Shown: piece after piece, positions 1-64,000 of the stretch | Numbering within the stretch: position 1 is the stretch's first letter | Layout: the number at the start of each line of letters is the position of its first letter | NCBI GenBank assembly: GCA_020353515.1 | Contig: CP070695.1 | Coordinates: 821,057 to 885,056, forward strand | Reading direction: 5' to 3' | From: Candidatus Heimdallarchaeota archaeon | GTDB taxonomy: Archaea > Asgardarchaeota > Heimdallarchaeia > Hodarchaeales > Hodarchaeaceae | Length of the DNA: 64,000 nucleotides | Translations under genes and position numbers: made by a program | Notes under the pieces: model-generated | The model's database searches: none | Told to the model about the DNA's origin: nothing | What the model saw: the letters and a program-made list of their open reading frames with translations, nothing else

Positions 1-3000
1 ATAGGATGAGAGAGGAGGTTTGTATCATCATAACTTATACGAAAATCATAACCCGCCATTACACTGTCATCAGAATCGTTCAATTTGTTATTTGCAAAAT
101 CAAATACGAATCGAGCAGCCAAGATGTCCATTTGTGTCCCAAATTGTTCCCAATCTGAAATCAATAATAAACTACCCCCATTCTCTACCCAAAATTCAAT
201 TGCATCGAGTTCTGCTGTGGTATAAGCATTCTGAGAAGCTACAATAACCAGTACATTTGCACCATCCAACACTGAAGAGTCAATGACTGTACCAGGATTG
301 ATTGTTTCCACAAAATGTCCCATATCCAGTAGCATGTCGGCAAACTCAGAATATCCACCTATCGCACCGAAAGCAGGATTGGATCCGATACTATAGCTGG
401 GATTGTGAGCCTCATCAAAAAGAATGACTTGACTTTCAGATTTAACCTTTATAGATGCTATATCGAAGTTATTTGAAATCCATGTTTCGTTTATAACAGG
501 AACAGAATAAACGGTTATATTGTAAGTTCCCTCTACAGTTGGCATCCAAGGGAGACTGAGTGTCTCAGATGCTCCTGCAGGAATGATAGAATACTCCGTA
601 TTAGTTTCCAAAAAATTATTGATCCAAACTTGAAGTTCCACATTTCTTTCATCATTTGAACCTAAATTTTTGACTGTAACATTGAATACTGTCTTTTCAT
701 TAGGGGAAAGCAATATTGGTGCCTCTAAATGTACGGAAATATCATGAACTGAAGATTGGCGACTTGGCCAAGACAGGATATTATCAAAAATTTTCTTATT
801 GTCCTCCTTGTTAATTGCCAAATCAAAATCATCAGCTAACACTAGCATATGACCAAAACCATCATCAACAGCAGCTCCGTAAATACGAGACCCCGTTTCG
901 TCCCAAATGATTGGGTGTACTGAACCATTAACTTCCAAAGAATATAACACACTTTCCAAATAAATCGATGTAATCCCTTCCATTAAATGATGAAAAGAAT
1001 CGAAGACAGTGGTCGAACCGCTATCAGTAGCTACTGATTTTATAAAAGAGATCCCATAAGCAGCAGCAACTTGACCGGCACCTGACATATGGAATCTGTC
1101 ACCAATTGCGATTAACACGCCACCATTTTGAATATAGTCTTGAGCTGCAGTGATTTCACTTTCAGACCAAGTTGCTCCACCCTCTCCAACAAATATAAAT
1201 GGATAATTTTCTAGCAAGGGTGTGGTTATGGGTGAATTGATTACATCAATAAAATAACCTAAATTCTCGTAATAATTTCTTACCTTTGAGAGAGAAGACT
1301 CTCCATATGTAGAAATAAACCCGATAATATTATTCAACACAATTAATTGCTTAGAAACATGATTATCAAAGATTAGAGTTTCATTTATGACTGGTCGCAC
1401 AAATGCAGTTAGGTTATAATAACTTTCATCTATTGCAGTCCAATTATAAGAGAAAGAAGCGTAGGTTTTACTACTAATCTTTGGAAAGACAATACTCTTG
1501 ACAAGAGAACCATTGATCCAGAACTTTGCATATACATTTGTCTCGTTTTCTTGACCAGCATTATAAACTGATATGTTGAAAGAAGCAGATGATCCTGGTT
1601 TTAATACTGAAGGCGAATCTAAATAGATTTTAAGATTATGCTTAAATGGAGGTTGTACAGCTTTGTAAGCGTTTAAGCGTCCATAGCCATAATACTGATC
1701 CCACCCAAGTTCTCCTAGATCATCACCTTTATCTCTTAGATGCTCTCTGATCTGTTCTGCAGACCAACTTGGAAATTCAGAAAGAATTAATGCTGCCACT
1801 CCAGAAACATGAGGGCAGGCCATTGAAGTTCCACTTTTACTATCGTAGCTTCCCATAGTCACTGGGATTGTAGAATAAATATCCACTCCTGGAGCAGAAA
1901 TCTCTAATGTTGATCCATAATTACTAAAAAATGCTAAATCATCACTTTTATCAGTTGCACTTACTGAAATAGCTTCTGGATAAGCAGCAGGGTAAGATAG
2001 AGTTGAAGATCCAGCATTTCCAGCTGCTGCAATGATTACCACATCATTGGCTGTTGCATAGGTCAAAGCGTCTTTCAAAATCGTTGAAGGACTACTTCCT
2101 CCCCAACTATTTGAAAGGATATCGGCACCTTGATCAACGGCATGGATAATGGCATCTGCTGCATCATAATCGCTACCAGTACCGCTATCATCAAGAAATT
2201 TTTCAGCCATTATCTGTACGTTGGCAACTCCTGCAATACCCATAGCATTATTAATTGATGCAGCTATAATACCTGCACAATGTGTTCCATGAGAATGATC
2301 ATCCATTGGATCGCTATCATTATTTACCCAATCATACCCAAGAGGTACATATTGGGCGCTTAAATCTGGATGAGTATAGTCAATTCCAGTATCAATTACA
2401 GCAACTAAAACTATTGAAGGATCTCCCATCTGAATATCCCATGCCAAATCCGCTTGAATTTTTTGGGGGGCCCACTGAGTGGACCAGTTTGGATCATCTG
2501 GAACTAGTTCGATTGAATAAATTTGATTTGGTTCTATATAACGAACTTCCTCTAATGAAAGCCATTGATCAAAAAGTTGCTCTAATGAAGTGATAGGAAC
2601 ACTTACGACTAATGCATTTAACTTTTCAATAGTTTTTTCTATTTTTGAGGAAAATTGAATATTTTCATAAGCATTTTCATTAATACTAACAGTAGGATTA
2701 AAACCAATCACCAATTCTATTTTTCCATCGTCCACTTTAATCTTTGAATCAGCAGAGGTGTTAGTTTTTATAGTCTCTTTACGTAATGTATGCAATCCTG
2801 AGCTTTCACTTATTTCACCCCAAGTTGTGAAATGAGTTCCTTCTTTTGGAGAAATACTACCTTTATTGTCATCATTTTGATAAGAGATCTTTTCACTTAT
2901 AAGACTGGAATCAGGAAGCAATCTTGGAGAAGTAGTGTCAGTTGAAATTAAATCATGTTGAAAATCCAGCGAAGATACCAATGGAATTAGTATCATAAAT

Positions 3001-3062
3001 AATCCTAATAATAGGACACTCCTGATCAGTCTGATATGTAGTTTTTTCAAATTATTAACCAT
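1..3062 (-). CDS. Secreted subtilisin-like serine protease (S8), 3' end cut by window
   Basis: The frame runs without a stop from ATG at 3062 off the left edge (over 1,000 residues). Visible order: signal peptide (about 1-31, basic start then LLLGLFMILIPL); an I9-like propeptide (about 110-190); an S8 catalytic domain with Asp224 in VIDTGID, His258 in HGTHCAG and Ser413 in GTSMACPH; a CARDB-like beta-sandwich (about 470-570); a GATase1-like alpha/beta unit (about 575-760); a second CARDB-like domain (about 770-870); and a second GATase1-like unit running out of the window. The catalytic triad is complete, so an exported, self-processing protease is the natural reading. The repeated CARDB plus GATase1-like pair is an accessory region probably used for binding at the cell surface. 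A membrane anchor, if any, lies outside the window. Family assignment is firm; the substrate is unknown. Confidence 0.93.
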   Translation of the reverse strand, partial: MVNNLKKLHIRLIRSVLLLGLFMILIPLVSSLDFQHDLISTDTTSPRLLPDSSLISEKISYQNDDNKGSISPKEGTHFTTWGEISESSGLHTLRKETIKTNTSADSKIKVDDGKIELVIGFNPTVSINENAYENIQFSSKIEKTIEKLNALVVSVPITSLEQLFDQWLSLEEVRYIEPNQIYSIELVPDDPNWSTQWAPQKIQADLAWDIQMGDPSIVLVAVIDTGIDYTHPDLSAQYVPLGYDWVNNDSDPMDDHSHGTHCAGIIAASINNAMGIAGVANVQIMAEKFLDDSGTGSDYDAADAIIHAVDQGADILSNSWGGSSPSTILKDALTYATANDVVIIAAAGNAGSSTLSYPAAYPEAISVSATDKSDDLAFFSNYGSTLEISAPGVDIYSTIPVTMGSYDSKSGTSMACPHVSGVAALILSEFPSWSAEQIREHLRDKGDDLGELGWDQYYGYGRLNAYKAVQPPFKHNLKIYLDSPSVLKPGSSASFNISVYNAGQENETNVYAKFWINGSLVKSIVFPKISSKTYASFSYNWTAIDESYYNLTAFVRPVINETLIFDNHVSKQLIVLNNIIGFISTYGESSLSKVRNYYENLGYFIDVINSPITTPLLENYPFIFVGEGGATWSESEITAAQDYIQNGGVLIAIGDRFHMSGAGQVAAAYGISFIKSVATDSGSTTVFDSFHHLMEGITSIYLESVLYSLEVNGSVHPIIWDETGSRIYGAAVDDGFGHMLVLADDFDLAINKEDNKKIFDNILSWPSRQSSVHDISVHLEAPILLSPNEKTVFNVTVKNLGSNDERNVELQVWINNFLETNTEYSIIPAGASETLSLPWMPTVEGTYNITVYSVPVINETWISNNFDIASIKVKSESQVILFDEAHNPSYSIGSNPAFGAIGGYSEFADMLLDMGHFVETINPGTVIDSSVLDGANVLVIVASQNAYTTAELDAIEFWVENGGSLLLISDWEQFGTQMDILAARFVFDFANNKLNDSDDSVMAGYDFRISYDDTNLLSHP

Positions 3063-3144
3063 CACTACTTCTATTGAATTTTCTTATTCAGAAATTATAT
3101 TTTTACCTCTATTGACACTGTATCGATTTATATTAACAAAAGAC

Positions 3145-3400
3145 CATTTAAAAAGCTTTCTGAATAATCTATCAGCAAAATAAGGAGGTACCCGAGGACT
3201 AGAAGGATTTTAGTCCCACATTCTTGGGATTACTTTCATAATTTCACCGACAAAACCATAGAATCAGGGAGAAATAGAGTGGAGAGAAATTAACCTGTTA
3301 AAAAATGATACAAATCAAATGGAGAAGATTTTGAGAGGTTTTGCCGATTTATTCGAGAAGAAGAAATTCAATCCGACAGAAAAGATCGTTTAAGTTAAAA
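3145..3400 (+). repeat. Decayed repeat, copy 1 (possible gene fossil)
   Basis: Shares long blocks with 5458-5700, including CTTTCTGRATAAT, ATTCTTGGGATT, CCGACAAAAC and TTTTGCCGA, and shorter blocks with 4384-4506. Read on the plus strand in one frame it gives a coding-like tail (MEKILRGFADLFEKKK, then FNPTEKIV and stop at 3391-3393), interrupted upstream by TAG at 3211 and 3259. The other copies keep related residues in the matching frame (ILGI.F, PTK, MEK..R.FA..F), so all three probably descend from the 3' end of a coding sequence. I do not recognise the parent protein. Confidence 0.6.
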
Positions 3401-3880
3401 GTCTATTGATTAGGTTTAAATTGGTTATTACCGTACATCTACTACTTATTCACATATGTACGACATATCCTTTATTGGTTTCAGTAAGACTTACCTTAAT
3501 AGGTTTATTAAGAAACCTGACCTTTTTGTCTCCTTTTTCTTCAACTCTCATCTGACGCGTCACGATATCACAAATAATCAGCACTCCCACTTGCAAATTT
3601 GATTTCATCAGGCATTGATATGATAAATCTCTGTTTTGTGAGAGGAAAAAGTAAGAGATTGTTTTTTCCTCTTAGACCAGCTGTATAATCCCAAAAAAGG
3701 TTTTATCAAGGTGGAAGGTTGAGTATTGATTTATGGAAGAACCATGTTTGAATCCAAATGATGATTTGTTGATAATTTTGAGCTTTTATTTAGAAATAAA
3801 TATAAACAAGAAGTAATATTTTTCACATTAAGGAAAAATACCCCCTCAGAATGCTTCTTCCAACAATTCCAATAAATTCT

Positions 3881-3890
3881 GTTTATATAA
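3881..3890 (+). promoter_or_regulatory. Isolated TATA box
   Basis: GTTTATATAA is a good archaeal TATA element on the plus strand with no protein gene downstream. A start of transcription about 25 bases on (near 3910) would fall at the edge of the structured, GC-richer block described next. Confidence 0.45.
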
Positions 3891-3909
3891 GGTTCGGTTC
3901 AATCTAGCA

Positions 3910-4070
3910 GGGTGTTCCTGTGGAGAATAAGCGGCCATAATCGGGAATTCAGTATGTTTAGGGTTGAGGGGTATGTTATGGTCGCTACCCCTCTTCATTA
4001 AGTTCAACTACAAGACCTTTCTACTTGATTTTCAGAAAAAGGATTAGTTTTGAGATCTCTCTCCTTTTTT
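3910..4070 (+). ncRNA. Candidate structured small RNA with pseudoknot-like pairing
   Basis: Arm A (3930-3940, AGCGGCCATAA) can pair with A' (3976-3986, TTATGGTCGCT) over 11 bases with a single G-U. Arm B (3966-3973, GAGGGGTA) pairs perfectly with B' (3986-3993, TACCCCTC). Their order A-B-A'-B' is that of an H-type pseudoknot, or of two competing structures sharing base 3986. A short CAGG/CCTG hairpin (3908-3920) precedes it. The block is clearly richer in G+C than its surroundings, lies just after an isolated TATA box and before a T6 run at 4065-4070. It has no C/D boxes that I recognise and does not look like tRNA, 5S rRNA, RNase P or SRP RNA. Expression is inferred only. Confidence 0.4.
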
Positions 4071-4383
4071 GAGAAACACTAGTCTGTTTATATATTATCT
4101 TGCAACATGCAGTTATTTAAAGGTTATGTCGAATTTTTTTACTTCGATCTCAGATTGATCCTGAAAAAACTGAATGAATTAAATATTCATTTATAATATA
4201 TTTTAGAAATGTTCATACAACTGAAATACGAAACCAACAAGATATTCACCAGATTGGAATCGTGGGAATAGAATTTACAATTATTTCAGAGCGAGTTGAA
4301 ATTAGTAGACTTTTTTCCCCCTATTAAATTAACTTGAGAACTCACTTTACTGTCTATTAGCAAATAATAGAAGTATTTGGTGA

Positions 4384-4506
4384 TTAAGAGAAATTAGCCT
4401 ATTAAAGAATGATACAGGGCAAATGGAGTAAATATTGAGAAATTTTGATATAAAAAGAAAGAAATCAATCCGACATAAAAGATTGTTTGAATTAAACAGT
4501 TAAAAA
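4384..4506 (+). repeat. Decayed repeat, copy 2 (partial)
   Basis: Matches the second half of copies 1 and 3: GAGAAATTAGCCT, AAAGAATGATACA, CAAATGGAG, TCAATCCGACA and AAAGATTGTTT recur in the same order and spacing. The equivalent reading frame keeps REI.LLKNDT.QME but is broken by a stop directly after it. It abuts the 3' end of the regulator gene at 4528. Confidence 0.55.
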
Positions 4507-4527
4507 TTATCGTGAATTCTTGAAAAC

Positions 4528-5187
4528 TCATTTTATTGCTTCAAAAATGGTAGTTGGACGTCCTACAGGACTTTTCCTCTCCGAATATTGAGCTACCAAT
4601 CCTTTTAAAATCAATCGTTCCAAGCTATCATAAATCGTGCTACGGGGAACACCAGTGAATTGGACTAGTTCAGGGCGGGAGAGAGGACCATAAGCTTTCA
4701 GAATCTCAAACAGAACGCGATCTAAGTCATGTAATTGTGCTGATCGCGCTTTAGCTAATATAGAATGCGGTTTTTTCGACACTGAATGCATTAGAAATTT
4801 TAGGAGAAGAGAGTCGTGTCTAATGTCTAAAGAGGCCAAATTTTCCAGAGACTCTTTCTGAAGCAATGTAATAATTTCAGACATGGGTGTTGTTTCAGGG
4901 AGTCCAAGAAGTTCACGGATGGTAATGATTTCAATATAAAGTTGATTTAATTGGGGGAAATTCGTAGATGTGAGGTTTAATGCTTTACGAATCTCCTCTA
5001 ATTTTTGAAAGAAGTAGTAATGTTGCTTAATTGGGTACAATGATGAAAGTTCTAATTCTTCTTGCATTTTCTTTAGAGAATTCCATGTTGTAATTACTAA
5101 ATCATCCGAAATATTGTCTTTTAAGCTTAACAGTCTCTGTAAATCTTTTATTTCTTCTTGTTCGTGCAATCTGCCATTATAGCTCAT
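4528..5187 (-). CDS. Winged-helix (TrmB/MarR-type) transcriptional regulator
   Basis: A 219-residue protein with a helical N-terminal two thirds (about 1-145) and a C-terminal winged helix (about 150-219): LDRVLFEILKAYGPLSRPEL forms the first helices, FTGVPRSTIYDSLERLILKG the recognition helix, and the wing ends in VGRPTTIFEAIK. The GRP-TTIFE ending is typical of TrmB-like winged helices. A minus-strand TATA-like element (GTGTATATAC, about 5223-5232) lies about 40 bases before the start, which implies a short leader. Decayed repeat copies flank the gene on both sides. The likely role is DNA-binding regulation; target and effector are unknown, and the N-terminal part resembles nothing I can name. 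Confidence 0.75.
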   Translation of the reverse strand: MSYNGRLHEQEEIKDLQRLLSLKDNISDDLVITTWNSLKKMQEELELSSLYPIKQHYYFFQKLEEIRKALNLTSTNFPQLNQLYIEIITIRELLGLPETTPMSEIITLLQKESLENLASLDIRHDSLLLKFLMHSVSKKPHSILAKARSAQLHDLDRVLFEILKAYGPLSRPELVQFTGVPRSTIYDSLERLILKGLVAQYSERKSPVGRPTTIFEAIK

Positions 5188-5758
5188 GATTTCCCATCTG
5201 CTGAAAATTTAAACTCGAACTTAGTATATACACGAATAGAAAATTATATTGAAGGATTTTCATCTTTTAAAGGAATAGTTCTTTGATATATTTTATATAA
5301 TATGAAAGAATCAAAATATATAAGATATCCTAGATAAATCTTGAACCAGAAAGTTCCACTACCTTTTTTAGATTCAGTTATATCAAATATTATACAACAT
5401 TGATATTTTGGTTTGTATCTCAATATTATCGATTATAATTAATAAAAAATTATATAATAGGCTTTCTGGATAATTCTTCAGTATATAGATAGAATACTCG
5501 TATATTAAACAGATTATAGTTCTTCATTCTTGGGATTGCTTTCACTATATTACCGACAAAACTAAATAATTATGAAGAAAAAGGATGAAGAAAAATTAGC
5601 CTGTTTTAAACTAGTTCAAACCGAATGGAAAAGGATATGAGAGATTTTGCCGAATCATTCAAGAATTAAAAATATATTCCGACAAAATTATTATACTGAA
5701 CATTCCAAAGAACAAGTTTGACCTAGTTTGTTACCATTTCTTTCATACTTCAACTAAA
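5188..5758. other. 571-bp gene-free region
   Basis: Very AT-rich. It holds the minus-strand promoter of the regulator next door and decayed repeat copy 3. No intact gene is visible. Confidence 0.6.
5458..5700 (+). repeat. Decayed repeat, copy 3
   Basis: A near full-length relative of copy 1: CTTTCTGGATAAT, ATTCTTGGGATT, TACCGACAAAACT, CAAACCGAATGGAAAAGGAT and TTTTGCCGAATCATTC occur in the same order and spacing. In the frame equivalent to copy 1 it reads ILGIAFTILPTK and later MEKDMRDFAESFKN, with several stops, so it cannot make a protein. Together the three copies form a direct-repeat family around the 4528-5187 regulator. Confidence 0.6.
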
Positions 5759-7045
5759 TCAGATTTCCTTTAGAGTAACTCCTATCCTTTTAAGTACTTC
5801 ATCTACATCCATAGCTTTAATAATAAGGGGAGGTAAAAACTTGTTGGTAACTTTGTGATTACCACAGTAATCACACCAAACGCCATTCTTGATCATCGTC
5901 AGAGTGAAAAGTAATGAGGTGAACTCATCCTCAAATTCTATGCCCCACATTAATCCACGTCCTCGAACATCCACGATTTTCTCGGAAAACTTCTCTTGAA
6001 GTTCTATAAGCCCTTCACCGAATTGTGTTCCCCTTTTTTGCACATGTTCCAGAAATTTGGGTTGAGATACAATGTCTAACATTTTTCTTGTAACATAGCA
6101 ACCTAGCTCGGAGCCTCCTGTTGTAGAAATATGTAAGAAGGGATCATCTTCGAAGATGTCATCGAATTGAGGCTTATAACTAGTAGTTGAAAGTGGATAA
6201 ACTCCTGCACTCATTCCTTTTGCAAGTACAATTATATCTGGTATGATTTTTTCGCTTGGGTATACACCACCAAAAATTCCCCACATCCAACCTGTTCGCC
6301 CTAATCCAGTTTGAACCTCATCAACAATCATCACGACCCCCAAATCATCGCATATTTCCCTAAGTTCTTTAAAATATCCTTCAGGAGGGATGAGAATGCC
6401 ACCGGTAGCAGGGATCGTTTCAAACAACACACAAGCTGTTTCTTCATCGATCGTTTTTCTGAGGCTTTCGATGTCTGCAAAAGGAACCTGTTGAAAATCT
6501 GGTAAATTCCAGAGAAACGGATCTTTGAAATTAGAAGCACATGCACCGAGAGCAAAGCCAGTAACTCCATGATAAGCTCTGTTGGCTGATATAATTTTCT
6601 TCCTCTTGGTGAAAGCTCGAGAAAGCTTAATAGCCAAATCAATTGCTTCCCCACCTCCAACTGAAAACATCGTTTTGCAGATATCCCCTGGAAGTAAATC
6701 AGCCATCTGCTTGGCAAGTAGTGCTCGTTGTTCACTCAGGAGATGATGATCTCCTATGTCAAGGCCTGCTTCCAAGCCTTCAATTAACGCCTTGTTGATT
6801 TCTGTGTGATGATGTCCTAAATTAAATACTCCACCGCTAGTGTGACAATCGATTAATTCTAGAGGAGGTTCTCCTTCTGTAGAACCCTCCAACATCTTTA
6901 TTATTAATTCTTTTCTCTTTCCTTGTACCACTCCTAATCCAAGACTATCAAAAAAACCTGCTTTATACTTTGATACATAATTAGCATACATCTGCACTAG
7001 ATCTTTTTGACCAATAGTACCAATAATTTTTTTTCTAGAAGACAC
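5759..7045 (-). CDS. Class III (acetylornithine/ornithine-type) aminotransferase
   Basis: 428 residues with full fold-type I class III signatures: the glycine-rich phosphate site MFSVGGGEAIDLAIKLSRAF, YHG.TG.A, the cofactor-binding DEVQTGLGRTG, and the PLP lysine in VLAKGMSAGVYPLS, which resembles the ornithine aminotransferase site. TTGGSELGCYV provides the second phosphate-binding threonine. It moves an amino group between an omega-amino compound and a keto acid; whether the donor is ornithine, acetylornithine, 4-aminobutyrate, lysine or another amine cannot be read from the sequence. No arginine biosynthesis genes are adjacent, so a catabolic or unusual substrate is possible. The gene ahead of it, a membrane protein 82 bases further on the same strand, comes from the preceding transcription unit or a read-through partner. 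Confidence 0.9.
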   Translation of the reverse strand: MSSRKKIIGTIGQKDLVQMYANYVSKYKAGFFDSLGLGVVQGKRKELIIKMLEGSTEGEPPLELIDCHTSGGVFNLGHHHTEINKALIEGLEAGLDIGDHHLLSEQRALLAKQMADLLPGDICKTMFSVGGGEAIDLAIKLSRAFTKRKKIISANRAYHGVTGFALGACASNFKDPFLWNLPDFQQVPFADIESLRKTIDEETACVLFETIPATGGILIPPEGYFKELREICDDLGVVMIVDEVQTGLGRTGWMWGIFGGVYPSEKIIPDIIVLAKGMSAGVYPLSTTSYKPQFDDIFEDDPFLHISTTGGSELGCYVTRKMLDIVSQPKFLEHVQKRGTQFGEGLIELQEKFSEKIVDVRGRGLMWGIEFEDEFTSLLFTLTMIKNGVWCDYCGNHKVTNKFLPPLIIKAMDVDEVLKRIGVTLKEI

Positions 7046-7127
7046 AATTAAAACCTACAGTGATTTAATGAAATTCTTCTTAAAATAGAGTTTATAGCTT
7101 TTTCATCAAAAATAAGGAGGAATGTTG

Positions 7128-7601
7128 CTAATCTCGCCATAGAAAAAACATGGAGAGAGTAGACAACACACCCCCAATTACACCTCCCCAGAAAGCTCCT
7201 CCGTACCAGAATTCTAGATCTTCAATAATCATTTCTATAGCTACAATGAATCCACCTAAGAGGCAAATAACCACTGTTACCAGAGATAAAATGATTCCGA
7301 TAAAGTAAACTTGTTTTCCTGGAGGATTTTCTTGGTTAATAAGCCCTAGTAAAGAAATAACAGAGCAATAAAACAATCCTCCTGAGGCGAGAAGAAATAG
7401 AGGTAAGATTAAAATGGAATCGGGGAAGTTTTCTAATGCTGATGGAAATCCAATCCATCCCCAGCCATATCCTGTTCCCCAAACATACCAGTACCAGCCA
7501 GCAAAATCGTCGATTAGTATAAAAACTCCTCCTAATAGACTACAAATCAACCCCCCACCATATAGAACTATCTTATTTTCTAACAACTTAATGAGGCTCA
7601 T
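7128..7601 (-). CDS. Small four-helix membrane protein, unknown
   Basis: 157 residues with four hydrophobic segments (about 8-28, 60-85, 96-122, 135-155). The first outside loop is unusually rich in Trp, Tyr and Gly (AGWYWYVWGTGYGWGWIG). No catalytic motif is visible and I do not recognise the family. It lies just upstream of the class III aminotransferase on the same strand, but nothing else links them. Confidence 0.6.
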   Translation of the reverse strand: MSLIKLLENKIVLYGGGLICSLLGGVFILIDDFAGWYWYVWGTGYGWGWIGFPSALENFPDSILILPLFLLASGGLFYCSVISLLGLINQENPPGKQVYFIGIILSLVTVVICLLGGFIVAIEMIIEDLEFWYGGAFWGGVIGGVLSTLSMFFLWRD

Positions 7602-7740
7602 ACTACTTTTGGTAGTATGTTATTCTTTAAAATTTTTCTAATCTTTCATTGTCAAGAACATTAAAACAGAAGATCTATTCTCGTGATTCTAATTTCTTGG
7701 AGTAGAAAACCTTTTTACAGATCAAAATTATGATAAAATT

Positions 7741-8037
7741 ATGCCCAAGTACATACTTGCTACAAAATTTGATTTTGATGAAGAGGATTTAGCGAAACGG
7801 AAGGAACAGGGAAAGAAATGGCTTGAAATGGTAAAGGAAAAAGTTCCAAGTATTAAATGGATCTCGCATTATGCCATTTTAGGTCCTTATGATTTCTTAG
7901 ATATTTTTGAAGCAAAAAATGAAACTGAAGCTGCGAAAGTATCTTTACTTTCTCGTGCTGCCGGAGCAACGTTTGCAGAAAGCTGGACCGCTATTCCCTA
8001 TGCGGACTTCCTCAATTTACTTGAAGATTTGAAATAA
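7741..8037 (+). CDS. GYD-domain protein
   Basis: A 98-residue single-domain protein. The family hallmark is LGPYDFLDIFEAKNETEAAKV: the GxYD turn after a beta strand, followed by a helix. The ferredoxin-like fold has the expected beta-alpha-beta order, ending in ESWTAIPYADF. GYD proteins are small, widespread in bacteria and archaea, and biochemically uncharacterised; some sit near redox genes. It is convergent with the UbiA-type gene. Family call is good; function unknown. Confidence 0.8.
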   Translation: MPKYILATKFDFDEEDLAKRKEQGKKWLEMVKEKVPSIKWISHYAILGPYDFLDIFEAKNETEAAKVSLLSRAAGATFAESWTAIPYADFLNLLEDLK

Positions 8038-8075
8038 ATCAAATCTTTTTTGGTTAAATCTGTTCATTAAAAAGA

Positions 8076-8993
8076 TTATTTAGGTGTGTAAAGTAGTCCA
8101 AAAATTATTCCTCCTGTTATACTAGTGAGAATGACTACTTTCCAGAGAAGAAGAGCTGCATCACGATTTTTTCTCTTTACTAAGTTACCCGCTAATACTA
8201 GTTCTATAACTCCCAATAGAAAAGGAATGAAATTTGGAATAAGGATACCCTCATTCATTAATATCAGATTAACTATAGCAAGCCCAACCACTCTAACACA
8301 TATAATGGTAGAGGTGAAGTAAGAAGCTTTCTCCCACCCTAAAAGGACAGCTGTAGTCATCTCCCCATTTTTTTGGTCTACTTCTAAATCTGTTAAAATG
8401 GTAGGTAAATGTATTCCAAAAACAAGTAGGACACAAAGAATTATGCCATAGAATAATAATTTAGTATTGACTATGGTGTCAAATCCCAATAATCCTATAT
8501 AGAATGGAATAAAAACGCCAATTATTAAGGTTGTGACAATCAAATCAATAAATGGCTTTGCTTTGAATCTTAAAGGAGGTACTGAATAAATAAAAGAGCC
8601 TACTACGGCTAAAAAATATGCTCCAAAGGCCAGTGGGAGTTTAGGAAAGGTTAAAGCTTCAGGGATGAAAAATATATTAAGAGGAATAACTGAGAGCCAC
8701 AATATGCCTACCCATAGATAGATCATTCTGGGTGAAAGAAGATTAGAGGACACAAGAGGATTACGGAGTGAGAAACGGCGGGGATTTAATGAATCAGAAT
8801 CTTTGTCAAAAAAACCATTAAGACTGAAATGACCGCATGCAAAGGCATATATGGATAACCAAGCAACTGAAAGTGAAATCAAGGGTAGGAGATAGAAAAG
8901 GCTTAACATATAAGCGACTCCCGCAAAAATAAACCCCCATTCGGGGCGAGAAAGGATGAAAAGCTCTCGAATGATCTGTAAATGTTCTTTCAA
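8076..8993 (-). CDS. UbiA-family prenyltransferase
   Basis: 305 residues, about eight or nine transmembrane helices. Both Mg-diphosphate motifs of the UbiA superfamily are present: NGFFDKDSDSLNP (NxxxDxxxD, about 60) and TDLEVDQKNGEMTTAVLLG (DxxxD, about 200), and the loop after the first carries the usual R-N-P. It should join a polyprenyl diphosphate to an acceptor in the membrane. In archaea the options are geranylgeranylglyceryl-phosphate prenylation for ether lipids, quinone prenylation or a related step; the sequence does not settle which. It is the last gene of a minus-strand run after the GNAT gene (22 bases apart). Confidence 0.88.
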   Translation of the reverse strand: MKEHLQIIRELFILSRPEWGFIFAGVAYMLSLFYLLPLISLSVAWLSIYAFACGHFSLNGFFDKDSDSLNPRRFSLRNPLVSSNLLSPRMIYLWVGILWLSVIPLNIFFIPEALTFPKLPLAFGAYFLAVVGSFIYSVPPLRFKAKPFIDLIVTTLIIGVFIPFYIGLLGFDTIVNTKLLFYGIILCVLLVFGIHLPTILTDLEVDQKNGEMTTAVLLGWEKASYFTSTIICVRVVGLAIVNLILMNEGILIPNFIPFLLGVIELVLAGNLVKRKNRDAALLLWKVVILTSITGGIIFGLLYTPK

Positions 8994-9015
8994 AGACTAA
9001 CACATCACAGAGCAG

Positions 9016-9483
9016 TTAGAATTGTTTCATCATCTGATAACCAGTATCTGTGGTTTGAACCACCTCATAACCTACTGATTCATAAAGATACTTAGCAATT
9101 TTATTCTGTTTGAAAACATGGAGAGCTATTTTATTCAAACCAGATAATTTAACCTCTTTTTCTAATAATAATAGAGCCTGTTTTGCAAATCCTTTTCGCC
9201 TAAATTCTTCAAAAATGACAAGATCAGCGATGAGAAAAGCATCTTTCATAAATGATTCGGGAGAAGGCCAAAACCAGATATACCCGACTCTCTCACTAAA
9301 ATTTGTAGTTATAAAAGAAAAGAATCGATTAGGAGTTTTGAATCCTTGAGGAAGAGACCTACCATAAGCCAGTTCAGCTTGTTTCAATCCGTCCTCGAAA
9401 TTAAATTTAAAAAGTTCAGAAAGTTCCTTAGCGACGACTTTTACTCGTTGAGAATATATTTTCTGGAAATCATCCTCATTCAT
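9016..9483 (-). CDS. GNAT-family N-acetyltransferase
   Basis: 155 residues with the GNAT core: a strand IADLVIFEEFRRKGFAKQAL holds motif A (the R-R-K-G-F-A acetyl-CoA pyrophosphate loop), followed by LNKIALHVFKQNKIAKYLYESVGYEVV (motif B with the N-x-x-A-x-x-L-Y-x-x-x-G-Y signature). The N-terminal 60 residues are less typical. The acceptor is unknown. It lies between the DUF3795 gene and the UbiA-type gene in a tightly spaced minus-strand series. Confidence 0.85.
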   Translation of the reverse strand: MNEDDFQKIYSQRVKVVAKELSELFKFNFEDGLKQAELAYGRSLPQGFKTPNRFFSFITTNFSERVGYIWFWPSPESFMKDAFLIADLVIFEEFRRKGFAKQALLLLEKEVKLSGLNKIALHVFKQNKIAKYLYESVGYEVVQTTDTGYQMMKQF

Positions 9484-9545
9484 TTTTTCAAAATGGATTA
9501 TATTAACCAGCCCGTTCAGTCTTTCCTGTTAATCACAGGTTAATG

Positions 9546-9893
9546 TTAGTTACGTAACTTATCTAATGTACTTTTAGCTTGAGGAGATTTAATTTGGGTC
9601 CATAGCTTTTCAAGCTTTTCAGCACAGGGATAATCACGGCAATCTGCACATGTATTTATACTTCTCTCCATCGCACAATTTCGCACAAAACATGTCGAGC
9701 AAAATTCAATAAGTTCACCATCCGAGTGACAACCGTCACAATTAATTTGGTCAGGTTCTACATTAAAACCATGGCTTGACCAACTTTTTGCTGTCTTTAT
9801 GCGAAGCTCGTGATCATCTTTTCGTTTTGCGATGTATGCAGGACAATTAACGCAATCCAAACCACAAAATGCAATAGGTTGTTCCATTTTCAA
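9546..9893 (-). CDS. DUF3795-type cysteine-rich protein
   Basis: 115 residues opening with AFCGLDCVNCPAYIAK and carrying further pairs in INCDGCHSDG, CSTCFVRNCA and CADCRDYPC. That spacing is the pattern of DUF3795, a family of small archaeal and bacterial proteins presumed to bind metal. Function unproven. First gene of the minus-strand DUF3795-GNAT-UbiA series. Confidence 0.78.
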   Translation of the reverse strand: MKMEQPIAFCGLDCVNCPAYIAKRKDDHELRIKTAKSWSSHGFNVEPDQINCDGCHSDGELIEFCSTCFVRNCAMERSINTCADCRDYPCAEKLEKLWTQIKSPQAKSTLDKLRN

Positions 9894-10075
9894 TCCTCTA
9901 AACTCATTATAATTTTGATACTAAAATATCAATGGAATGTATAACCCCTTTCGATTTTTCGTGTTTAATAGTTTGTGATTAAGGCAAGAATTATGAGGTG
10001 ATCTGCTTTAAATTCAATATCCTCTACTATTAATACAAAAATACTTTAATATTGAGAGAAGAACAAGATAGAAGA

Positions 10076-13000
10076 TCACGAGCAATTTACACAGCGAGCG
10101 ACTACTTCTTCATTTTTTATCTTGACTTTGACCCGACCACATTCGTTACAGACCAGAGCTTGACACTTTTTACAATTGGACATGTGATCAGGACAGAAAT
10201 TTTTGCTACAACCATCGCAAATCTTGGCAGTACTCTTGCCTTCAATTTGACCACACTCAGGACAGGTGAACAGATAATCAGATTCACATTCTTTACAGAC
10301 AGGTTTTTGCTCAGTATGTCCCATTTTGTATGGAAATTTTTCACTAAAGCCTTTTCCACAGACAACACAATTCCAAGAGTGATCGTTACATAGGATTCCA
10401 CCTGTTGATTCGTCAACAACCCCACAAGCAGTGCACAATGGCTTCTTGCAGACAATACATTCTTGTGAATGATCAATACAAGCTTTCTTTCCACAATCTG
10501 AACAGAACGTAATATGTTCGCTGCAGAACGTTTTTAAACATTCTAAACAGACAAAAATAGGAGGAGATATTTCTGCTTCTAACAAAGCCTGATAGTAATT
10601 TTCAGTACTGATCTGTTGTCCACATCCATCACATGTGATGTCTGCATTCCCATTGTATAAGTTTAAATTTATTATAAGCTTCTTTTCCAGGCCCTCTTCT
10701 GTAGTTTCATTTTTTATTGTAGTTGGCACTAAAAGTCTAGGAATCCAGTAAATAGCTTTTTCAGAGATGGAAACATCGGCTTTTCCTGGACGAAGAAAAT
10801 CTTGAGGAACCCCTCTTGACTTTAACTTTGCAATTGCTTGATGGAATTCTTCATAAGCTGCTTCTTGCTCCTTCATTAAGTCTTGTCGTTGACTTTCTAT
10901 CTCTTTAATTTGGTCACGGAAATCTCGAATTTTTTCTTCGTGTCTTGTAATTTTAGTTTCACTAGATTCGATTGAGCGCTCAGTTGCTTTACTTGATTTC
11001 CCTTCAGCATCACGAGCACGTTTCTCTGCTTGGAGATTTTCCAACCTTATCATTGTTTCATCTAATTTTCGGCTCTCTTTTTCCCTTCTTTCTTCTACAC
11101 GACCAATTTGTGTTGATATCTTTGATAATTCTTTTCTTACTTTTCTTCCAGCTAATTTCTCAACTTCATTCTTTTCAAACTCTCGTAATTGATGATGATA
11201 TATCGCCTCTGCTTCTCTAAAGGGATTCTGGGTAAAATACCAAATAATATTATCTGGTAATTTTGTAATTATTTCCTTATCAAGTTTATAAAACTGCACA
11301 CCATCCATAGGTTGGATTGATAGATCATTTGGCGGCAAAGATGATGCGTGAATTCCCTCAATCGTAGTTGCATTCCACTCTATCTTTCTACTTAAATCAA
11401 ATGATCGAATCATCTCTTCAGTGATTTCTACAGGAAACTCAAGTGACCCCTCTTTGATTCCCCGCTTAATGTTAATTTTAGTTGTGCTATAATAGAGAGG
11501 TGAATAGAAATTCGTTGCTTTTCCAAACTGCACAGAAAAACCATCTATATTGGGATCCCCACTGACGCTCAATCTATCGAAAATAATGATATCGCGTTGT
11601 TTTCCCTTTATAGGGATTTTAGGATTAAGAAATCGTTCAGTAATTTTCCCCGTTGCTGGTTTCTTTTTACTGAATTCAAATTCTATTTCTGGTGCTTCTT
11701 CTACTACCTCAGCTTTAACAACCTTTTTTGACTTTTCTTTCTTCTTGGGTTTTGGTGGTCTAAGTGTTAAAACTCTAATCTCGTTGTCTGTCAAAGGACC
11801 CTTGTGGAGACTTAGTAACCATCGAGTCTTTAGTCTATTCACTCCATATTTCGGATTATACATGATAAAATTGCCTGGTTTTAATGCCCGTATTTGTCCC
11901 ATAAGTTTAGAGAATTCTTGTGGTGTTCCACCTGCTCCTTCAAAAACTGGTTTTAATGCTCCTTCGACTTTCGCAATATCCTGATTCGTAGCTAACCTTC
12001 CCAAAACCCAGGTTGCAATATTGGAAAGACCACGATAATCTAGATCTCCAGGATTTTGTGTGGCTAACACACAACCTAAACCTGCTGCTCGTGCTTGTTT
12101 CAGAATTATTAATAATGCGGTTTTGGAAGGTGGACTTAATGAACCAGCTGGCATGAACCCGTACAGTTCGTCAAAATACAAGATAGCTCGTAATCGACTG
12201 GTTCCTCCCTTTGACCACACCCACCGTTGTACCTCTCCTAGTATTTCAGCAACAAAATTACTCTTCTCATCAGCATCGGTGATCTTCCGAAGGTCAAACA
12301 CAATTATCGGAGTTTTGTTCTTTTTCTTTGCTAATCCTATTAACTTCTCGAAATCTAAATCTACTCCAGGTACCGCCCTAACCATAAGCGCATTGATGTT
12401 CCTCGCCAATTCTGATCGTTTAGTATTAGAAATAAATTTATCAACTTCTAATGAACCGACCTTTTCAAATGGTGGGTTTTGAATACCCTCTATGAGTTGA
12501 TCCAGTTCCACATTCTTTTGCTTACCTTTCTCCCAAGAGTTTCTGATAAGGTTACTAAGAAAAATTACTCTATTATCGGTTGAAGAGCTCGTCCCAATAC
12601 CACAACGAGAGAGTAATAATTGAATTTTCAGATCTAATGCGCTTAAAAGAGCATCAGGAGATTCGACCATCAATTCATCATAGTTAGGAGGTTTTTCAAA
12701 GCTGGGAGTCAAGGATATTTGGACACCCGCGGAATTTTTGGGAGTAATAAGAATGACTGCCACCTTATCAGAGAAATCTTTCTCAACTTCTACATATTCA
12801 TCCCCATACGAATCTTCCAGTTTATCCTGATAAAGCTCAATCCATTCTTCAGCTATTTGTCCTGGGTCTCCACCCCCACGATCTTCCGCTTCTACTTCAG
12901 CATGAACTAGTAATTTATCTTTAGTGAACTCACCAAGGCCAATACCTAATGCTCCAATATCCCCCTTGGGATCAACTGCAATAATAGGAATGTCCGCTCT

Positions 13001-13165
13001 GATTGCTTCTTCTACAATTGACTTACATACAACAGTTTTCCCAGAACCACTTGCCCCAAGAATAGCTGCATGAGTTAAAAAGGTAGTACTTGGTATTTTA
13101 AACTGCTCCTCCCCGATTCTTCCTAGATAAAACTCTGGATCTGACATATCAACACCATTTATCAC
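10076..13165 (-). CDS. HerA-like ATPase with coiled coil and large cysteine-rich zinc-finger tail
   Basis: 1,029 residues. Residues about 1-460 form a HerA/VirB4-type motor: Walker A GASGSGKT (37-44), VDPKGDIGALG, Walker B AILYFDELYGFMP, and sensor LGCVLATQNPGDLDY. A charged Lys/Pro/Glu linker (about 460-510) leads to a beta-rich middle part, then a long coiled coil (about 680-790). The last about 180 residues hold roughly 28 cysteines and several CxxxH units (FCSEH, ACIDH, LCNDH, FCPDH), resembling repeated B-box or treble-clef zinc fingers. HerA-type motors pump DNA or proteins as hexameric rings; in archaea some work with NurA, which is absent here. Start could also be Met7, which is preceded by a GGTG site. 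The gene faces away from the GTPase gene at 13414. Confidence 0.85.
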   Translation of the reverse strand: MINGVDMSDPEFYLGRIGEEQFKIPSTTFLTHAAILGASGSGKTVVCKSIVEEAIRADIPIIAVDPKGDIGALGIGLGEFTKDKLLVHAEVEAEDRGGGDPGQIAEEWIELYQDKLEDSYGDEYVEVEKDFSDKVAVILITPKNSAGVQISLTPSFEKPPNYDELMVESPDALLSALDLKIQLLLSRCGIGTSSSTDNRVIFLSNLIRNSWEKGKQKNVELDQLIEGIQNPPFEKVGSLEVDKFISNTKRSELARNINALMVRAVPGVDLDFEKLIGLAKKKNKTPIIVFDLRKITDADEKSNFVAEILGEVQRWVWSKGGTSRLRAILYFDELYGFMPAGSLSPPSKTALLIILKQARAAGLGCVLATQNPGDLDYRGLSNIATWVLGRLATNQDIAKVEGALKPVFEGAGGTPQEFSKLMGQIRALKPGNFIMYNPKYGVNRLKTRWLLSLHKGPLTDNEIRVLTLRPPKPKKKEKSKKVVKAEVVEEAPEIEFEFSKKKPATGKITERFLNPKIPIKGKQRDIIIFDRLSVSGDPNIDGFSVQFGKATNFYSPLYYSTTKINIKRGIKEGSLEFPVEITEEMIRSFDLSRKIEWNATTIEGIHASSLPPNDLSIQPMDGVQFYKLDKEIITKLPDNIIWYFTQNPFREAEAIYHHQLREFEKNEVEKLAGRKVRKELSKISTQIGRVEERREKESRKLDETMIRLENLQAEKRARDAEGKSSKATERSIESSETKITRHEEKIRDFRDQIKEIESQRQDLMKEQEAAYEEFHQAIAKLKSRGVPQDFLRPGKADVSISEKAIYWIPRLLVPTTIKNETTEEGLEKKLIINLNLYNGNADITCDGCGQQISTENYYQALLEAEISPPIFVCLECLKTFCSEHITFCSDCGKKACIDHSQECIVCKKPLCTACGVVDESTGGILCNDHSWNCVVCGKGFSEKFPYKMGHTEQKPVCKECESDYLFTCPECGQIEGKSTAKICDGCSKNFCPDHMSNCKKCQALVCNECGRVKVKIKNEEVVARCVNCS

Positions 13166-13413
13166 ATTGAAAAGATAAAATATTGATTAGTTTAATTTAA
13201 GAATTAGTAATCCGAAATTACATAAAGTAAGCTGCTAAATAAACTTTATCAACTTGAGTTTATTGATCATATGATATATTAAAAAATTGCTCTTAATTAA
13301 TGCTAGAGTAATTAAAAGATACTCAAGTCCCTCAATAATGCGTTAAAGTATTAGTTATCAAACCAACAGACTCTTCTGCGGACGTAAATCACACAAGGAT
13401 AGGTCAGACTATA

Positions 13414-13995
13414 ATGGTAAACGTTGGAATCCTAGGTACGATGAATTGTGGCAAGACATCGGTCTTCGTTTCATTCATGAATTCCTTAGCATCATCTGAT
13501 GAGAAGATCATTGCTGGTGCTCCAGGTGGCCCAGAAATGTACACAACGCAGACAGTTGATTTCATCAGATTTACTTCTAAGGGGTTTATACATGTTTTAT
13601 ATGGAACTGGGGGACACCAGACCCCTATCACTGATTATTATCGTGTTTACGTTCTAAGAAATGCTAATCGATTTCTTTGTATGTTTGATCTAAGCGAAGA
13701 TCTTGAAGAACAATTCAAATTTTATCGTGGATTCGAAATTCCAACCAAAGCAATTGTTGTTTATCTGAATAAGTATGATCTAGCTCCTGAAAACTTAAAA
13801 AACTACCAAGAAAAAGTTAGTTCATTCTTCATTGATGAACAGAAAAAACTCGTCAGAGATATATTCCCGACAGTTGCATTAAGAACTGTCGATGAGGAAC
13901 ACGAAGAATATAAACAAAATTGTCTAAAAGGGATATTAAGTTTGTGTGATTTTGATCGAGATGCTTCCGCTTTCGATGTCTGGGAAGGACAATAA
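13414..13995 (+). CDS. Divergent P-loop GTPase (MglA/Ras superfamily-like)
   Basis: 193 residues. G1 is GTMNCGKTS (about 8-16) and G4 is YLNKYDL (NKxD). The region expected to hold G3 (DxxG) reads VLYGTGGHQTP, lacking the aspartate as in some MglA-like and Rag-like GTPases. No clear G5 and no prenylation-type tail. It therefore probably binds GTP but may use a different switch or hydrolysis mechanism. It starts a plus-strand series with the tandem winged-helix gene (30 bases between) and the amidohydrolase/ligase pair, and is divergent from the HerA-like gene. Partner and pathway unknown. Confidence 0.78.
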   Translation: MVNVGILGTMNCGKTSVFVSFMNSLASSDEKIIAGAPGGPEMYTTQTVDFIRFTSKGFIHVLYGTGGHQTPITDYYRVYVLRNANRFLCMFDLSEDLEEQFKFYRGFEIPTKAIVVYLNKYDLAPENLKNYQEKVSSFFIDEQKKLVRDIFPTVALRTVDEEHEEYKQNCLKGILSLCDFDRDASAFDVWEGQ

Positions 13996-14025
13996 AAACC
14001 TAGAAACTACAGAGGATCAGATGTT

Positions 14026-14940
14026 ATGACTTCTGAAGAAGAAGATCCTTTTACTAAGCTTGTCGAAACACTCACAGTTTTGGAGAATTATAATCGAGCT
14101 CTCTGTCTTATAGCAGTATATTTAGGCCAAAGGGCTGACCAGAATACAGTTCAAGGAATTACAGATATTTTTTCAGCACTTTTAGGGAAGGAGGCGACTG
14201 CAACACCTGCAAAAGTAAGAGGTTTGATAACCTCTCTAGTTAATGTTGGCATTCTTGAACGTGAAAGAGTTAAAATGATTAGCTCAACTAAGGTTTCTTT
14301 CCATTCCATTAGTCCATTGGGTCTTATTGCTTTATTATACGTTCTCATCATGTATCTAATTAAAGATCCAATGCACGGGGTAGAATGGGAAAACTTAATG
14401 TTTGTGGGATATATTTCTAGTGATCGGGAGGAAAATCTTGTTCGTTTCTTAAACAATTCAATCATAGAGAGTAATAGAACAACAGAGAGATTCTGGACAT
14501 CCCTAAAAAGTGGAAAAGAACCGAAAAAAATTAGGATGAGTAAACCACTAGATCTTGATATCATTAAAACCTTCAGTGGTAAAGGCGGGATTAATACGTT
14601 CAAAATTTTAGAAGAACTCATGTGGGATCACCTGAATCTAAATACTGGACTTTCCCAAAATGAGATAGCAAGTCATTTTGAAGGTTCAATAACAAGTAAT
14701 CTTAATAGATTGGCTCCATTTGCCTTGGTGGAACAACTAGAAAAAACAAAATATTATAGATTATCATCTTTAGGCGTTCTTATTTTGCCAGTTTTTGCCT
14801 TAATGATTAAAGCATTATCAGTTGATCAGTCTATATTCCAATCAATGTTAACAAAAAAAGTAACCTCAGAAGATCATCCGTGGATTGTATTGATACGTCA
14901 AGCACGTCTTTTTTTCAAGAATTTATATCAGATACCGTAA
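14026..14940 (+). CDS. Tandem winged-helix-like protein, unknown
   Basis: 304 residues. Two similar units can be seen: a helical winged-helix-like segment (about 50-95) ending in HSISPLGLIALLYVLIMYLI, and another (about 205-250, SQNEIASHFEGSITSNLNRL) ending in RLSSLGVLILPVFALMIKAL. In each, the wing is followed by S-x-LG and a strongly hydrophobic helix, which suggests an internal duplication and perhaps membrane contact. A good ribosome site (AGAGGATCAGATGTT) precedes the ATG. It sits 30 bases after the GTPase gene and could be its effector or adaptor, but this is inference from position only. Confidence 0.6.
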   Translation: MTSEEEDPFTKLVETLTVLENYNRALCLIAVYLGQRADQNTVQGITDIFSALLGKEATATPAKVRGLITSLVNVGILERERVKMISSTKVSFHSISPLGLIALLYVLIMYLIKDPMHGVEWENLMFVGYISSDREENLVRFLNNSIIESNRTTERFWTSLKSGKEPKKIRMSKPLDLDIIKTFSGKGGINTFKILEELMWDHLNLNTGLSQNEIASHFEGSITSNLNRLAPFALVEQLEKTKYYRLSSLGVLILPVFALMIKALSVDQSIFQSMLTKKVTSEDHPWIVLIRQARLFFKNLYQIP

Positions 14941-15102
14941 TCGTGGAACTAAACATCTGAATTTAATCAAAGAATTGATTTAAGCTAAAAGAAAAAAAAT
15001 CCTCGACTTCAACAAATTTAATTAATTGTCGGGTAAAAGACTTTTTCTGTCGCAAAGATTATCCCATCTATACTGATAAAGTAATCTAGGCTGTGATACA
15101 AC

Positions 15103-16512
15103 ATGATTGTTGTCTTAGATGAACATGACTCACCATTTCATCTTCCCCTTGTGGATTTTCATACCCACATAGGCAGAGTTAAGATTGAAACTACAAAAGG
15201 GGCTTCTCAAAGAGTAAATCGTCCTCAGGATATTATCAACCTTTATGAAAAACTGCAGTATGAGATACATAGGCGTATTTCTCAAGACCAATCAAAATAT
15301 TATGTTACTCTACCTAAAACAGAAGAACTTTCACAACCTTTACTCCCTGTTGTGCAGAGACTACTAGAATTAAATAGCACAAAAGGTAGAGGATGGATCG
15401 TAGATCACATAGTCTGCTTTCCTTTCAACGATATTTTTCATAAAAAGACATCACCAAAATTTATTAAAAGTAATAAGTATGTACGTCATCAAACTCAATC
15501 TTTCGACTTTTCTTTTCGGTTTATTCCATTTTGTAGAGTAGATGTAACTGATGAAGGAGCCTCCGATGAGGTTAAGAACTCTGTTGCCTTAGGAATGAGA
15601 GGATTGAAACTCCATCCAATGTCACAAGGTTGGATTGAGAATATAGTGTCAAACAATTGTAAAGAAGTTTTGCAAACAGCTGGAGATCTCTCAATACCCA
15701 TTATTTTCGATGTTCCTAATAAGGGAGTAGCCGTAGACATCACTAAAATCGCAGATGAAGCTCGTGAAGAGGTTGAATATCCGATTAATGTTATCCTAGG
15801 TCATTCTGCTTTTGATTATAACTCGGAAGAAATCTTTGAATGCTTGGGAAAAGATGGAATGTTTGCTGAGACATCAGGAATGAGAGGAAAAGATGTTGAG
15901 ATCTACTTCAACAATGTTGTAAAGGTAGATGGATGGGAAGAGAAGTTACTATTTGGAACAGATTCAAATTACTTTGGTGTCTTACAAGCAGCCGATTTTA
16001 TTACTTTTCTTCTATCTTGGAAATTCAAAGAGCTTGTTGAAAGCAATGGCTCAGATATTAACCCATTAACGGCAGCTGCAAAAATACTCGGTGGAAATGC
16101 TTTAAGAATTATCCTTCCTTCTTGGATTCAGAATAAGCAGGATCCTTCAAAATCACGCCGTTCGCGCTCTAAAGGATATTTAACTGATTTATCATTATTG
16201 AAATCAAATCTGAAAAAAATTTTGGCAGAAGAGAATACAACAGGAACCATCGATCTCGCTAAACCAGAAAACAAAGAGTATTCAGTTCAAGTCCTGTCTA
16301 TCGGACAATTAGACCGAAAATTCTCTTATATTCTTGAAACTAAGGACAGTTATCAAAAAATTAAACTCAGTCCAATATCTAATCTTAATAGAATCAGTGA
16401 TTTATCTATAAAAACTTTAAATCCAGTCGAATTGGTTTCTAAATCGTGGAGAAGAATACCACGTTTAAAAGAACAAACCTTTCTTGAATTATTAAATGGG
16501 GGAAATGTATGA
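15103..16512 (+). CDS. Amidohydrolase (Amidohydro_2-type metal-dependent hydrolase)
   Basis: 469 residues. Metal-site motifs of the TIM-barrel amidohydrolase superfamily: DFHTHIG (about 18-24), MRGLKLHPMSQGW, VILGHSAFDY, and the catalytic aspartate in LLFGTDSNYFG. The barrel ends near residue 340; the last about 120 residues form an extension with a basic Ser/Arg patch (KSRRSRSKGY) not typical of the family. Likely a C-N bond hydrolase or a decarboxylase-like relative, substrate unknown. Its TGA overlaps the ATG of the next gene (ATGA), so it is translationally coupled to the GCS2-like ligase, suggesting that the two act on the same compound. Confidence 0.78.
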   Translation: MIVVLDEHDSPFHLPLVDFHTHIGRVKIETTKGASQRVNRPQDIINLYEKLQYEIHRRISQDQSKYYVTLPKTEELSQPLLPVVQRLLELNSTKGRGWIVDHIVCFPFNDIFHKKTSPKFIKSNKYVRHQTQSFDFSFRFIPFCRVDVTDEGASDEVKNSVALGMRGLKLHPMSQGWIENIVSNNCKEVLQTAGDLSIPIIFDVPNKGVAVDITKIADEAREEVEYPINVILGHSAFDYNSEEIFECLGKDGMFAETSGMRGKDVEIYFNNVVKVDGWEEKLLFGTDSNYFGVLQAADFITFLLSWKFKELVESNGSDINPLTAAAKILGGNALRIILPSWIQNKQDPSKSRRSRSKGYLTDLSLLKSNLKKILAEENTTGTIDLAKPENKEYSVQVLSIGQLDRKFSYILETKDSYQKIKLSPISNLNRISDLSIKTLNPVELVSKSWRRIPRLKEQTFLELLNGGNV

Positions 16513-19442
16513 GGACTAAAGACTATTCGCTTAAAACGAAATTATATTTTACGCATGGAATTGAGATAGAAAATCACTTAGTTTCCCGAAAAACAGGTGA
16601 AGTCATTGTTGGGGATGAACTTCTCAACGCGTGGGAACAGATGTTTTTGGGTGCAGCAAAATTTATCGAGAAATTGAAGAAAGACAAACATGCACCCAAG
16701 GAGATCTTGAAAAAAATCGAAAAAGTGGAAGTTAAAGAGGAGATCAAAAGAGAAAGACGGTTAAAATTCGTTTTTGTCAACTATAAGCTTGGAAAAAAAA
16801 CCATTCGAGTTAATGTGTTTGGTCCAGATCCCAATATTGGTCAAATTACTTGGTTACTCGAGCTGGTGACTCCTCCTTGTGAGTATTTAGAAGAATTGGA
16901 TTGGTGGATTGATACATTATACGCTGCAGGACTTCAAGGACTACCCTCTGATATTGCGTTACTTCCAATTGGATTAAATCCAACAGAAAAAAGAGTGAGA
17001 AGTGGATTGACATGTGGAGAACATCATCATATAGGGATGCCAAAACAGATACGAATTCCCATCTACAATATGCTTAGAAATTATGTACCTCACTTAATCG
17101 CTCTTAGCACAACATCTCCTTTTTTGGATAGAAAACCAAGTGGAAAAGTCCTAATTCGAAAAAGTAATGGAAAAGAACAAATTATTGGAAGATGTGTTCA
17201 TTCGTTCAGATTACTTAAAAATAGTGGTCAAATGGGGCCAAATATACCTACTTATCTACCAGCTTTAGATAACAAGTCTACTAGGATGGATTTCGCCAAA
17301 TCAGTCAGAAAAGCTCCACCAGATGACCGAATGGTGGACCTATACCCCTTTACGGATTATTCTACGATAGAAGTACGATTTTTTGATGCACAACCTTGGC
17401 CAGAAATTCGATTAGGTATAGTACTTCTAATTCAAGCAATGGCACAGAAAACAAAAAATTTGGTCGAAAATGATGAAGAGATTCCTAAAGTTGCATCTCA
17501 ATGTCTTTACGAAAACCGAAGGAAATCCGTTCAATTTGGTTTACTCGCTCAATTTACCACTGATGATAGATTGGTAGAAGATTTCTCCAAATTCTATAAT
17601 TATGATATTACGACTGGGAAAAAAGCTTCAAAACTGATGCATTCTATAAAATCTTTGTTAGTTTATGTTCAGCACGAACTCGAGGGATTTAATTCAGAGC
17701 TGATTAATTACTTACTAATACCTATCCTTGGTTCAGATAATTATGATTCTCCTCTAACTGTAGCAGAATACTTGCTTTCTTTGTATAAAACATCTGGTGA
17801 AAGTATTTCATTCTTACCAAATTTGTATTATGACCAAGAAAATAGTTACCCATTAGTTGTTGATGGAGATTATAGTTCTCTTCAACCTGTTGAAATTGAA
17901 GATAGAACAGAAATTAAAGCCACTGAATCAGCCCTTCATCAGTCATTACGGAAGGATTTGGCTAAGCGGAAGGTCACAATTCCGAAAGCTGCTAAGAAAC
18001 CACCTAAAAAGAAGAAGGTTCCACGGAAAAAACCAGAGAAAAAGAAAGTCGAAAAACCAGTTGTAGCTCCATCAATTAAGGTCGAGAAACCACCAGTTCT
18101 AGTTAAAAAGACACGAAGAGCTGTAAAAGTGAAAAAACCTGTTCCTATTGGGAAACCAATTGAAGTGGTAGAAGAAGAAATTAAAATTTCAGCCTTCGAA
18201 GAAAGTGAGGATCTTGAAGTATTTTCACCAACTATAGAGGTTGAAGCTAAATACCAGAAAATTGAATCTAGAATAGCAAATGTCATGAGAACTCGACGTA
18301 AAGAAATAGAAGTAAAAAGACGAGAATTTTTCATAGATCATCTAAGAAAAGAACGTGTGGCTTTTAAACCCTCTCCGAAAAAGGTTTCGGCTATCTTTCC
18401 AGCATTGGTTTCTGGACCTGAAGTATTTGGGTATATTGAGCTTAGTTTTCGTGATATTAAACGAGTTATGTATAAATTTCGAAATAATCCCATAACTCTA
18501 ATATTTAGTGCTAAAGAAAAAGAAAAACCAGTGGAATCTAAGATAAACACCAGTATTGATATAGCAAGTCTTGAAGAAAGAGGAATGACTAGAATTCCAT
18601 GTTCAATAAACCTTGGTGAATTATATGGGCAGATCACAGTGAGTGTAGAGGCTATTACTGCAACAAATGAAAGTCTTTTACCAATAAATTTCTCTTTCAA
18701 AGTAGTCCGAAAGGATGAAATAGCAATAAATCCAAAAGAATTCTATGTTACAGGGAATTATGGTCTTGTAGAGTGTATTTTCCAAGCAGTTAATGAATCA
18801 AAAGATTCAGAGAAAGGAGAACTCGAAGTTAATCTTGTAACTCAATCCTTATCGGATCCAGTTCCAATTTACTATACGAAATTTAATTTAAAACCAAAAG
18901 AAAATCTAGAATTAGCAAGAAGTATAGATCTATTGATTAATTATCAACATAGTCCCTTCTACATTGTGTCTCAAATCACAATCGGAAGAATGAAGAAGAA
19001 TAGATCATTTAAGACAATAGGACCGATAAAACCACTGAAAGAGATTTGTGTTGATTGGAATTTCACAGTAGACCCAACAAAACGAACTAATCTCTGGGAA
19101 GGAGTTGAACCAAAGAAACAATATGAAGTAAATTTTGTTTTCCTGTTTATTAAATCAATGCCATATGCTACTATTACAATTCATGTGAATACCCTCCCTG
19201 GGGGACAAACGAAACGATTAGCAAATTTTCGGATTAAAAGAGATCTTGATGCTGGAGACGAATTTGTTATCCCAAATATCAAGTTTAAAACACCAAAAGA
19301 TTGTGGTTACCTCTTTTTTGATGTTGAAATACGAAATGAAATGGGATTAATTCCAATAGATCTCATTTCTGATCCAATTGGAGTCCAAAGTAAAGGTGAA
19401 CAGGCGGCTACATATGAAGAAAGACTTGATTTAACTTTATAA
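16509..19442 (+). CDS. GCS2-like carboxylate-amine ligase domain with basic linker and beta-sandwich tail
   Basis: 977 residues. The N-terminal about 430 residues resemble glutamate-cysteine ligase type 2 and related glutamine-synthetase-fold ligases: GIEIENHL (17-24) supplies metal-binding acids, LTCGEHHHIGMP (about 167-178) the His-rich strand, and YSTIEVRFFDAQPWPEIRLG the core arginine and acid strand. Then follows a Lys/Pro-rich linker (about 495-560, repeated KKPPKKKK and PVLVKKT patterns) and a beta-rich C-terminal part (about 620-977) that looks like two or more Ig-like domains. Family GCS2 proteins are usually about 370-400 residues, so the tail is a large addition. A ligase coupled to an amidohydrolase suggests a make-and-break pair on a gamma-glutamyl or similar amide; this is inference. 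Confidence 0.7.
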   Translation: MRTKDYSLKTKLYFTHGIEIENHLVSRKTGEVIVGDELLNAWEQMFLGAAKFIEKLKKDKHAPKEILKKIEKVEVKEEIKRERRLKFVFVNYKLGKKTIRVNVFGPDPNIGQITWLLELVTPPCEYLEELDWWIDTLYAAGLQGLPSDIALLPIGLNPTEKRVRSGLTCGEHHHIGMPKQIRIPIYNMLRNYVPHLIALSTTSPFLDRKPSGKVLIRKSNGKEQIIGRCVHSFRLLKNSGQMGPNIPTYLPALDNKSTRMDFAKSVRKAPPDDRMVDLYPFTDYSTIEVRFFDAQPWPEIRLGIVLLIQAMAQKTKNLVENDEEIPKVASQCLYENRRKSVQFGLLAQFTTDDRLVEDFSKFYNYDITTGKKASKLMHSIKSLLVYVQHELEGFNSELINYLLIPILGSDNYDSPLTVAEYLLSLYKTSGESISFLPNLYYDQENSYPLVVDGDYSSLQPVEIEDRTEIKATESALHQSLRKDLAKRKVTIPKAAKKPPKKKKVPRKKPEKKKVEKPVVAPSIKVEKPPVLVKKTRRAVKVKKPVPIGKPIEVVEEEIKISAFEESEDLEVFSPTIEVEAKYQKIESRIANVMRTRRKEIEVKRREFFIDHLRKERVAFKPSPKKVSAIFPALVSGPEVFGYIELSFRDIKRVMYKFRNNPITLIFSAKEKEKPVESKINTSIDIASLEERGMTRIPCSINLGELYGQITVSVEAITATNESLLPINFSFKVVRKDEIAINPKEFYVTGNYGLVECIFQAVNESKDSEKGELEVNLVTQSLSDPVPIYYTKFNLKPKENLELARSIDLLINYQHSPFYIVSQITIGRMKKNRSFKTIGPIKPLKEICVDWNFTVDPTKRTNLWEGVEPKKQYEVNFVFLFIKSMPYATITIHVNTLPGGQTKRLANFRIKRDLDAGDEFVIPNIKFKTPKDCGYLFFDVEIRNEMGLIPIDLISDPIGVQSKGEQAATYEERLDLTL

Positions 19443-19564
19443 TTAAAAATTCGGATTTTTTCGAAATAAAATTAGCTTAAAAAAGATTAAGAATACTGAT
19501 GTAGAAGAATGTTAGTTAAGAATTATACGAATTATTCACTAATTAAATTTGAAGAGGCATAATA

Positions 19565-20845
19565 ATGGTTAAACTTAATGTTGTAAATGTTGGGAAAATC
19601 GAAGGTCGTGCATATTTACACCCGTCTGATATCAGTAGCGTTGGTGTTGAAGAGTTTGATTTCGTTAAAATTTCAACAGAATGGGAAGATTGGGGAGCAG
19701 TTCAAATCCTATCATCTGATGAAGTCGCCAAGGGAACTATTGCTGTTGATGATAGTGTATTAAATTCAGCGAATATTTCAGATGGTGATTCTGTTGAAGT
19801 GGAGTCTGCAAAAATTGCAGCTGGTATTAAATCAATTAAACTCGGTATTGAACCACTAGCAGGACAAGAAGTCGAGGAGGCAATCCTATGGATCGCAACA
19901 GAATTTGAAGAATTATCAACCGTGCTTCGTAATCGCCCAGTTTTCAATGGATTGCAGATTGCATGGGAAGATTGTCCGATTGGTAGTATAACAGTTCGAT
20001 TCATGGGTTCTGAACCACCTATTCAAGAAGGTGAGATTGGAATTGTGGATCCAACAGGCAGAGAAGTCGAAATCAATATCATTCCGTTCACTGAGATGAG
20101 TTTTAATGCAGTTCTTGTTTTAGACGTGAGTGGGAGTATGCAAAAGAAAGATATGAAAGTTCAAAACATTAGCGGCGCTCTTGAGGGGTTGAAGAAAGGT
20201 TTAGAAGAAACTGAGGAATTAGGTTCTTTCCTTGGGAGATTTGAGGAAGGGAAAAAGGTCAGTCGAGTGGATGCTGCTAGTTTTGCAATCATGCTGTTTA
20301 TGAGCTTAAAAATCGCGAAAGGATGGGGTGAACAGGTTCAGCTTATTACATTCTCAGGAGATGTGGAAAAATTCTCTCTAGGTGACTCTCAAGTCATCTC
20401 CTGCGTTGGAGAAACCAAAAAAGCTGGTATTGAAAGTATTATTGGTCATGTCGTTCAGAAAACCGCAGAAAGTTCGGGCCTAACCTTCTTGAGTGGTGCT
20501 CTCGATGAAGCGTACAAAAGCATAGAGAATTTCGAAGTGAATCCAACAATAAACAAGCGAAATCCCACGATGATAATAGTCTTAACTGATGGTAATCCCA
20601 ATAAAGGTAATGGCCTCGGAGTAAATCCAATTCCTATAGTCCGAAATAAAATTGAGGAAATTCCTGAAGCGGTTCTCTACGCAATTGGTCTAGGAGAAGC
20701 TGATAGATTGATGCTACGTCGTGTAGGTGAGATTGGTCGGGGTGGATCATTGATGGCAGATGATTTAGAGATGCTCGTGGACTTCTATGATTCACTGGCT
20801 CAGAATTTCCAAATGGTCGTAAAGATGAAGAAACAGGCTGAATAA
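19565..20845 (+). CDS. von Willebrand factor A protein with Cdc48-N-like N-terminus
   Basis: 426 residues. Residues about 1-85 (AYLHPSDISSVGVEEFDFVK ... ANISDGDSVEVE) match the double-psi barrel of the Cdc48/VAT N domain, here without any AAA ATPase. The vWA domain begins near 180 with the MIDAS loop LDVSGSMQ (Asp187, Ser189, Ser191), then SSGLTFLSGALDEAY and VLTDGNPNKG complete the metal site. No signal peptide or membrane segment, so it is probably cytosolic. vWA proteins usually bind other proteins in a metal-dependent way, often with MoxR or chelatase ATPases; none is adjacent. GAAGAGG ahead of the ATG is a ribosome site. Confidence 0.82.
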   Translation: MVKLNVVNVGKIEGRAYLHPSDISSVGVEEFDFVKISTEWEDWGAVQILSSDEVAKGTIAVDDSVLNSANISDGDSVEVESAKIAAGIKSIKLGIEPLAGQEVEEAILWIATEFEELSTVLRNRPVFNGLQIAWEDCPIGSITVRFMGSEPPIQEGEIGIVDPTGREVEINIIPFTEMSFNAVLVLDVSGSMQKKDMKVQNISGALEGLKKGLEETEELGSFLGRFEEGKKVSRVDAASFAIMLFMSLKIAKGWGEQVQLITFSGDVEKFSLGDSQVISCVGETKKAGIESIIGHVVQKTAESSGLTFLSGALDEAYKSIENFEVNPTINKRNPTMIIVLTDGNPNKGNGLGVNPIPIVRNKIEEIPEAVLYAIGLGEADRLMLRRVGEIGRGGSLMADDLEMLVDFYDSLAQNFQMVVKMKKQAE

Positions 20846-20907
20846 ACATTATTAATCGACCTCTTTTTTCTTCTTTTAGACATAGATTTCTATATACATA
20901 GAACAAA

Positions 20908-21306
20908 GTGAGCCAAGTGCTCAATACTAAGGTACTTTCATTCCTTTCAGAGTTCATAGAATATTGTAATGAACTTGGTGAAGAAGCCCTTATTATTGTT
21001 GAAGGGAAAAATGATAGTAAAACACTTCGTTTATTAGGTTTAACAGGGAATATCATCGAAAAGGGGCAGAAATCTAACAATAATTTAGTGGACATTGTTT
21101 TTAATGCCCCCATTATTGTAATTTTGACCGACTTCGACCGTAAAGGACGACATTTACGTAAAGTAATTAGAAAAGAGATTCAAAGCAGGAAAAATCATGG
21201 TAAAATCGATAATTATGCCAGACAACTACTATATAAATTGTGTAGAGCTTATAGAATCAATGAAATAGAGGATCTTGATCGCTTTGTTACAAATGTTCAG
21301 AGGTAA
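20908..21306 (+). CDS. Small Toprim-domain protein (UPF0292-like)
   Basis: 132 residues from a GTG start. It is a stand-alone Toprim fold: the catalytic glutamate lies in LIIVEGKNDSKTLRLLG and the DxD pair in ILTDFDRKGRHLRK. Length and layout fit the archaeal UPF0292 family of small Toprim proteins. Toprim folds occur in primases, topoisomerases and RNase M5-type nucleases; the activity here is untested. It follows the vWA gene by about 60 bases and may share its transcript. Confidence 0.75.
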   Translation: MSQVLNTKVLSFLSEFIEYCNELGEEALIIVEGKNDSKTLRLLGLTGNIIEKGQKSNNNLVDIVFNAPIIVILTDFDRKGRHLRKVIRKEIQSRKNHGKIDNYARQLLYKLCRAYRINEIEDLDRFVTNVQR

Positions 21307-21437
21307 TTCTAAAAGTTATTTTAGAGCACGATTATAATGAACACAAAGAATTAAAACCATTCATCATCACTTTTGGAATATTATTCATGACAATTTATTC
21401 TGTTAAGAATTCTTACTACATCGTTGAGGTATCTTAA

Positions 21438-22517
21438 ATGCAAGCTATCATGAAAACAAAACAAGAAAAAGGCTTTGAAATTAAGGAAACAAAGGAACCT
21501 GAAGTTTTACATGGAACAGATGTAAAATTTAAAATAGACGTTGCTTCTATCTGTGGAACCGACCATCATATGTGGGTATATGACGCATGGGCCCAAAAGA
21601 GACTCCCACCAGCTATTCCATTTATTGCTGGGCATGAAGTCGGAGGTACAGTCGTTGAAATCGGTCCTGATGTAATAAACATTGAAGTGGGAGACAAAAT
21701 TTCAATGGAATGTCATGAGGCTTGTGGAACTTGCTATCAATGCCGATCTGACCGAATGCATATTTGTAGAAATACAAAAATATTTGGAGTCGATAAGAAT
21801 GGTATTTTTGGGGAGTATGCTGTAATTCCCGAATTGAATGCGTGGAAAAATGATCCTGATTTGGATCCCGCCCTTGCGTCACTCCAAGATCCCCTTGGTA
21901 ACGCAGTCCATACCGTTCTACCCAAAGGATTAACTGCAGATGAAGGGATAGCTGGGAAAAATGTGTTCATCGCAGGATGTGGACCTATAGGATTAATGTC
22001 TATTCCAGTTGTTAAGATGTTTGGGGCAGCTCAAGTATTTGCGAGTGGTGGGGGAAGAAATATGCAGAGACTTGAAATGGCTAAGCAATTAGGAGCTGAT
22101 ATGGTGCTCAACGCTCGGGAAGAAGGAGATAAAATTCCCAGAATAGTAAGGGATGCAACTGATGGAAATGGAGTGGATGTTTTACTTGAGATGTCTGGTA
22201 ATGTCCACGCTCTTCGTCAAGGATTAGAAGCATTAACTTATGGAGGTCGGGTTTCATTATTAGGCTTCTTTCCTGGTCCCATCGAATTCGATATTAATAC
22301 ATTGATGGTAAGTAAAGGAGCTAGCGTTTATGGAATTGCTGGTAGACGCATGTTCCAAACTTGGCAAGTTATGAGAGGTATTTTAAAGTCTAACGAATTT
22401 CAGAAACAGTTAAAGAAATTAATAACCCACCGGGTACAAATGACTGAATGGGAGAAAGGAATGATCGAGATAGACGAGAAAAGAGCTATCAAAGTTGTAA
22501 TGGATCCGTTTAAATGA
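21438..22517 (+). CDS. tdh: L-threonine 3-dehydrogenase (zinc-dependent MDR family)
   Basis: 359 residues aligned by eye along its whole length with archaeal threonine dehydrogenases. Catalytic zinc ligands: SICGTDHHMW (Cys), GHEVGG (His-Glu). Structural zinc lobe: CHEACGTCYQCRSDRMHIC, followed by the highly characteristic NTKIFGVDKNGIFGEYAVIP and LQDPLGNAVHTVL. The NAD fold starts near FIAGCGPIGLMSIPV. It should oxidise L-threonine to 2-amino-3-ketobutyrate in the cytoplasm. Other zinc alcohol dehydrogenases are less likely given the Tdh-specific stretch. A GAGGT ribosome site precedes the ATG. No ketobutyrate CoA ligase is adjacent. Confidence 0.88.
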   Translation: MQAIMKTKQEKGFEIKETKEPEVLHGTDVKFKIDVASICGTDHHMWVYDAWAQKRLPPAIPFIAGHEVGGTVVEIGPDVINIEVGDKISMECHEACGTCYQCRSDRMHICRNTKIFGVDKNGIFGEYAVIPELNAWKNDPDLDPALASLQDPLGNAVHTVLPKGLTADEGIAGKNVFIAGCGPIGLMSIPVVKMFGAAQVFASGGGRNMQRLEMAKQLGADMVLNAREEGDKIPRIVRDATDGNGVDVLLEMSGNVHALRQGLEALTYGGRVSLLGFFPGPIEFDINTLMVSKGASVYGIAGRRMFQTWQVMRGILKSNEFQKQLKKLITHRVQMTEWEKGMIEIDEKRAIKVVMDPFK

Positions 22518-22525
22518 TCAAAGGT

Positions 22526-22873
22526 TTACTTCCCCAAAAACCTTTGTAATAACCCTTTTTTCTTGAAGTGTTTGTGCCATTGGCGAAGTATTTCATCACT
22601 ACAATCGTAAGGGCCTGTTAACGCATAAAATTCTATTCCTGTATTCACAGAGAGTTTTCTTAAGTATTCACGATCAAGCTGCGATTCAGTAATTATAAAA
22701 GTCTTTATTTTGTTACCTAAATTAAAGAAAGTTAAGCGATAACCCTCTTTTATCTTCTGCATCTCACAATAATGATTTCTGCTAGATGGAACTTGAAAAC
22801 GAACTTTATGATTACTAGGCACCACAAAGACACATCTATCCATTAATCTAAAAAAACTTGTTCTTCTGAACAC
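22526..22873 (-). CDS. Small conserved-looking protein, unknown
   Basis: 115 residues, basic, mixed alpha/beta. I recognise no family. The start may be Met11 (MDRCVFVVPSNHKVRF), since the first ten residues look untypical. No signal peptide, membrane segment or metal motif beyond a few scattered cysteines. It is convergent with tdh, with only 8 bases between the two stop codons. Confidence 0.5.
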   Translation of the reverse strand: MFRRTSFFRLMDRCVFVVPSNHKVRFQVPSSRNHYCEMQKIKEGYRLTFFNLGNKIKTFIITESQLDREYLRKLSVNTGIEFYALTGPYDCSDEILRQWHKHFKKKGLLQRFLGK

Positions 22874-23016
22874 ACATTTATTTAGGGAAAATCCATTTCG
22901 AGATTAGAATTCAACATTCGCAAACAATAAAAAACAACTATTTTATTCATACAGCAATAGAATAAATAGCTCCTTTAAAAGAATAATAGTTTCCGAGGGA
23001 TTAATTTGGTATATGG

Positions 23017-26000
23017 GTGATTTTATTGTCAGAAGTTCAGAAGGCGTTAACAAAAGCAAAAGAAAATGAACAAGAAGGTAGCTTTGATAAAGCTGCTCGT
23101 AATTACTATAATGCCGGTAAGCTGACAAACGATATCAGACTCTATAATAGAGCCTTTTTTACTGCAAGGAAATCAGGCCGTTCTGATCTAATGTTTGAAA
23201 CCGCAAAAAGTTATCATGAAATGTTAGATCAAGAAGAGGAACAAGCGAAAATTAAGGAATTGTTACCTACTTTCTTAGAAATTTCGGGGCGTGAACGTGA
23301 TCGATTGGCTAAAGAAGCTCCTGAGGAAATGGTTGGAGTCTTAGATTGGACTGTTTCTCTCTTTCAACTTGTTGGTAAGCCAGAAGCAGCCTACGATTTT
23401 TCAATACAAACAGGAGATGCTTATTTCTCCTTTGGGCAGCAATTATTGGCTTCTACTTCTCTTCTAGGGAAGGAAGAAAAATGGCAAAGAGGTTTAGATT
23501 TATTTGATAAAGCGATTGAAGCTTATCAAAGAATAAAAACAGATACACAATCACTAGAGAAAATTCTCGAAGTTAAGCTTGACAGAATAGGAAAATTAAT
23601 TGATATTGGTCGTCACGCAGAAGGTATCGAAGGGACAACAAGTTTGATGGATTACTATAATTCTCAATCAGATATTGTCCCGTATTCCCGAGAAGTTCTT
23701 TCTTCAAAAGTAGCTGAAATTTTCTCTGAAAAAAGTCTTAATGCTGCTCAGGAAAAGAAGTTTGACATTGCAGAAGTATTGAGGAAGACAACGAAAGCAG
23801 GATTTGAGAACGCAAGAAAATTTACCGAGATTTCTCCATTCTTTTGGCAACTTGCATTGATCTACGATGATCAAAATCAAAAAGATCTCTTTTTTTCTCT
23901 TGTAGACAACACTTTTGACGTAGCTCTGAAGTATGAGGATAATTCGATTCAACAAGCGATTCTGAAGTATCTAGATGAACGATTCAAGAATATATGCGAA
24001 AATATCATCAGCTCCCGTCTTCTCATGGTTAAGAAAGGTTCTATTGAATTCCAAACTAATGAGGGGATACAATATATCCTAAAAAGTATAGATTTAGCAA
24101 AAATAATCAGTAATGATGAAATCATTGAAGAAACTCTTAGATTCCTTTATAATTATGGTCAGAGAATGTACGAAAAGAAATTAACAAAACGATCTCTTCC
24201 CTACTTTGAATTCTGTGCTCAGAATTGGTGGACTTTACATGAGGGATCTAGTCAGACACATGAGATTATTAACTATTTAGAATCAAAATTTGGATCTTTG
24301 ATAACCGAAGGTAAGTTTAAAGATGCCTCAAGGCACCTTGGAAGCATCATATCAATCAAAATATTTATTGGAGACTCTGAAAGTGCTGGTACTTCTGCTT
24401 TCTCATTTGCAAAGACAGCAGGCGAACAAGGAAAACAAAAAATAGAGTTGGAGTTTTTAGAACATGCATACGATGGTTTTGTTGCAGCAAAAGCAACACC
24501 TAAATTACAAGAAATGCTAACTTACGTAAACCATCAAATGGAACCATTATTCAACCTTGATTCGAAATCACAAAAACCTAGAGAGAAATTCATTGAATTA
24601 GGTGACGTAATCTCTGCATCAATCTCTGAAGAAACTCAAGGGGGATTTCTTCAAGCAACTACTTTCAAAGCTCTTAATACTGGACTAATTGACTTGGGAA
24701 TTAGAACTGTTGATGATGCCTTTGAAATACTAAAGAAATACGATGCTAAAGAAGCTGCAGAGATATACTTTAAGGTTGGTTCCATCTTAGGAGAGAATAA
24801 TATAGAGAAATCACTTGAATTTATTGATAAATCTACTCAATTTGCAGTCGAGAATGGATCATTAGGAGAGGTTGTTGACCGAAATCTAACTTATCTTGAG
24901 GAACAAACTCTCGCAATACCAGTTTTATCTCTGAAACTGCTTCTTACAGAGAAGTTAGAATTACTAACTGGAGTTGCAAAGAAACCTGAAAGATATAATG
25001 ATTTTCTTTTTAACTTAACAAAACATCTTGCTGAGAAGGCTACTCAACCAGATTTCTTTAATGAAACCAAGAATTTTCTTTCAAAATCATTTTATGGGTA
25101 TCATAATCAAGATCCTAATCACTCAAAGCTAGCTGATATAATTACTTGGACGAATAATCATATTCTCGATGAATATACAGAAACACAACATGCCCAAATG
25201 TATGAGCTAGCTATTGTGAATTTAGCTTTTCACGAAACATTAAAACAAGCTCAAGAATACCTCAACTTTTATTGGCAACTTTTTAATAAATTTGTTTCTA
25301 AAGAAGATTTTTCCCATGGTATTGCTTACTTTAAGCAAACTCATGAAACCTTAATACGCATGAATGAACCAACTAAGTCTATCACTGAATTTACAGGGCA
25401 AGTTGTTGCAAGTCTTGATCGTGGAATTAAACCAAAAATAGCAGATGAAAAATTTGATGAAGCTTGGCCTCTTATTGAAGGACTCTTCTCAATTCTTTCT
25501 GAAGCAGGGGTATCCTCCCAAGCAGTGAGCTTGTATCAAACAAATAGCCAACTTTTTGCTCCCCATCGTTTAGATCTAGCCTTAACAATGTGGAATCAAG
25601 CTATTGACACTGCTAAAACAATAAATGATACCGAGGCCATAAATGCAATAGTAAAGACCATTGTTGATGAAACTATCCCTGTATATGTTGAAAAAGGAAT
25701 CCCTGGTGCTGTCAATCAATTATATTCAGCAGCAGCCTCAGGTTATCATGCGCTAGGAAATACAGCTGCTATGTTGGATACAATGTTAAACGTTACTAGA
25801 TATAATCTATCTATTAGTGATTTCGAAGCAGTTCACCAATTAGGCGTAAAAGGGTTTGAATTAGCAACTAAATCGAAGAATGACGAATTTTTATTCGAAT
25901 TCTCCAATATGTTCTTTGCTATAGGAAGTGGTTTATTAGCAGAAGATCCTGAAATAGGTATTCAGTTAATAAAAACTGCTTCAGATTATCTGAGAGGCTA

Positions 26001-26511
26001 TGGTCCTTCAGGCCAAGACCATTATCTTATTAAAATGGCAGAAATCTTTGAACCATTGCATAATTCTCCTTTAACACAAAAAGTAGCTCAAAGTGAGCGT
26101 ACAAAGATTCTTCAGTACTTTCAGGAAACAGGAAAAAGAGTTGAAGAAGGAAAATTTCTTGTTACGACTGCAAAATTAAGTTTTCAAGCTGGAAATGTCA
26201 ATGAAGGATTAGACTTAATTTCCCAAGCGACTGGAATTTTAAAAGAACTTGAGGATGAAGATGGTTTAAGTGAGATTGTAAGTGTCTGTTTAAAAGCTGC
26301 TACAAACTATCGTGTAGGAACAGATGAGTACATAGCTCTATCCCGTCATGCAGCCAGTGTCCAAGAGACAGCTACAGTCGAAATTTCAGATGAGAAAACC
26401 CAAGAAGCATTTGGAGACCTTTTTGAAGGATTATTAGATGATATGACAAGCTTAATGGATCCTGTAGAACGAGAAAGAAGAAAGAAAGAAAAAGAAAGAA
26501 AAAAGAGATAA
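23017..26511 (+). CDS. Large TPR-like alpha-solenoid protein
   Basis: 1,164 residues, almost entirely helical pairs of about 35-40 residues with TPR-like small residues, for example KENEQEGSFDKAARNYYNAG at the start and IEEFDEAW-type helices later. No catalytic motif, signal peptide or membrane segment. The last 25 residues are a Lys/Arg/Glu run (RERRKKEKERKKR). The start is GTG at 23017 or TTG at 23026; no clear ribosome site separates them. It is a scaffold for protein-protein contacts. Eukaryotic coat and transport complexes use such solenoids, but no beta-propeller partner is seen here, so any link to membrane traffic is speculative. Confidence 0.75.
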   Translation: MILLSEVQKALTKAKENEQEGSFDKAARNYYNAGKLTNDIRLYNRAFFTARKSGRSDLMFETAKSYHEMLDQEEEQAKIKELLPTFLEISGRERDRLAKEAPEEMVGVLDWTVSLFQLVGKPEAAYDFSIQTGDAYFSFGQQLLASTSLLGKEEKWQRGLDLFDKAIEAYQRIKTDTQSLEKILEVKLDRIGKLIDIGRHAEGIEGTTSLMDYYNSQSDIVPYSREVLSSKVAEIFSEKSLNAAQEKKFDIAEVLRKTTKAGFENARKFTEISPFFWQLALIYDDQNQKDLFFSLVDNTFDVALKYEDNSIQQAILKYLDERFKNICENIISSRLLMVKKGSIEFQTNEGIQYILKSIDLAKIISNDEIIEETLRFLYNYGQRMYEKKLTKRSLPYFEFCAQNWWTLHEGSSQTHEIINYLESKFGSLITEGKFKDASRHLGSIISIKIFIGDSESAGTSAFSFAKTAGEQGKQKIELEFLEHAYDGFVAAKATPKLQEMLTYVNHQMEPLFNLDSKSQKPREKFIELGDVISASISEETQGGFLQATTFKALNTGLIDLGIRTVDDAFEILKKYDAKEAAEIYFKVGSILGENNIEKSLEFIDKSTQFAVENGSLGEVVDRNLTYLEEQTLAIPVLSLKLLLTEKLELLTGVAKKPERYNDFLFNLTKHLAEKATQPDFFNETKNFLSKSFYGYHNQDPNHSKLADIITWTNNHILDEYTETQHAQMYELAIVNLAFHETLKQAQEYLNFYWQLFNKFVSKEDFSHGIAYFKQTHETLIRMNEPTKSITEFTGQVVASLDRGIKPKIADEKFDEAWPLIEGLFSILSEAGVSSQAVSLYQTNSQLFAPHRLDLALTMWNQAIDTAKTINDTEAINAIVKTIVDETIPVYVEKGIPGAVNQLYSAAASGYHALGNTAAMLDTMLNVTRYNLSISDFEAVHQLGVKGFELATKSKNDEFLFEFSNMFFAIGSGLLAEDPEIGIQLIKTASDYLRGYGPSGQDHYLIKMAEIFEPLHNSPLTQKVAQSERTKILQYFQETGKRVEEGKFLVTTAKLSFQAGNVNEGLDLISQATGILKELEDEDGLSEIVSVCLKAATNYRVGTDEYIALSRHAASVQETATVEISDEKTQEAFGDLFEGLLDDMTSLMDPVERERRKKEKERKKR

Positions 26512-26610
26512 CTAAGTTGGTATGAAAGACACAAACATTTTATCACAATTTTTTTTAATCTAAAAACATCTGAAATAATTTACATTAGACATTGTTTCGT
26601 TGTGATTTAG

Positions 26611-28074
26611 ATGGAGTTAGGTACTTCGACGTACAAACCAGCCAGATTTCAAAAATTTAATTGGTCAATCGCCCGATTTGGCGATTCTATAATGGGAAAT
26701 GTTCTTTCTATTTTCGTGATCCTTTATTATTTAGAAGAGGTATTAACTCAGCCCTCAAATTTTGATGCCCTTTTAGTTACAATGATTACATTTTCAGCAA
26801 AATTGTCTGAAGGTTTAATGAATGTACCAGTTGCACGTATATCTGATAACATCAGGACTAGATGGGGTAGAAGACGTCCATTTCTTCTTTTAGCGCCAGT
26901 GTGGAGCTTTTTCTTCATTCTTGTTTTTTGGTGTCCTTTTACGGAAGATCAGGTTCCATTAATTCTATTATGGTTATTAATTAGTTATGGTGGATTTCGA
27001 TGGAGTAATGCTGCCGTTATAAATCCTCATCTAGCATTATTACCTGAAATTGCTCCAGAAAAACATCAGCGAACAGATTATCAAGCTTATAAAACGATTT
27101 TTCAATTATCAGGCACAATAATCGGAGTATTAATCTTTCCTATCCTCAGGGGTATTGTTGCGACTATCATGGGAATTGATAATCGTACAACTGCAGTGAT
27201 AGCAACAATCCCGCTTGGAATCATTGCATTTTTAGGAATGATGATAAGTTTTTTTGGTATCAGAGAAAATGAAAATGCTAGTTTAACCCATTTCGGTATG
27301 ATTGAATCTTTCAAAACGACATTTAAAAATAATTCATTTTTCCCAAGTTACTTAGCAACTGCGGCAACTGTCATGTTAGCAGAAGCTATGCTTCTTGCAG
27401 CTATTCCAATGATTGGAGTAAACGCTATTGGTTTACAACCAGATGACATAATGGTTTCTCTTTTATCTGGTTTATTTGTTATTACTGCGATTGGCGTCGT
27501 TCCTCTTATTGTTTATATTTCAAAACGAGTTGGGAAAGCACGATTATTTTACTATTGTTTTCTTTTCTTCGGAGTGTTCTCATGGTTAACTATATTAATC
27601 GGTCAAATTCCTATTATAACTCCTATAAATACTATTCAATTCACTCCAATAGAGGGGGGGTATGAACTAGTCACTAGTCCCGATTGGCGAAATTTTGTTA
27701 TAATCCAGACACTTTTGACGGTATTTTTAGTTGGAATCCCTGTTGGTGGAGTGATTCTTCTTCAATATTCTGTTTTCGCAGATGTAATCGATGTAGATGA
27801 AGAAATGACTGGTCAAAGAAGAGAGTCAATGTATTTTGCTTCCCAAGGAGTTGTAGACTGGTTTTTTGCTGCGTGCGGAGACCTAATGCTTGGGATTCTA
27901 CTTTTTCTGTTCGGTAGAGAATACTATTCTTCTACTATCGCGACAGAAGCAGGAATATTTGGTACTGGGCCCCTAGGTTTGTTATTGACTGGCCCAGTAG
28001 CGGGTACGATCTTAATTTTAGGCGCTTTTATGTTCCGTCGTTATCCTCTGATGGAAGGAAAAGAGAAAAAATAG
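26611..28074 (+). CDS. GPH-family sugar:cation symporter (MFS_2)
   Basis: 487 residues, about 12 transmembrane helices. The loop RISDNIRTRWGRRRPFLLLAP matches the glycoside-pentoside-hexuronide symporter signature D-x-x-R-T-R-W-G-R-x-R-P. A second cytoplasmic motif, DVIDVDEEMTGQRRESMYFA, occupies the place expected in the second half. It should import a glycoside or sugar with Na+ or H+; substrate unknown. The nearby glucan phosphorylase and phosphofructokinase fit a sugar-using role. Confidence 0.85.
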   Translation: MELGTSTYKPARFQKFNWSIARFGDSIMGNVLSIFVILYYLEEVLTQPSNFDALLVTMITFSAKLSEGLMNVPVARISDNIRTRWGRRRPFLLLAPVWSFFFILVFWCPFTEDQVPLILLWLLISYGGFRWSNAAVINPHLALLPEIAPEKHQRTDYQAYKTIFQLSGTIIGVLIFPILRGIVATIMGIDNRTTAVIATIPLGIIAFLGMMISFFGIRENENASLTHFGMIESFKTTFKNNSFFPSYLATAATVMLAEAMLLAAIPMIGVNAIGLQPDDIMVSLLSGLFVITAIGVVPLIVYISKRVGKARLFYYCFLFFGVFSWLTILIGQIPIITPINTIQFTPIEGGYELVTSPDWRNFVIIQTLLTVFLVGIPVGGVILLQYSVFADVIDVDEEMTGQRRESMYFASQGVVDWFFAACGDLMLGILLFLFGREYYSSTIATEAGIFGTGPLGLLLTGPVAGTILILGAFMFRRYPLMEGKEKK

Positions 28075-28115
28075 AGATTCTTTCAGTATGAGTCAATTCA
28101 TGTAGGGAATTAACT

Positions 28116-28631
28116 CTGAGAAGTTCAAAGTTCAAAAGAATTCGAGAACAGCTTCAATTTTGTAATATTTCGGGGGGAGTTTGGATTGATGCTGGTTGTG
28201 GGAAGGGTACATATACTCTTCCATTGGCAACTCTTGTTTCTCGAGTAATTGCTATCGACAACAACCGATCTGATATTTCCTTTCTTCGAGCTCAACTCCC
28301 CCAAAAAACCAATATTATTGTTTCTGAAAAAGATTTCACTAAAGATGTTCTTTCTCAAGACTTTGTTGATGGTGTATTATTCGGTTTTTCTTTACATTAT
28401 CAACCTAACTCTATCCCAGCATTAAGAAATGCCTTCAATCATCTGAAACCTAATGGTAGTATCATAATTTTTGAGTATACTCGTGATAAACCTTTACCTT
28501 GGGTTCCCTTCCCTATTCCTGAAATAAAATTAACTGAATCACTAAAAAAAATTGGATTCAGAGAAATTGAGACAATAATACAGAAAAGACGTTTTTATGT
28601 TATTCATGGTAAAAAAGTAATGAAAAAATAG
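28116..28631 (+). CDS. Class I SAM-dependent methyltransferase, unusual start
   Basis: About 171 residues if begun at CTG 28116. The SAM-binding motif I, WIDAGCGKGTYT, lies at 28182-28217, before the first conventional start (TTG at 28224), so the usual start would cut off the cofactor site. The frame is open back to 28092 with no ATG, GTG or TTG. CTG at 28116 has AGGGA seven bases upstream and is my preferred start. Later motifs: VIAIDNN (acidic loop), DGVLFGFSLHYQ (motif IV) and LKPNGSIIIFEY (motif V/VI). The substrate is unknown; the short C-terminus suggests a small-molecule or protein target. An upstream frameshift is the alternative explanation. Confidence 0.72.
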   Translation: MRSSKFKRIREQLQFCNISGGVWIDAGCGKGTYTLPLATLVSRVIAIDNNRSDISFLRAQLPQKTNIIVSEKDFTKDVLSQDFVDGVLFGFSLHYQPNSIPALRNAFNHLKPNGSIIIFEYTRDKPLPWVPFPIPEIKLTESLKKIGFREIETIIQKRRFYVIHGKKVMKK

Positions 28632-28641
28632 TCATTATCAA

Positions 28642-29061
28642 TTATGATCTCATTGGCATTACTGTGGCTTTTCCATCTACTACAAGCTCATTATGCTGAT
28701 TTGTGCAATAAGTTCTCAAAACCACTCTTTCTTTCTCATCGTCTTTATTGATCACTTCTACTGTTACTAGTATAGTATCCCCTATCCTTATAGGTTTAAT
28801 AAAAGTTAATTCCTGCTTTAAATAGATACTTCCTGGTCCTGGGAGTTCATTGGCGAGTACTGCGGAGATTAAAGCTGCAGAAAGCATACCATGTGCTATT
28901 CGTCCCTGGAAAAACGTTTTCTTAGCGTATTCTTCATCTAAATGAATCGGATTTCTGTCTCCGCTTATTTCTGCAAATTTTTTTATATCAATGTCCCTTA
29001 TAGTACGTTTAATTGAAGCTTTTTGTCCAACTTTTATTTCAGAATAACTAAATACAACCAA
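28642..29061 (-). CDS. MaoC-like (R)-specific enoyl-CoA hydratase
   Basis: 139 residues, a single hot-dog fold. The catalytic pair is in FAEISGDRNPIHLDEEYA (Asp and His of the D-x-N-x-x-H motif), followed by FFQGRIAHGMLSAALISAVL, the second family signature. Length and motifs fit PhaJ-type (R)-enoyl-CoA hydratases. It would hydrate trans-enoyl-CoA in fatty-acid-like metabolism. It converges with the methyltransferase (10 bases between stops). No other acyl-CoA gene is adjacent. Confidence 0.87.
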   Translation of the reverse strand: MVVFSYSEIKVGQKASIKRTIRDIDIKKFAEISGDRNPIHLDEEYAKKTFFQGRIAHGMLSAALISAVLANELPGPGSIYLKQELTFIKPIRIGDTILVTVEVINKDDEKERVVLRTYCTNQHNELVVDGKATVMPMRS

Positions 29062-29241
29062 TTTATCACCTTTGTTTAGAATTCTTGCATGGTTGCCTAC
29101 TAAATTGAACTTAGATAATTTTCAATAGAAAAACAAGGCCAATAAATCTCTATTTATATCAAATAGGTAGGGCCCTCTCCACTAGTATAAACGATTTCTC
29201 TTAGTACTTTTCCATATGTTCCAGATTTATAACCGATAATA

Positions 29242-31359
29242 ATGAAGGGATGCATAATGGTTGATATTCCAAAACGAATTGAAAGATTAGAGGAGCTTGC
29301 AGAGAATCTCACATGGGTATGGAACCCAAAAGCCCGTGAACTATTTAAACGTCTTGATCATCCTCTATGGGTTTATACTTACCATAATCCTGTTCGTATG
29401 CTGCAAATCATACCAAATAAAAGGTTAGATGCAGCTGCTCAGAACCCAGCTTTCCTTAAACATTATGATGGCGTCATGCATAATTTTGATCGTGATCTAG
29501 ATTCAAAGGACACATGGTTCTCAAATAACTACCCTCATTTTTCTGGGGAAATAGCTTATGTTAGCACTGAATATGGATTACATCAATCCCTCCCAATTTA
29601 TTCAGGTGGTTTAGGAATCCTTAGCGGAGATCATGTTAAGGAAAGTAGTGATTTAGGAGTTCCACTCGTAGGAGTAGGATTCGTGTATCCCCAAGGGTAT
29701 TTTACTCAGTTATTGCCAAGAAATGGGTGGCAAGAAGCGCAATATAATTACTTGAAATTTAATCAAATACCAATTAATCCTATTATCAAAAATGAAGCTG
29801 AACAATTACATATAGAACTAAAGTTCCCTAAGCCAATTTTTTTGAGAGTCTGGAACCTCAAGGTTGGAAGAACCCCACTTTATCTTATGGACACTGATAT
29901 TGATAAAAATGAACCATGGAACCGAGGTCTTTCAGCACGACTTTATGGAGGAGACCAAGAAATGAGGATACGTCAGGAAATTGTTCTTGGTTTCGGGTCT
30001 GTAAGGATTCTTTCACAACTTGGGCATAATCCAGAAGTATATCACTGTAATGAGGGTCATACTGCGTTTGTCGGCCTTGAACTTCTTCGAAGGGAGATGA
30101 TTGAGAATGGAAAGAGCTTTGAAGAAGCAACTAAAATTGTACGAAATAAGATTATTTTCACGACTCATACTCCAGTAAAAGCTGGACACGATCAATTTCC
30201 TTTTGAATTAGTATCAAAGTACTTCCAAGATTATTGGGAAAATTTGGGGATCAATCGTGATAAATTTTTAGCTCTTGGAGCATTCGATTGGGGAGATGGC
30301 CAAGGTCCAAGGTTTAATATGACGGCACTTGGTATTAGGTTAAGCCGGTATCAAAATGCTGTCTCAAAGCTCAATTGTGAAATAAGTAACAAAATGTGGA
30401 ATGGCCTTTTTTCTACACCTGAATTTGAGAACCGATTACCGATCCAGTTCGTCACCAACGGGGTTCATATTCCCACATGGATTAGCAGATCATTTCAAGC
30501 TTTATATAAAAAGTATTTAGGTAAAAATTGGATTGATAGACACGATGATCCTGACATATTCGAGAAAATTGACAATATCCCAAATAGGGAACTTTGGGCT
30601 GCCCGAGAAGAAGCAAGGGATCGGATGTTTGTATTTTTACGTGAAAGAGCCCGTATTAAAAGAATAGATGAGAATAAAGATTCCCGTCAGACCTTAGTTG
30701 CTGGAGCTCTTCTTGATCCTCATGCTTTGACAATTGGGTTTGCAAGAAGATTTGCAACTTATAAACGAGCATTTTTAATCTTTCATGATATTGAAAGACT
30801 CCGTAAAAGTCTATTGGACCGTTATACCCCTATTCAAATTATTTTCGCAGGAAAGGCTCACCCTGCTGATGATCCCGGGAAGAATGTTCTTCAACAGATT
30901 TACCAAAAGGCGGTAGATCCATCAATAGGGGGTCGAGTAGCTTTCATCGAAGATTATGATATGCAGGTAGGAAGGTACTTAGTCCAAGGCTGTGATGTGT
31001 GGCTTAATACACCCCGAAAACCTTTTGAAGCATCAGGTACTTCAGGTATGAAAGCTGCTATCAATGGGTGCCTTAACTTCTCTATTCTAGACGGGTGGTG
31101 GCCCGAAGGATATGATGGAAGTAATGGCTGGACTATTGGAGGCCAAGAGCAAAATAATATTGAAGATCAAAACCAGTATGATGTTAATTCGTTTTATAGA
31201 ATTCTAGAGGAAGAAATACGACCGTTATTTTATGATAAAGATAGTGAAGGAATACCAACGGGGTGGTGTGAAGTCGTTCGAAATTCAATTAAAAGTATAA
31301 CACCCGCTTTCTCTGCCCGAAGAATGCTTAAAGAATATGTAAAAGGATATATTCCATGA
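29242..31359 (+). CDS. glgP: Alpha-glucan (glycogen) phosphorylase
   Basis: 705 residues of the shorter archaeal and bacterial glucan phosphorylase type with the N-terminal DUF3417 region (LEELAENLTWVWNPKAREL). Signatures: YCNEGH-like VYHCNEGHTAFVGLEL, FTTHTPVKAGHDQF, FARRFATYKRA, and the PLP lysine in EASGTSGMKAAINGCLNFSI followed by DGWWPEGYDGSNGW. It splits glucan with phosphate to glucose-1-P. The start could be Met6, which has AAGGGATG upstream. It precedes phosphofructokinase in this metabolic stretch. Family call is firm. Confidence 0.94.
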   Translation: MKGCIMVDIPKRIERLEELAENLTWVWNPKARELFKRLDHPLWVYTYHNPVRMLQIIPNKRLDAAAQNPAFLKHYDGVMHNFDRDLDSKDTWFSNNYPHFSGEIAYVSTEYGLHQSLPIYSGGLGILSGDHVKESSDLGVPLVGVGFVYPQGYFTQLLPRNGWQEAQYNYLKFNQIPINPIIKNEAEQLHIELKFPKPIFLRVWNLKVGRTPLYLMDTDIDKNEPWNRGLSARLYGGDQEMRIRQEIVLGFGSVRILSQLGHNPEVYHCNEGHTAFVGLELLRREMIENGKSFEEATKIVRNKIIFTTHTPVKAGHDQFPFELVSKYFQDYWENLGINRDKFLALGAFDWGDGQGPRFNMTALGIRLSRYQNAVSKLNCEISNKMWNGLFSTPEFENRLPIQFVTNGVHIPTWISRSFQALYKKYLGKNWIDRHDDPDIFEKIDNIPNRELWAAREEARDRMFVFLRERARIKRIDENKDSRQTLVAGALLDPHALTIGFARRFATYKRAFLIFHDIERLRKSLLDRYTPIQIIFAGKAHPADDPGKNVLQQIYQKAVDPSIGGRVAFIEDYDMQVGRYLVQGCDVWLNTPRKPFEASGTSGMKAAINGCLNFSILDGWWPEGYDGSNGWTIGGQEQNNIEDQNQYDVNSFYRILEEEIRPLFYDKDSEGIPTGWCEVVRNSIKSITPAFSARRMLKEYVKGYIP

Positions 31360-31375
31360 AGAATGTCGTTCTCTT

Positions 31376-31978
31376 TTAACCAGTTAGCATCTTTTGAGCA
31401 TTCTCTTGCCAAGTTTTGATCTGCTTGTCACTTTTTCGGCCGATCATTGTTGCAATCTCCTGACTGTGTTTACTTAATAAATCCCCAATTGTTTTGATGT
31501 TGGTTGCAACTAATTTATCAAAAGCTGCCTTTCCAATTCCCTTCACTTCTGAAACAGAAGTTAATGTATTTATAGTCGGTGCTGCAACAGTTGGTTTCAC
31601 AGGTTCCGCTACTGGTTCTGGTATTGGTTCTGGTGGTTTTTCAACAGGTTTTATTTTTCCCTTGACTTTGATTGGAGGTTTAGGTACTGGTTTAGGTTTT
31701 TCCTTTTTAGGCTTAGTTTTTGGTTGTACTTTAAGAGAAGGCGCCTTTTGAAATAACTTTCCAGTTTCAATGCAAAGCCAAAGATGTTGTTGTTTAGATG
31801 GATCATCAGGAAGGTAATGATACCCAATATCATAAATAGCCCCAGGACACGATTCTTTGTGCAACGCTTTAGCCACTCGTTTTGTTTTTGGAATGTATTT
31901 CTTCACCCAATGCTTACCAATAATATAAGTGTCACCTGGTTTTCCTAGTGTGTGTTTCCACAACATTAATAATACCAC
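31376..31978 (-). CDS. Helix-hairpin-helix protein with Pro/Lys-rich linker
   Basis: 200 residues. A folded N-terminal part (about 1-85, KHTLGKPGDTYIIGKHWVKK ... HLWLCIETGKLF) is joined by a Pro/Lys/Val-rich linker (about 90-140) to a C-terminal helix-hairpin-helix (VKGIGKAAFDKLVATNIKTI), the type seen in DNA-binding and DUF4332-like proteins. The linker probably makes the two ends independent. It is convergent with glgP. Function unknown; DNA or RNA contact through the HhH is plausible. Confidence 0.65.
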   Translation of the reverse strand: MVLLMLWKHTLGKPGDTYIIGKHWVKKYIPKTKRVAKALHKESCPGAIYDIGYHYLPDDPSKQQHLWLCIETGKLFQKAPSLKVQPKTKPKKEKPKPVPKPPIKVKGKIKPVEKPPEPIPEPVAEPVKPTVAAPTINTLTSVSEVKGIGKAAFDKLVATNIKTIGDLLSKHSQEIATMIGRKSDKQIKTWQENAQKMLTG

Positions 31979-32115
31979 TTTTCGATTAAACTGTTTGAAG
32001 ACGAGTTTTCAAAAAAACTATAACAGTTTCTCTTAATCTAGGAACAAGACTCTTAAGAACTTAAATCGTGTGAAAATCTTACTAATAAGTTATCTAATGA
32101 ATGTGGTGATTATAA

Positions 32116-33105
32116 ATGCAAAGTAACGAGCAAAGAAAGAGAATTGGAGTATTCTGTAGTGGGGGTGATGCTCCAGGTATGAATGCTTGTTTGCGAGCTG
32201 TAGTACGAAGAGGTATTGCGAAAAAACTTAATATAATTGCAATCCACAGAGGATTTCAGGGTATTTTCGATGAAGCATTTGAGAAAATGACTCCCCGTTC
32301 TGTTGGAAATATTCTCCAACTAGGCGGAACTATCATAAAAACCGCAAGATGTAAGAAGTTTTATTCAATAGAGGGGGTATTAGAGGCAGTGACTATATTA
32401 AAAAAACACAGATTGGATGGATTAATAGCAATAGGGGGAGATGGAACATTTCGTGGTTTATTAGAATTAAAAAAACTTTGGGATGGCCAAGTCATAGGGA
32501 TTCCAGGAACAATCGATAATGATATTTTTGGCACAGATTATACTATTGGTTATGACACTGCAATCGATACTGTTATTCAAATGCTTGATCGAATCAGAGA
32601 TACAGCAGAGTCACATGAACGTGCATTTGTTGTTGAAGTTATGGGACGTCATACAGGTTTTATCGCTCTCAAGGTGGGGATAGGATGTGGAGCTGAGGAG
32701 GTATTGATCCCAGAACATACTATTGATTTAGAAACTGTAGCTAGGCGTGTAAAGGTAGCTCAGAAACGAGGGAAAAAAAGTATTATCATCATAGTAGCGG
32801 AAGGGGTAAGTAAAGGTAACATTTTTGATTTTTGTAATCGTTTAACTACCCAAAAAGGATTGGAATTTCAAACACACATATCTATTTTAGGCCACGTACA
32901 ACGTGGAGGGTCACCAAGCGCTCTTGACCGATGGCTGGCAACACGACTTGGTGCATTCGCCGTCGACTGTGTTTTAAAAGGGGATACAGGAATTATGGTG
33001 GGTGAACAGAATCTCCAATTAGTAAAAATTCCCCTTGAGGATACACAAAAGAAAAAACCCATTGATTCCTATGCTTATGAAATAATTCACGATCTTGCGA
33101 TTTAA
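32116..33105 (+). CDS. pfkA: 6-phosphofructokinase, ATP-type signature
   Basis: 329 residues. Nucleotide loop GVFCSGGDAPGMNACLRAVV (11-30), IAIGGDGTFRG (105-115), catalytic PGTIDNDIFGTD (130-141), MGRHTGFIAL, and the sugar-phosphate stretch ILGHVQRGGSPSALDR. Glycines at GGDG and PGT (E. coli positions 104 and 124) are those of ATP-dependent enzymes; PPi-dependent ones carry Asp and Lys there. It makes fructose-1,6-bisphosphate in glycolysis. Many archaea use ADP-dependent kinases, so a bacterial-type PfkA suggests old transfer. GGTGAT five bases before the ATG is an excellent ribosome site. Followed by the C69 gene after 33 bases. Confidence 0.93.
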   Translation: MQSNEQRKRIGVFCSGGDAPGMNACLRAVVRRGIAKKLNIIAIHRGFQGIFDEAFEKMTPRSVGNILQLGGTIIKTARCKKFYSIEGVLEAVTILKKHRLDGLIAIGGDGTFRGLLELKKLWDGQVIGIPGTIDNDIFGTDYTIGYDTAIDTVIQMLDRIRDTAESHERAFVVEVMGRHTGFIALKVGIGCGAEEVLIPEHTIDLETVARRVKVAQKRGKKSIIIIVAEGVSKGNIFDFCNRLTTQKGLEFQTHISILGHVQRGGSPSALDRWLATRLGAFAVDCVLKGDTGIMVGEQNLQLVKIPLEDTQKKKPIDSYAYEIIHDLAI

Positions 33106-33138
33106 TGGTTAAAGAACAGTAAAAAGAGGTCACTTTAC

Positions 33139-34272
33139 ATGTGTGATACTTTCGTTGCACTCGGATCAGCTACTATTGATGGTAAGGTGATTTTTGGAAA
33201 AAATAGTGACAGACCATATCTAGAAAAACAAACAATTGTGTATTTCCCAAGAAAACAATATACAGATGAAACTGTTCTTAAATGTACTCACATCTCCATC
33301 CCACAAGTCGAGGAAACACATGCAGTTTTACTTTCAAAACCTAGTTGGATGTGGGGGGCAGAGATGGGAGCTAATGAAAAGAATGTCGTAATTGGCAATG
33401 AAGCCATATTCGACACAAAAGAACCTTTAGGACCCCCTTCATTAATTGGAATGGACTTAGTTCGTCTCGCTCTCGAGCGATCTTCAACCACTATTCAGGC
33501 TGTCCACATTATTTGCGAATTGCTAGAGACATACAATCAAGGAGGAGCATGCGCGGAAGATGATCCGACGTTAATGTACCATAATTCCTTTCTCATAGCA
33601 GATTCTAATGAAGCCTGGGTTCTAGAAACCGCAGGGAAGTGGTGGATTGCTCAACAGATTAAAGACGGATTTAGAAATATCTCAAATTCTTTGTCAATTC
33701 GATCAGAATATACTCTTGCCAAAGAAGGGATTGTAGATTATGTCCTTGATAAAGACTATTGTGACAACCGTGGAGAGTTTAATTTTGCAAAATGCTTTAC
33801 TAAAGGTTTTTATCAAACCCCTTCAAGATATTCACGGGAAGGTTGGGGAAATTATCTTTTACAATTAAATTCTGGAAACATTGGTCCAAAAATTATGATG
33901 GAGATCCTCCGTGATCATTATGGGGGTATCTGTATGCATGGGGCCTTCCGAACGACCGCTTCTCAGGTTTCTTATCTTTCGAGAAAGAATACTATTCATT
34001 GGATGACAGGATCACCACACCCATGTGTTAGTTTCTTTAAACCATTTGTTGTTCCAAGGCAAAATCAACCTATAGAAATTGACATCTTTTCACAAAGAGA
34101 TAATCTCAATCTATTAGAAAAACAGGCTATAATTCAGGAACTACATTCTTTCGAGCAAGAATTAATCCAATCTATTCAAAATATAATCCAGACCGATAAT
34201 TGGTTAATGAAAGATATTCAGACTCTCACCCAGGAAGCTCTAAAGCGTGAGTATTCATTAATTTCGGCGTGA
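33139..34272 (+). CDS. Family C69 dipeptidase (secernin-like Ntn hydrolase)
   Basis: 377 residues. It begins MCDTFVALG: Cys2 becomes the N-terminal nucleophile after removal of Met or a short peptide, as in secernins. VIFGKNSDRPYLEKQ supplies the Ntn-fold Asn-Ser-Asp-Arg strand. GEE- and HGAFRTTASQV-type stretches occur later as in family C69. A dipeptidase or amidase role is likely; substrate not evident. It directly follows pfkA with an AGAGGTCAC ribosome site and probably shares its transcript. Confidence 0.87.
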   Translation: MCDTFVALGSATIDGKVIFGKNSDRPYLEKQTIVYFPRKQYTDETVLKCTHISIPQVEETHAVLLSKPSWMWGAEMGANEKNVVIGNEAIFDTKEPLGPPSLIGMDLVRLALERSSTTIQAVHIICELLETYNQGGACAEDDPTLMYHNSFLIADSNEAWVLETAGKWWIAQQIKDGFRNISNSLSIRSEYTLAKEGIVDYVLDKDYCDNRGEFNFAKCFTKGFYQTPSRYSREGWGNYLLQLNSGNIGPKIMMEILRDHYGGICMHGAFRTTASQVSYLSRKNTIHWMTGSPHPCVSFFKPFVVPRQNQPIEIDIFSQRDNLNLLEKQAIIQELHSFEQELIQSIQNIIQTDNWLMKDIQTLTQEALKREYSLISA

Positions 34273-34521
34273 TGGGTGATTATTGCTTCTATTTGTTTGG
34301 ATCAACTAAATTTCTCTTTTAACCGAGACAATATAAATGGTGAGGACCATCAAACTCGTTTCTTAATGTGTTTACTTGAAAATTCATTGTAAAAACTTCT
34401 TAATTCACTTGACTTAATAGCTACTTTGAAGAGGTTTATTCAGAAATTTTTTTTATGAAAGGCTTTTTTCTGATTATTATAAAAAAAAAATAGATTCCCA
34501 TATCATTATTCAAATGCATTT

Positions 34522-35703
34522 TTGGAGATACCATTGGAACACGTTAAAAGGCAAAATTTGTCGTCTTTTTATTCGGCTTTCAATCTCCTAGAAAAAACAG
34601 CGAAAAGAACGGTAAATTCGATAAATGAAAATCCTCCTTGCCTTGTAGAATTTTGTAAAACACTTGAAGAAGCGAAAGAGAAAGACAAGAGGATACATCT
34701 CGTGGGGATGGGTAGATCAGGAAAAGTAGGTATGTTATTAGGGGAATTATTAAAAAATGTAGGTTATAAAGTCTCATATTTAGGTAAAAGTCTTGCCAAA
34801 CCAGTCCGAAGAGATGATGTAGTTATTGGTATCACTGGTTCAGGATGGACTAGCTTCACGATAAATACCTTACAGGAATCAATTAGTAGAGGCGCAAAAA
34901 TTTTAGTTTTCACTGGTGACCAGCATTCTCTTGCAGCAAGATTAGCAGATTCAATTATTCTTATCCCACGGGGATATGTGAAGGAAAAGTTCGCTCCTGT
35001 TTCTCATGCTGCCTTAACACCTGTTTCTCACGCACCTCTTACCCCACTTGGCACAGTATTTGAAATGACATCTATGTGTATTGGTATTGGTGTAATTTTA
35101 GGACTCCGAGACGACTCATCTGTTAAAGGGTTTAATGAAAGTGTAAATGAAGTTTTAAGAGCAGCAGAAATGACTTTAGACAATATTAAGAGAAACGAAC
35201 AACCTTTACTGCAGTTTGTCACTCTCCTTGAAAGTTATTCCAGCCAATCAGGTAAAATGCTATTTGTCTATGGTAGTGGCCTAGATTCAATTATCGCAAG
35301 TATTTCCTCTATTAGATTAAGTCATCTAAGAATTAATTGTAAATCAAATTATGATTGGAGATTCAGAGGGAAAAAAGACTTACTTATTGGAATCTCGGGT
35401 TCAGGTGTATCCACAAGTACTTTAGAACGTGTTGAAAGTGCGAAATCCGCCCATATGCGCATAGTTGGGTTAACATCTTTTTCAGAATCAGAATTAGCTA
35501 GAAAATCAGATATTTTTCTCCCTATTGAGGGAAGAACAGAAAAGATAAGTGCTGATTTACATCAAATATCGAATCTTAGCTTCTTAATTCCTTCATTTGA
35601 ATACGCGGCCGCAATTACTTTAGATTCATGTGTTGCTCAATTAGCAATGGATCTAGGCATTAGTGAGAGAGAAATGAAAGAAGAGCATGCGAATATTGAA
35701 TGA
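34522..35703 (+). CDS. Double SIS-domain protein, 6-phospho-3-hexuloisomerase-like
   Basis: 393 residues from a TTG start. The first half resembles 6-phospho-3-hexuloisomerase (PHI): HLVGMGRSGKVGMLLGELLK, ITGSGWTSFTINTL (GISGSGETT in PHI), and APLTPLGTVFEMTSM. The second half repeats the fold (LFVYGSGLDSI, LIGISGSGVSTSTLERVES) but diverges. PHI is normally about 185 residues, so this is a duplicated form. A tandem duplication gives PVSHAALT-PVSHAPLT at 34996-35043. PHI interconverts fructose-6-P and hexulose-6-P. The HPS domain that needs this product is fused to the oxidoreductase encoded convergently next door, which supports the call. The Glu of the PHI GSGE motif is Trp here, so activity is not certain. 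Confidence 0.75.
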   Translation: MEIPLEHVKRQNLSSFYSAFNLLEKTAKRTVNSINENPPCLVEFCKTLEEAKEKDKRIHLVGMGRSGKVGMLLGELLKNVGYKVSYLGKSLAKPVRRDDVVIGITGSGWTSFTINTLQESISRGAKILVFTGDQHSLAARLADSIILIPRGYVKEKFAPVSHAALTPVSHAPLTPLGTVFEMTSMCIGIGVILGLRDDSSVKGFNESVNEVLRAAEMTLDNIKRNEQPLLQFVTLLESYSSQSGKMLFVYGSGLDSIIASISSIRLSHLRINCKSNYDWRFRGKKDLLIGISGSGVSTSTLERVESAKSAHMRIVGLTSFSESELARKSDIFLPIEGRTEKISADLHQISNLSFLIPSFEYAAAITLDSCVAQLAMDLGISEREMKEEHANIE

Positions 35704-35705
35704 TT

Positions 35706-36005
35706 TCAGAGTCCAAGCTTAAAAAATCCACCTGCGATTAGTGGAAAAATGGACACCTCACAGTCGTGACTTAAGCTAGTATCTAATCCCTCCAGAGCAA
35801 GTATATTTCGTCCATCAATAAGAATTGTAAATCCTTTTTTTAATTCTTCATTTTCTAAAAAGAAAGAACTTCCTTTTTTACCAGATTTCGATTGAAAAAA
35901 GTCGAAAATCTGCCTCAATTCTATAGGTTCCTTAATAACAATATTATGAGTTTCTCCAAATTCCAATTGTAAAATGGCAAAAAAAATGAGCCTTATTGTA
36001 ATCAT
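35706..36005 (-). CDS. MoaD/ThiS-like beta-grasp protein
   Basis: 99 residues with the beta-grasp pattern of molybdopterin-synthase small subunits: RLIFFAILQLEFGE, ILIDGRNILALEG, DCEVSIFPLIAGG. The usual terminal Gly-Gly is followed here by FFKLGL, so a thiocarboxylate could form only after trimming, or not at all. Its ATG overlaps the stop of the aldehyde oxidoreductase gene (ATGA), which fits supply of the tungstopterin cofactor to that enzyme. Such MoaD-like genes often accompany tungsten oxidoreductases. Confidence 0.8.
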   Translation of the reverse strand: MITIRLIFFAILQLEFGETHNIVIKEPIELRQIFDFFQSKSGKKGSSFFLENEELKKGFTILIDGRNILALEGLDTSLSHDCEVSIFPLIAGGFFKLGL

Positions 36006-38455
36006 TGGTCTTTACTCGTCAAAATTACATTTTTAAGATGTAGAGTTGCTTGTTGTGGATTAGCTGACCTTGTAATTGCTGAACCTACAATGATGATATC
36101 AGCACCACATTCGATAGCTTTCGGAATGGTTTCCGCTTTCAGTCCACCCGCTACTGCAATTGGAATCTTGATAATCTCTCTTAATCTTTTTAATGTGGGA
36201 AAAGGAATTTTATCAAAATCTGATCGCAGTTGTTGATCTATACCTATGTGTAATCCAATAATATCCACACCAAGCTTTTCCAAATCAATGGCTCGGTTAA
36301 TAGGATCCTTTATCCCAATTAAATCGGCGAAAATTTTGACTCCAAATTTTTTTCCTGCCCCAACAGCATCTTTAATGGTACTATCTGGAGCTATACCTAA
36401 AATACATACAATATCAGCACCAGCTAACGCAGCCATCTCTGTTTCTAAATAGCTCGCATCCATTGTCTTAAGGTCAGCAACAATTGTTTTGTGAGGAAAG
36501 AGCTGACGTAATTTACTAACTGATTCTATACCAGTTGCTTTAATTAAAGGGGTGCCCGCTTCAATCCAGTCCACGCCTCCCAAAGCACTTTTCTGAGCTA
36601 TTTTAAGGGCTTCATCCAGATCGCGAAGATCTAAAGCAATTTGAAGTTTTGTATGAGTTTTAATAGGTTGAATATTAAGCTCTCCTAATTTTCGATCTGA
36701 AGGGATTCCTAAATCTCCCCAGCCTCTGATATTATAATATTCTTTTAAAAGACCATTAATATTAAGGGTGTGACCCTTAGCTGGTCCTTCAGGTAACGAT
36801 TCTTTTTGAAATCTTGAAGGGAGGACATCATTTTCTTTTGTCAATCCTTCTCGAATATTAAACAAGCGTTCTAAATTGTAAATTCTTTCTCCAATTTTCC
36901 TGAACTCATCCTCATCAATATAAAAACCAGTAGCGGTAGTTAAAAGCTTCGCATAAATTTCGACTTCGCACTTAAACGTTGAGAATACAGCCATTGCAGT
37001 GAATTTACACCATTCAGCAGAATCGAGAGCAGCAAATACATCCTGCAAATTTTTGACTAGATTCGCTTTTTCCTCTTCTGCAAAGGGGTCGACAAAATGG
37101 GGTAAGCTTAATACTTCTTGAATAACAGTGTAAGCTTTTAAATGGGTTCCCCCACTATTGGAGGTGACGTAGCTAAGTGCCATGCCCTTTATTCCTCTTG
37201 GATCATAAGCAGGTAATTCCAAGCCTTTAACATGGCATGCAAACTTTGTTGTTTCCTTACCAATTTGATTAGCGGCATTTCTTACTCCGTTTGCCAATAA
37301 GTCACCTTCATTCCTTCGATAAGCAATATTTTCTATTAATGAAAGAAGCGCTTGACCATCACCAAATGGTATAGCGTTAGGAATGATTTTTTTTTCACTA
37401 CATTCCATAAACCATCCAATAACGTTTCCAGTAGAAATAGTATCTAATCCTAGCTTGTTACAAAGCGAATTAGCTTTAAATATAGTCTCAAGATCGCTTA
37501 TACCGCAATTAGGACCTAGAGCCCATAATGATTCATATTCAGGACCTTGTGTTTCTATCTCCTTGTATTTCATGATCCTCCCGCAAGCAATAGGACAGCC
37601 TCGGCAAGGTTCTTTCTTCACTAAGTATTCCCTAAGTGTTTCACCTGCAATTTGACGTACATCATCAAAAATACCAGTACTGAAGTTTTTAACAGGAAGT
37701 ACACCGTGCTTATTTACAATGTTAACAAGAATAGGAGTTCCATAAAGTCCCATTCCAGTTCCTGTCACAGGGTGCCCCTTTAAGATCTCTAAAAACTTTT
37801 TATTAACCTTCCGAAACGCGTGTTGGTTAACAGGGACGACTTTTCCATTTCCTCGAACTACAACAGCTTTAAGCTTTTTTGAACCCCAAACAGCTCCAAT
37901 ACCTCCTCTCCCTGCAGTTCTTGTTCCATTGATTACGCAGGCAAAATGAACTAGATTTTCCCCTGCAGGACCTATAGCTGCAACAGAATGACCACTGTGA
38001 CGCTTTTTTAGTAATCCTTCTGTTTCATCGATAGTTTTCCCCCATAGATTCGTGGCATCTTGAATTAAAACGTTCTTTGCATTTATTAAAAGATAAACAG
38101 GGGTATCAGACGCATCCTCGATAATAATACCATCATAACCTGCTCGTTTTATCTCAATCCCTAGTCTTCCCCCACAATGAGTATCATTAAGGGTTCGTTC
38201 TGTGAGTGGACTCTTGAAAACCATACACCACCTCGAAGTAGTAGGAGATGTTGTTCCTGTCATTGGCCCTGTCATAATGACAACTTTATTATCTGCGCTT
38301 AACGGATTAATCCCTGATTTAAGCTCGTCATACAAAATTTTAACGCCATACCCTCTTCCTCCAAGGTATTCTTGAGCGATATCAAGGTTTATTGGTTCTC
38401 TTTTGATCTCTTTTGTCTTTAAATTAACTCTCAGAATATGATTAGCGTAGGTCAC
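36002..38455 (-). CDS. Aldehyde (formaldehyde):ferredoxin oxidoreductase fused to 3-hexulose-6-phosphate synthase
   Basis: 817 residues, two complete enzymes in one frame. Residues 1 to about 597 are a tungstopterin aldehyde:ferredoxin oxidoreductase: GGRGYGVKILYDEL, HCGGRLGIEIKRAGYDGIII, AGRGGIGAVWGSKKLKAVVV, the 4Fe-4S ligands Cys284, Cys287 and Cys291 (CRGCPIAC) with Cys483 (AEWCKF), and the usual end YYNIRGWGDLGIPS. Residues about 598-817 are an OMP-decarboxylase-superfamily HPS: WIEAGTPLIKATG, ADLKTMDAS (Asp661, Lys663, Asp666), LHIGIDQQ (His736), VAGGL, VGSAIT. HPS cleaves hexulose-6-P to ribulose-5-P and formaldehyde (or the reverse); the oxidoreductase would oxidise formaldehyde to formate and reduce ferredoxin. 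The length equals the sum of the two families. Start supported by the family N-terminus. Confidence 0.92.
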   Translation of the reverse strand: MTYANHILRVNLKTKEIKREPINLDIAQEYLGGRGYGVKILYDELKSGINPLSADNKVVIMTGPMTGTTSPTTSRWCMVFKSPLTERTLNDTHCGGRLGIEIKRAGYDGIIIEDASDTPVYLLINAKNVLIQDATNLWGKTIDETEGLLKKRHSGHSVAAIGPAGENLVHFACVINGTRTAGRGGIGAVWGSKKLKAVVVRGNGKVVPVNQHAFRKVNKKFLEILKGHPVTGTGMGLYGTPILVNIVNKHGVLPVKNFSTGIFDDVRQIAGETLREYLVKKEPCRGCPIACGRIMKYKEIETQGPEYESLWALGPNCGISDLETIFKANSLCNKLGLDTISTGNVIGWFMECSEKKIIPNAIPFGDGQALLSLIENIAYRRNEGDLLANGVRNAANQIGKETTKFACHVKGLELPAYDPRGIKGMALSYVTSNSGGTHLKAYTVIQEVLSLPHFVDPFAEEEKANLVKNLQDVFAALDSAEWCKFTAMAVFSTFKCEVEIYAKLLTTATGFYIDEDEFRKIGERIYNLERLFNIREGLTKENDVLPSRFQKESLPEGPAKGHTLNINGLLKEYYNIRGWGDLGIPSDRKLGELNIQPIKTHTKLQIALDLRDLDEALKIAQKSALGGVDWIEAGTPLIKATGIESVSKLRQLFPHKTIVADLKTMDASYLETEMAALAGADIVCILGIAPDSTIKDAVGAGKKFGVKIFADLIGIKDPINRAIDLEKLGVDIIGLHIGIDQQLRSDFDKIPFPTLKRLREIIKIPIAVAGGLKAETIPKAIECGADIIIVGSAITRSANPQQATLHLKNVILTSKDQ

Positions 38456-38603
38456 AATCTTAACCAGCTCTCAGGGCGATTTTACTCTTCACGATTTCTG
38501 ATAACAGCTGCTTATGATGGTTTTACATTTTTTTCCACAACAATAATTCCTTTAATTCCCTCTAAAAATACGTGTTTAAATCTTGAATCTATGAGGCTTA
38601 TTT

Positions 38604-39716
38604 ATGTACTCGAATTTTAACGAAAATTTGGCAAAACTAATCATTCAATATTCTGTTAATGTAAAGAAAAATGACCTTGTGTTAATTCAGGCTTCAATTA
38701 ACGCTGAGAACCTTGTCCGAGAGATATTTAAGGAAAGTATCCGAGTAGGCGCAAATATTTTAAGAATGAAATTCAGGTTTGATGGTCAGGACGAGATATT
38801 TTACAAATATGCTTCTGATGCTCAATTACAATACGTTGACGAGCTTGAAATTGAGTTATGGAAGAAAGCTAATGTACTAATAGCAATCGATTCTGACTAT
38901 AATACCCGGGAATTAACTAATGTCGCAGCAGATAAGAAAGTGATGCTAAGAGAGGCAAGGAAGGAAATCACAAAAATATATCTTGAACGAGCAGCTAAAA
39001 AGGAATTAAGATGGAATTTATCTCCTTATCCTTGTAATGCACATGCTCAAGAGGCACAAATGGGAGGAATGGAATACTTAGAATTTGTATATAAAGCACT
39101 GAATCTTCATCAAGAAGATCCTGTTAGTTTCTGGAAGGGCGTGGAAAAGAAACAGCAGAAAATAGTAGATATATTAAACAAGGGTTCAGAAATGCAGATA
39201 ATAGGTGAAGATACAGACTTAACTTTAGCGATTGAAAATCGAAAATGGGAGAATTGTTGTGGCCACGAGAATCTTCCGGATGGAGAAGTTTTTACGGGCC
39301 CACATGAAGATGGGGTTAATGGAACAATTCGGTTTACCTATCCAGGGATATATGAAGGCCAAGAGATCGAGGATATTCATTTAACGTTCAAGGAGGGAAA
39401 AGTAACAGATTTCAACGCAGTAAAAGGAAAAGAGCTTTTAGAAAAAATGTTAACTATTTCTAACGCGAATATTATTGGAGAACTAGCTGTAGGCACAAAT
39501 TTTGCAATAAATAAATTTACTAAGAACATGCTGTTCGACGAAAAAATGGGTGGTACCGTTCATCTTGCCCTAGGCTCTGGCTATCCTGAAACTGGTTCAA
39601 AAAATCAATCATCCATTCATTGGGACATTCTGAAAGAAATGAAGAGTGATGAATCAATAATATTTTTAGATGAAGAGATGATTTATAAAGCTGGAAAATG
39701 GTTAATCCCAAAATAA
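38604..39716 (+). CDS. M29-family metalloaminopeptidase
   Basis: 370 residues. Family M29 (AmpS/AmpT type) features: N-terminal NLAKLIIQYSVNVKKNDLVL, then the metal-site region LPDGEVFTGPHEDGVNGTIR, NANIIGELAVGTN (Glu), GGTVHLALGSGYPETGSKN (His) and SIHWDIL (His-x-Asp). It should remove N-terminal residues from peptides in the cytoplasm using two cobalt or zinc ions. M29 enzymes are about 370-410 residues, so this is full length. Divergent from the oxidoreductase-HPS gene. Confidence 0.9.
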   Translation: MYSNFNENLAKLIIQYSVNVKKNDLVLIQASINAENLVREIFKESIRVGANILRMKFRFDGQDEIFYKYASDAQLQYVDELEIELWKKANVLIAIDSDYNTRELTNVAADKKVMLREARKEITKIYLERAAKKELRWNLSPYPCNAHAQEAQMGGMEYLEFVYKALNLHQEDPVSFWKGVEKKQQKIVDILNKGSEMQIIGEDTDLTLAIENRKWENCCGHENLPDGEVFTGPHEDGVNGTIRFTYPGIYEGQEIEDIHLTFKEGKVTDFNAVKGKELLEKMLTISNANIIGELAVGTNFAINKFTKNMLFDEKMGGTVHLALGSGYPETGSKNQSSIHWDILKEMKSDESIIFLDEEMIYKAGKWLIPK

Positions 39717-39725
39717 TATCTATTA

Positions 39726-42026
39726 CTAAAGATGAATAACGTCACCACTTTGTAACGATTCAAGGGCAGCACGTGCGACTCGAAGAGCAGAAATACCATC
39801 AGAAATAGGAATAGGTACTTCTTCATCATTTAATATCGCTTTGGCAAATGCACCAACTTGATCAACAAAAAATGGTAATTGATCAAATTCTTCTAAAGTT
39901 GGTTCAAGTCCGTCTAATTCAGTATTTTTAACAGCAGGCTGTTTTGATGGATCAATCTGGATGGTTCCGTCCTCACCATAAACAAACATCTTTGTATTAT
40001 TTCCAACTTGGTCTCTGAGGTCTGCCTCGGCCCAGGAAGCTTCTATTGTAATCAATACCCCTGATTGAGATTGGAGAGTAATGACAACAGTATCCCATGT
40101 ATCAATCTCAGGATAAACAGAATTTGATCCAATTGCATAAACAGTTTTTATCGGATCATTTGGACCTAGAAACCATTGAACTAGATCAATATCGTGTATT
40201 GCTAGATCTACAGCTATCCCCCCACTTTTATCAATGTTCCAAAACCAATCTGCTACTGGTGGTCCTCTTCCCCTTCGGTGCGCATGAATGGAAACTATGG
40301 AACCAATCTCACCTTTATCTATTACCCTTTTTGTAGTAGAATAGTGAGACATAAACCGACATATCATTGCAACCATTAGTTTGACATTATTTTTCTTTAA
40401 TTCATGTTCAACTGCTTTTAACTCTTCTGGATGTAATAATATGGGTTTCTCACAAAGAATATGTTTTCCTGCATTTGCTGCAGCGACAATGTATTCTTTA
40501 TGAACGAAAGTTGGCACACAGATTGATACTGCTTGTAATTGAGGATCATTGAGAGCTTCAAGATAATCCTCGTAAATATTGGTTACCCCAAAAAATAATG
40601 CTGCTCCTTGAAGTGATACTGGATTTCGTGTAGCAAACGAGTGCAATTCTGTCCATGAGCAAGCAGAATAAGCAGCAGCATGAACTTGCCCGATCCCTCC
40701 CAATCCAATTACCCCTATTTTTAAGGGATTGTCGACTTTTGGAATACCTGAAATTAGTTCATACACTTTTGGAGAAGTCCTTGTAGAAAGCATTGTACCA
40801 ATGATTCGTTCCTTAATTCCGAGTTTAGTATTCAATATTTCTTCCATTTCTCTTAAAAATTTTCCAGCAATCAAAGATAACTCAATATAAGACAATTGAT
40901 GCCAATTAGGTAAACCAATTACATTTTCAGTAATTTTATCTGTAATAGGACAGCGGGAATCAGTATAGAACACTTCTTGTTCAAAAAAAGGACAAGTAAA
41001 TGGGCATTTACGGTTTCCATAACCCATTCTCTCCTTAAAGAGAGTAGAAGTGTAAAGACCAGCAGGATAAATTAACTGTGTTATCTGAAAGTCACGATTA
41101 AGACGATCAGCCAATTCTTTTCCCGTCATCCCAACTATTGATGGATCTATTTGTAGAGCATAAGCATGGAATACATGTTTTCCATTCTCTGGCATTTGAG
41201 GTAAGGCTACCCCTGGAATATCTTTTAATAATGAATTTAAATATAATGAGTTCTTAATTCGTCCATCATTCATCTGATCAAGTTTTTTTAGTTGTTCTAA
41301 GCCAATTGCTGCCTGTATGGTTGTCATACGATAATTATAACCTAATCTCTCATATGTGTACCAAGATGGTTCCCCATGATGTCTAACTAATCGGCATTGC
41401 TCAGCAAATTCGGGGTCATCAGTAACTATAATACCTCCCTCACCAGTCATCATATTTTTGGATTCAAAGAGACTAAAACATCCTGCCTTTCCAAATGTCC
41501 CTATTTTTTTCCCATCATATTCTGCTCCATGAGCTTGACATGCATCCTCAATCAAAACTAAGTTATGTTTTTCAGCAAACTCAAGAAGAGATGTTAAGTC
41601 CATTGGATAACCAAATAAATGTACAGGGATAATTGCTTTTGTTTGGTCAGTTACCTTATTCTTTAAGTCAGTAGGATCCATACAAAAGGTATTAGGGTCA
41701 ATGTCAACAAATACTGGAATAGCATTTTGATGTAGAACAGCTGTGGCTGTAGCAACAAATGTATAAGGTGGAATTAAGACTTCATCTCCAGCTCCAATTC
41801 CAGCAGCAGCTAAAGACACATGTAAAGCAGCCGTTCCTGAACTAACAGCAATAGCGTACTTAGCACCCATGTAATTAGCAAATGCTGTTTCAAACTCCTC
41901 TATTTCAGTACCACTCATGAAAGTTAAACGTTTATCACGCATAACACGCTTTACAGCCAAGATCTCTTCCCGTTCAACTTTTCGATCCATTGGGAATAGA
42001 TCTCGGGGTTTAATTTTACGGGTCAT
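39726..42026 (-). CDS. DegT/DnrJ aminotransferase fused to Gfo/Idh/MocA dehydrogenase
   Basis: 766 residues. Residues 1 to about 405 are a DegT/DnrJ/EryC1/StrS PLP aminotransferase: VSSGTAALHVSLAAAGIGAG, IEDACQAHGAEYDGKKIG, PLP Lys190 in FSLFESKNMMTGEGG, and LGYNYRMTTIQAAIG. Residues about 434-766 are a Gfo/Idh/MocA NAD(P) oxidoreductase: IGVIGLGGIGQVHAAAY, CEKPILLHPEEL (EKP, 526-528), and AVDLAIHDIDLVQWFLG (Asp607, His611). In known amino-sugar pathways separate members of these families oxidise a sugar hydroxyl and then aminate the keto group, so one chain could run both steps. The product could be an amino-nucleotide sugar or aminocyclitol for surface glycans. A three-Cys stretch (CPFTCPF ... 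CPITD, about 341-360) is unusual for DegT. Confidence 0.92.
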   Translation of the reverse strand: MTRKIKPRDLFPMDRKVEREEILAVKRVMRDKRLTFMSGTEIEEFETAFANYMGAKYAIAVSSGTAALHVSLAAAGIGAGDEVLIPPYTFVATATAVLHQNAIPVFVDIDPNTFCMDPTDLKNKVTDQTKAIIPVHLFGYPMDLTSLLEFAEKHNLVLIEDACQAHGAEYDGKKIGTFGKAGCFSLFESKNMMTGEGGIIVTDDPEFAEQCRLVRHHGEPSWYTYERLGYNYRMTTIQAAIGLEQLKKLDQMNDGRIKNSLYLNSLLKDIPGVALPQMPENGKHVFHAYALQIDPSIVGMTGKELADRLNRDFQITQLIYPAGLYTSTLFKERMGYGNRKCPFTCPFFEQEVFYTDSRCPITDKITENVIGLPNWHQLSYIELSLIAGKFLREMEEILNTKLGIKERIIGTMLSTRTSPKVYELISGIPKVDNPLKIGVIGLGGIGQVHAAAYSACSWTELHSFATRNPVSLQGAALFFGVTNIYEDYLEALNDPQLQAVSICVPTFVHKEYIVAAANAGKHILCEKPILLHPEELKAVEHELKKNNVKLMVAMICRFMSHYSTTKRVIDKGEIGSIVSIHAHRRGRGPPVADWFWNIDKSGGIAVDLAIHDIDLVQWFLGPNDPIKTVYAIGSNSVYPEIDTWDTVVITLQSQSGVLITIEASWAEADLRDQVGNNTKMFVYGEDGTIQIDPSKQPAVKNTELDGLEPTLEEFDQLPFFVDQVGAFAKAILNDEEVPIPISDGISALRVARAALESLQSGDVIHL

Positions 42027-42351
42027 AAGATTCTACAACTCTTTTCAGGTAATTACGGTTGAATCAGGTTTTGTCCAAAATGACTTTTTTAATTTAGAAT
42101 AGAAAAATAGTGAGAAACCAAAAAATTTTTTGTCTGAAAATATCCTCATCTTATCTGAAAAAAAAAGACGAAAGTTTATATATCATAATAAGGTGGAATT
42201 ATATAAGCCCAACTTCTGGAATGAAAGAGTAATTGTGCGAATGGAACAATTTAAGTCTCTAAAGTCTATCGAGATCGAAAATTAGAACATGTAGGATGAT
42301 TTTGCTTTTTTGTAAGGATTTGGGTTCTATTCGTCGTTAGAAGTGTAAAAA
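42027..42351. other. 325-bp gene-free region with long leader
   Basis: Contains the plus-strand promoter of the OB-fold gene at 42175-42183 and then about 145 bases before its ATG. Only a 14-codon open frame (42241-42285) is present between them. A T6 run precedes the start by about 45 bases. Confidence 0.5.
42175..42183 (+). promoter_or_regulatory. TATA box of the OB-fold protein gene
   Basis: TTTATATAT preceded by CGAAAG, a good BRE-like element. Transcription would begin near 42205, leaving an unusually long leader of about 145 bases for an archaeal gene. A second, weaker TATA-like stretch (ATTATATAAG, about 42199-42208) follows. Confidence 0.5.
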
Positions 42352-42867
42352 ATGTCTTATAGTTTTGATTCAGAAGAGACGCATGACGTCAAGATCGAAG
42401 ATGTCAAGCCTCTCGAAAAAAGATTGAATGTAGTTTTTCAAGTCACCAATGTTGGTGAAGAACGAGAAATAAATAAAAAATCAGGGGAAACACATAGAGT
42501 ATGTGATTTCACCGTTGCAGACGAGACCGCATCTATCACATTGACATTATGGAATGAAGATATTGATGCCATCTCGGTTGGAAAGGTTTACAAGCTCAGT
42601 AACGGATTTGCAAATGTTTTTCAAAATTCTCTTCGATTATCAAAAGGAAAATTCGGAGAAATCGGTGAGGACACAACAGTTTTTGATGATGTCAACCAAG
42701 ACAATAATAGATCTTCTGAACATGTAGAAGATCCCCGGAGGAGATCCTATAGACAACGTGGTGGTTATGGTGATAGAGGAGGTTATGGAGGAAGATCCTC
42801 TGGTTATGGTGATCGCGATCGTCGTAGAAGTTCAGATCGGGATCGGAGCTCACGATCTCGTTGGTGA
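42352..42867 (+). CDS. RPA-type OB-fold single-stranded DNA-binding protein with RGG-like tail
   Basis: 171 residues. Residues about 12-110 form one OB fold of the archaeal RPA/SSB type (KPLEKRLNVVFQVTNVGEER, VCDFTVADETASITLTLWNE, GKVYKLSNGFANVFQNSLRL). After an acidic stretch comes a low-complexity tail (about 128-171) rich in Arg, Gly, Tyr, Ser and Asp, with RQRGGYGDRGGYGGR and an SR/RD-rich end. It likely coats single-stranded DNA, or RNA, with the tail adding nonspecific or condensing contacts. Single-OB archaeal SSBs usually end in an acidic tip; this basic tail looks more like eukaryotic RNA-binding proteins. Confidence 0.85.
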   Translation: MSYSFDSEETHDVKIEDVKPLEKRLNVVFQVTNVGEEREINKKSGETHRVCDFTVADETASITLTLWNEDIDAISVGKVYKLSNGFANVFQNSLRLSKGKFGEIGEDTTVFDDVNQDNNRSSEHVEDPRRRSYRQRGGYGDRGGYGGRSSGYGDRDRRRSSDRDRSSRSRW

Positions 42868-42955
42868 ACTAAAAGTATCTTAGCTCCCTTTTAAGCCGTC
42901 ACTCGTATTATTCTTTTTTAATACGAGTGTTTATTTTCAATTCTAGAAGCCAAAA

Positions 42956-43768
42956 TTAGTATTTTTCATGGAATTGCTCTGCAGCAATTATTGCTCTTTT
43001 ACTGTCTACCTCTACTCTTTTCTGTGCCCAAAAGAGATCAATTCCTCCCGCTATAAGAGCAAAGATAAAGAAAAGCCATACTAAAGGATTAAATATTTCA
43101 TCTATTAAATCAACGATCATTTTCGACATGAGAATAATCAAGGAATATCCAAATGAAATGAAAATATAGCTCATCGTGTCAATATAAAGCCAATTTTTGA
43201 TCCATTCTACCCCAGCAAACTCAATGTACGCTCCTACAAAACAAGCAATAAACATGAGTCCCAAGCTATTTGAGGCAAGAAAAGCTAAGAAGGTGAAGAT
43301 TACTCGGGCAAATAAAAAATATTGATCTTTCCGGGTTTCGCCAAATTTCCATTCAAAAAAGAAAGTGGGTAGGATGAATAGTATTCCTGGAAGAAAAGCA
43401 AGCTCGGGAAGAACCATCACTTCTTTACCAATATTATAAGTAAAGATAGAGACCATGCCCCACGCGAAGCCCACATACGCCGAATAACCGTAATCTGGAT
43501 CCCAAGGATGATATTTCCACTTTCCAGAGCTTACACCCCAGTAATCAGTAATATAACCTACAGTTAGACCAAAAAAGAAGAAAAACCATTCATCCCACCC
43601 TGGTTGTGCAATTACTCCATAACAAACCATATATATTATCCCTAATACTAAACAAATCCAATCATTCTGAGTTTTATTATTCAACCATAATACAAAAGGA
43701 ACTCCCCCAATAAAGAAAATTAAGTTAAATAAGGGAATATAGGGAGCAAGTTGAGCGATTAGAACCAT
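42956..43768 (-). CDS. Polytopic membrane protein, unknown
   Basis: 270 residues with about eight hydrophobic segments, a tryptophan-rich loop (WGVSSGKWKYHPWDPDYGY) and a charged C-terminal tail (WAQKRVEVDSKRAIIAAEQF). The overall layout, with conserved-looking aromatic loops between helices, is like small integral membrane enzymes, but I can name no family and see no catalytic motif. Confidence 0.65.
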   Translation of the reverse strand: MVLIAQLAPYIPLFNLIFFIGGVPFVLWLNNKTQNDWICLVLGIIYMVCYGVIAQPGWDEWFFFFFGLTVGYITDYWGVSSGKWKYHPWDPDYGYSAYVGFAWGMVSIFTYNIGKEVMVLPELAFLPGILFILPTFFFEWKFGETRKDQYFLFARVIFTFLAFLASNSLGLMFIACFVGAYIEFAGVEWIKNWLYIDTMSYIFISFGYSLIILMSKMIVDLIDEIFNPLVWLFFIFALIAGGIDLFWAQKRVEVDSKRAIIAAEQFHEKY

Positions 43769-44050
43769 TAATAGATCACATCAAAGAATAATTTTGACAG
43801 TATTAGACTTTCCATTCATTTGGATGACAAATTACCTGTTTCAAAATCACTTCTAAGTCTTTTTCGTGTCTTGAGTTCGAGGTTATCTGAGAGAAAAACA
43901 TACCCTAAACAAATTTAAACTTACAAATTAAGAAAAGAGAAACCATGTTTTCTACGTAATTCCTTCTTTCAGAGAGTAGTCAATTTAAGTAAATAATAAA
44001 AAGATTACCTCAAAAAGAGTATTGATGATTTTTGCATTGTAGTGATAGAA

Positions 44051-44389
44051 ATGGCGCGAGTAATCAACGAAAAGGAATTTGCAGACATTATTAAAGCAAA
44101 TACACAATCAAATTCATCCCGACCTTTAGTGGTAGATTGTTTTACTGATTGGTGTCCTCCATGTAAAGCAAGTGCTCCTATCTTTGAAAAATTCAGTCAG
44201 AAGTATACTGAAGCCGATTTCATAAAAATTAATGTAGATAAAAATCAGGGAGTAGCTGTTAAATTACGAATCCAGGGAGTCCCGACTTTTGCAATAATCA
44301 TTGGAAATAGATTAGTTTCGAAGATAGTGGGAGCAGATATGAGAAAATTAGAGAAAGAAATCCAAAAAGCTATCAATGGAAAAGAATAA
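44051..44389 (+). CDS. Thioredoxin
   Basis: 112 residues from ATG 44051 (GTGAT lies just ahead; a GTG at 44042 would add three residues). The active site is DWCPPCKASAP (CPPC in place of the usual CGPC), then FIKINVDKN and the cis-proline loop IQGVPTFAII. A cytoplasmic dithiol-disulfide exchanger; the CPPC motif suggests a shifted redox potential. It stands alone, about 250 bases before the DnaJ-like gene. Confidence 0.9.
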   Translation: MARVINEKEFADIIKANTQSNSSRPLVVDCFTDWCPPCKASAPIFEKFSQKYTEADFIKINVDKNQGVAVKLRIQGVPTFAIIIGNRLVSKIVGADMRKLEKEIQKAINGKE

Positions 44390-44637
44390 CTCTCTTCTTC
44401 CTTGAGGGGTAACTGGGATTAAGCTAAATTCCGAAAGGAGCCAATTGTACAATCAAACATAATTTCAAGTCTTCATGGATTTGAACAAGGAGGAGATAAA
44501 AAGGATTAATTTAGTTTTTTTCATTAATCGTTTTGATTTTTTTATTACATAGAAAAAAGACTTATGATTCAGTTATAAATAGTGGATTAGGAAGCAACTT
44601 TGATCTATTAGTAAATCATTATTTGAGGGCTATTTAT

Positions 44638-45531
44638 TTGGTTAAAGATTACTATGAAATACTTGGAGTCCCAAAAAACGCTTCAAAAAAAGATATTAAA
44701 AAAGCATACAGAAAACTAGCTTTGAAATATCATCCCGATCGTGCAAAAGAAAGTGGTATGAACCCAAAAGTAGCCGAAGAAAAGTTTAAAGAAATAGGAG
44801 AAGCATATTCAGTTCTTTCAGACACAGAAAAAAGGCAACAATATGATCAATTTGGACCCGAGGGATTTGCTCAGTTTGCTCGTGGAGGAGCGGGAGGATT
44901 CAGAATGGATATTGACCCATTTGAGATTTTTTCACAGTTTTTTGGTAGAGGCGGACCTAATGACTTTTTTTCAGCATTTGGAACTGGAGGTTCTCCGTTC
45001 TCAGGAAGAAGTGGTTTTAGAACCGCGATGAGACCACAAAGAGGTCAAGATCTCAAAATTGCCTTAAAACTTAAAATTTCAGAATTGGAGGGAAGAACTA
45101 CCTCTTTAAAGAAAACTATCAGTCTGAATCGCAAATATCAAGATGGTTCTACAAAAAAAGAGAAGATTAGGATTCCAATTCCTCCCAATATTAAAAATAG
45201 AAAGATTTTGAGAATAACTGGTAAGGGAAACCAAGGTAAAATGGGGGGGAGTGCTGGAGATTTACTAGTAGAAGTTTCTTTGATAGATGACGTTTTAGAG
45301 ATACCTGTTTCGGTCTTTTTAGCAATTCGTGGTTCAGATCTGACCATCAAAACACCTGCAGGTGAACAATTATCAGGTTATATACCTAAAAACACGAAAG
45401 AAAATACAATACTTACATTCATCAATAACGACAATGAAAATAAGAAAATAAGGGTGAAATACCAGTATCCGAGGAGTTTAACAAAAGAACAGGAAGACCT
45501 ATTATCAAAATTACATGAGCTCACAAAATGA
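44638..45531 (+). CDS. DnaJ-like co-chaperone lacking the zinc-finger domain
   Basis: 297 residues from TTG 44638, giving [20 protein letters not shown], the standard DnaJ N-terminus. The in-frame TTG at 44533 is unlikely because a TATA-like GTTATAAATAG (about 44572-44582) lies inside that extension; GAGGG stands eight bases before 44638. The J domain has the HPD motif ([10 protein letters not shown]). A Gly/Phe-rich stretch (about 75-130) leads directly to the C-terminal substrate-binding domains ([15 protein letters not shown] ... [13 protein letters not shown]) without the CxxCxGxG zinc repeats, as in type B (CbpA/DnaJB) proteins. It would stimulate an Hsp70. No dnaK or grpE is in the window. 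Confidence 0.88.
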
Positions 45532-45876
45532 TCAATGATTTGTTATTTGTAAATCCTTTTTCTCCTTCATCTGAGCCCTGATGATAGTTTTCCTCCCAAT
45601 TCTTCTGAGAACATTTTCAATCCCTTCTTCCATTAACTGTTTCATCGAGTATTGAAATGTAGGTTTGATATTATAACCGTACTTTTGATCTATAAATAAT
45701 ATCAGGTATTTAACAGTAAAAGAACCTAAATCCATATCAATTGTTCGTGATAGAATCCCTGCAGCAAGTCCAGATTTATCTTGTGTGCTTTGATCACATA
45801 ATTCCTTGATTTTTTGCCATTGACCGAATGTTTCACCAATAATAGCCAATGACGTGACAAGTTTAGAAGAATTCAC
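45532..45876 (-). CDS. Small protein, unknown
   Basis: 114 residues, mostly helical (KLVTSLAIIGETFGQWQKIK; FQYSMKQLMEEGIENVLRRI). I do not recognise a family and see no motif. Its stop abuts the stop of the DnaJ-like gene, and the coding-like composition supports a real gene. Confidence 0.5.
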   Translation of the reverse strand: MNSSKLVTSLAIIGETFGQWQKIKELCDQSTQDKSGLAAGILSRTIDMDLGSFTVKYLILFIDQKYGYNIKPTFQYSMKQLMEEGIENVLRRIGRKTIIRAQMKEKKDLQITNH

Positions 45877-46032
45877 TTCATCACCAATCTCTTTGATTTT
45901 TCTGTATTTACTAAATGATAATGTTTATAATTTCTTGTAGTGGAAATCATATAAATATTAATCATCAATAATTGATTTCCAAATATTTTTAATTTATCTT
46001 AAAATACTAATTCCAACATCGTTTAATAATAA

Positions 46033-46045
46033 TGTATCTTATATA
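46033..46045 (+). promoter_or_regulatory. TATA box of the small-GTPase operon
   Basis: TGTATCTTATATAAAC lies about 40 bases before the TTG start at 46080, with AGGAG at 46066-46070 between them. It is the only good promoter ahead of the 93-residue gene and the GTPase gene. Confidence 0.5.
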
Positions 46046-46079
46046 AACAAAACACAAATATCAATAGGAGCAAAGAAAC

Positions 46080-46361
46080 TTGGTTCGACTTGTGTTTAAG
46101 AATAGATCATTTACTGAAGGTAGAGAGGAAGCTGGTGACGCTGTACTAATCTTAGACGAGGCGACTCAATCAGGAAAATTGGAATACTCTCCTGATGCTG
46201 GTTTAATCTTACGTAGAACAGCACGTCGGCAAGCTGAGAGTATTTGTAGATCGGGATTTCAACTTGCAACAGGAAAAAGAATAGGAGCAGGATTCACTCT
46301 AACAGAAGATGAAGACAAAATTGATGACCGTCTACTCCAAGAAGGACACAAGTACCGTTAA
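46080..46361 (+). CDS. Small protein co-transcribed with Ras-like GTPase, unknown
   Basis: 93 residues from a TTG start, chosen because AGGAG stands at the right distance (46066-46070). A short beta strand opening (VRLVFKNRS) and an acidic stretch are followed by a basic helical region (LILRRTARRQAESICRSGFQ) and GKRIGAGFTLTEDEDK. No known domain recognised. The next gene is the small GTPase, 27 bases on, so the two probably share a transcript and possibly a function such as a regulator or partner. Confidence 0.6.
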   Translation: MVRLVFKNRSFTEGREEAGDAVLILDEATQSGKLEYSPDAGLILRRTARRQAESICRSGFQLATGKRIGAGFTLTEDEDKIDDRLLQEGHKYR

Positions 46362-46388
46362 TCCCGATTAAAGTATAGGCAGACCTAG

Positions 46389-46928
46389 ATGCCAGCTAGC
46401 ACTTCGAAAATTGTTATGTGTGGAGACTACGGGGTTGGTAAAACAACTTTTGTTAAGTTGTTTTTAGGAGGTGAAATAGGAGGAGGGTATAAACCAACAA
46501 TTGGTGTGGATATTGGTCGCAAAATTTTCGATATCGATCGTAATAGGATTACCTTCCAAATTTGGGATCTTTCTGGACAAGAATCATTTCATTCAATTAG
46601 AAAACAATTTTATAGCAGAACTGATGGAGCAATTCTAATTTTTGATGTTTCCCGACGTACAACTTATCAAAACATTACTCGATGGACAGAAGAGTTGTTA
46701 GAAGAGACAGGAAAGATACCTATTGTGCTAGTAGGTAATAAGATCGATTTACGTGATGAGTTAACCGAATTTGTGACAACTGAAGAGGGTGAATTATTAT
46801 CTAAAGTCATTTCTAGTCAAACTGGTATCAAAACTCCATTTGTAGAAGCAAGTGCAATCAAACAACAAAAAAATCTCGAACCTTTTACAATGCTTGGAAA
46901 AACCATTCTGGAGCAAAAGGAGTCATAA
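46389..46928 (+). CDS. Ras/Rab-like small GTPase
   Basis: 179 residues with every G motif: G1 GDYGVGKT (12-19), G2 threonine in YKPTIGVDIG, G3 WDLSGQES, G4 VGNKIDL and G5 VEASAIK. FYSRTDGAILIFDVSRRTTY and the W-T-E-E-L helix are typical of the Rab/Ras branch seen in eukaryotes and Asgard archaea. The switch glutamine (SGQE) is present, so GTP hydrolysis should be normal. There is no C-terminal CaaX or double-Cys motif, so lipid anchoring is not expected. Co-transcribed with the small upstream gene. Confidence 0.93.
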   Translation: MPASTSKIVMCGDYGVGKTTFVKLFLGGEIGGGYKPTIGVDIGRKIFDIDRNRITFQIWDLSGQESFHSIRKQFYSRTDGAILIFDVSRRTTYQNITRWTEELLEETGKIPIVLVGNKIDLRDELTEFVTTEEGELLSKVISSQTGIKTPFVEASAIKQQKNLEPFTMLGKTILEQKES

Positions 46929-47077
46929 TTTTTTCTTTTTTTGACTGATCTATCAATACCATCTGATAATGACAAAAAAGTCATCTTTTATTATTACGAT
47001 TAGAGTTCTAAACAATTTTAACAGGAAAATATATTTGAATTACAGCTTAAGTTTTTGATTAACGAAAAAAAAATTGT

Positions 47078-47980
47078 GTGATTAGCATTTCTCGAATTTT
47101 GATTCTTGCAGACATTCATGGGAATATTCAAGCTGTATCTAAATTACTTTCAATAATCAAGAAAGAACAGTGGTTAATAGATTTAATTCTAATAGCGGGG
47201 GATCTCCCAGAAACTACACCTATCAGTTTAATGCTACAATATATCCTTTCTCATGGTAATTTATCTAAAAGTAAGTATACAAAATGGGTTTATAAAGAAG
47301 GAGGGAGAAGAATATTTGTAAACAAGCAAATCAAGTCAGTTAAAGCCATTCTAGCTCTTTTAGCTTCACTAAAAGCTCCCATCGTTTATGTACCAGGTAA
47401 TGTGGATAGTTATGAAGCTCAAAAAGTACTTAAATCTTGGACAGCTTCAGAGGTTCATTTCTTAAATGCAAAAGTCCTCAAACTTGGATCCCTACAAATT
47501 TGGGGATTTGGAGGTACTGTATTTCCTCCTAAGAGACATAAAGAACCATTATGTGATATGGAATTTTCTCCAAATGATTTTTCATCCCAATTGAATCCAT
47601 TATTCAAAATAAGTACAGACACATCTTCCCGTACCTTTAATATCCTCCTTACACATGAACCTCCTGCTTTTTGCTATAAGACTGATGAGAGAACGATTAG
47701 TGGCGGATCTGATGAACTAACTAAGTTAATACAATATTTAAAACCGAATTTAGTGATATTTGGGCATTATCATGAATTTCCACTAATAAAAACACAAAAA
47801 GATATGATTTTTATTAATCCTGGACCATTAACACGATATTATTTCGCTTTAGTTGAAATTAAAGAGAATCTAGTTACAAAAAGTATCAAGAAAATGAACT
47901 CTGTCGCATGGGACTTCAAGAATATGATTTATTCAACTCGATTCCAACAATATAAAGAACTCAGATTTACAGAGTTCTAA
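47078..47980 (+). CDS. Calcineurin-like metallophosphoesterase
   Basis: 300 residues from a GTG start. All five metal motifs are present: ILADIHGN (about 9-16), LIAGDLPE, VPGNVDS, LLTHEPPAF and FGHYHEFP. A family of phosphodiesterases and phosphatases acting on nucleotides, nucleic acids or proteins; the substrate is not apparent. A 45-residue insert between the GD and GN(H/V) motifs (WVYKEGGRRIFVNKQI) is charged. Note GNVD in place of the usual GNHD. Confidence 0.88.
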   Translation: MISISRILILADIHGNIQAVSKLLSIIKKEQWLIDLILIAGDLPETTPISLMLQYILSHGNLSKSKYTKWVYKEGGRRIFVNKQIKSVKAILALLASLKAPIVYVPGNVDSYEAQKVLKSWTASEVHFLNAKVLKLGSLQIWGFGGTVFPPKRHKEPLCDMEFSPNDFSSQLNPLFKISTDTSSRTFNILLTHEPPAFCYKTDERTISGGSDELTKLIQYLKPNLVIFGHYHEFPLIKTQKDMIFINPGPLTRYYFALVEIKENLVTKSIKKMNSVAWDFKNMIYSTRFQQYKELRFTEF

Positions 47981-48002
47981 AAAAAGATAGATAGGGGTTA
48001 GG

Positions 48003-48791
48003 TTAAATCCGAACAGTTGTTTCCAACCGAATACCTTTCTTATCTATCGTCATAGGAACAGAAATTGGTAACAGGGTACTCTTCCAAGATTTCTGAACTG
48101 AGAAATTAATTGATATTTTTCCCCCACCAACTCTACCAAACGAGATATCAAATACGAAATCAGCTAAATGAGAAGCGAGAACTTCAATAGAGGAGCCATG
48201 CAGATTCTTTACCATAAGAATAAAGTGAATCCCTGATCCTCGTTGCCTTACAATGTGTTTCAGCGTTTCAATGGCAATAGATACGCTTTCCATGGAATTA
48301 CTACGGATCATTGAGGAAATTGTGTGTATACATGTACTCACATTATCATACTCAATAATTGTAGGTACAAAAACTCTTGAAAAATAACGTAACGAATCTT
48401 GAGCGTAATCGGAACCAAAATCCACACCAGGTAAAGATTGTAGACCAATGACAGCTCCTTCAGCAGCAATTCTAGCGGTAAAGGCGTCCATAAATTGCCA
48501 CTTTTCACCAGCTACCACAAAAGGTTGAATATTAAAATCATAGATTCCCATTTCTTCAATTATTTCGTGTGGTCTCCCATCGTATGATAAATAGACCACT
48601 TTTTCTGTTGCTTTTGATTTTAATGTTGAAAAAAGGATTTGCTGGGCAAATAATTCAAATTTTGTACCTGGTTCTCCCAATACTAGAATTACACTTTTAT
48701 CAGGGAGTCCAGGATTATCCTCTCCTCCTAAGAATAGGTCTAAAGATTTGACACCTGTACGAAGTATCTTATTCGTTTCCAAAGTCTTCAC
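48003..48791 (-). CDS. KaiC/RecA-like protein with degenerate Walker A
   Basis: 262 residues with the KaiC/RAD55 layout: LRTGVKSLDLFLGG then VILVLGEPGTKFELFAQQIL (39-46). KaiC-like proteins have GEPGTGKT here; this one reads GEPGTKFE, so the second glycine, the lysine position and the threonine are altered or shifted. The later strand IHFILMVKNL corresponds to the Walker B region but has no clear acidic residue. It may bind a nucleotide weakly or not at all and serve as a scaffold or regulator. Two genes of lipid-like and peptide function lie on either side with no obvious link. Confidence 0.75.
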   Translation of the reverse strand: MKTLETNKILRTGVKSLDLFLGGEDNPGLPDKSVILVLGEPGTKFELFAQQILFSTLKSKATEKVVYLSYDGRPHEIIEEMGIYDFNIQPFVVAGEKWQFMDAFTARIAAEGAVIGLQSLPGVDFGSDYAQDSLRYFSRVFVPTIIEYDNVSTCIHTISSMIRSNSMESVSIAIETLKHIVRQRGSGIHFILMVKNLHGSSIEVLASHLADFVFDISFGRVGGGKISINFSVQKSWKSTLLPISVPMTIDKKGIRLETTVRI

Positions 48792-49077
48792 ATCTCCAAT
48801 TGATCAATACCTTTTTTACTGTCAGTTCTATCCTCTACACGCTTTAAATCTCTATTTAATACAATAGCTGCTTATTTAGCTGAATTCACACAGTTTTCTT
48901 CTAATTTTATGTGGTAAATTTCAAATGTACAAATTAATCATTTCTTTTATTACCCTAGTATTTTAAATAATTCTAGGTTACTGTGAATATTTGAGAGATT
49001 CAACTGAATATAATTTATAATTTTCTCACATTAAAATGATAACGAAATATATTTGTAAGAATTAAGAAACTACATTT

Positions 49078-49884
49078 GTGCGGTTACTTATGTACGACGT
49101 TGATCCTCTAGCCCTTCCTTTTGAATTCAAAGGATTTGGCCCCAAAAGTGAAATTGGGTGTCTACTCCTCCATTCGTTCACAGCAAGTCCAAGTGAAGTT
49201 CGACCTTTAGGAGTCTTCTTGAGAAATTGTGGGTATTCAGGTATTGCTCCATTATTACCTGGACATGGGAGTGTGCCAGAGGAGTTAAGACAAACCACAT
49301 GGTTAGATTGGTATTCTAACGCGAGAGAAGGACTTTTCTACTTAATCCAGAATTATACTAAAATTGTTGTTATTGGGGTTGCATTAGGATCAGTACTGGC
49401 AACAATGTTAGCAGCTTCTCCAGAAAGAGATCAAATTGGTGGAGTAATTCTTATATCCCCCAGTCAGCATCCTCCTTCTACATTGGTCAAAACAGTATTA
49501 CCATTTCTGAAATATATCAAGAAAAGTTTCACTACAATTTCTGATGAAGAAGCTGGAATAATTAAGGTTCTAGATGAAGAAAGAGGACAATTTTACTATT
49601 CTAAAAGACCAACTGAATCTTTAATTGAACTTTATAGAGTCATTGGGTTCACAAATCGTCGTTTATCTCTCATTACTCAACCTACATTAATAATTCATAA
49701 TGAAAATGATAGTTTATCCCCTGATTTTATTCTTGATAATCTTATAAATTGTCCCTATAAAGAAAGGTGGACTCATGAGAAGAGAGCTCGTTGGTTCTTT
49801 TACTCAGAGGAAGCTCAATCGGCTTTTGAAAAAATAGACAATTTTATAGAGACACATTGTTTCAAAGAACTAAACACTGAATAA
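49078..49884 (+). CDS. Alpha/beta-hydrolase-fold protein, apparently catalytically dead
   Basis: 268 residues from GTG 49078, close to the Est30-type carboxylesterase group in its LLLHSFTASPSEVRPLG and LLPGHG.VPEEL stretches. The nucleophile elbow reads GVALGS (100-105): the serine of G-x-S-x-G is Ala102. The acid is visible in IIHNENDSLSP, but the C-terminal GH motif for the histidine is replaced (FFYSEEAQSAF). Two of three catalytic residues are therefore missing. It probably binds a ligand or partner rather than hydrolysing esters. Located between the KaiC-like and the FAD oxidase genes. Confidence 0.8.
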   Translation: MRLLMYDVDPLALPFEFKGFGPKSEIGCLLLHSFTASPSEVRPLGVFLRNCGYSGIAPLLPGHGSVPEELRQTTWLDWYSNAREGLFYLIQNYTKIVVIGVALGSVLATMLAASPERDQIGGVILISPSQHPPSTLVKTVLPFLKYIKKSFTTISDEEAGIIKVLDEERGQFYYSKRPTESLIELYRVIGFTNRRLSLITQPTLIIHNENDSLSPDFILDNLINCPYKERWTHEKRARWFFYSEEAQSAFEKIDNFIETHCFKELNTE

Positions 49885-49914
49885 TTAATCATGTGGCTAC
49901 GCTGAATTTGGTAA

Positions 49915-51540
49915 TTATCTGAACCTTTTTGGCACAATCCGATATAGTAAGCTCGCAATAGGAGCACCTATTCGGATGGTGATCCAAAAAGGAAGAATTG
50001 GAAAGAATCGAGGTATCCATGCCCCCCATACCTTACCAGGATTAAATATACCATAGGGATCGATCTCCTTCTCAAGCAATTTCATTTTACTCAATTGTTT
50101 TTGGAATATTAAGCTTGAATAAGGACTAAACCAAATGCCACTACTATATGGCTTCCCTTTCCAATGACGAGCGATTTGAATTATATCAAAGGTCCTTATC
50201 CAATGAAAAGTATACGGTAAAGAACCGAATATAGGTACAGATTTTTGTCTTATATCTGCAGGAAACCAAACAAATAATATGCAAAAGCCATCAGAAGCTG
50301 ATACAAGTTCAATCGCATATAATTTCCTTTCATAACGTTTTGTTAAAGCCTCAATGATCTCATGTAAATGAATAGTAGGAACTAGGACTTCTGCAACTAT
50401 CAAAGAAGGACCTTCGCGTTTTAATCTAATTGTTTGAAAACGTTCATCCCAAAATCTCTTACTCAAGTCATCTGATAATTCAGAAAGCTCGAACTTTTGG
50501 GTAACCTCATCAAAATCTCCATTATGCCAGTTTTTCTCCAGAAAACTCATGGAAATAATCCCACCAGCATATTCTTGGGATTGCCAAGCAGAAATATTGC
50601 CTGAACTCTTCCACAGTAGATTTTGATGATCATCAAATCGTAAGAAGAAAGGTTGGAGATCTTGATAAGCTGAGATTGCTTTAAGTAACTGGTCTTGATG
50701 AAAGGATGAAACAGCTCTATGAACCATATCAGAGAGGTTCCTAACTTTTAATGTAACCTTCCAAAGGATTCCTAACTTTCCACAACTACCAATAAAGACA
50801 TCTGGATTCACTTGGACTTCTTTTCCCTGTGTTCCAAGAATTACTGTACTCACAACACTATTATTTACACTACCGAATTTAGTTGATCCAACTCCATATC
50901 CCCCTTGGGCTACCCAGCCACCAACAGTTGACGATGGACCTGAGGAAGGATATGATTTTAAAGTCAAATTTATAGTTTCTAAATGTTTACGAAGATTCTC
51001 CCAAGTAATACCACATTCTACTTCAACAGTATGATTTTCCTCATCTATTGCAATGACTTTATCGAAATTTGTAAGCAAAACAATTATCCCATTTTTTATA
51101 GGCACTGTTCCTCCATATCCAGAAGTTCCTGCTCCACGAGGGATTAGGGGAATTCGGTACTGTTCACAAAGATCAATAATTGATCGTAATTCGCTGATGT
51201 CTTTTGGTTGTAACACTGCGAGACAGTTTAAATTGAATAAAAGACGTATAATCTTAGGAATATCGCCAATGTCTCTACTATAAAGTAGTCGCTCATATTT
51301 TTTTCTGAAAACAATCATTCCTGCATCTTGGAAGGTATTGAGCTTAATATGAATCTGTTTCCGTTGTTTTTTCAGCGTTAGAAAGTAAATTAGCAATATA
51401 CTAAAGCTTAGAATTACTAAAGCTACCCCAACAAACTGATATTCCTGATTTGGATGTAATTCTGGCAGAGCGAAGAAATATATCGATATGGTAACCAAAA
51501 AGAAGACAAACCACATGAAAAGTCTATCGTAAGTACGCAA
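49915..51540 (-). CDS. Membrane-anchored FAD-linked oxidase (FAD_binding_4)
   Basis: 541 residues. Two N-terminal hydrophobic segments (about 7-26, 32-54) precede a PCMH-type FAD domain: VLQPKDISELRSIIDLCEQY, IPLIPRGAGTSGYGGTVPIK, VECGITWENL, YPSSGPSSTVGGWVAQGGYG. The C-terminal oxidase part ends EIDPYGIFNPGKVWG as in GlcD/lactate dehydrogenase-like and alkyl-DHAP-synthase-like proteins. It likely oxidises a 2-hydroxy acid or a similar substrate at the membrane, passing electrons onward; substrate unresolved. The last helix (WITIRIGAPIASLLYRIV) may also contact the membrane. Confidence 0.87.
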   Translation of the reverse strand: MRTYDRLFMWFVFFLVTISIYFFALPELHPNQEYQFVGVALVILSFSILLIYFLTLKKQRKQIHIKLNTFQDAGMIVFRKKYERLLYSRDIGDIPKIIRLLFNLNCLAVLQPKDISELRSIIDLCEQYRIPLIPRGAGTSGYGGTVPIKNGIIVLLTNFDKVIAIDEENHTVEVECGITWENLRKHLETINLTLKSYPSSGPSSTVGGWVAQGGYGVGSTKFGSVNNSVVSTVILGTQGKEVQVNPDVFIGSCGKLGILWKVTLKVRNLSDMVHRAVSSFHQDQLLKAISAYQDLQPFFLRFDDHQNLLWKSSGNISAWQSQEYAGGIISMSFLEKNWHNGDFDEVTQKFELSELSDDLSKRFWDERFQTIRLKREGPSLIVAEVLVPTIHLHEIIEALTKRYERKLYAIELVSASDGFCILFVWFPADIRQKSVPIFGSLPYTFHWIRTFDIIQIARHWKGKPYSSGIWFSPYSSLIFQKQLSKMKLLEKEIDPYGIFNPGKVWGAWIPRFFPILPFWITIRIGAPIASLLYRIVPKRFR

Positions 51541-51705
51541 TGAGCCTTCACTCCTCTGAGAGCAAATATAAATACCATATGACTAATTCAGAATCAATAT
51601 ACTTATTTTCGATTCTTTTAGAAAGAGACTTAAAAAAACATTTGATAACCACTTAATTTGAGTTGATTATGCAATAAATTGTCAGTAATTTTTGTAGATA
51701 ATTAG

Positions 51706-52377
51706 TTGAGGAAAGGTATGAGGAAAGACGTGATAAAATACGTTATGTTTGATTTCGATGGAACCATTGTTGATTCAATGCCATTCCTTGAAAATAACGC
51801 AGTTTATCTCTTAACAAATCAATATGATTTTTCTGAAGAAGAAGCTCAAAAAATATACCGGGAAACAACGGGACTCCCCTTTCTTCAACAAATGGAAATA
51901 ATTGCTCCTGGAGAGGATAATAGTCAAATAATTAATAAATTTGAAAAAATGAAAATTGAACGAATTTATGAACAAAAACTCTTTGCTGATTCGTATAAGG
52001 TACTCGAAGAATTGAAAGAGCTGGAATATTTGTTAGGAATATCAAGTGGTACAATTGAGGCCATAATAGTCAAGTATCTGTATAAGCAAGGGTTAACCAT
52101 TGTTGATGACATACTTGGCTGGCGTCCTGGCTTTGAGAAAGGCAAAGATCATTTTAATTTTGTAAAATCGAAATATAAGTTATCTAGCTCTAATATCGCA
52201 TTTATTGGTGATTCCCTGAATGATGCTCGGAGAGCTAAAGCAGAGAACATATTTTTTATTGGAAAAGAAGGAATGTTCCAAACCAAGCATTTTCAAAAGA
52301 TTATTAGAGAAACCCCAGTTATTTCATCTTTGAAGGAAGTAAAAGAAATCCTCGAAACATGTGAGAATGAGAAATGA
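51706..52377 (+). CDS. HAD-family phosphatase
   Basis: About 220 residues; ATG 51718 is the likely start, 12 bases inside the first possible TTG. HAD motifs: FDFDGTIVDSM (I), GISSGTIEAI (II), a lysine near WRPGFEKGKDH (III), and IGDSLNDARRAKAEN (IV). The cap region is helical, as in phosphoglycolate phosphatase-like enzymes. A small phosphorylated metabolite is the likely substrate. Its TGA overlaps the ATG of the AN1 zinc-finger gene (ATGA), so it heads a three-gene coupled set with the AN1 and M50 genes. Confidence 0.87.
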   Translation: MRKGMRKDVIKYVMFDFDGTIVDSMPFLENNAVYLLTNQYDFSEEEAQKIYRETTGLPFLQQMEIIAPGEDNSQIINKFEKMKIERIYEQKLFADSYKVLEELKELEYLLGISSGTIEAIIVKYLYKQGLTIVDDILGWRPGFEKGKDHFNFVKSKYKLSSSNIAFIGDSLNDARRAKAENIFFIGKEGMFQTKHFQKIIRETPVISSLKEVKEILETCENEK

Positions 52378-52802
52378 ATCTTAATTCCAAATATGTAACT
52401 GGACTTCTTGTTATCGTTGTAGCAAGTATTGGACTGTTTTCCCCTATAGGGATGATCTTTGGGTCTCTAATCCTAGATGATAGTGCTTTATTTGCCTTCC
52501 CTTATCTTGTATTAGGAGTTGTCACAATAGTGGTCGGGATCTTATTTCTCATCCTTCTATTCTCTCCTGAGCGAATTAGAGGATTTAAAGCTGAATATGA
52601 AGCCTCCCCTGATTTGACACATTTTACTGTGGTTAAAACTTTTCCGAAAAGGGGACCTGAATTACCAGAAATTCCCGAAGTCGGATATTGTAGTGCTTGT
52701 GGGAAAAAAGTCTTCAAACCATTTCAATGCTCTACATGTGGTCAAATTCTTTGTGGAAAGCATTATCTCCCAGGAAGTCATACATGTATAGAGGAGAGTT
52801 AA
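52374..52802 (+). CDS. Membrane protein with C-terminal AN1-type zinc finger
   Basis: 142 residues: two N-terminal transmembrane helices (about 8-30, 40-65), a short linker, then CSACGKKVFKPFQCSTCGQ followed by LCGKHYLPGSHTC (about 102-137). The C2-C8-C2-C4-C2-H5-H1-C spacing fits AN1 zinc fingers, best known from eukaryotic stress-associated proteins. It is translationally coupled to the HAD gene and directly adjacent to the M50 protease gene (ATGA-like junction), so it may present or regulate protease substrates at the membrane. Confidence 0.82.
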   Translation: MNLNSKYVTGLLVIVVASIGLFSPIGMIFGSLILDDSALFAFPYLVLGVVTIVVGILFLILLFSPERIRGFKAEYEASPDLTHFTVVKTFPKRGPELPEIPEVGYCSACGKKVFKPFQCSTCGQILCGKHYLPGSHTCIEES

Positions 52803-53486
52803 ATGACTCAAAAACCTGACTGGGAACAAGATTTCACCAAAAAAACCATTCTAGATAGACTCCATCTCTCTGTTCAAGAAATCTCTGAATTAGGAATTGG
52901 CTGGATAATCACTAGTGTTGTTATTCTCTTTCTATATGGGCTGATTGGTGAGATTCTTCAGACTGGAAGAATTCCTGATACAATATTGATTTTTCTGTTT
53001 ATCTGGGGGATTAGTTTTTTTGCTCATGAATTGTCTCATAAATTTATTGCAATCAGATATGGTGCAAGAGCTTACTACAAACTTAGTAAAGAGGCCCTTA
53101 TATTTACATTAGTAAGCGTTATAATTGGTTTCCCGATTTTAGCAACAGGGGCTGTTTTTTGGTGGGGAGAGGCCACTGCTTCTCCAGGTATTCGGGGTAG
53201 AGTGTCTGCATCAGGACCAATAATAAACTTTGTACTTGCAGGGATATTTCTTTTTCTAGAGGGAATAGGAATATTAATTGAAATTCCTATACTCATACTA
53301 ATCGGGGCTGTAGGTGTTTGGTTAAATGTTTTTATTGGAGTGTTTAATCTCCTCCCCATTGGGGTTCTAGATGGAGCAAAAGTACTCGCCTGGGATCCCA
53401 AAATATGGATATCATTAATTGGGAGTTTACTAGTAATTGGTTTTTTTGGAGAAGGATTTATCCCCTTCCTTGGTTCTTTCTTATAA
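52803..53486 (+). CDS. Site-2-protease-like M50 membrane metalloprotease
   Basis: 227 residues, about six transmembrane helices. The zinc motif is FFAHELSHKFIAIRYGARAY (HExxH) and the second ligand motif is NLLPIGVLDGAKVLAWD (LDG), as in M50 intramembrane proteases. No PDZ or CBS domain. It should cleave a membrane-bound protein within or near the bilayer; the AN1-zinc-finger membrane protein encoded just upstream is a possible partner or substrate. Last gene of the HAD-AN1-M50 set. Confidence 0.9.
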   Translation: MTQKPDWEQDFTKKTILDRLHLSVQEISELGIGWIITSVVILFLYGLIGEILQTGRIPDTILIFLFIWGISFFAHELSHKFIAIRYGARAYYKLSKEALIFTLVSVIIGFPILATGAVFWWGEATASPGIRGRVSASGPIINFVLAGIFLFLEGIGILIEIPILILIGAVGVWLNVFIGVFNLLPIGVLDGAKVLAWDPKIWISLIGSLLVIGFFGEGFIPFLGSFL

Positions 53487-53508
53487 GACGAGAATTTAAA
53501 ATCTACTG

Positions 53509-53600
53509 TTACTGAATTGGCGGAAATAAATCTCCCAGACATGATGATAGCATGAAAGTAATGATGGCATTTAGATTGATGCTATCCATCCCCGCCATTT
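53509..53600 (-). pseudogene. Fossil of the 3' end of a winged-helix regulator gene
   Basis: Read on the minus strand this gives MDSINLNAIITFMLSSCLGD then LFPPIQ and stop (53509-53511). The intact regulator at 57076 ends GIDSINLNSVITFMLSSRLG-DIFPPIQ and stop. DNA identity over about 90 bases is roughly 80 percent, with stretches such as CATGAAAGTAAT and TTTAGATTGATGCTATC shared. Nothing upstream of the match is coding, so this is the remnant of a lost paralogue. A run of about 12 A follows at 53609-53620. Confidence 0.8.
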
Positions 53601-53641
53601 TACAATTCAAAAAAAAAAAAGAAAGAGAGGGAAAGAATCGT

Positions 53642-55933
53642 TTAAGTTGTTGTAGCCATAGTAATTTCGATATCATCAATGATAGTCTGAGCTTGTGAAA
53701 TCCAGTTATTTGCGACTGATTCAGGGATATGTTTAGAGTTTTGTGCTTGAATATGATTTATAAATGCCTGCATGATATTTCCACATGCTTTGAGCATATT
53801 GTTGGCTCGTCGATTTCTGCCTTCAAGAATGTACTCTAGTGCTTGCTCTTTTTTCTTAGTTGCACTCTCCATTTTCGAAAGTAGACTTTTCTTAATCCCT
53901 TTGTGGATGGTTGAATCACTGATCGAATCTATCAGCTCTTGAAGTTCAAGATTGATATATCTGGCCATACTCTCCTTTGTGACTCGGACATTAAGTCCTC
54001 CTATATCACTATCACTTGCACTTGAATCAGTTTGGCTTATAGCTATAGCTATGAATTGATAGAGTGCAGTCTCCATGCTTTGCCAATCGTTTGGAACCTC
54101 AATGCAGAGTTCAACACCACCATAGGATCCAGGATTCAATGTAATATATGTCTCATCGAGGCTTGACCAATCTGGTTGAATTACTGTGGGATTGGCACGA
54201 TAAGCTCCGTTGAAATCGATGTAAACCAAAGAAAGGTCAAAAGTTTCTAGAACATTTCCAAGATTTGTCACTTCAATAGAATAAACTCCAGTTCCACCAG
54301 GATCAGTGACATCTGTGCTGGGTACTACTTGAATATCGACCTCATAAAAGGGTAATATGTGGACTTTAGCTGAATCACTATCAGTTGCTTCTAGATCGTA
54401 TAATGGTGCCTGTTGGCTGGTAGCTGTGACGGTGAACGGATAATCGCCAGGTGACGTAGACCAGTGTCTATAAGGTTCGATAGAAAGCTGAACACTGGCT
54501 GATCCATAGGCAGTTACTGCGACTTCTGATGATAATATACACGTCCATGTACTTGGTAGCCCTGAATGCAAAAGGCTAAACGTATCTCCAACGTTTCCTC
54601 TGTTGATAACAACTATATCATAGATACCGGTGTCTCCAGGAATGATTTCCTGATAGGTGGGAGTAACGATTAAATCAACGCCAAATTTCTTGACAAATAC
54701 ATCGACATCAACAACTCCAACGGTACCAGGGTGAACACCTAAGTATAGTCCATCTGTAAGCCAACTCATATCAAGCGTGTAGAGTGTGATCGTTGGGTCT
54801 CCAGTAAGCCAGTCTATCCAACTGTTGAAATCTAATTTCAGTTTAAATGCTAGCTTAAATATACTGAAATAGTACCTGAAGTCTGATAACTCTATTCTTG
54901 CATAATCGGTTGTAGTATCGTAATCATCTGCATGCACGGTAAAAGGTATTTTCTGATTCGGCGCTGTCCATGTGAGGGTGGCTCCGTTAGTAGCATCTCC
55001 ACTAGTACTAAACTTGGCTGTGATCTTGTCAGAACAAAGTTGTGGTTCAACAACTAGCTTCAACGCCATTATCCATACATCCAACAGTGTATATTCGAAT
55101 GATGGTATGGGGAAGTAATTTCCAGGGCCCAAAGGAGTGGTAAAACTCCTACGCCAATTAAGGTTTGGTCCAAAATACCAAGAATTTTCTTCCCAGCCTA
55201 CAATAGGTAACCATATACCTGCTGCAACTTCAATATTCGTTTGGAATACTAAATAGAATTCATCAAAGTCTGGTTTGTCAAGAGGGGTCAGTGTCGCGTA
55301 ACATTCGTAGTCGTGTTCAACAGTCATCTGTTCTGGGTATTCAAGTGTGATTCTAACTGGAAGTCTTATCCCAGCACCAATATTTAGATTGATATAAACT
55401 CTGCAATAACCTTTCATAACCACAATGTCCGCAGAAACATCGAGAATTTTCCAACGAAATGCAACTAATTGATAGGTAAATCCTAACAGAACATCCTGTT
55501 CCAGTAATGCGTCTTGAGTTGCTGGAATCCAATCGGTAGATTCCTCTGTTGAAGTAGGTGTTTCCACCAATAATGATTGATCTGCTGTATCCTCTCCAAG
55601 TTGTAGAGTTGAAGTCTCCATGACCATTGTTTCTTTGATTACGTCCATGGTGCCATTATGATAATCAATAATTAGCATTGTAGTTCCATTTTCATAATCA
55701 ATGTATTCTGTTGAAGCTATGGATTCTGTTGATGGAGTTCCATCATTTAAGAAAGTGGCTTGTGACATAAGTATCTTTGCTGCCTGTTCGGGTGTGTCAA
55801 AGGCGGATGATTGGTCTATGGGGTTAGTATTTACCTGAGACGCCATGTTCATGAGTGAAAAAGCGACAACAAAAAGCAAAATGATCGAAACAAAGATTTT
55901 CTTGGTGTTTCTGTCTAACCCAATTTTTTTCAT
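53642..55933 (-). CDS. Secreted surface protein with NEW3/CARDB-like domains and C-terminal FIMAH domain
   Basis: 763 residues. N-terminal signal or anchor helix (KIFVSIILLFVVAFSLMNMA, about 11-30). The middle holds beta-sandwich units; the stretches IIPGDTGIYDIVVINRGNVG-DTF (about 437) and VTDPGGTGVYSIEVTNLGNV (about 545) are clear paired NEW3/CARDB-like repeats. The last about 100 residues (LQELIDSISDSTIHKGIKKS ... AFINHIQAQ) match the helical FIMAH domain found at the end of exported archaeal and bacterial proteins. Threonine-rich segments suggest surface exposure. Likely structural or binding; no enzyme motif. Flanked by a fossil and an intact copy of a regulator gene. Confidence 0.83.
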   Translation of the reverse strand: MKKIGLDRNTKKIFVSIILLFVVAFSLMNMASQVNTNPIDQSSAFDTPEQAAKILMSQATFLNDGTPSTESIASTEYIDYENGTTMLIIDYHNGTMDVIKETMVMETSTLQLGEDTADQSLLVETPTSTEESTDWIPATQDALLEQDVLLGFTYQLVAFRWKILDVSADIVVMKGYCRVYINLNIGAGIRLPVRITLEYPEQMTVEHDYECYATLTPLDKPDFDEFYLVFQTNIEVAAGIWLPIVGWEENSWYFGPNLNWRRSFTTPLGPGNYFPIPSFEYTLLDVWIMALKLVVEPQLCSDKITAKFSTSGDATNGATLTWTAPNQKIPFTVHADDYDTTTDYARIELSDFRYYFSIFKLAFKLKLDFNSWIDWLTGDPTITLYTLDMSWLTDGLYLGVHPGTVGVVDVDVFVKKFGVDLIVTPTYQEIIPGDTGIYDIVVINRGNVGDTFSLLHSGLPSTWTCILSSEVAVTAYGSASVQLSIEPYRHWSTSPGDYPFTVTATSQQAPLYDLEATDSDSAKVHILPFYEVDIQVVPSTDVTDPGGTGVYSIEVTNLGNVLETFDLSLVYIDFNGAYRANPTVIQPDWSSLDETYITLNPGSYGGVELCIEVPNDWQSMETALYQFIAIAISQTDSSASDSDIGGLNVRVTKESMARYINLELQELIDSISDSTIHKGIKKSLLSKMESATKKKEQALEYILEGRNRRANNMLKACGNIMQAFINHIQAQNSKHIPESVANNWISQAQTIIDDIEITMATTT

Positions 55934-56594
55934 GTCTTTAGTTCCTCCATCTTATTTCCTGAATAGCCAGCTACTACATTATTTTTTCATAGCTGGTATT
56001 CTAATGTTTAAAAACAGTGTATATCTTGAGGATAAGTATGATAATTCCCGTATTGATGTCTACTCTGTTCCTCACTTAAAAATAGGAATATAATTGAAAA
56101 TAATTCAGATTGATTATCTTGAATTAAAAATTTCGTGGTTTAGACGATCCCCTTATATCTCTGGTTTATTTGTTTTTAAACAAGGGTATACGGTGTTTTG
56201 TTTTAATTTAAAAATTTATCTAGGCATACTAATGCACCTATTTTATGACAATGAAACTAGCTTCTTGTTTTAGGAATTCCTGATTTAAAATCATTAAAAA
56301 ACCGTTTTGTCGAGCTTGTTCATATTTTTCGTATTATTCGGCAAAAATCAACATTCGTTTTGCAATAAGTGTGGGGGAGATAATTGTGGGGCAGGTCGGG
56401 CTCTTCGATCTAATCCCTCATACTCTGGTTCCTGTGATTTGTCACGAATGAGAAGTACAATCAAAACACGTACTACCAAAAATTTCGACTGTAAATGTCA
56501 TCTACCAAGTATCAATATCAATAAAAGTCCCCTGTAAGGTGAATAGATAAGAACAGAATCCAGGTGAATAGAAACTAACATCTATAGTGCCTTT
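55934..56594. other. 661-bp gene-free region with a GC-rich island
   Basis: Mostly AT-rich upstream DNA of the surface-protein gene. At about 56366-56460 there is a G+C-rich block with hairpin potential (CTCAT..GTGA-TTTG-TCAC..ATGAG, about 56425-56460). A short plus-strand cysteine-rich open frame crosses it, but has no ribosome site. I cannot decide between a small RNA, a gene fragment and chance. Confidence 0.35.
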
Positions 56595-57008
56595 TCAGGG
56601 CGACCGGTCTTCTCTAGTTGGATAATTATGAGTCGCAATATGAGTTGTAACTTCCTCCTCGGCTCTAGCAGCTCCACCTGTTGTGTGAAGGGTGGGATCG
56701 TTATCGACCCAAATATCCCAGTAACCATAATCCCAATGTTTCCATTGATTAACCAGAGGAAAAGAATAAGCAAAATGATGTTGGACTGAATAAAAGCCAG
56801 ATTCCAGCTGACCCAGGACATTAGTGGTTACTAAAGGTAAAATAAACCACCCAAATGGACGTGAATGATTTTCATCAAGGGTTTTTCCTCCAATTGTAAC
56901 ATTAATGGGATAAATGATGTGCTCACACAATTCTACTATGAATTTCCTATCAGTATCTGGATCCTCAAGCCACAAAATACTAATTTTATCTCCTTGATGA
57001 AATGTCAC
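56595..57008 (-). pseudogene. Probable 5'-truncated gene fragment, beta-rich
   Basis: 137 residues from GTG 57008. Frame and coding character continue upstream (NTQSWYWDLAN before the GTG) until a TAA about 36 bases further up, so the present start is not the original one. The protein is rich in Trp, His and beta structure (ENHSRPFGWFILPLV; WKHWDYGYWDIWVDNDP), like part of a secreted protein, but has no signal peptide. It lies just after the regulator gene's stop, at the kind of junction where a duplicate regulator tail has been left at 53.5 kb. I do not recognise the family. Confidence 0.5.
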
Positions 57009-57075
57009 ATTAGCAAGGTCCCAATACCATGATTGCGTGTTATTTTAGAACAAACTGAAAAAAAAAAATGAGTTG

Positions 57076-57699
57076 CTACTGAATTGGAGGGAATATATCT
57101 CCCAGACGCGATGATAACATGAAAGTAATAACACTATTTAGATTGATGCTATCTATCCCTGCAGGTGGCTCTCTATGCTCCTCGAAGAATTTCCTCTGGA
57201 ATTTTATAAACTCCTTTACAAATAAATGCCCAGTTTCTGTACTAAACAAAAATATGGTAAAAATATTTGAATCCTCTTTGATTGAAGGATTTTGAAAATA
57301 CTGAAGTTGACTGTTAACTAAGTGATCATAAACGGTCTTCAAGATTTCACGGAACGCGATAAGAATATTTTGCATACGAAAGATTGCTTTTTCTTTTTCT
57401 TCACCTGATAATTGATCAATAGTCTCATCTGTAATCAAAGTATCTAAGCTAATAATTTCGGGGTTCAAGGCCCAATATTTTACCTGTAAATTTCCTTTTG
57501 CCTCAGTTTTGGAAACATACACCAAGTTTGCTTCCAGCAATTTTTCTAAGTTTCGAGTAATGGTTGACAGATTCTTTTTTGTAATTTTGGCTAATTGTCC
57601 TGCCGTCAACTCGGAATAAAAGACTAAATACATTGAAATTTGGCTAATTGTTGGATTATCAAATAATTCGAGTATTTTTGAGATATGTGAAGTGGACAT
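57076..57699 (-). CDS. ArsR/MarR-type winged-helix regulator
   Basis: About 207 residues from ATG 57699. This start is preferred because AAGGAGTGATAAC stands directly before it, and a minus-strand TATA box (CTATTTATATACC) lies about 50 bases upstream; an in-frame ATG at 57741 would fall where transcription starts. The winged helix is N-terminal (NPTISQISMYLVFYSELTAG, then ITKKNLSTITRNLEKLLEAN). The C-terminal 100 residues are helical and may sense a ligand. It is divergent from the OPT-type transporter, with a perfect 18-bp palindrome between, so it probably controls that transporter and itself. A fossil of its 3' end lies at 53509. Confidence 0.82.
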   Translation of the reverse strand: MSTSHISKILELFDNPTISQISMYLVFYSELTAGQLAKITKKNLSTITRNLEKLLEANLVYVSKTEAKGNLQVKYWALNPEIISLDTLITDETIDQLSGEEKEKAIFRMQNILIAFREILKTVYDHLVNSQLQYFQNPSIKEDSNIFTIFLFSTETGHLFVKEFIKFQRKFFEEHREPPAGIDSINLNSVITFMLSSRLGDIFPPIQ

Positions 57700-57744
57700 G
57701 TTATCACTCCTTGGATTATTACTCGATTTGAATGAATGCAAAAG

Positions 57745-57757
57745 GTATATAAATAGC
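57745..57757 (-). promoter_or_regulatory. TATA box of the winged-helix regulator gene
   Basis: Minus-strand CTATTTATATACC sits about 50 bases before ATG 57699. It is immediately next to the palindrome at 57762-57779, so a protein bound there would block TBP or polymerase entry. Confidence 0.55.
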
Positions 57758-57761
57758 TAGC

Positions 57762-57779
57762 GCTTGCATTTATGCAAGC
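57762..57779. promoter_or_regulatory. Palindromic operator between regulator and transporter
   Basis: GCTTGCATTTATGCAAGC is a perfect 8-bp inverted repeat with a 2-base centre. Related half sites surround it (AATGCAAA at 57735-57742 and CACTTGCG at 57779-57786). Position next to the regulator promoter and in the divergent spacer is typical of an autoregulated operator. Confidence 0.65.
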
Positions 57780-57843
57780 ACTTGCGAGAGTATAACTGAT
57801 AAAAATTTGTATGTTTTAATCATTTAAAAGGAATGAAGAAGAG

Positions 57844-59775
57844 ATGGAACAGGAATATCAGACAAAAATGGTTGAAATTGCACAAACTCAAGAGTTTTCT
57901 AAGAGAATTGTCATTATTGGTATCTTAGTAGGTTTAATGATGAATTGGTTAACGCTATATTTGAATGTTGTTCTTGGCCTCATGTCTGTTGGTATTTCCG
58001 CTTTTGTTGTCCTCCTATTTACTAAAATTCTTCTTAGAGAAAAAGCAACCTCACAAAACCTATCTTTAGTGTCAATAGCTTATGGGGCTACAAGCTCAGC
58101 AGAAGCTAGTATAGGCTTGCTATTTCTCATATGGTTATATAACAACGCCTCCTCATTCGGATTTGAAAATTTTAATCCTCCAGGTTGGCTTTTACCTAGT
58201 TCAACAGTCATCTCAAATAGAATTGTGTTAACAAATGAATGGATTGTCCCTTTACTTGTCCATTATTTCCTCATGCTTATCCCTGGAATTTCTGGATTAA
58301 TTCTTGGAATCTATTTAGCTCCAAAATTCATAAATAATGAGGAAGAATATCCTTTCCCAGGTATCATTCAACGTGTGAAAACAGTTGAAGTGTTAGTAAC
58401 TAATCAAACCTCAAAGATAAATTTATTCAAACGATTCGGTTTTTTGGGCTTTTTCGTAGCTTTAATCACTCTATTTTACCCTGTAATAGATTTTTCAAAT
58501 ACTAATACTGGTTTAGTATTCGGTATAATGCTTGGAACGATCGGAGTTACAATGTTTTCTGTAGGATTCGTGATTAATAACCCTAAAATATCAGTACCAG
58601 CAGGAATATCATCTCTTGTGCTATACACAGTTGTAACTCCACTCATAATTAATATCGCTGACTTCAAAGATCAAATAATACAAGGTAACTTTACTAATGA
58701 CTTTTTTGGTCTATATTCATATCTATTACAGCATAAATACCTATCCTTCCTGATTGGATTCATTATCTCTGCATCAATCATTTCTCCTTTCGTATTTTCT
58801 CAGATTAAAAAAATAATAATAAAATTAAGGAAGAAAAATCAAACATTTGGAGTTACACCATCCTCAGACATATCTTCAGAAAATAAAGCGGAATTTGAAG
58901 AGAATGAACAAACTAAAGGAGTAAATGAAGGAAGTAATCCAGCACAAATAACCAAAAATTCATCATATTTTCAGAATATCACTAGTTCAATTGGCAAGAG
59001 AGAGCTGATAATTTTCATATCTTATATCACGGTGTTGATTATATCAACATTATTCATTGTTACACTCAATATTCTTCCTTCTACGGATTTCATCTTAGTT
59101 CTCCTACTCCTTATGTGGATTATGATTTTAGGATCGTTTATTCAGGGTTATATCACAGTATCAACCATTGCTAAAGCATCAGCTGCTGCAACTATACCTT
59201 TTATATTTGACAATATACCGCTTTTCCTTGTTGGGGCCAGGGGTTTGACTCCATATATTGCTACTCCGAAAGCTGAAGTAGGAGAAACAATTGGTATGGT
59301 TTCTACTTTGAAATTTGGCCAACAAATGAAAATAAGTCAGAAAAACACTGTATTGGCTTTTCTAGCTGGTTATATTGTTGCTGTTTTAGCTACTCCGTTT
59401 TTTACATTATTTCTATGGAAAGCATTAGGAATTGGAAATGTGAATTTTCCCGCTCCTGCCTTTCCGATTTTTCTTGCTTTGATTGGGCCATTTGCAGCTG
59501 GAGCACTTGATGTTTTCTTAAAAATCTCTGAAATGATATTCGGAGGAATCTTAGCATTGTTTTTCCCTACAATTGGATTATCAGTTGCAATAGGAATGTT
59601 TTTTCCTCCCCATATGGCGATATGTCTCAGTTTAGGCGGAATAACGGCATTTATCGCAGAGAAAAGGAAAGGAAAGGAATGGATGAAAGATAAAGGACAA
59701 ATAATAGCTACTGCTATTTCTGTAGGAGCAACTTTAACAGTACCAATCTTAATTCTCTTAAATTTATTAACATAA
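57844..59775 (+). CDS. OPT-like membrane transporter
   Basis: 643 residues with about 14-16 transmembrane segments. The loop EEYPFPGIIQRVKTVEVL resembles the Pro-Gly-x-x-x-A-x-x-L motif that follows the first helices in oligopeptide/metal-chelate transporters (OPT), and GPFAAGALDVFLKISEMIFG plus FFPPHMAICLSLGGITAFIA fit the later conserved region. A charged cytoplasmic loop (about 335-375) separates two halves. Likely imports peptides or metal-siderophore complexes; substrate unknown. Transcribed away from the winged-helix regulator and followed by the RHH gene. Confidence 0.72.
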   Translation: MEQEYQTKMVEIAQTQEFSKRIVIIGILVGLMMNWLTLYLNVVLGLMSVGISAFVVLLFTKILLREKATSQNLSLVSIAYGATSSAEASIGLLFLIWLYNNASSFGFENFNPPGWLLPSSTVISNRIVLTNEWIVPLLVHYFLMLIPGISGLILGIYLAPKFINNEEEYPFPGIIQRVKTVEVLVTNQTSKINLFKRFGFLGFFVALITLFYPVIDFSNTNTGLVFGIMLGTIGVTMFSVGFVINNPKISVPAGISSLVLYTVVTPLIINIADFKDQIIQGNFTNDFFGLYSYLLQHKYLSFLIGFIISASIISPFVFSQIKKIIIKLRKKNQTFGVTPSSDISSENKAEFEENEQTKGVNEGSNPAQITKNSSYFQNITSSIGKRELIIFISYITVLIISTLFIVTLNILPSTDFILVLLLLMWIMILGSFIQGYITVSTIAKASAAATIPFIFDNIPLFLVGARGLTPYIATPKAEVGETIGMVSTLKFGQQMKISQKNTVLAFLAGYIVAVLATPFFTLFLWKALGIGNVNFPAPAFPIFLALIGPFAAGALDVFLKISEMIFGGILALFFPTIGLSVAIGMFFPPHMAICLSLGGITAFIAEKRKGKEWMKDKGQIIATAISVGATLTVPILILLNLLT

Positions 59776-59814
59776 TTGAAGATTATTCAAGAAATAGAAA
59801 AAAAGGTGTTAAAA

Positions 59815-60249
59815 ATGACCAAAAACCCTAAAAATCGAGTTTTATTAGAGTTAAATCCTGAAATGAGGGCAAAAATTGATGTGTTAATTGAAAAAGGACT
59901 GTATCCAAACAGCTCAGATTTCCTTAACAAAGCTATAAAATCCCAACTTAAGCTCCATGATGCGACTTTTCAAGAGTTAGACATAGAAAGGGATTTAGTA
60001 ATTGGATTAGCCAATTATTCAGCCAAGGAATTAGAAACAATTACTGCTAAAGGAAAAAAACTTGAGATCAAAGTCTTGGGCGGACTCAAATTTTCTGAAG
60101 ATGTCACACCAGCATTAGTGGACCAATCAATTGCAAAGATAAATCTTGCAGGGATTCTCAAAGCACCTGAAAAGGTAAAAACTGTTCTAAATGAAAAAAG
60201 GTATACTCTCTTGGGTCATAAGTATTCAGAATTCAAAAGGTTTGAATAG
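59815..60249 (+). CDS. Ribbon-helix-helix (CopG-like) protein
   Basis: 144 residues from ATG 59815, chosen because AGGTG stands ahead of it; an in-frame TTG directly after the transporter stop has no such site. The RHH fold is NRVLLELNPEMRAKIDVLIE then YPNSSDFLNKAIKSQLKLHD (about 6-45). The remaining about 95 residues have an unknown beta-alpha fold (KLEIKVLGGLKFSEDVTP). Probably a small DNA-binding regulator, perhaps of the transporter operon; the C-terminus may bind a ligand or metal. Confidence 0.75.
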   Translation: MTKNPKNRVLLELNPEMRAKIDVLIEKGLYPNSSDFLNKAIKSQLKLHDATFQELDIERDLVIGLANYSAKELETITAKGKKLEIKVLGGLKFSEDVTPALVDQSIAKINLAGILKAPEKVKTVLNEKRYTLLGHKYSEFKRFE

Positions 60250-60301
60250 TCAAGATGATAAATAAGAGGGATTACTTGGAAGTATATCACAGATGGTTCT
60301 T

Positions 60302-61753
60302 TTACGCAATCATTGAGGACCAAGGATATCGTTTACTAATCTCTTGAAGTAAGCGATTAACCTTTCGTTCTTCAAAGGTCTCTCGATAGCATAAACATAT
60401 TACTAATCCACCACGAGTTCTTTTAAATCTTTGATACATTGTTTTCACTGTATTGACGACATCATAAACTATCATTAGATTTGCTTGAGGGATATCAATA
60501 TCACGTTCCCCTACAGCAGTCATGACTAACACAGCTTTTGCTTCTTCTCTCTTGAATTTGTTTAGCACCTCTATTTTGTTTCTGACTTGCCCAGTAATTA
60601 GGAATGAGGCAATTCCCCTCTTCTCTGTTTCCTCTTGTAAACAACTAGCAGTGTCTAAAAATGAGCATAAGACGACAGTTTTAGAATTAGGTGGTTGTTT
60701 TTTAATAAGATCATGTACCGCCTTGATCTTCGTCGTTTTTTCAGGTAAAGCCTTAATAAGTTCCTTAGTTACTCCAAATTTCTTCAGTCTATACAGAAAT
60801 CTCCTAAATTTTTTTGGTTGCATTGCTGTACAGTATTTACGTATTAATAATAACCCATGATATTTTTGATTATCCCCTGATTCAGACTCCAACATACCAG
60901 ACACTAGAGCTAATTGTGATGAAGGAATCGCCTCAAGGAGTGTTGGTTTCTCTTCCAAGGTTTCATCTATAATTTTTTGACGTAAATTTTTTATCGCTTG
61001 ATCTATCAGGTCCAAAATAGTCTTCAATTCAGGACTCACATCAATCTGTAGTCGTTGAATGAAAGTGTTCTGGATATAATCTTGTATATCCGTCTGTGCT
61101 AAGAGTGAGTCCATTCGAATAATATGAAGTCCAGGAATACTATTATTCAGAGTGACAATCTCTTGCTGAATTTCTATTGTTTCTTTCCTAAAATCAAAGA
61201 ATATGTGATCATCACGGATTGTGCCAGTCATTCCAACAATCCAAGCTTTTGATTGTACAAAATAGGGGATAAGGGTGTTATAAGGATAAATTAATAAACG
61301 AGAATCTCCGTGTCGTCGAACTATTTTATCTATTTCATTAATAATTACTACGTCGAATATAGGTTTTGTTATGAATTTCTTGAAGGCATTTGAGAATGTT
61401 TGTGGAGTGGATGCGACTATTCGAGCGTTTTCAAGAATTTTTTTTCTGAGGAAACTTGGTGTTCTACTTGAAAAAGCTTGAAAATCAGATTCTCGAAATC
61501 CCCCATATTCTTCCTTGAAGTAATGAATTGTTTCAGAAAAGCTCAGAGTTGAATGTAATAGAAGAAGTACTCTTTGTTTAGGAAGAAGATCCTTGATAAG
61601 CAAATAAGTGAGAACACGTTTTCCCAATCCAGTGTCAACTTCGGCTATTGTGTGGTATCCTCGAAGCCAATTTTCTTTAAGTATAGAAAGAATCTTTTCT
61701 TGATATTGTCTTTGTTGAATTACACTTCTTTCTGTCGAATGATGGTTTACCAA
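60302..61753 (-). CDS. Degenerate SF2 (Hef/DEAD-like) helicase
   Basis: 483 residues with an SF2 helicase outline: RQYQEKILSILKENWLRGYH (Q-like motif), EVDTGLGKRVLTYLLI (Walker A, 39-46), a DExx-region strand VVIINEIDKIV, GMTGTI (motif III), and MYQRFKRTRGGLVICL (motif VI). The Walker A threonine is Arg46 and the DExH acid pair is NEID, both unlike active helicases; Hef has GLGKT and DEAH. Nucleic-acid or substrate binding may remain without normal ATP turnover. An Asgard Hef-like pseudo-enzyme or a very divergent helicase are the options. Confidence 0.72.
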   Translation of the reverse strand: MVNHHSTERSVIQQRQYQEKILSILKENWLRGYHTIAEVDTGLGKRVLTYLLIKDLLPKQRVLLLLHSTLSFSETIHYFKEEYGGFRESDFQAFSSRTPSFLRKKILENARIVASTPQTFSNAFKKFITKPIFDVVIINEIDKIVRRHGDSRLLIYPYNTLIPYFVQSKAWIVGMTGTIRDDHIFFDFRKETIEIQQEIVTLNNSIPGLHIIRMDSLLAQTDIQDYIQNTFIQRLQIDVSPELKTILDLIDQAIKNLRQKIIDETLEEKPTLLEAIPSSQLALVSGMLESESGDNQKYHGLLLIRKYCTAMQPKKFRRFLYRLKKFGVTKELIKALPEKTTKIKAVHDLIKKQPPNSKTVVLCSFLDTASCLQEETEKRGIASFLITGQVRNKIEVLNKFKREEAKAVLVMTAVGERDIDIPQANLMIVYDVVNTVKTMYQRFKRTRGGLVICLCYRETFEERKVNRLLQEISKRYPWSSMIA

Positions 61754-61889
61754 GGCAAATTAATTAAGAACCAATGTTATTATAAACATACAAGCTTGTG
61801 TAAAAATTTTTGACACCTTTTTAAAACTGAAGTTCATTTATGAAAATATGTAATTATAGGTTAAAATTAGATTTAAATGTGTGATAATT

Positions 61890-64000
61890 ATGTCGAAAGA
61901 CTTATATGACCAGCTAGGGCTCACATCAGAAGAGACCCGAGTTTATAGCATTATCATTTCTAATTTAGTGAGAACAATTGATGAAGTAGTAATTTTGGCA
62001 AGGGATCTAAACCCTGAAGTTATTAAAACCGCTCTCGACGGATTAGAAAAGAAAAAATTTTTACGAGTAATTCCTGGGAAGGTGCCTCAGTATATCGCCT
62101 TAGCTCCAGCAATAGCTGTTACTAGTGAAATTGACAGGCAAATAGAAAACGAATTGAATCAAAGTCAAGAGGAAATCATGAATCGGTGGGAAGTAGGACA
62201 AAAAGAACTGCTAGATATGATCAATGATTTCCAAAAGGGTCCAGAACTGTTCACAAGAACTGAAAGAGAGATTCACTCCCATATTAATACCTATATGGAA
62301 CAGATAAAGACTAAAAGTATGGAGATCCTACAACAGATCAAAAAACAGATCTCTGTTCAAAATCAAAAAAATTCTAAAAGTCTAGAGGAATTGAGGTCAG
62401 ATTTCTCTTCTAATTTAGAAGCAGAAGTTCAAAAAAACATCTCACAGCTTGAATCACAACTTCAAGCAATCAAAGATGCTCAAACAGAAGAAAGAGCACA
62501 ACTTCTTGAGAAAATTTCAAAAATTTACTCTGAAAGAATTGATAGTTTCAACATTCTATTCTCTCAAGTGAAACAATCAGTTCAAACACATCAACAACAG
62601 CTTTCAAATTCAACTGAGAATTTAAATTCGACCCTCACGAGTGTTAATGAACAAACAAAGCGGAATATCAAGAATAGTAAGGCCACTAGCCAAGAAGATC
62701 TCGATTCAATTGAAGAAGAGGTAACTAAGAGAGTTATTGATAAATTAACAATCATTAATCAAAGTATTGAATCAGTGCAATCAAATCTCATAGAAGTAAG
62801 TGAGGAATCATTGAAGTCCATTCAAGGAATGGTTGGAATTTTCAGGGAAAAAACTTCTCAAAGTTCAGCCTCTGTAGTGGAAATCACAAATAAAACAGCA
62901 GAAAATCTATGGCAACACATTCAAAAGATGCTTCAATCGTTTGCCCAAACTATCAGTAGTTTAGATGAGGTTAAAGAAAAACTAACCTCACAAGAAACAA
63001 TTAACAAATTAAATGTCGCAACTTCTAGCGTAAAGGATGGATTATTTAAAGGATTAGAAAACCTCGACGAGGTTTATACAGGTGGAGTAACACTTATCAA
63101 TACAGAAATGACTAAACAGTTGTTATCCTTTCAAGAAAGAATGCAAAACGATATTTCACAATTATTTACACAGCTAGAAAGTTCTATCCAAGAAAAATAT
63201 GCTATTGGTATAGAAAAAATCACTGATTTACCCTTGGAAATCTCCTCTCTTTTAGATACTAATAGAAATATGATTATTCAAGAAACTTCAGAATTACATA
63301 ATAAAGTTTTAGGAGATTTTAAGCAGCAAATTCAACCCACGATTAACAATCTATCAGAATATTTTACAGAAATGATAAGGAAGATATCAGATTCAGAAAA
63401 GGTCTTCATTGAGGATTCAGAGATAGATTTAGTAGATATATCAACTGCTATCGATGAACTAAACCTGAAAATGAAGGAAACAGTTTCAAATCGTGGGAAG
63501 CTCTCAGAAGCATTACAATACCTCCGAAATGTAGCAAATGAGGAATTCTCGTCTTTTGGATCTTCTGCCAATATGATGCTAGGCCAAATGCAATCAACGA
63601 TAACTGAAAATGTTGCAGCACGAACAGAAGAGATTTCTCAGAATTTTGAAGTGATTAATCAAGTTACTGGGGAATTAAATAAGATTTCAAACAATTCTCA
63701 AGCAGAAATCTCAAAAATTCTTGAACAATTGGAAACTAGCATAGATGCTGGGAATCAAACAATTTCTGAAGCTTTTGATCAGGATATTGCTAATCTCGCG
63801 ATGGATGTTGAAGAAATTAACAAAGCAGCGATAAAAGAGCAAGAGGATCTAATAATTGCATCAAATGACCGATTAAGTTCTCTAAGTGATAGAATTGGAA
63901 AATCAACCCTAGAACTCAGTCGTAATATTCCCACTCAATTAGAGGAATACCAAGCACGCCATACTGACGATTTTAATAATTTCGATAGAGCAGTAAAGGC
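61890..64000 (+). CDS. TrmB-type winged-helix protein with giant coiled coil (3' end beyond window)
   Basis: Open from ATG 61890 (GTGATAATT just before) to the window edge, over 700 residues, with no stop. Residues about 1-80 are a TrmB winged helix (LYDQLGLTSEETRVYSIIIS, then ALDGLEKKKFLRVIPGKVPQ). From about residue 90 on, the protein is one long Gln/Ser/Glu/Lys-rich heptad array without Pro, with only short breaks. It resembles a regulator head carried on a structural coiled coil, such as filament or chromosome-associated proteins, but no ATPase domain is seen so far. Confidence 0.8.
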   Translation, partial: MSKDLYDQLGLTSEETRVYSIIISNLVRTIDEVVILARDLNPEVIKTALDGLEKKKFLRVIPGKVPQYIALAPAIAVTSEIDRQIENELNQSQEEIMNRWEVGQKELLDMINDFQKGPELFTRTEREIHSHINTYMEQIKTKSMEILQQIKKQISVQNQKNSKSLEELRSDFSSNLEAEVQKNISQLESQLQAIKDAQTEERAQLLEKISKIYSERIDSFNILFSQVKQSVQTHQQQLSNSTENLNSTLTSVNEQTKRNIKNSKATSQEDLDSIEEEVTKRVIDKLTIINQSIESVQSNLIEVSEESLKSIQGMVGIFREKTSQSSASVVEITNKTAENLWQHIQKMLQSFAQTISSLDEVKEKLTSQETINKLNVATSSVKDGLFKGLENLDEVYTGGVTLINTEMTKQLLSFQERMQNDISQLFTQLESSIQEKYAIGIEKITDLPLEISSLLDTNRNMIIQETSELHNKVLGDFKQQIQPTINNLSEYFTEMIRKISDSEKVFIEDSEIDLVDISTAIDELNLKMKETVSNRGKLSEALQYLRNVANEEFSSFGSSANMMLGQMQSTITENVAARTEEISQNFEVINQVTGELNKISNNSQAEISKILEQLETSIDAGNQTISEAFDQDIANLAMDVEEINKAAIKEQEDLIIASNDRLSSLSDRIGKSTLELSRNIPTQLEEYQARHTDDFNNFDRAVK

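What the first reader, a model, noticed from the sequence alone, without database searches (positions are those of the whole stretch)
34522..38455. Aldehyde oxidoreductase fused to hexulose-phosphate synthase, next to a PHI-like gene and a MoaD-like gene
One 817-residue chain joins a complete tungstopterin aldehyde:ferredoxin oxidoreductase (Cys284/287/291/483 cluster ligands) to a complete 3-hexulose-6-phosphate synthase (Asp661, Lys663, Asp666, His736). The double-SIS protein beside it resembles 6-phospho-3-hexuloisomerase, and a MoaD-like cofactor gene is coupled by an ATGA overlap. Known biochemistry: PHI and HPS turn fructose-6-P into ribulose-5-P and formaldehyde in archaea lacking the oxidative pentose pathway; formaldehyde:ferredoxin oxidoreductases make formate and reduced ferredoxin. 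Inference: this is a self-contained unit that makes pentose phosphate and handles formaldehyde by channelling. I know of no described fusion of these two enzymes.
Basis: partly seen in the sequence, partly recalled or inferred. Interest (0 to 1): 0.88.

Follow-up and report, generated by a model that had tools for sequence, protein, structure and literature searches.

The report
Formaldehyde-releasing and aldehyde-oxidising enzymes fused together
An Asgard archaeon of the group proposed to be closest to eukaryotes carries one protein that joins the enzyme splitting a six-carbon sugar phosphate into pentose phosphate plus formaldehyde to a tungsten enzyme of a kind that oxidises aldehydes, which suggests, though it does not prove, that cells make pentose without letting toxic formaldehyde escape.

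Summary
One 817-residue frame (36002-38455, minus strand) joins a complete AOR-family tungstoenzyme to a complete hexulose-phosphate synthase (HPS), with hardly any linker. It is not an assembly join: the same junction is read in five Asgard genomes of two classes (69-82% identical to the window), and both halves evolve like coding sequence. A MoaD-like gene follows it in all five.

The strongest new evidence is a gene swap. In close relatives, the slot beside the same PHI-like double-SIS gene is filled by a stand-alone HPS of a different lineage. No genome of the genus has both forms. This ties the fusion to HPS function and the double-SIS protein to PHI function.

The genome has no detectable Fae, G6PDH or transketolase, but has ribose-5-phosphate isomerase, FTHFS and 6PGDH.

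Most likely the unit runs F6P to hexulose-6-P to Ru5P plus formaldehyde, then oxidises the formaldehyde to formate with ferredoxin. Direction, the AOR substrate and channelling are inferred, not shown. I found no published AOR-HPS fusion. HPS fusions as such are known, so this is a new variant of a known kind.

The parts
36671..38455 (-). AOR half of the fusion, residues 1-595 (tungstopterin aldehyde oxidoreductase; 4Fe-4S ligands C284, C287, C291, C483; E308 and H438 at the active site)
36017..36655 (-). HPS half of the fusion, residues 601-813 (D609, E632, D661/K663/D666, D711, H736, I739, A769)
36002..38455 (-). whole AOR-HPS fusion gene, 817 aa
35706..36005 (-). MoaD/SAMP-like ubiquitin-fold protein, ATGA-overlapped with the fusion; conserved behind the fusion in all five genomes
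34522..35703 (+). double-SIS PHI-like gene, convergent to the fusion operon; next to an HPS gene (fused or stand-alone) in eight genomes of the genus
32116..33105 (+). 6-phosphofructokinase family gene, linked to the unit in L009, G007 and G005 as well
29242..31359 (+). alpha-glucan/glycogen phosphorylase family gene in the same syntenic block (82% identical in G007)
38604..39716 (+). M29-family peptidase between the fusion and the DegT gene; not beside the fusion in L009, probably not part of the unit

Best explanation
The gene encodes a two-enzyme protein of the reversed ribulose-monophosphate route. The double-SIS protein isomerises fructose-6-phosphate to hexulose-6-phosphate. The HPS half splits that into ribulose-5-phosphate and formaldehyde. 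The AOR half oxidises the formaldehyde to formate and reduces ferredoxin, pulling an otherwise unfavourable cleavage forward and keeping formaldehyde off the free pool. The MoaD-like protein serves tungstopterin cofactor supply. Net: F6P to Ru5P + formate + reduced ferredoxin, in place of the Fae/tetrahydromethanopterin sink used elsewhere. Shown: the fusion, its conservation, its catalytic residues, the slot swap with a stand-alone HPS, the linkage to a PHI-like gene, and the failure to detect Fae, G6PDH and transketolase. Inferred: formaldehyde as the AOR substrate, the direction, the role of MoaD, and hand-over between the sites.
For: HPS identity: TIGR03128 over cut-off; HPS-type D711/I739/A769 where KGPDC has E112/R139/T169 (signature table in PMC5980557). 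Slot swap: G007:C470 matches the window from 23017 to 42026, but between the double-SIS gene (83%) and the DegT gene (75%) it has a 225-aa stand-alone HPS, best hit Fae-HPS PRK13307, instead of the fusion. The same convergent double-SIS/HPS pair is in G001, G002, G008 and G010. Fused and stand-alone HPS are separate, well-supported clades, one HPS per genome in the genus. The HPS type changes at least twice on the double-SIS tree (AU p 0.018). Pathway context: Fae in 0 of 16 genomes, G6PDH not found, transketolase not found, ribose-5-P isomerase present, FTHFS present in four of five carriers. Glucan phosphorylase and phosphofructokinase lie in the same block. Unfused AOR lies convergent to Fae-HPS in G086 and G093. 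An AOR-family enzyme oxidises formaldehyde with Km 93 uM (PMC10816221). The formate/formaldehyde couple is about -450 to -650 mV (PMC7143981), so oxidation with ferredoxin is downhill.
Against: No biochemistry exists. The AOR half groups with broad-range AORs, not FOR. 6PGDH offers a second route to Ru5P in this genome. The double-SIS protein is below the PHI cut-off, and the fusion lacks an adjacent double-SIS gene in Harpocratesius. G007 and G009 hold a separate canonical PHI. No structural evidence for channelling.
Confidence: 0.6

Rival explanations
1. The fusion runs in the reductive direction: the AOR half reduces formate to formaldehyde with low-potential ferredoxin and the HPS half fixes it onto Ru5P, assimilating formate into hexose.
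For: AORs can reduce acids (PMC9295118 abstract; one of the nearest solved AORs, 9g7j, is from Clostridium autoethanogenum). A formate-to-formaldehyde-to-RuMP route has been proposed for Desulfurococcus (PMC7143981). HPS equilibrium favours fixation (general knowledge).
Against: The formate/formaldehyde couple lies at -450 to -650 mV, uphill for ordinary ferredoxin. Continuous fixation needs Ru5P regeneration, but transketolase and G6PDH were not found. The gene neighbours are glycogen breakdown and phosphofructokinase.
Confidence: 0.13
2. A formaldehyde (and general aldehyde) detoxification protein: HPS traps exogenous formaldehyde on Ru5P while AOR burns formaldehyde or other aldehydes; pentose supply comes mainly from gluconate through 6PGDH.
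For: 6PGDH lies next to an FGGY kinase in this genome. HPS/PHI serve detoxification in many bacteria (general knowledge). The genome has about ten AOR-like loci.
Against: 6PGDH was not found in the other four fusion carriers (G003, G009, G091, G136), so it cannot be their common pentose source (G003 and G009 are only 70-74% complete). No formaldehyde-generating gene was seen nearby.
Confidence: 0.14
3. The two halves are both active but unrelated in chemistry: the AOR half oxidises another aldehyde and the fusion reflects only co-expression or oligomer stability.
For: AOR half closest to broad-range AORs; Pyrococcus AOR and HPS are both oligomeric (general knowledge); the domain geometry could not be modelled.
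Against: The one aldehyde that HPS releases or uses is formaldehyde. The fused form persists in two Asgard classes, and unfused AOR also sits convergent to Fae-HPS in G086 and G093.
Confidence: 0.12
4. Frameshift or assembly join of two neighbouring genes.
For: One public record (CP070760) shows the gene split.
Against: That record is 2.1-kb pieces joined by 100-N gaps, with a gap at the break, and still reads through the AOR/HPS junction. Three further genomes, among them the 4.36-Mb Harpocratesius contig, read through the junction.
Confidence: 0.01

Closest known systems
Bifunctional HPS-PHI (NF041755; archaeal type, structure 9lj9)
   Same: 9lj9 is the nearest solved relative of the HPS half; same pathway step; an HPS fused to a pathway neighbour
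   Different: The partner is a tungsten aldehyde oxidoreductase at the N-terminus, not PHI at the C-terminus; PHI is a separate double-SIS gene
Bifunctional Fae-HPS (PRK13307)
   Same: HPS joined to the enzyme that disposes of formaldehyde; the stand-alone HPS in the swapped slot belongs to this lineage
   Different: Disposal by oxidation rather than by condensation with tetrahydromethanopterin; Fae not found in these genomes
HPS-RraA (PRK07028)
   Same: Nearest HPS sequences in other Asgard genomes (about 50% identical), in 440-470-aa proteins
   Different: Partner domain unrelated
Pyrococcus aldehyde:ferredoxin oxidoreductase (1aor) and relatives 9g7j, 9mqx
   Same: Domains, cluster cysteines and active-site Glu/His; about 40% identity
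   Different: No C-terminal HPS in any solved relative
Formaldehyde:ferredoxin oxidoreductase (1b25)
   Same: Predicted reaction
   Different: More distant in sequence (337 against 516 bits)

Membership tests
Tungstopterin aldehyde oxidoreductase (AOR) family | AFOR_N and AFOR_C domains above gathering score | tested here: met
   (251.6 and 454.6 bits)
Tungstopterin aldehyde oxidoreductase (AOR) family | Four Cys ligands of the 4Fe-4S cluster and active-site Glu/His | tested here: met
   C284, C287, C291, C483, E308, H438
Tungstopterin aldehyde oxidoreductase (AOR) family | Bound tungsten, aldehyde oxidation with ferredoxin | not testable with these tools
   needs purified protein
Formaldehyde:ferredoxin oxidoreductase (FOR) | Closest characterised relative is FOR | tested here: not met
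   1aor 516 bits, 1b25 337, WOR5 199
3-Hexulose-6-phosphate synthase | TIGR03128 equivalog cut-off of 200 bits | tested here: met
   210.2 and 214.4 bits
3-Hexulose-6-phosphate synthase | HPS rather than KGPDC residues (Asp/aliphatic/Ala at KGPDC 112/139/169) and DxKxxD plus His | tested here: met
   D711, I739, A769; D661, K663, D666, H736
6-Phospho-3-hexuloisomerase (double-SIS partner) | TIGR03127 cut-off of 160 bits | tested here: not met
   126.8 bits summed over two halves; the halves share the SIS motifs
6-Phospho-3-hexuloisomerase (double-SIS partner) | Gene adjacent to an HPS gene | tested here: met
   adjacent to an HPS gene, fused or stand-alone, in eight genomes of the genus
Fae-HPS formaldehyde sink | Fae domain present in the genome | tested here: not met
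   0 of 16 genomes; methanogen controls positive
MoaD-like sulphur carrier | ThiS/MoaD fold with terminal Gly-Gly | tested here: inconclusive
   GG conserved, but six residues (FFKLGL) follow it in the window and a short tail in G003

The most novel reading that the evidence does not exclude
A ferredoxin-linked pentose-forming enzyme: one protein converts hexulose-6-phosphate to ribulose-5-phosphate plus formate, handing formaldehyde from the HPS to the tungsten site, so that Hodarchaeales and some Loki-type archaea have a formate-yielding, ferredoxin-reducing counterpart of the oxidative pentose phosphate pathway.
Probability: 0.45. Interest if true: 0.85.

Novelty: new variant of a known kind. 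Interest (0 to 1): 0.7.

Why it matters
How archaea without Fae dispose of the formaldehyde made when they form pentose by reversed RuMP is, to my knowledge, unsettled, and the substrates of most AOR paralogues in Asgard archaea are unknown. A fusion names a substrate and a sink in one chain and can be tested with one purified protein. It also adds to the central metabolism of the archaeal order proposed as sister to eukaryotes.

Tried and rejected
Assembly or frameshift artefact: rejected. HPS half being KGPDC or OMP decarboxylase: rejected by score and diagnostic residues. A mobile-element insertion splitting the gene in G009: at first suspected from the 6.4-kb separation, rejected because of the 100-N joins. 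The M29 peptidase as part of the unit: rejected, not beside the fusion in L009. Geometry of the two active sites: the AlphaFold model from six sequences has pLDDT about 80-90 for most of HPS but under 50 for most of AOR domains 2-3, so relative placement is not readable; the fold search only confirms both folds. The tree of the double-SIS gene has a very long outgroup, so its root is not used. Literature: no paper holding AOR + HPS + fusion; Asgard papers mention HPS and AOR separately. Fusions outside Asgard were searched only by a single-sequence pattern scan of one genome per species, which would miss distant ones.
Full report
WHAT IS THERE. The frame 36002-38455 (-) encodes 817 residues: AOR domains 1-3, followed after about five residues by HPS. 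The gene ends in ATGA, which starts a 99-aa MoaD/SAMP-like protein (35706-36005, -). Convergent to it lies a 393-aa double-SIS protein (34522-35703, +).

WHERE IT COMES FROM. The window lies in a 4.94-Mb single-contig genome. Named matches are Hodarchaeota CSMAG_10 (74% over all 817 residues), Heimdallarchaeota bin272 (82% to residue 670) and Candidatus Harpocratesius repetitus (69%). From contig lengths and coordinates, the first two correspond to G003 and G009, of the window's own genus, and the third to G136, which is in another class (Lokiarchaeia according to PMC8813620). In 228 Asgard genomes searched, five carry the fusion: three of twelve in the window's genus and two in the Harpocratesius genus. 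The nearest unfused AORs are 51% identical or less.

NOT AN ARTEFACT. The AOR/HPS junction is read through in four genomes besides the window, and aligns without gaps in all five. The one split copy (G009 = CP070760) is broken further on, inside HPS, exactly at a run of 100 N, in a record made of 2.1-kb pieces joined by such runs. Both halves show third-position-biased change.

THE HPS HALF IS AN HPS. It passes the TIGR03128 cut-off. It keeps the catalytic residues and has Asp711, Ile739 and Ala769 where KGPDC has Glu112, Arg139 and Thr169. Its nearest solved relative is the HPS-PHI enzyme 9lj9. In Asgard, its nearest relatives are mostly 440-470-aa HPS proteins; the one tested is HPS-RraA.

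THE AOR HALF. It is closest to Pyrococcus AOR (516 bits), then 9mqx and 9g7j, and further from FOR (337 bits). Cluster cysteines, Glu308 and His438 are kept. AOR-family enzymes can oxidise formaldehyde: Km 93 uM, Vmax 25 umol/min/mg in Thermoanaerobacter X514, with a preference for acetaldehyde (PMC10816221).

THE SLOT SWAP. G007:C470 matches the window gene by gene from 23017 to 42026: glucan phosphorylase 82%, phosphofructokinase 80%, C69 peptidase 66%, double-SIS 83%, DegT fusion 75%. In the place of MoaD plus AOR-HPS plus M29 it has one stand-alone HPS. That HPS is 35% identical to the fused one and scores best against Fae-HPS. The same pair (double-SIS convergent to a stand-alone HPS) is in G001, G002, G008 and G010. 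In the genus, six genomes have the stand-alone form, three the fusion and three neither; none has both (with so few genomes, non-overlap alone is not significant). Both Harpocratesius genomes have the fusion and a weak stand-alone homologue. The fused HPS form one clade (100/99) and the stand-alone ones of the genus another (100/98). On the double-SIS tree the HPS type changes at least twice, and a single split is rejected at p 0.018. So two distinct HPS lineages have been exchanged beside one PHI-like gene. This is the best evidence for the function of both genes.

PATHWAY CONTEXT. In this genome Fae, G6PDH and transketolase were not found with profiles that ring in control genomes; ribose-5-P isomerase and FTHFS were. 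A full-length 6PGDH is present, next to an FGGY-family kinase, which suggests gluconate use and means that Ru5P can have a second source. 6PGDH was not found in G003, G009, G091 or G136, which also carry the fusion. No canonical PHI passes the cut-off in this genome; the double-SIS protein is the best candidate. Its N-half keeps GxGRSG, TGSG and PLGTxFE, its C-half SGSG and the terminal HANIE, which fits a duplicated PHI, but activity is not shown.

DIRECTION. The linkage to glycogen breakdown and phosphofructokinase, the lack of detected enzymes to regenerate Ru5P from hexose, and the low potential of formate/formaldehyde (PMC7143981) favour hexose to pentose with formaldehyde oxidised. Eme et al. 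(PMC10307638) inferred reversed RuMP as a key pathway of the Asgard ancestor and a partial oxidative pentose pathway in Heimdallarchaeia, which agrees with a 6PGDH without detected G6PDH here. Formate could then enter folate through FTHFS, present in four of five carriers.

LIMITS. No structure could show whether the two sites communicate. Absence claims are by profile search; an unrelated archaeal G6PDH (such as the halophile SDR type) was not tested. Searches outside Asgard were shallow.

Noticed in passing
window 35706-36005: The MoaD-like protein has six residues (FFKLGL) after its Gly-Gly, and the G003 copy has a short tail too, while in G009, G136 and G091 Gly-Gly is terminal; trimming would be needed before activation.
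   Followed up: partly
window 39726-42026: A 766-aa fusion of a DegT/DnrJ aminotransferase with a GFO/IDH/MocA oxidoreductase, conserved in G007 (75%), probably for sugar-nucleotide synthesis.
   Followed up: no
L049 (CP070760, bin272): The public record titled a chromosome is built of about 2.1-kb pieces joined by 100-N runs, in an order that splits genes; gene-order or pseudogene claims from it are unsafe.
   Followed up: partly
L093:4081-7746: AOR frames of about 1,220 aa, twice the usual length, recur in family f9 genomes (G119, G129, G141, G145, G218), with a MoaD-like gene beside the one looked at; the extra half was not identified.
   Followed up: no
L085:3735-6980 and L086:6441-10704: In two genomes of family f18 an unfused AOR lies convergent to an HPS gene (shown to be Fae-HPS in L085), a separate link between AOR and HPS.
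   Followed up: partly
L126:5985-7151: A second double-SIS paralogue (45-46% identical) elsewhere in the window's genome, substrate unknown.
   Followed up: no
G000:C1:1779492-1781156: FTHFS is present in four of five fusion carriers plus G007, and not found in five stand-alone-HPS genomes; this may reflect shared use of formate, or kinship.
   Followed up: no
L049:4238-4525 and L081:5361-5705: A DUF211 protein lies just upstream of the fusion in G009, and a similar-looking small protein just upstream of the stand-alone HPS in G004; similarity of the two was judged by eye.
   Followed up: no
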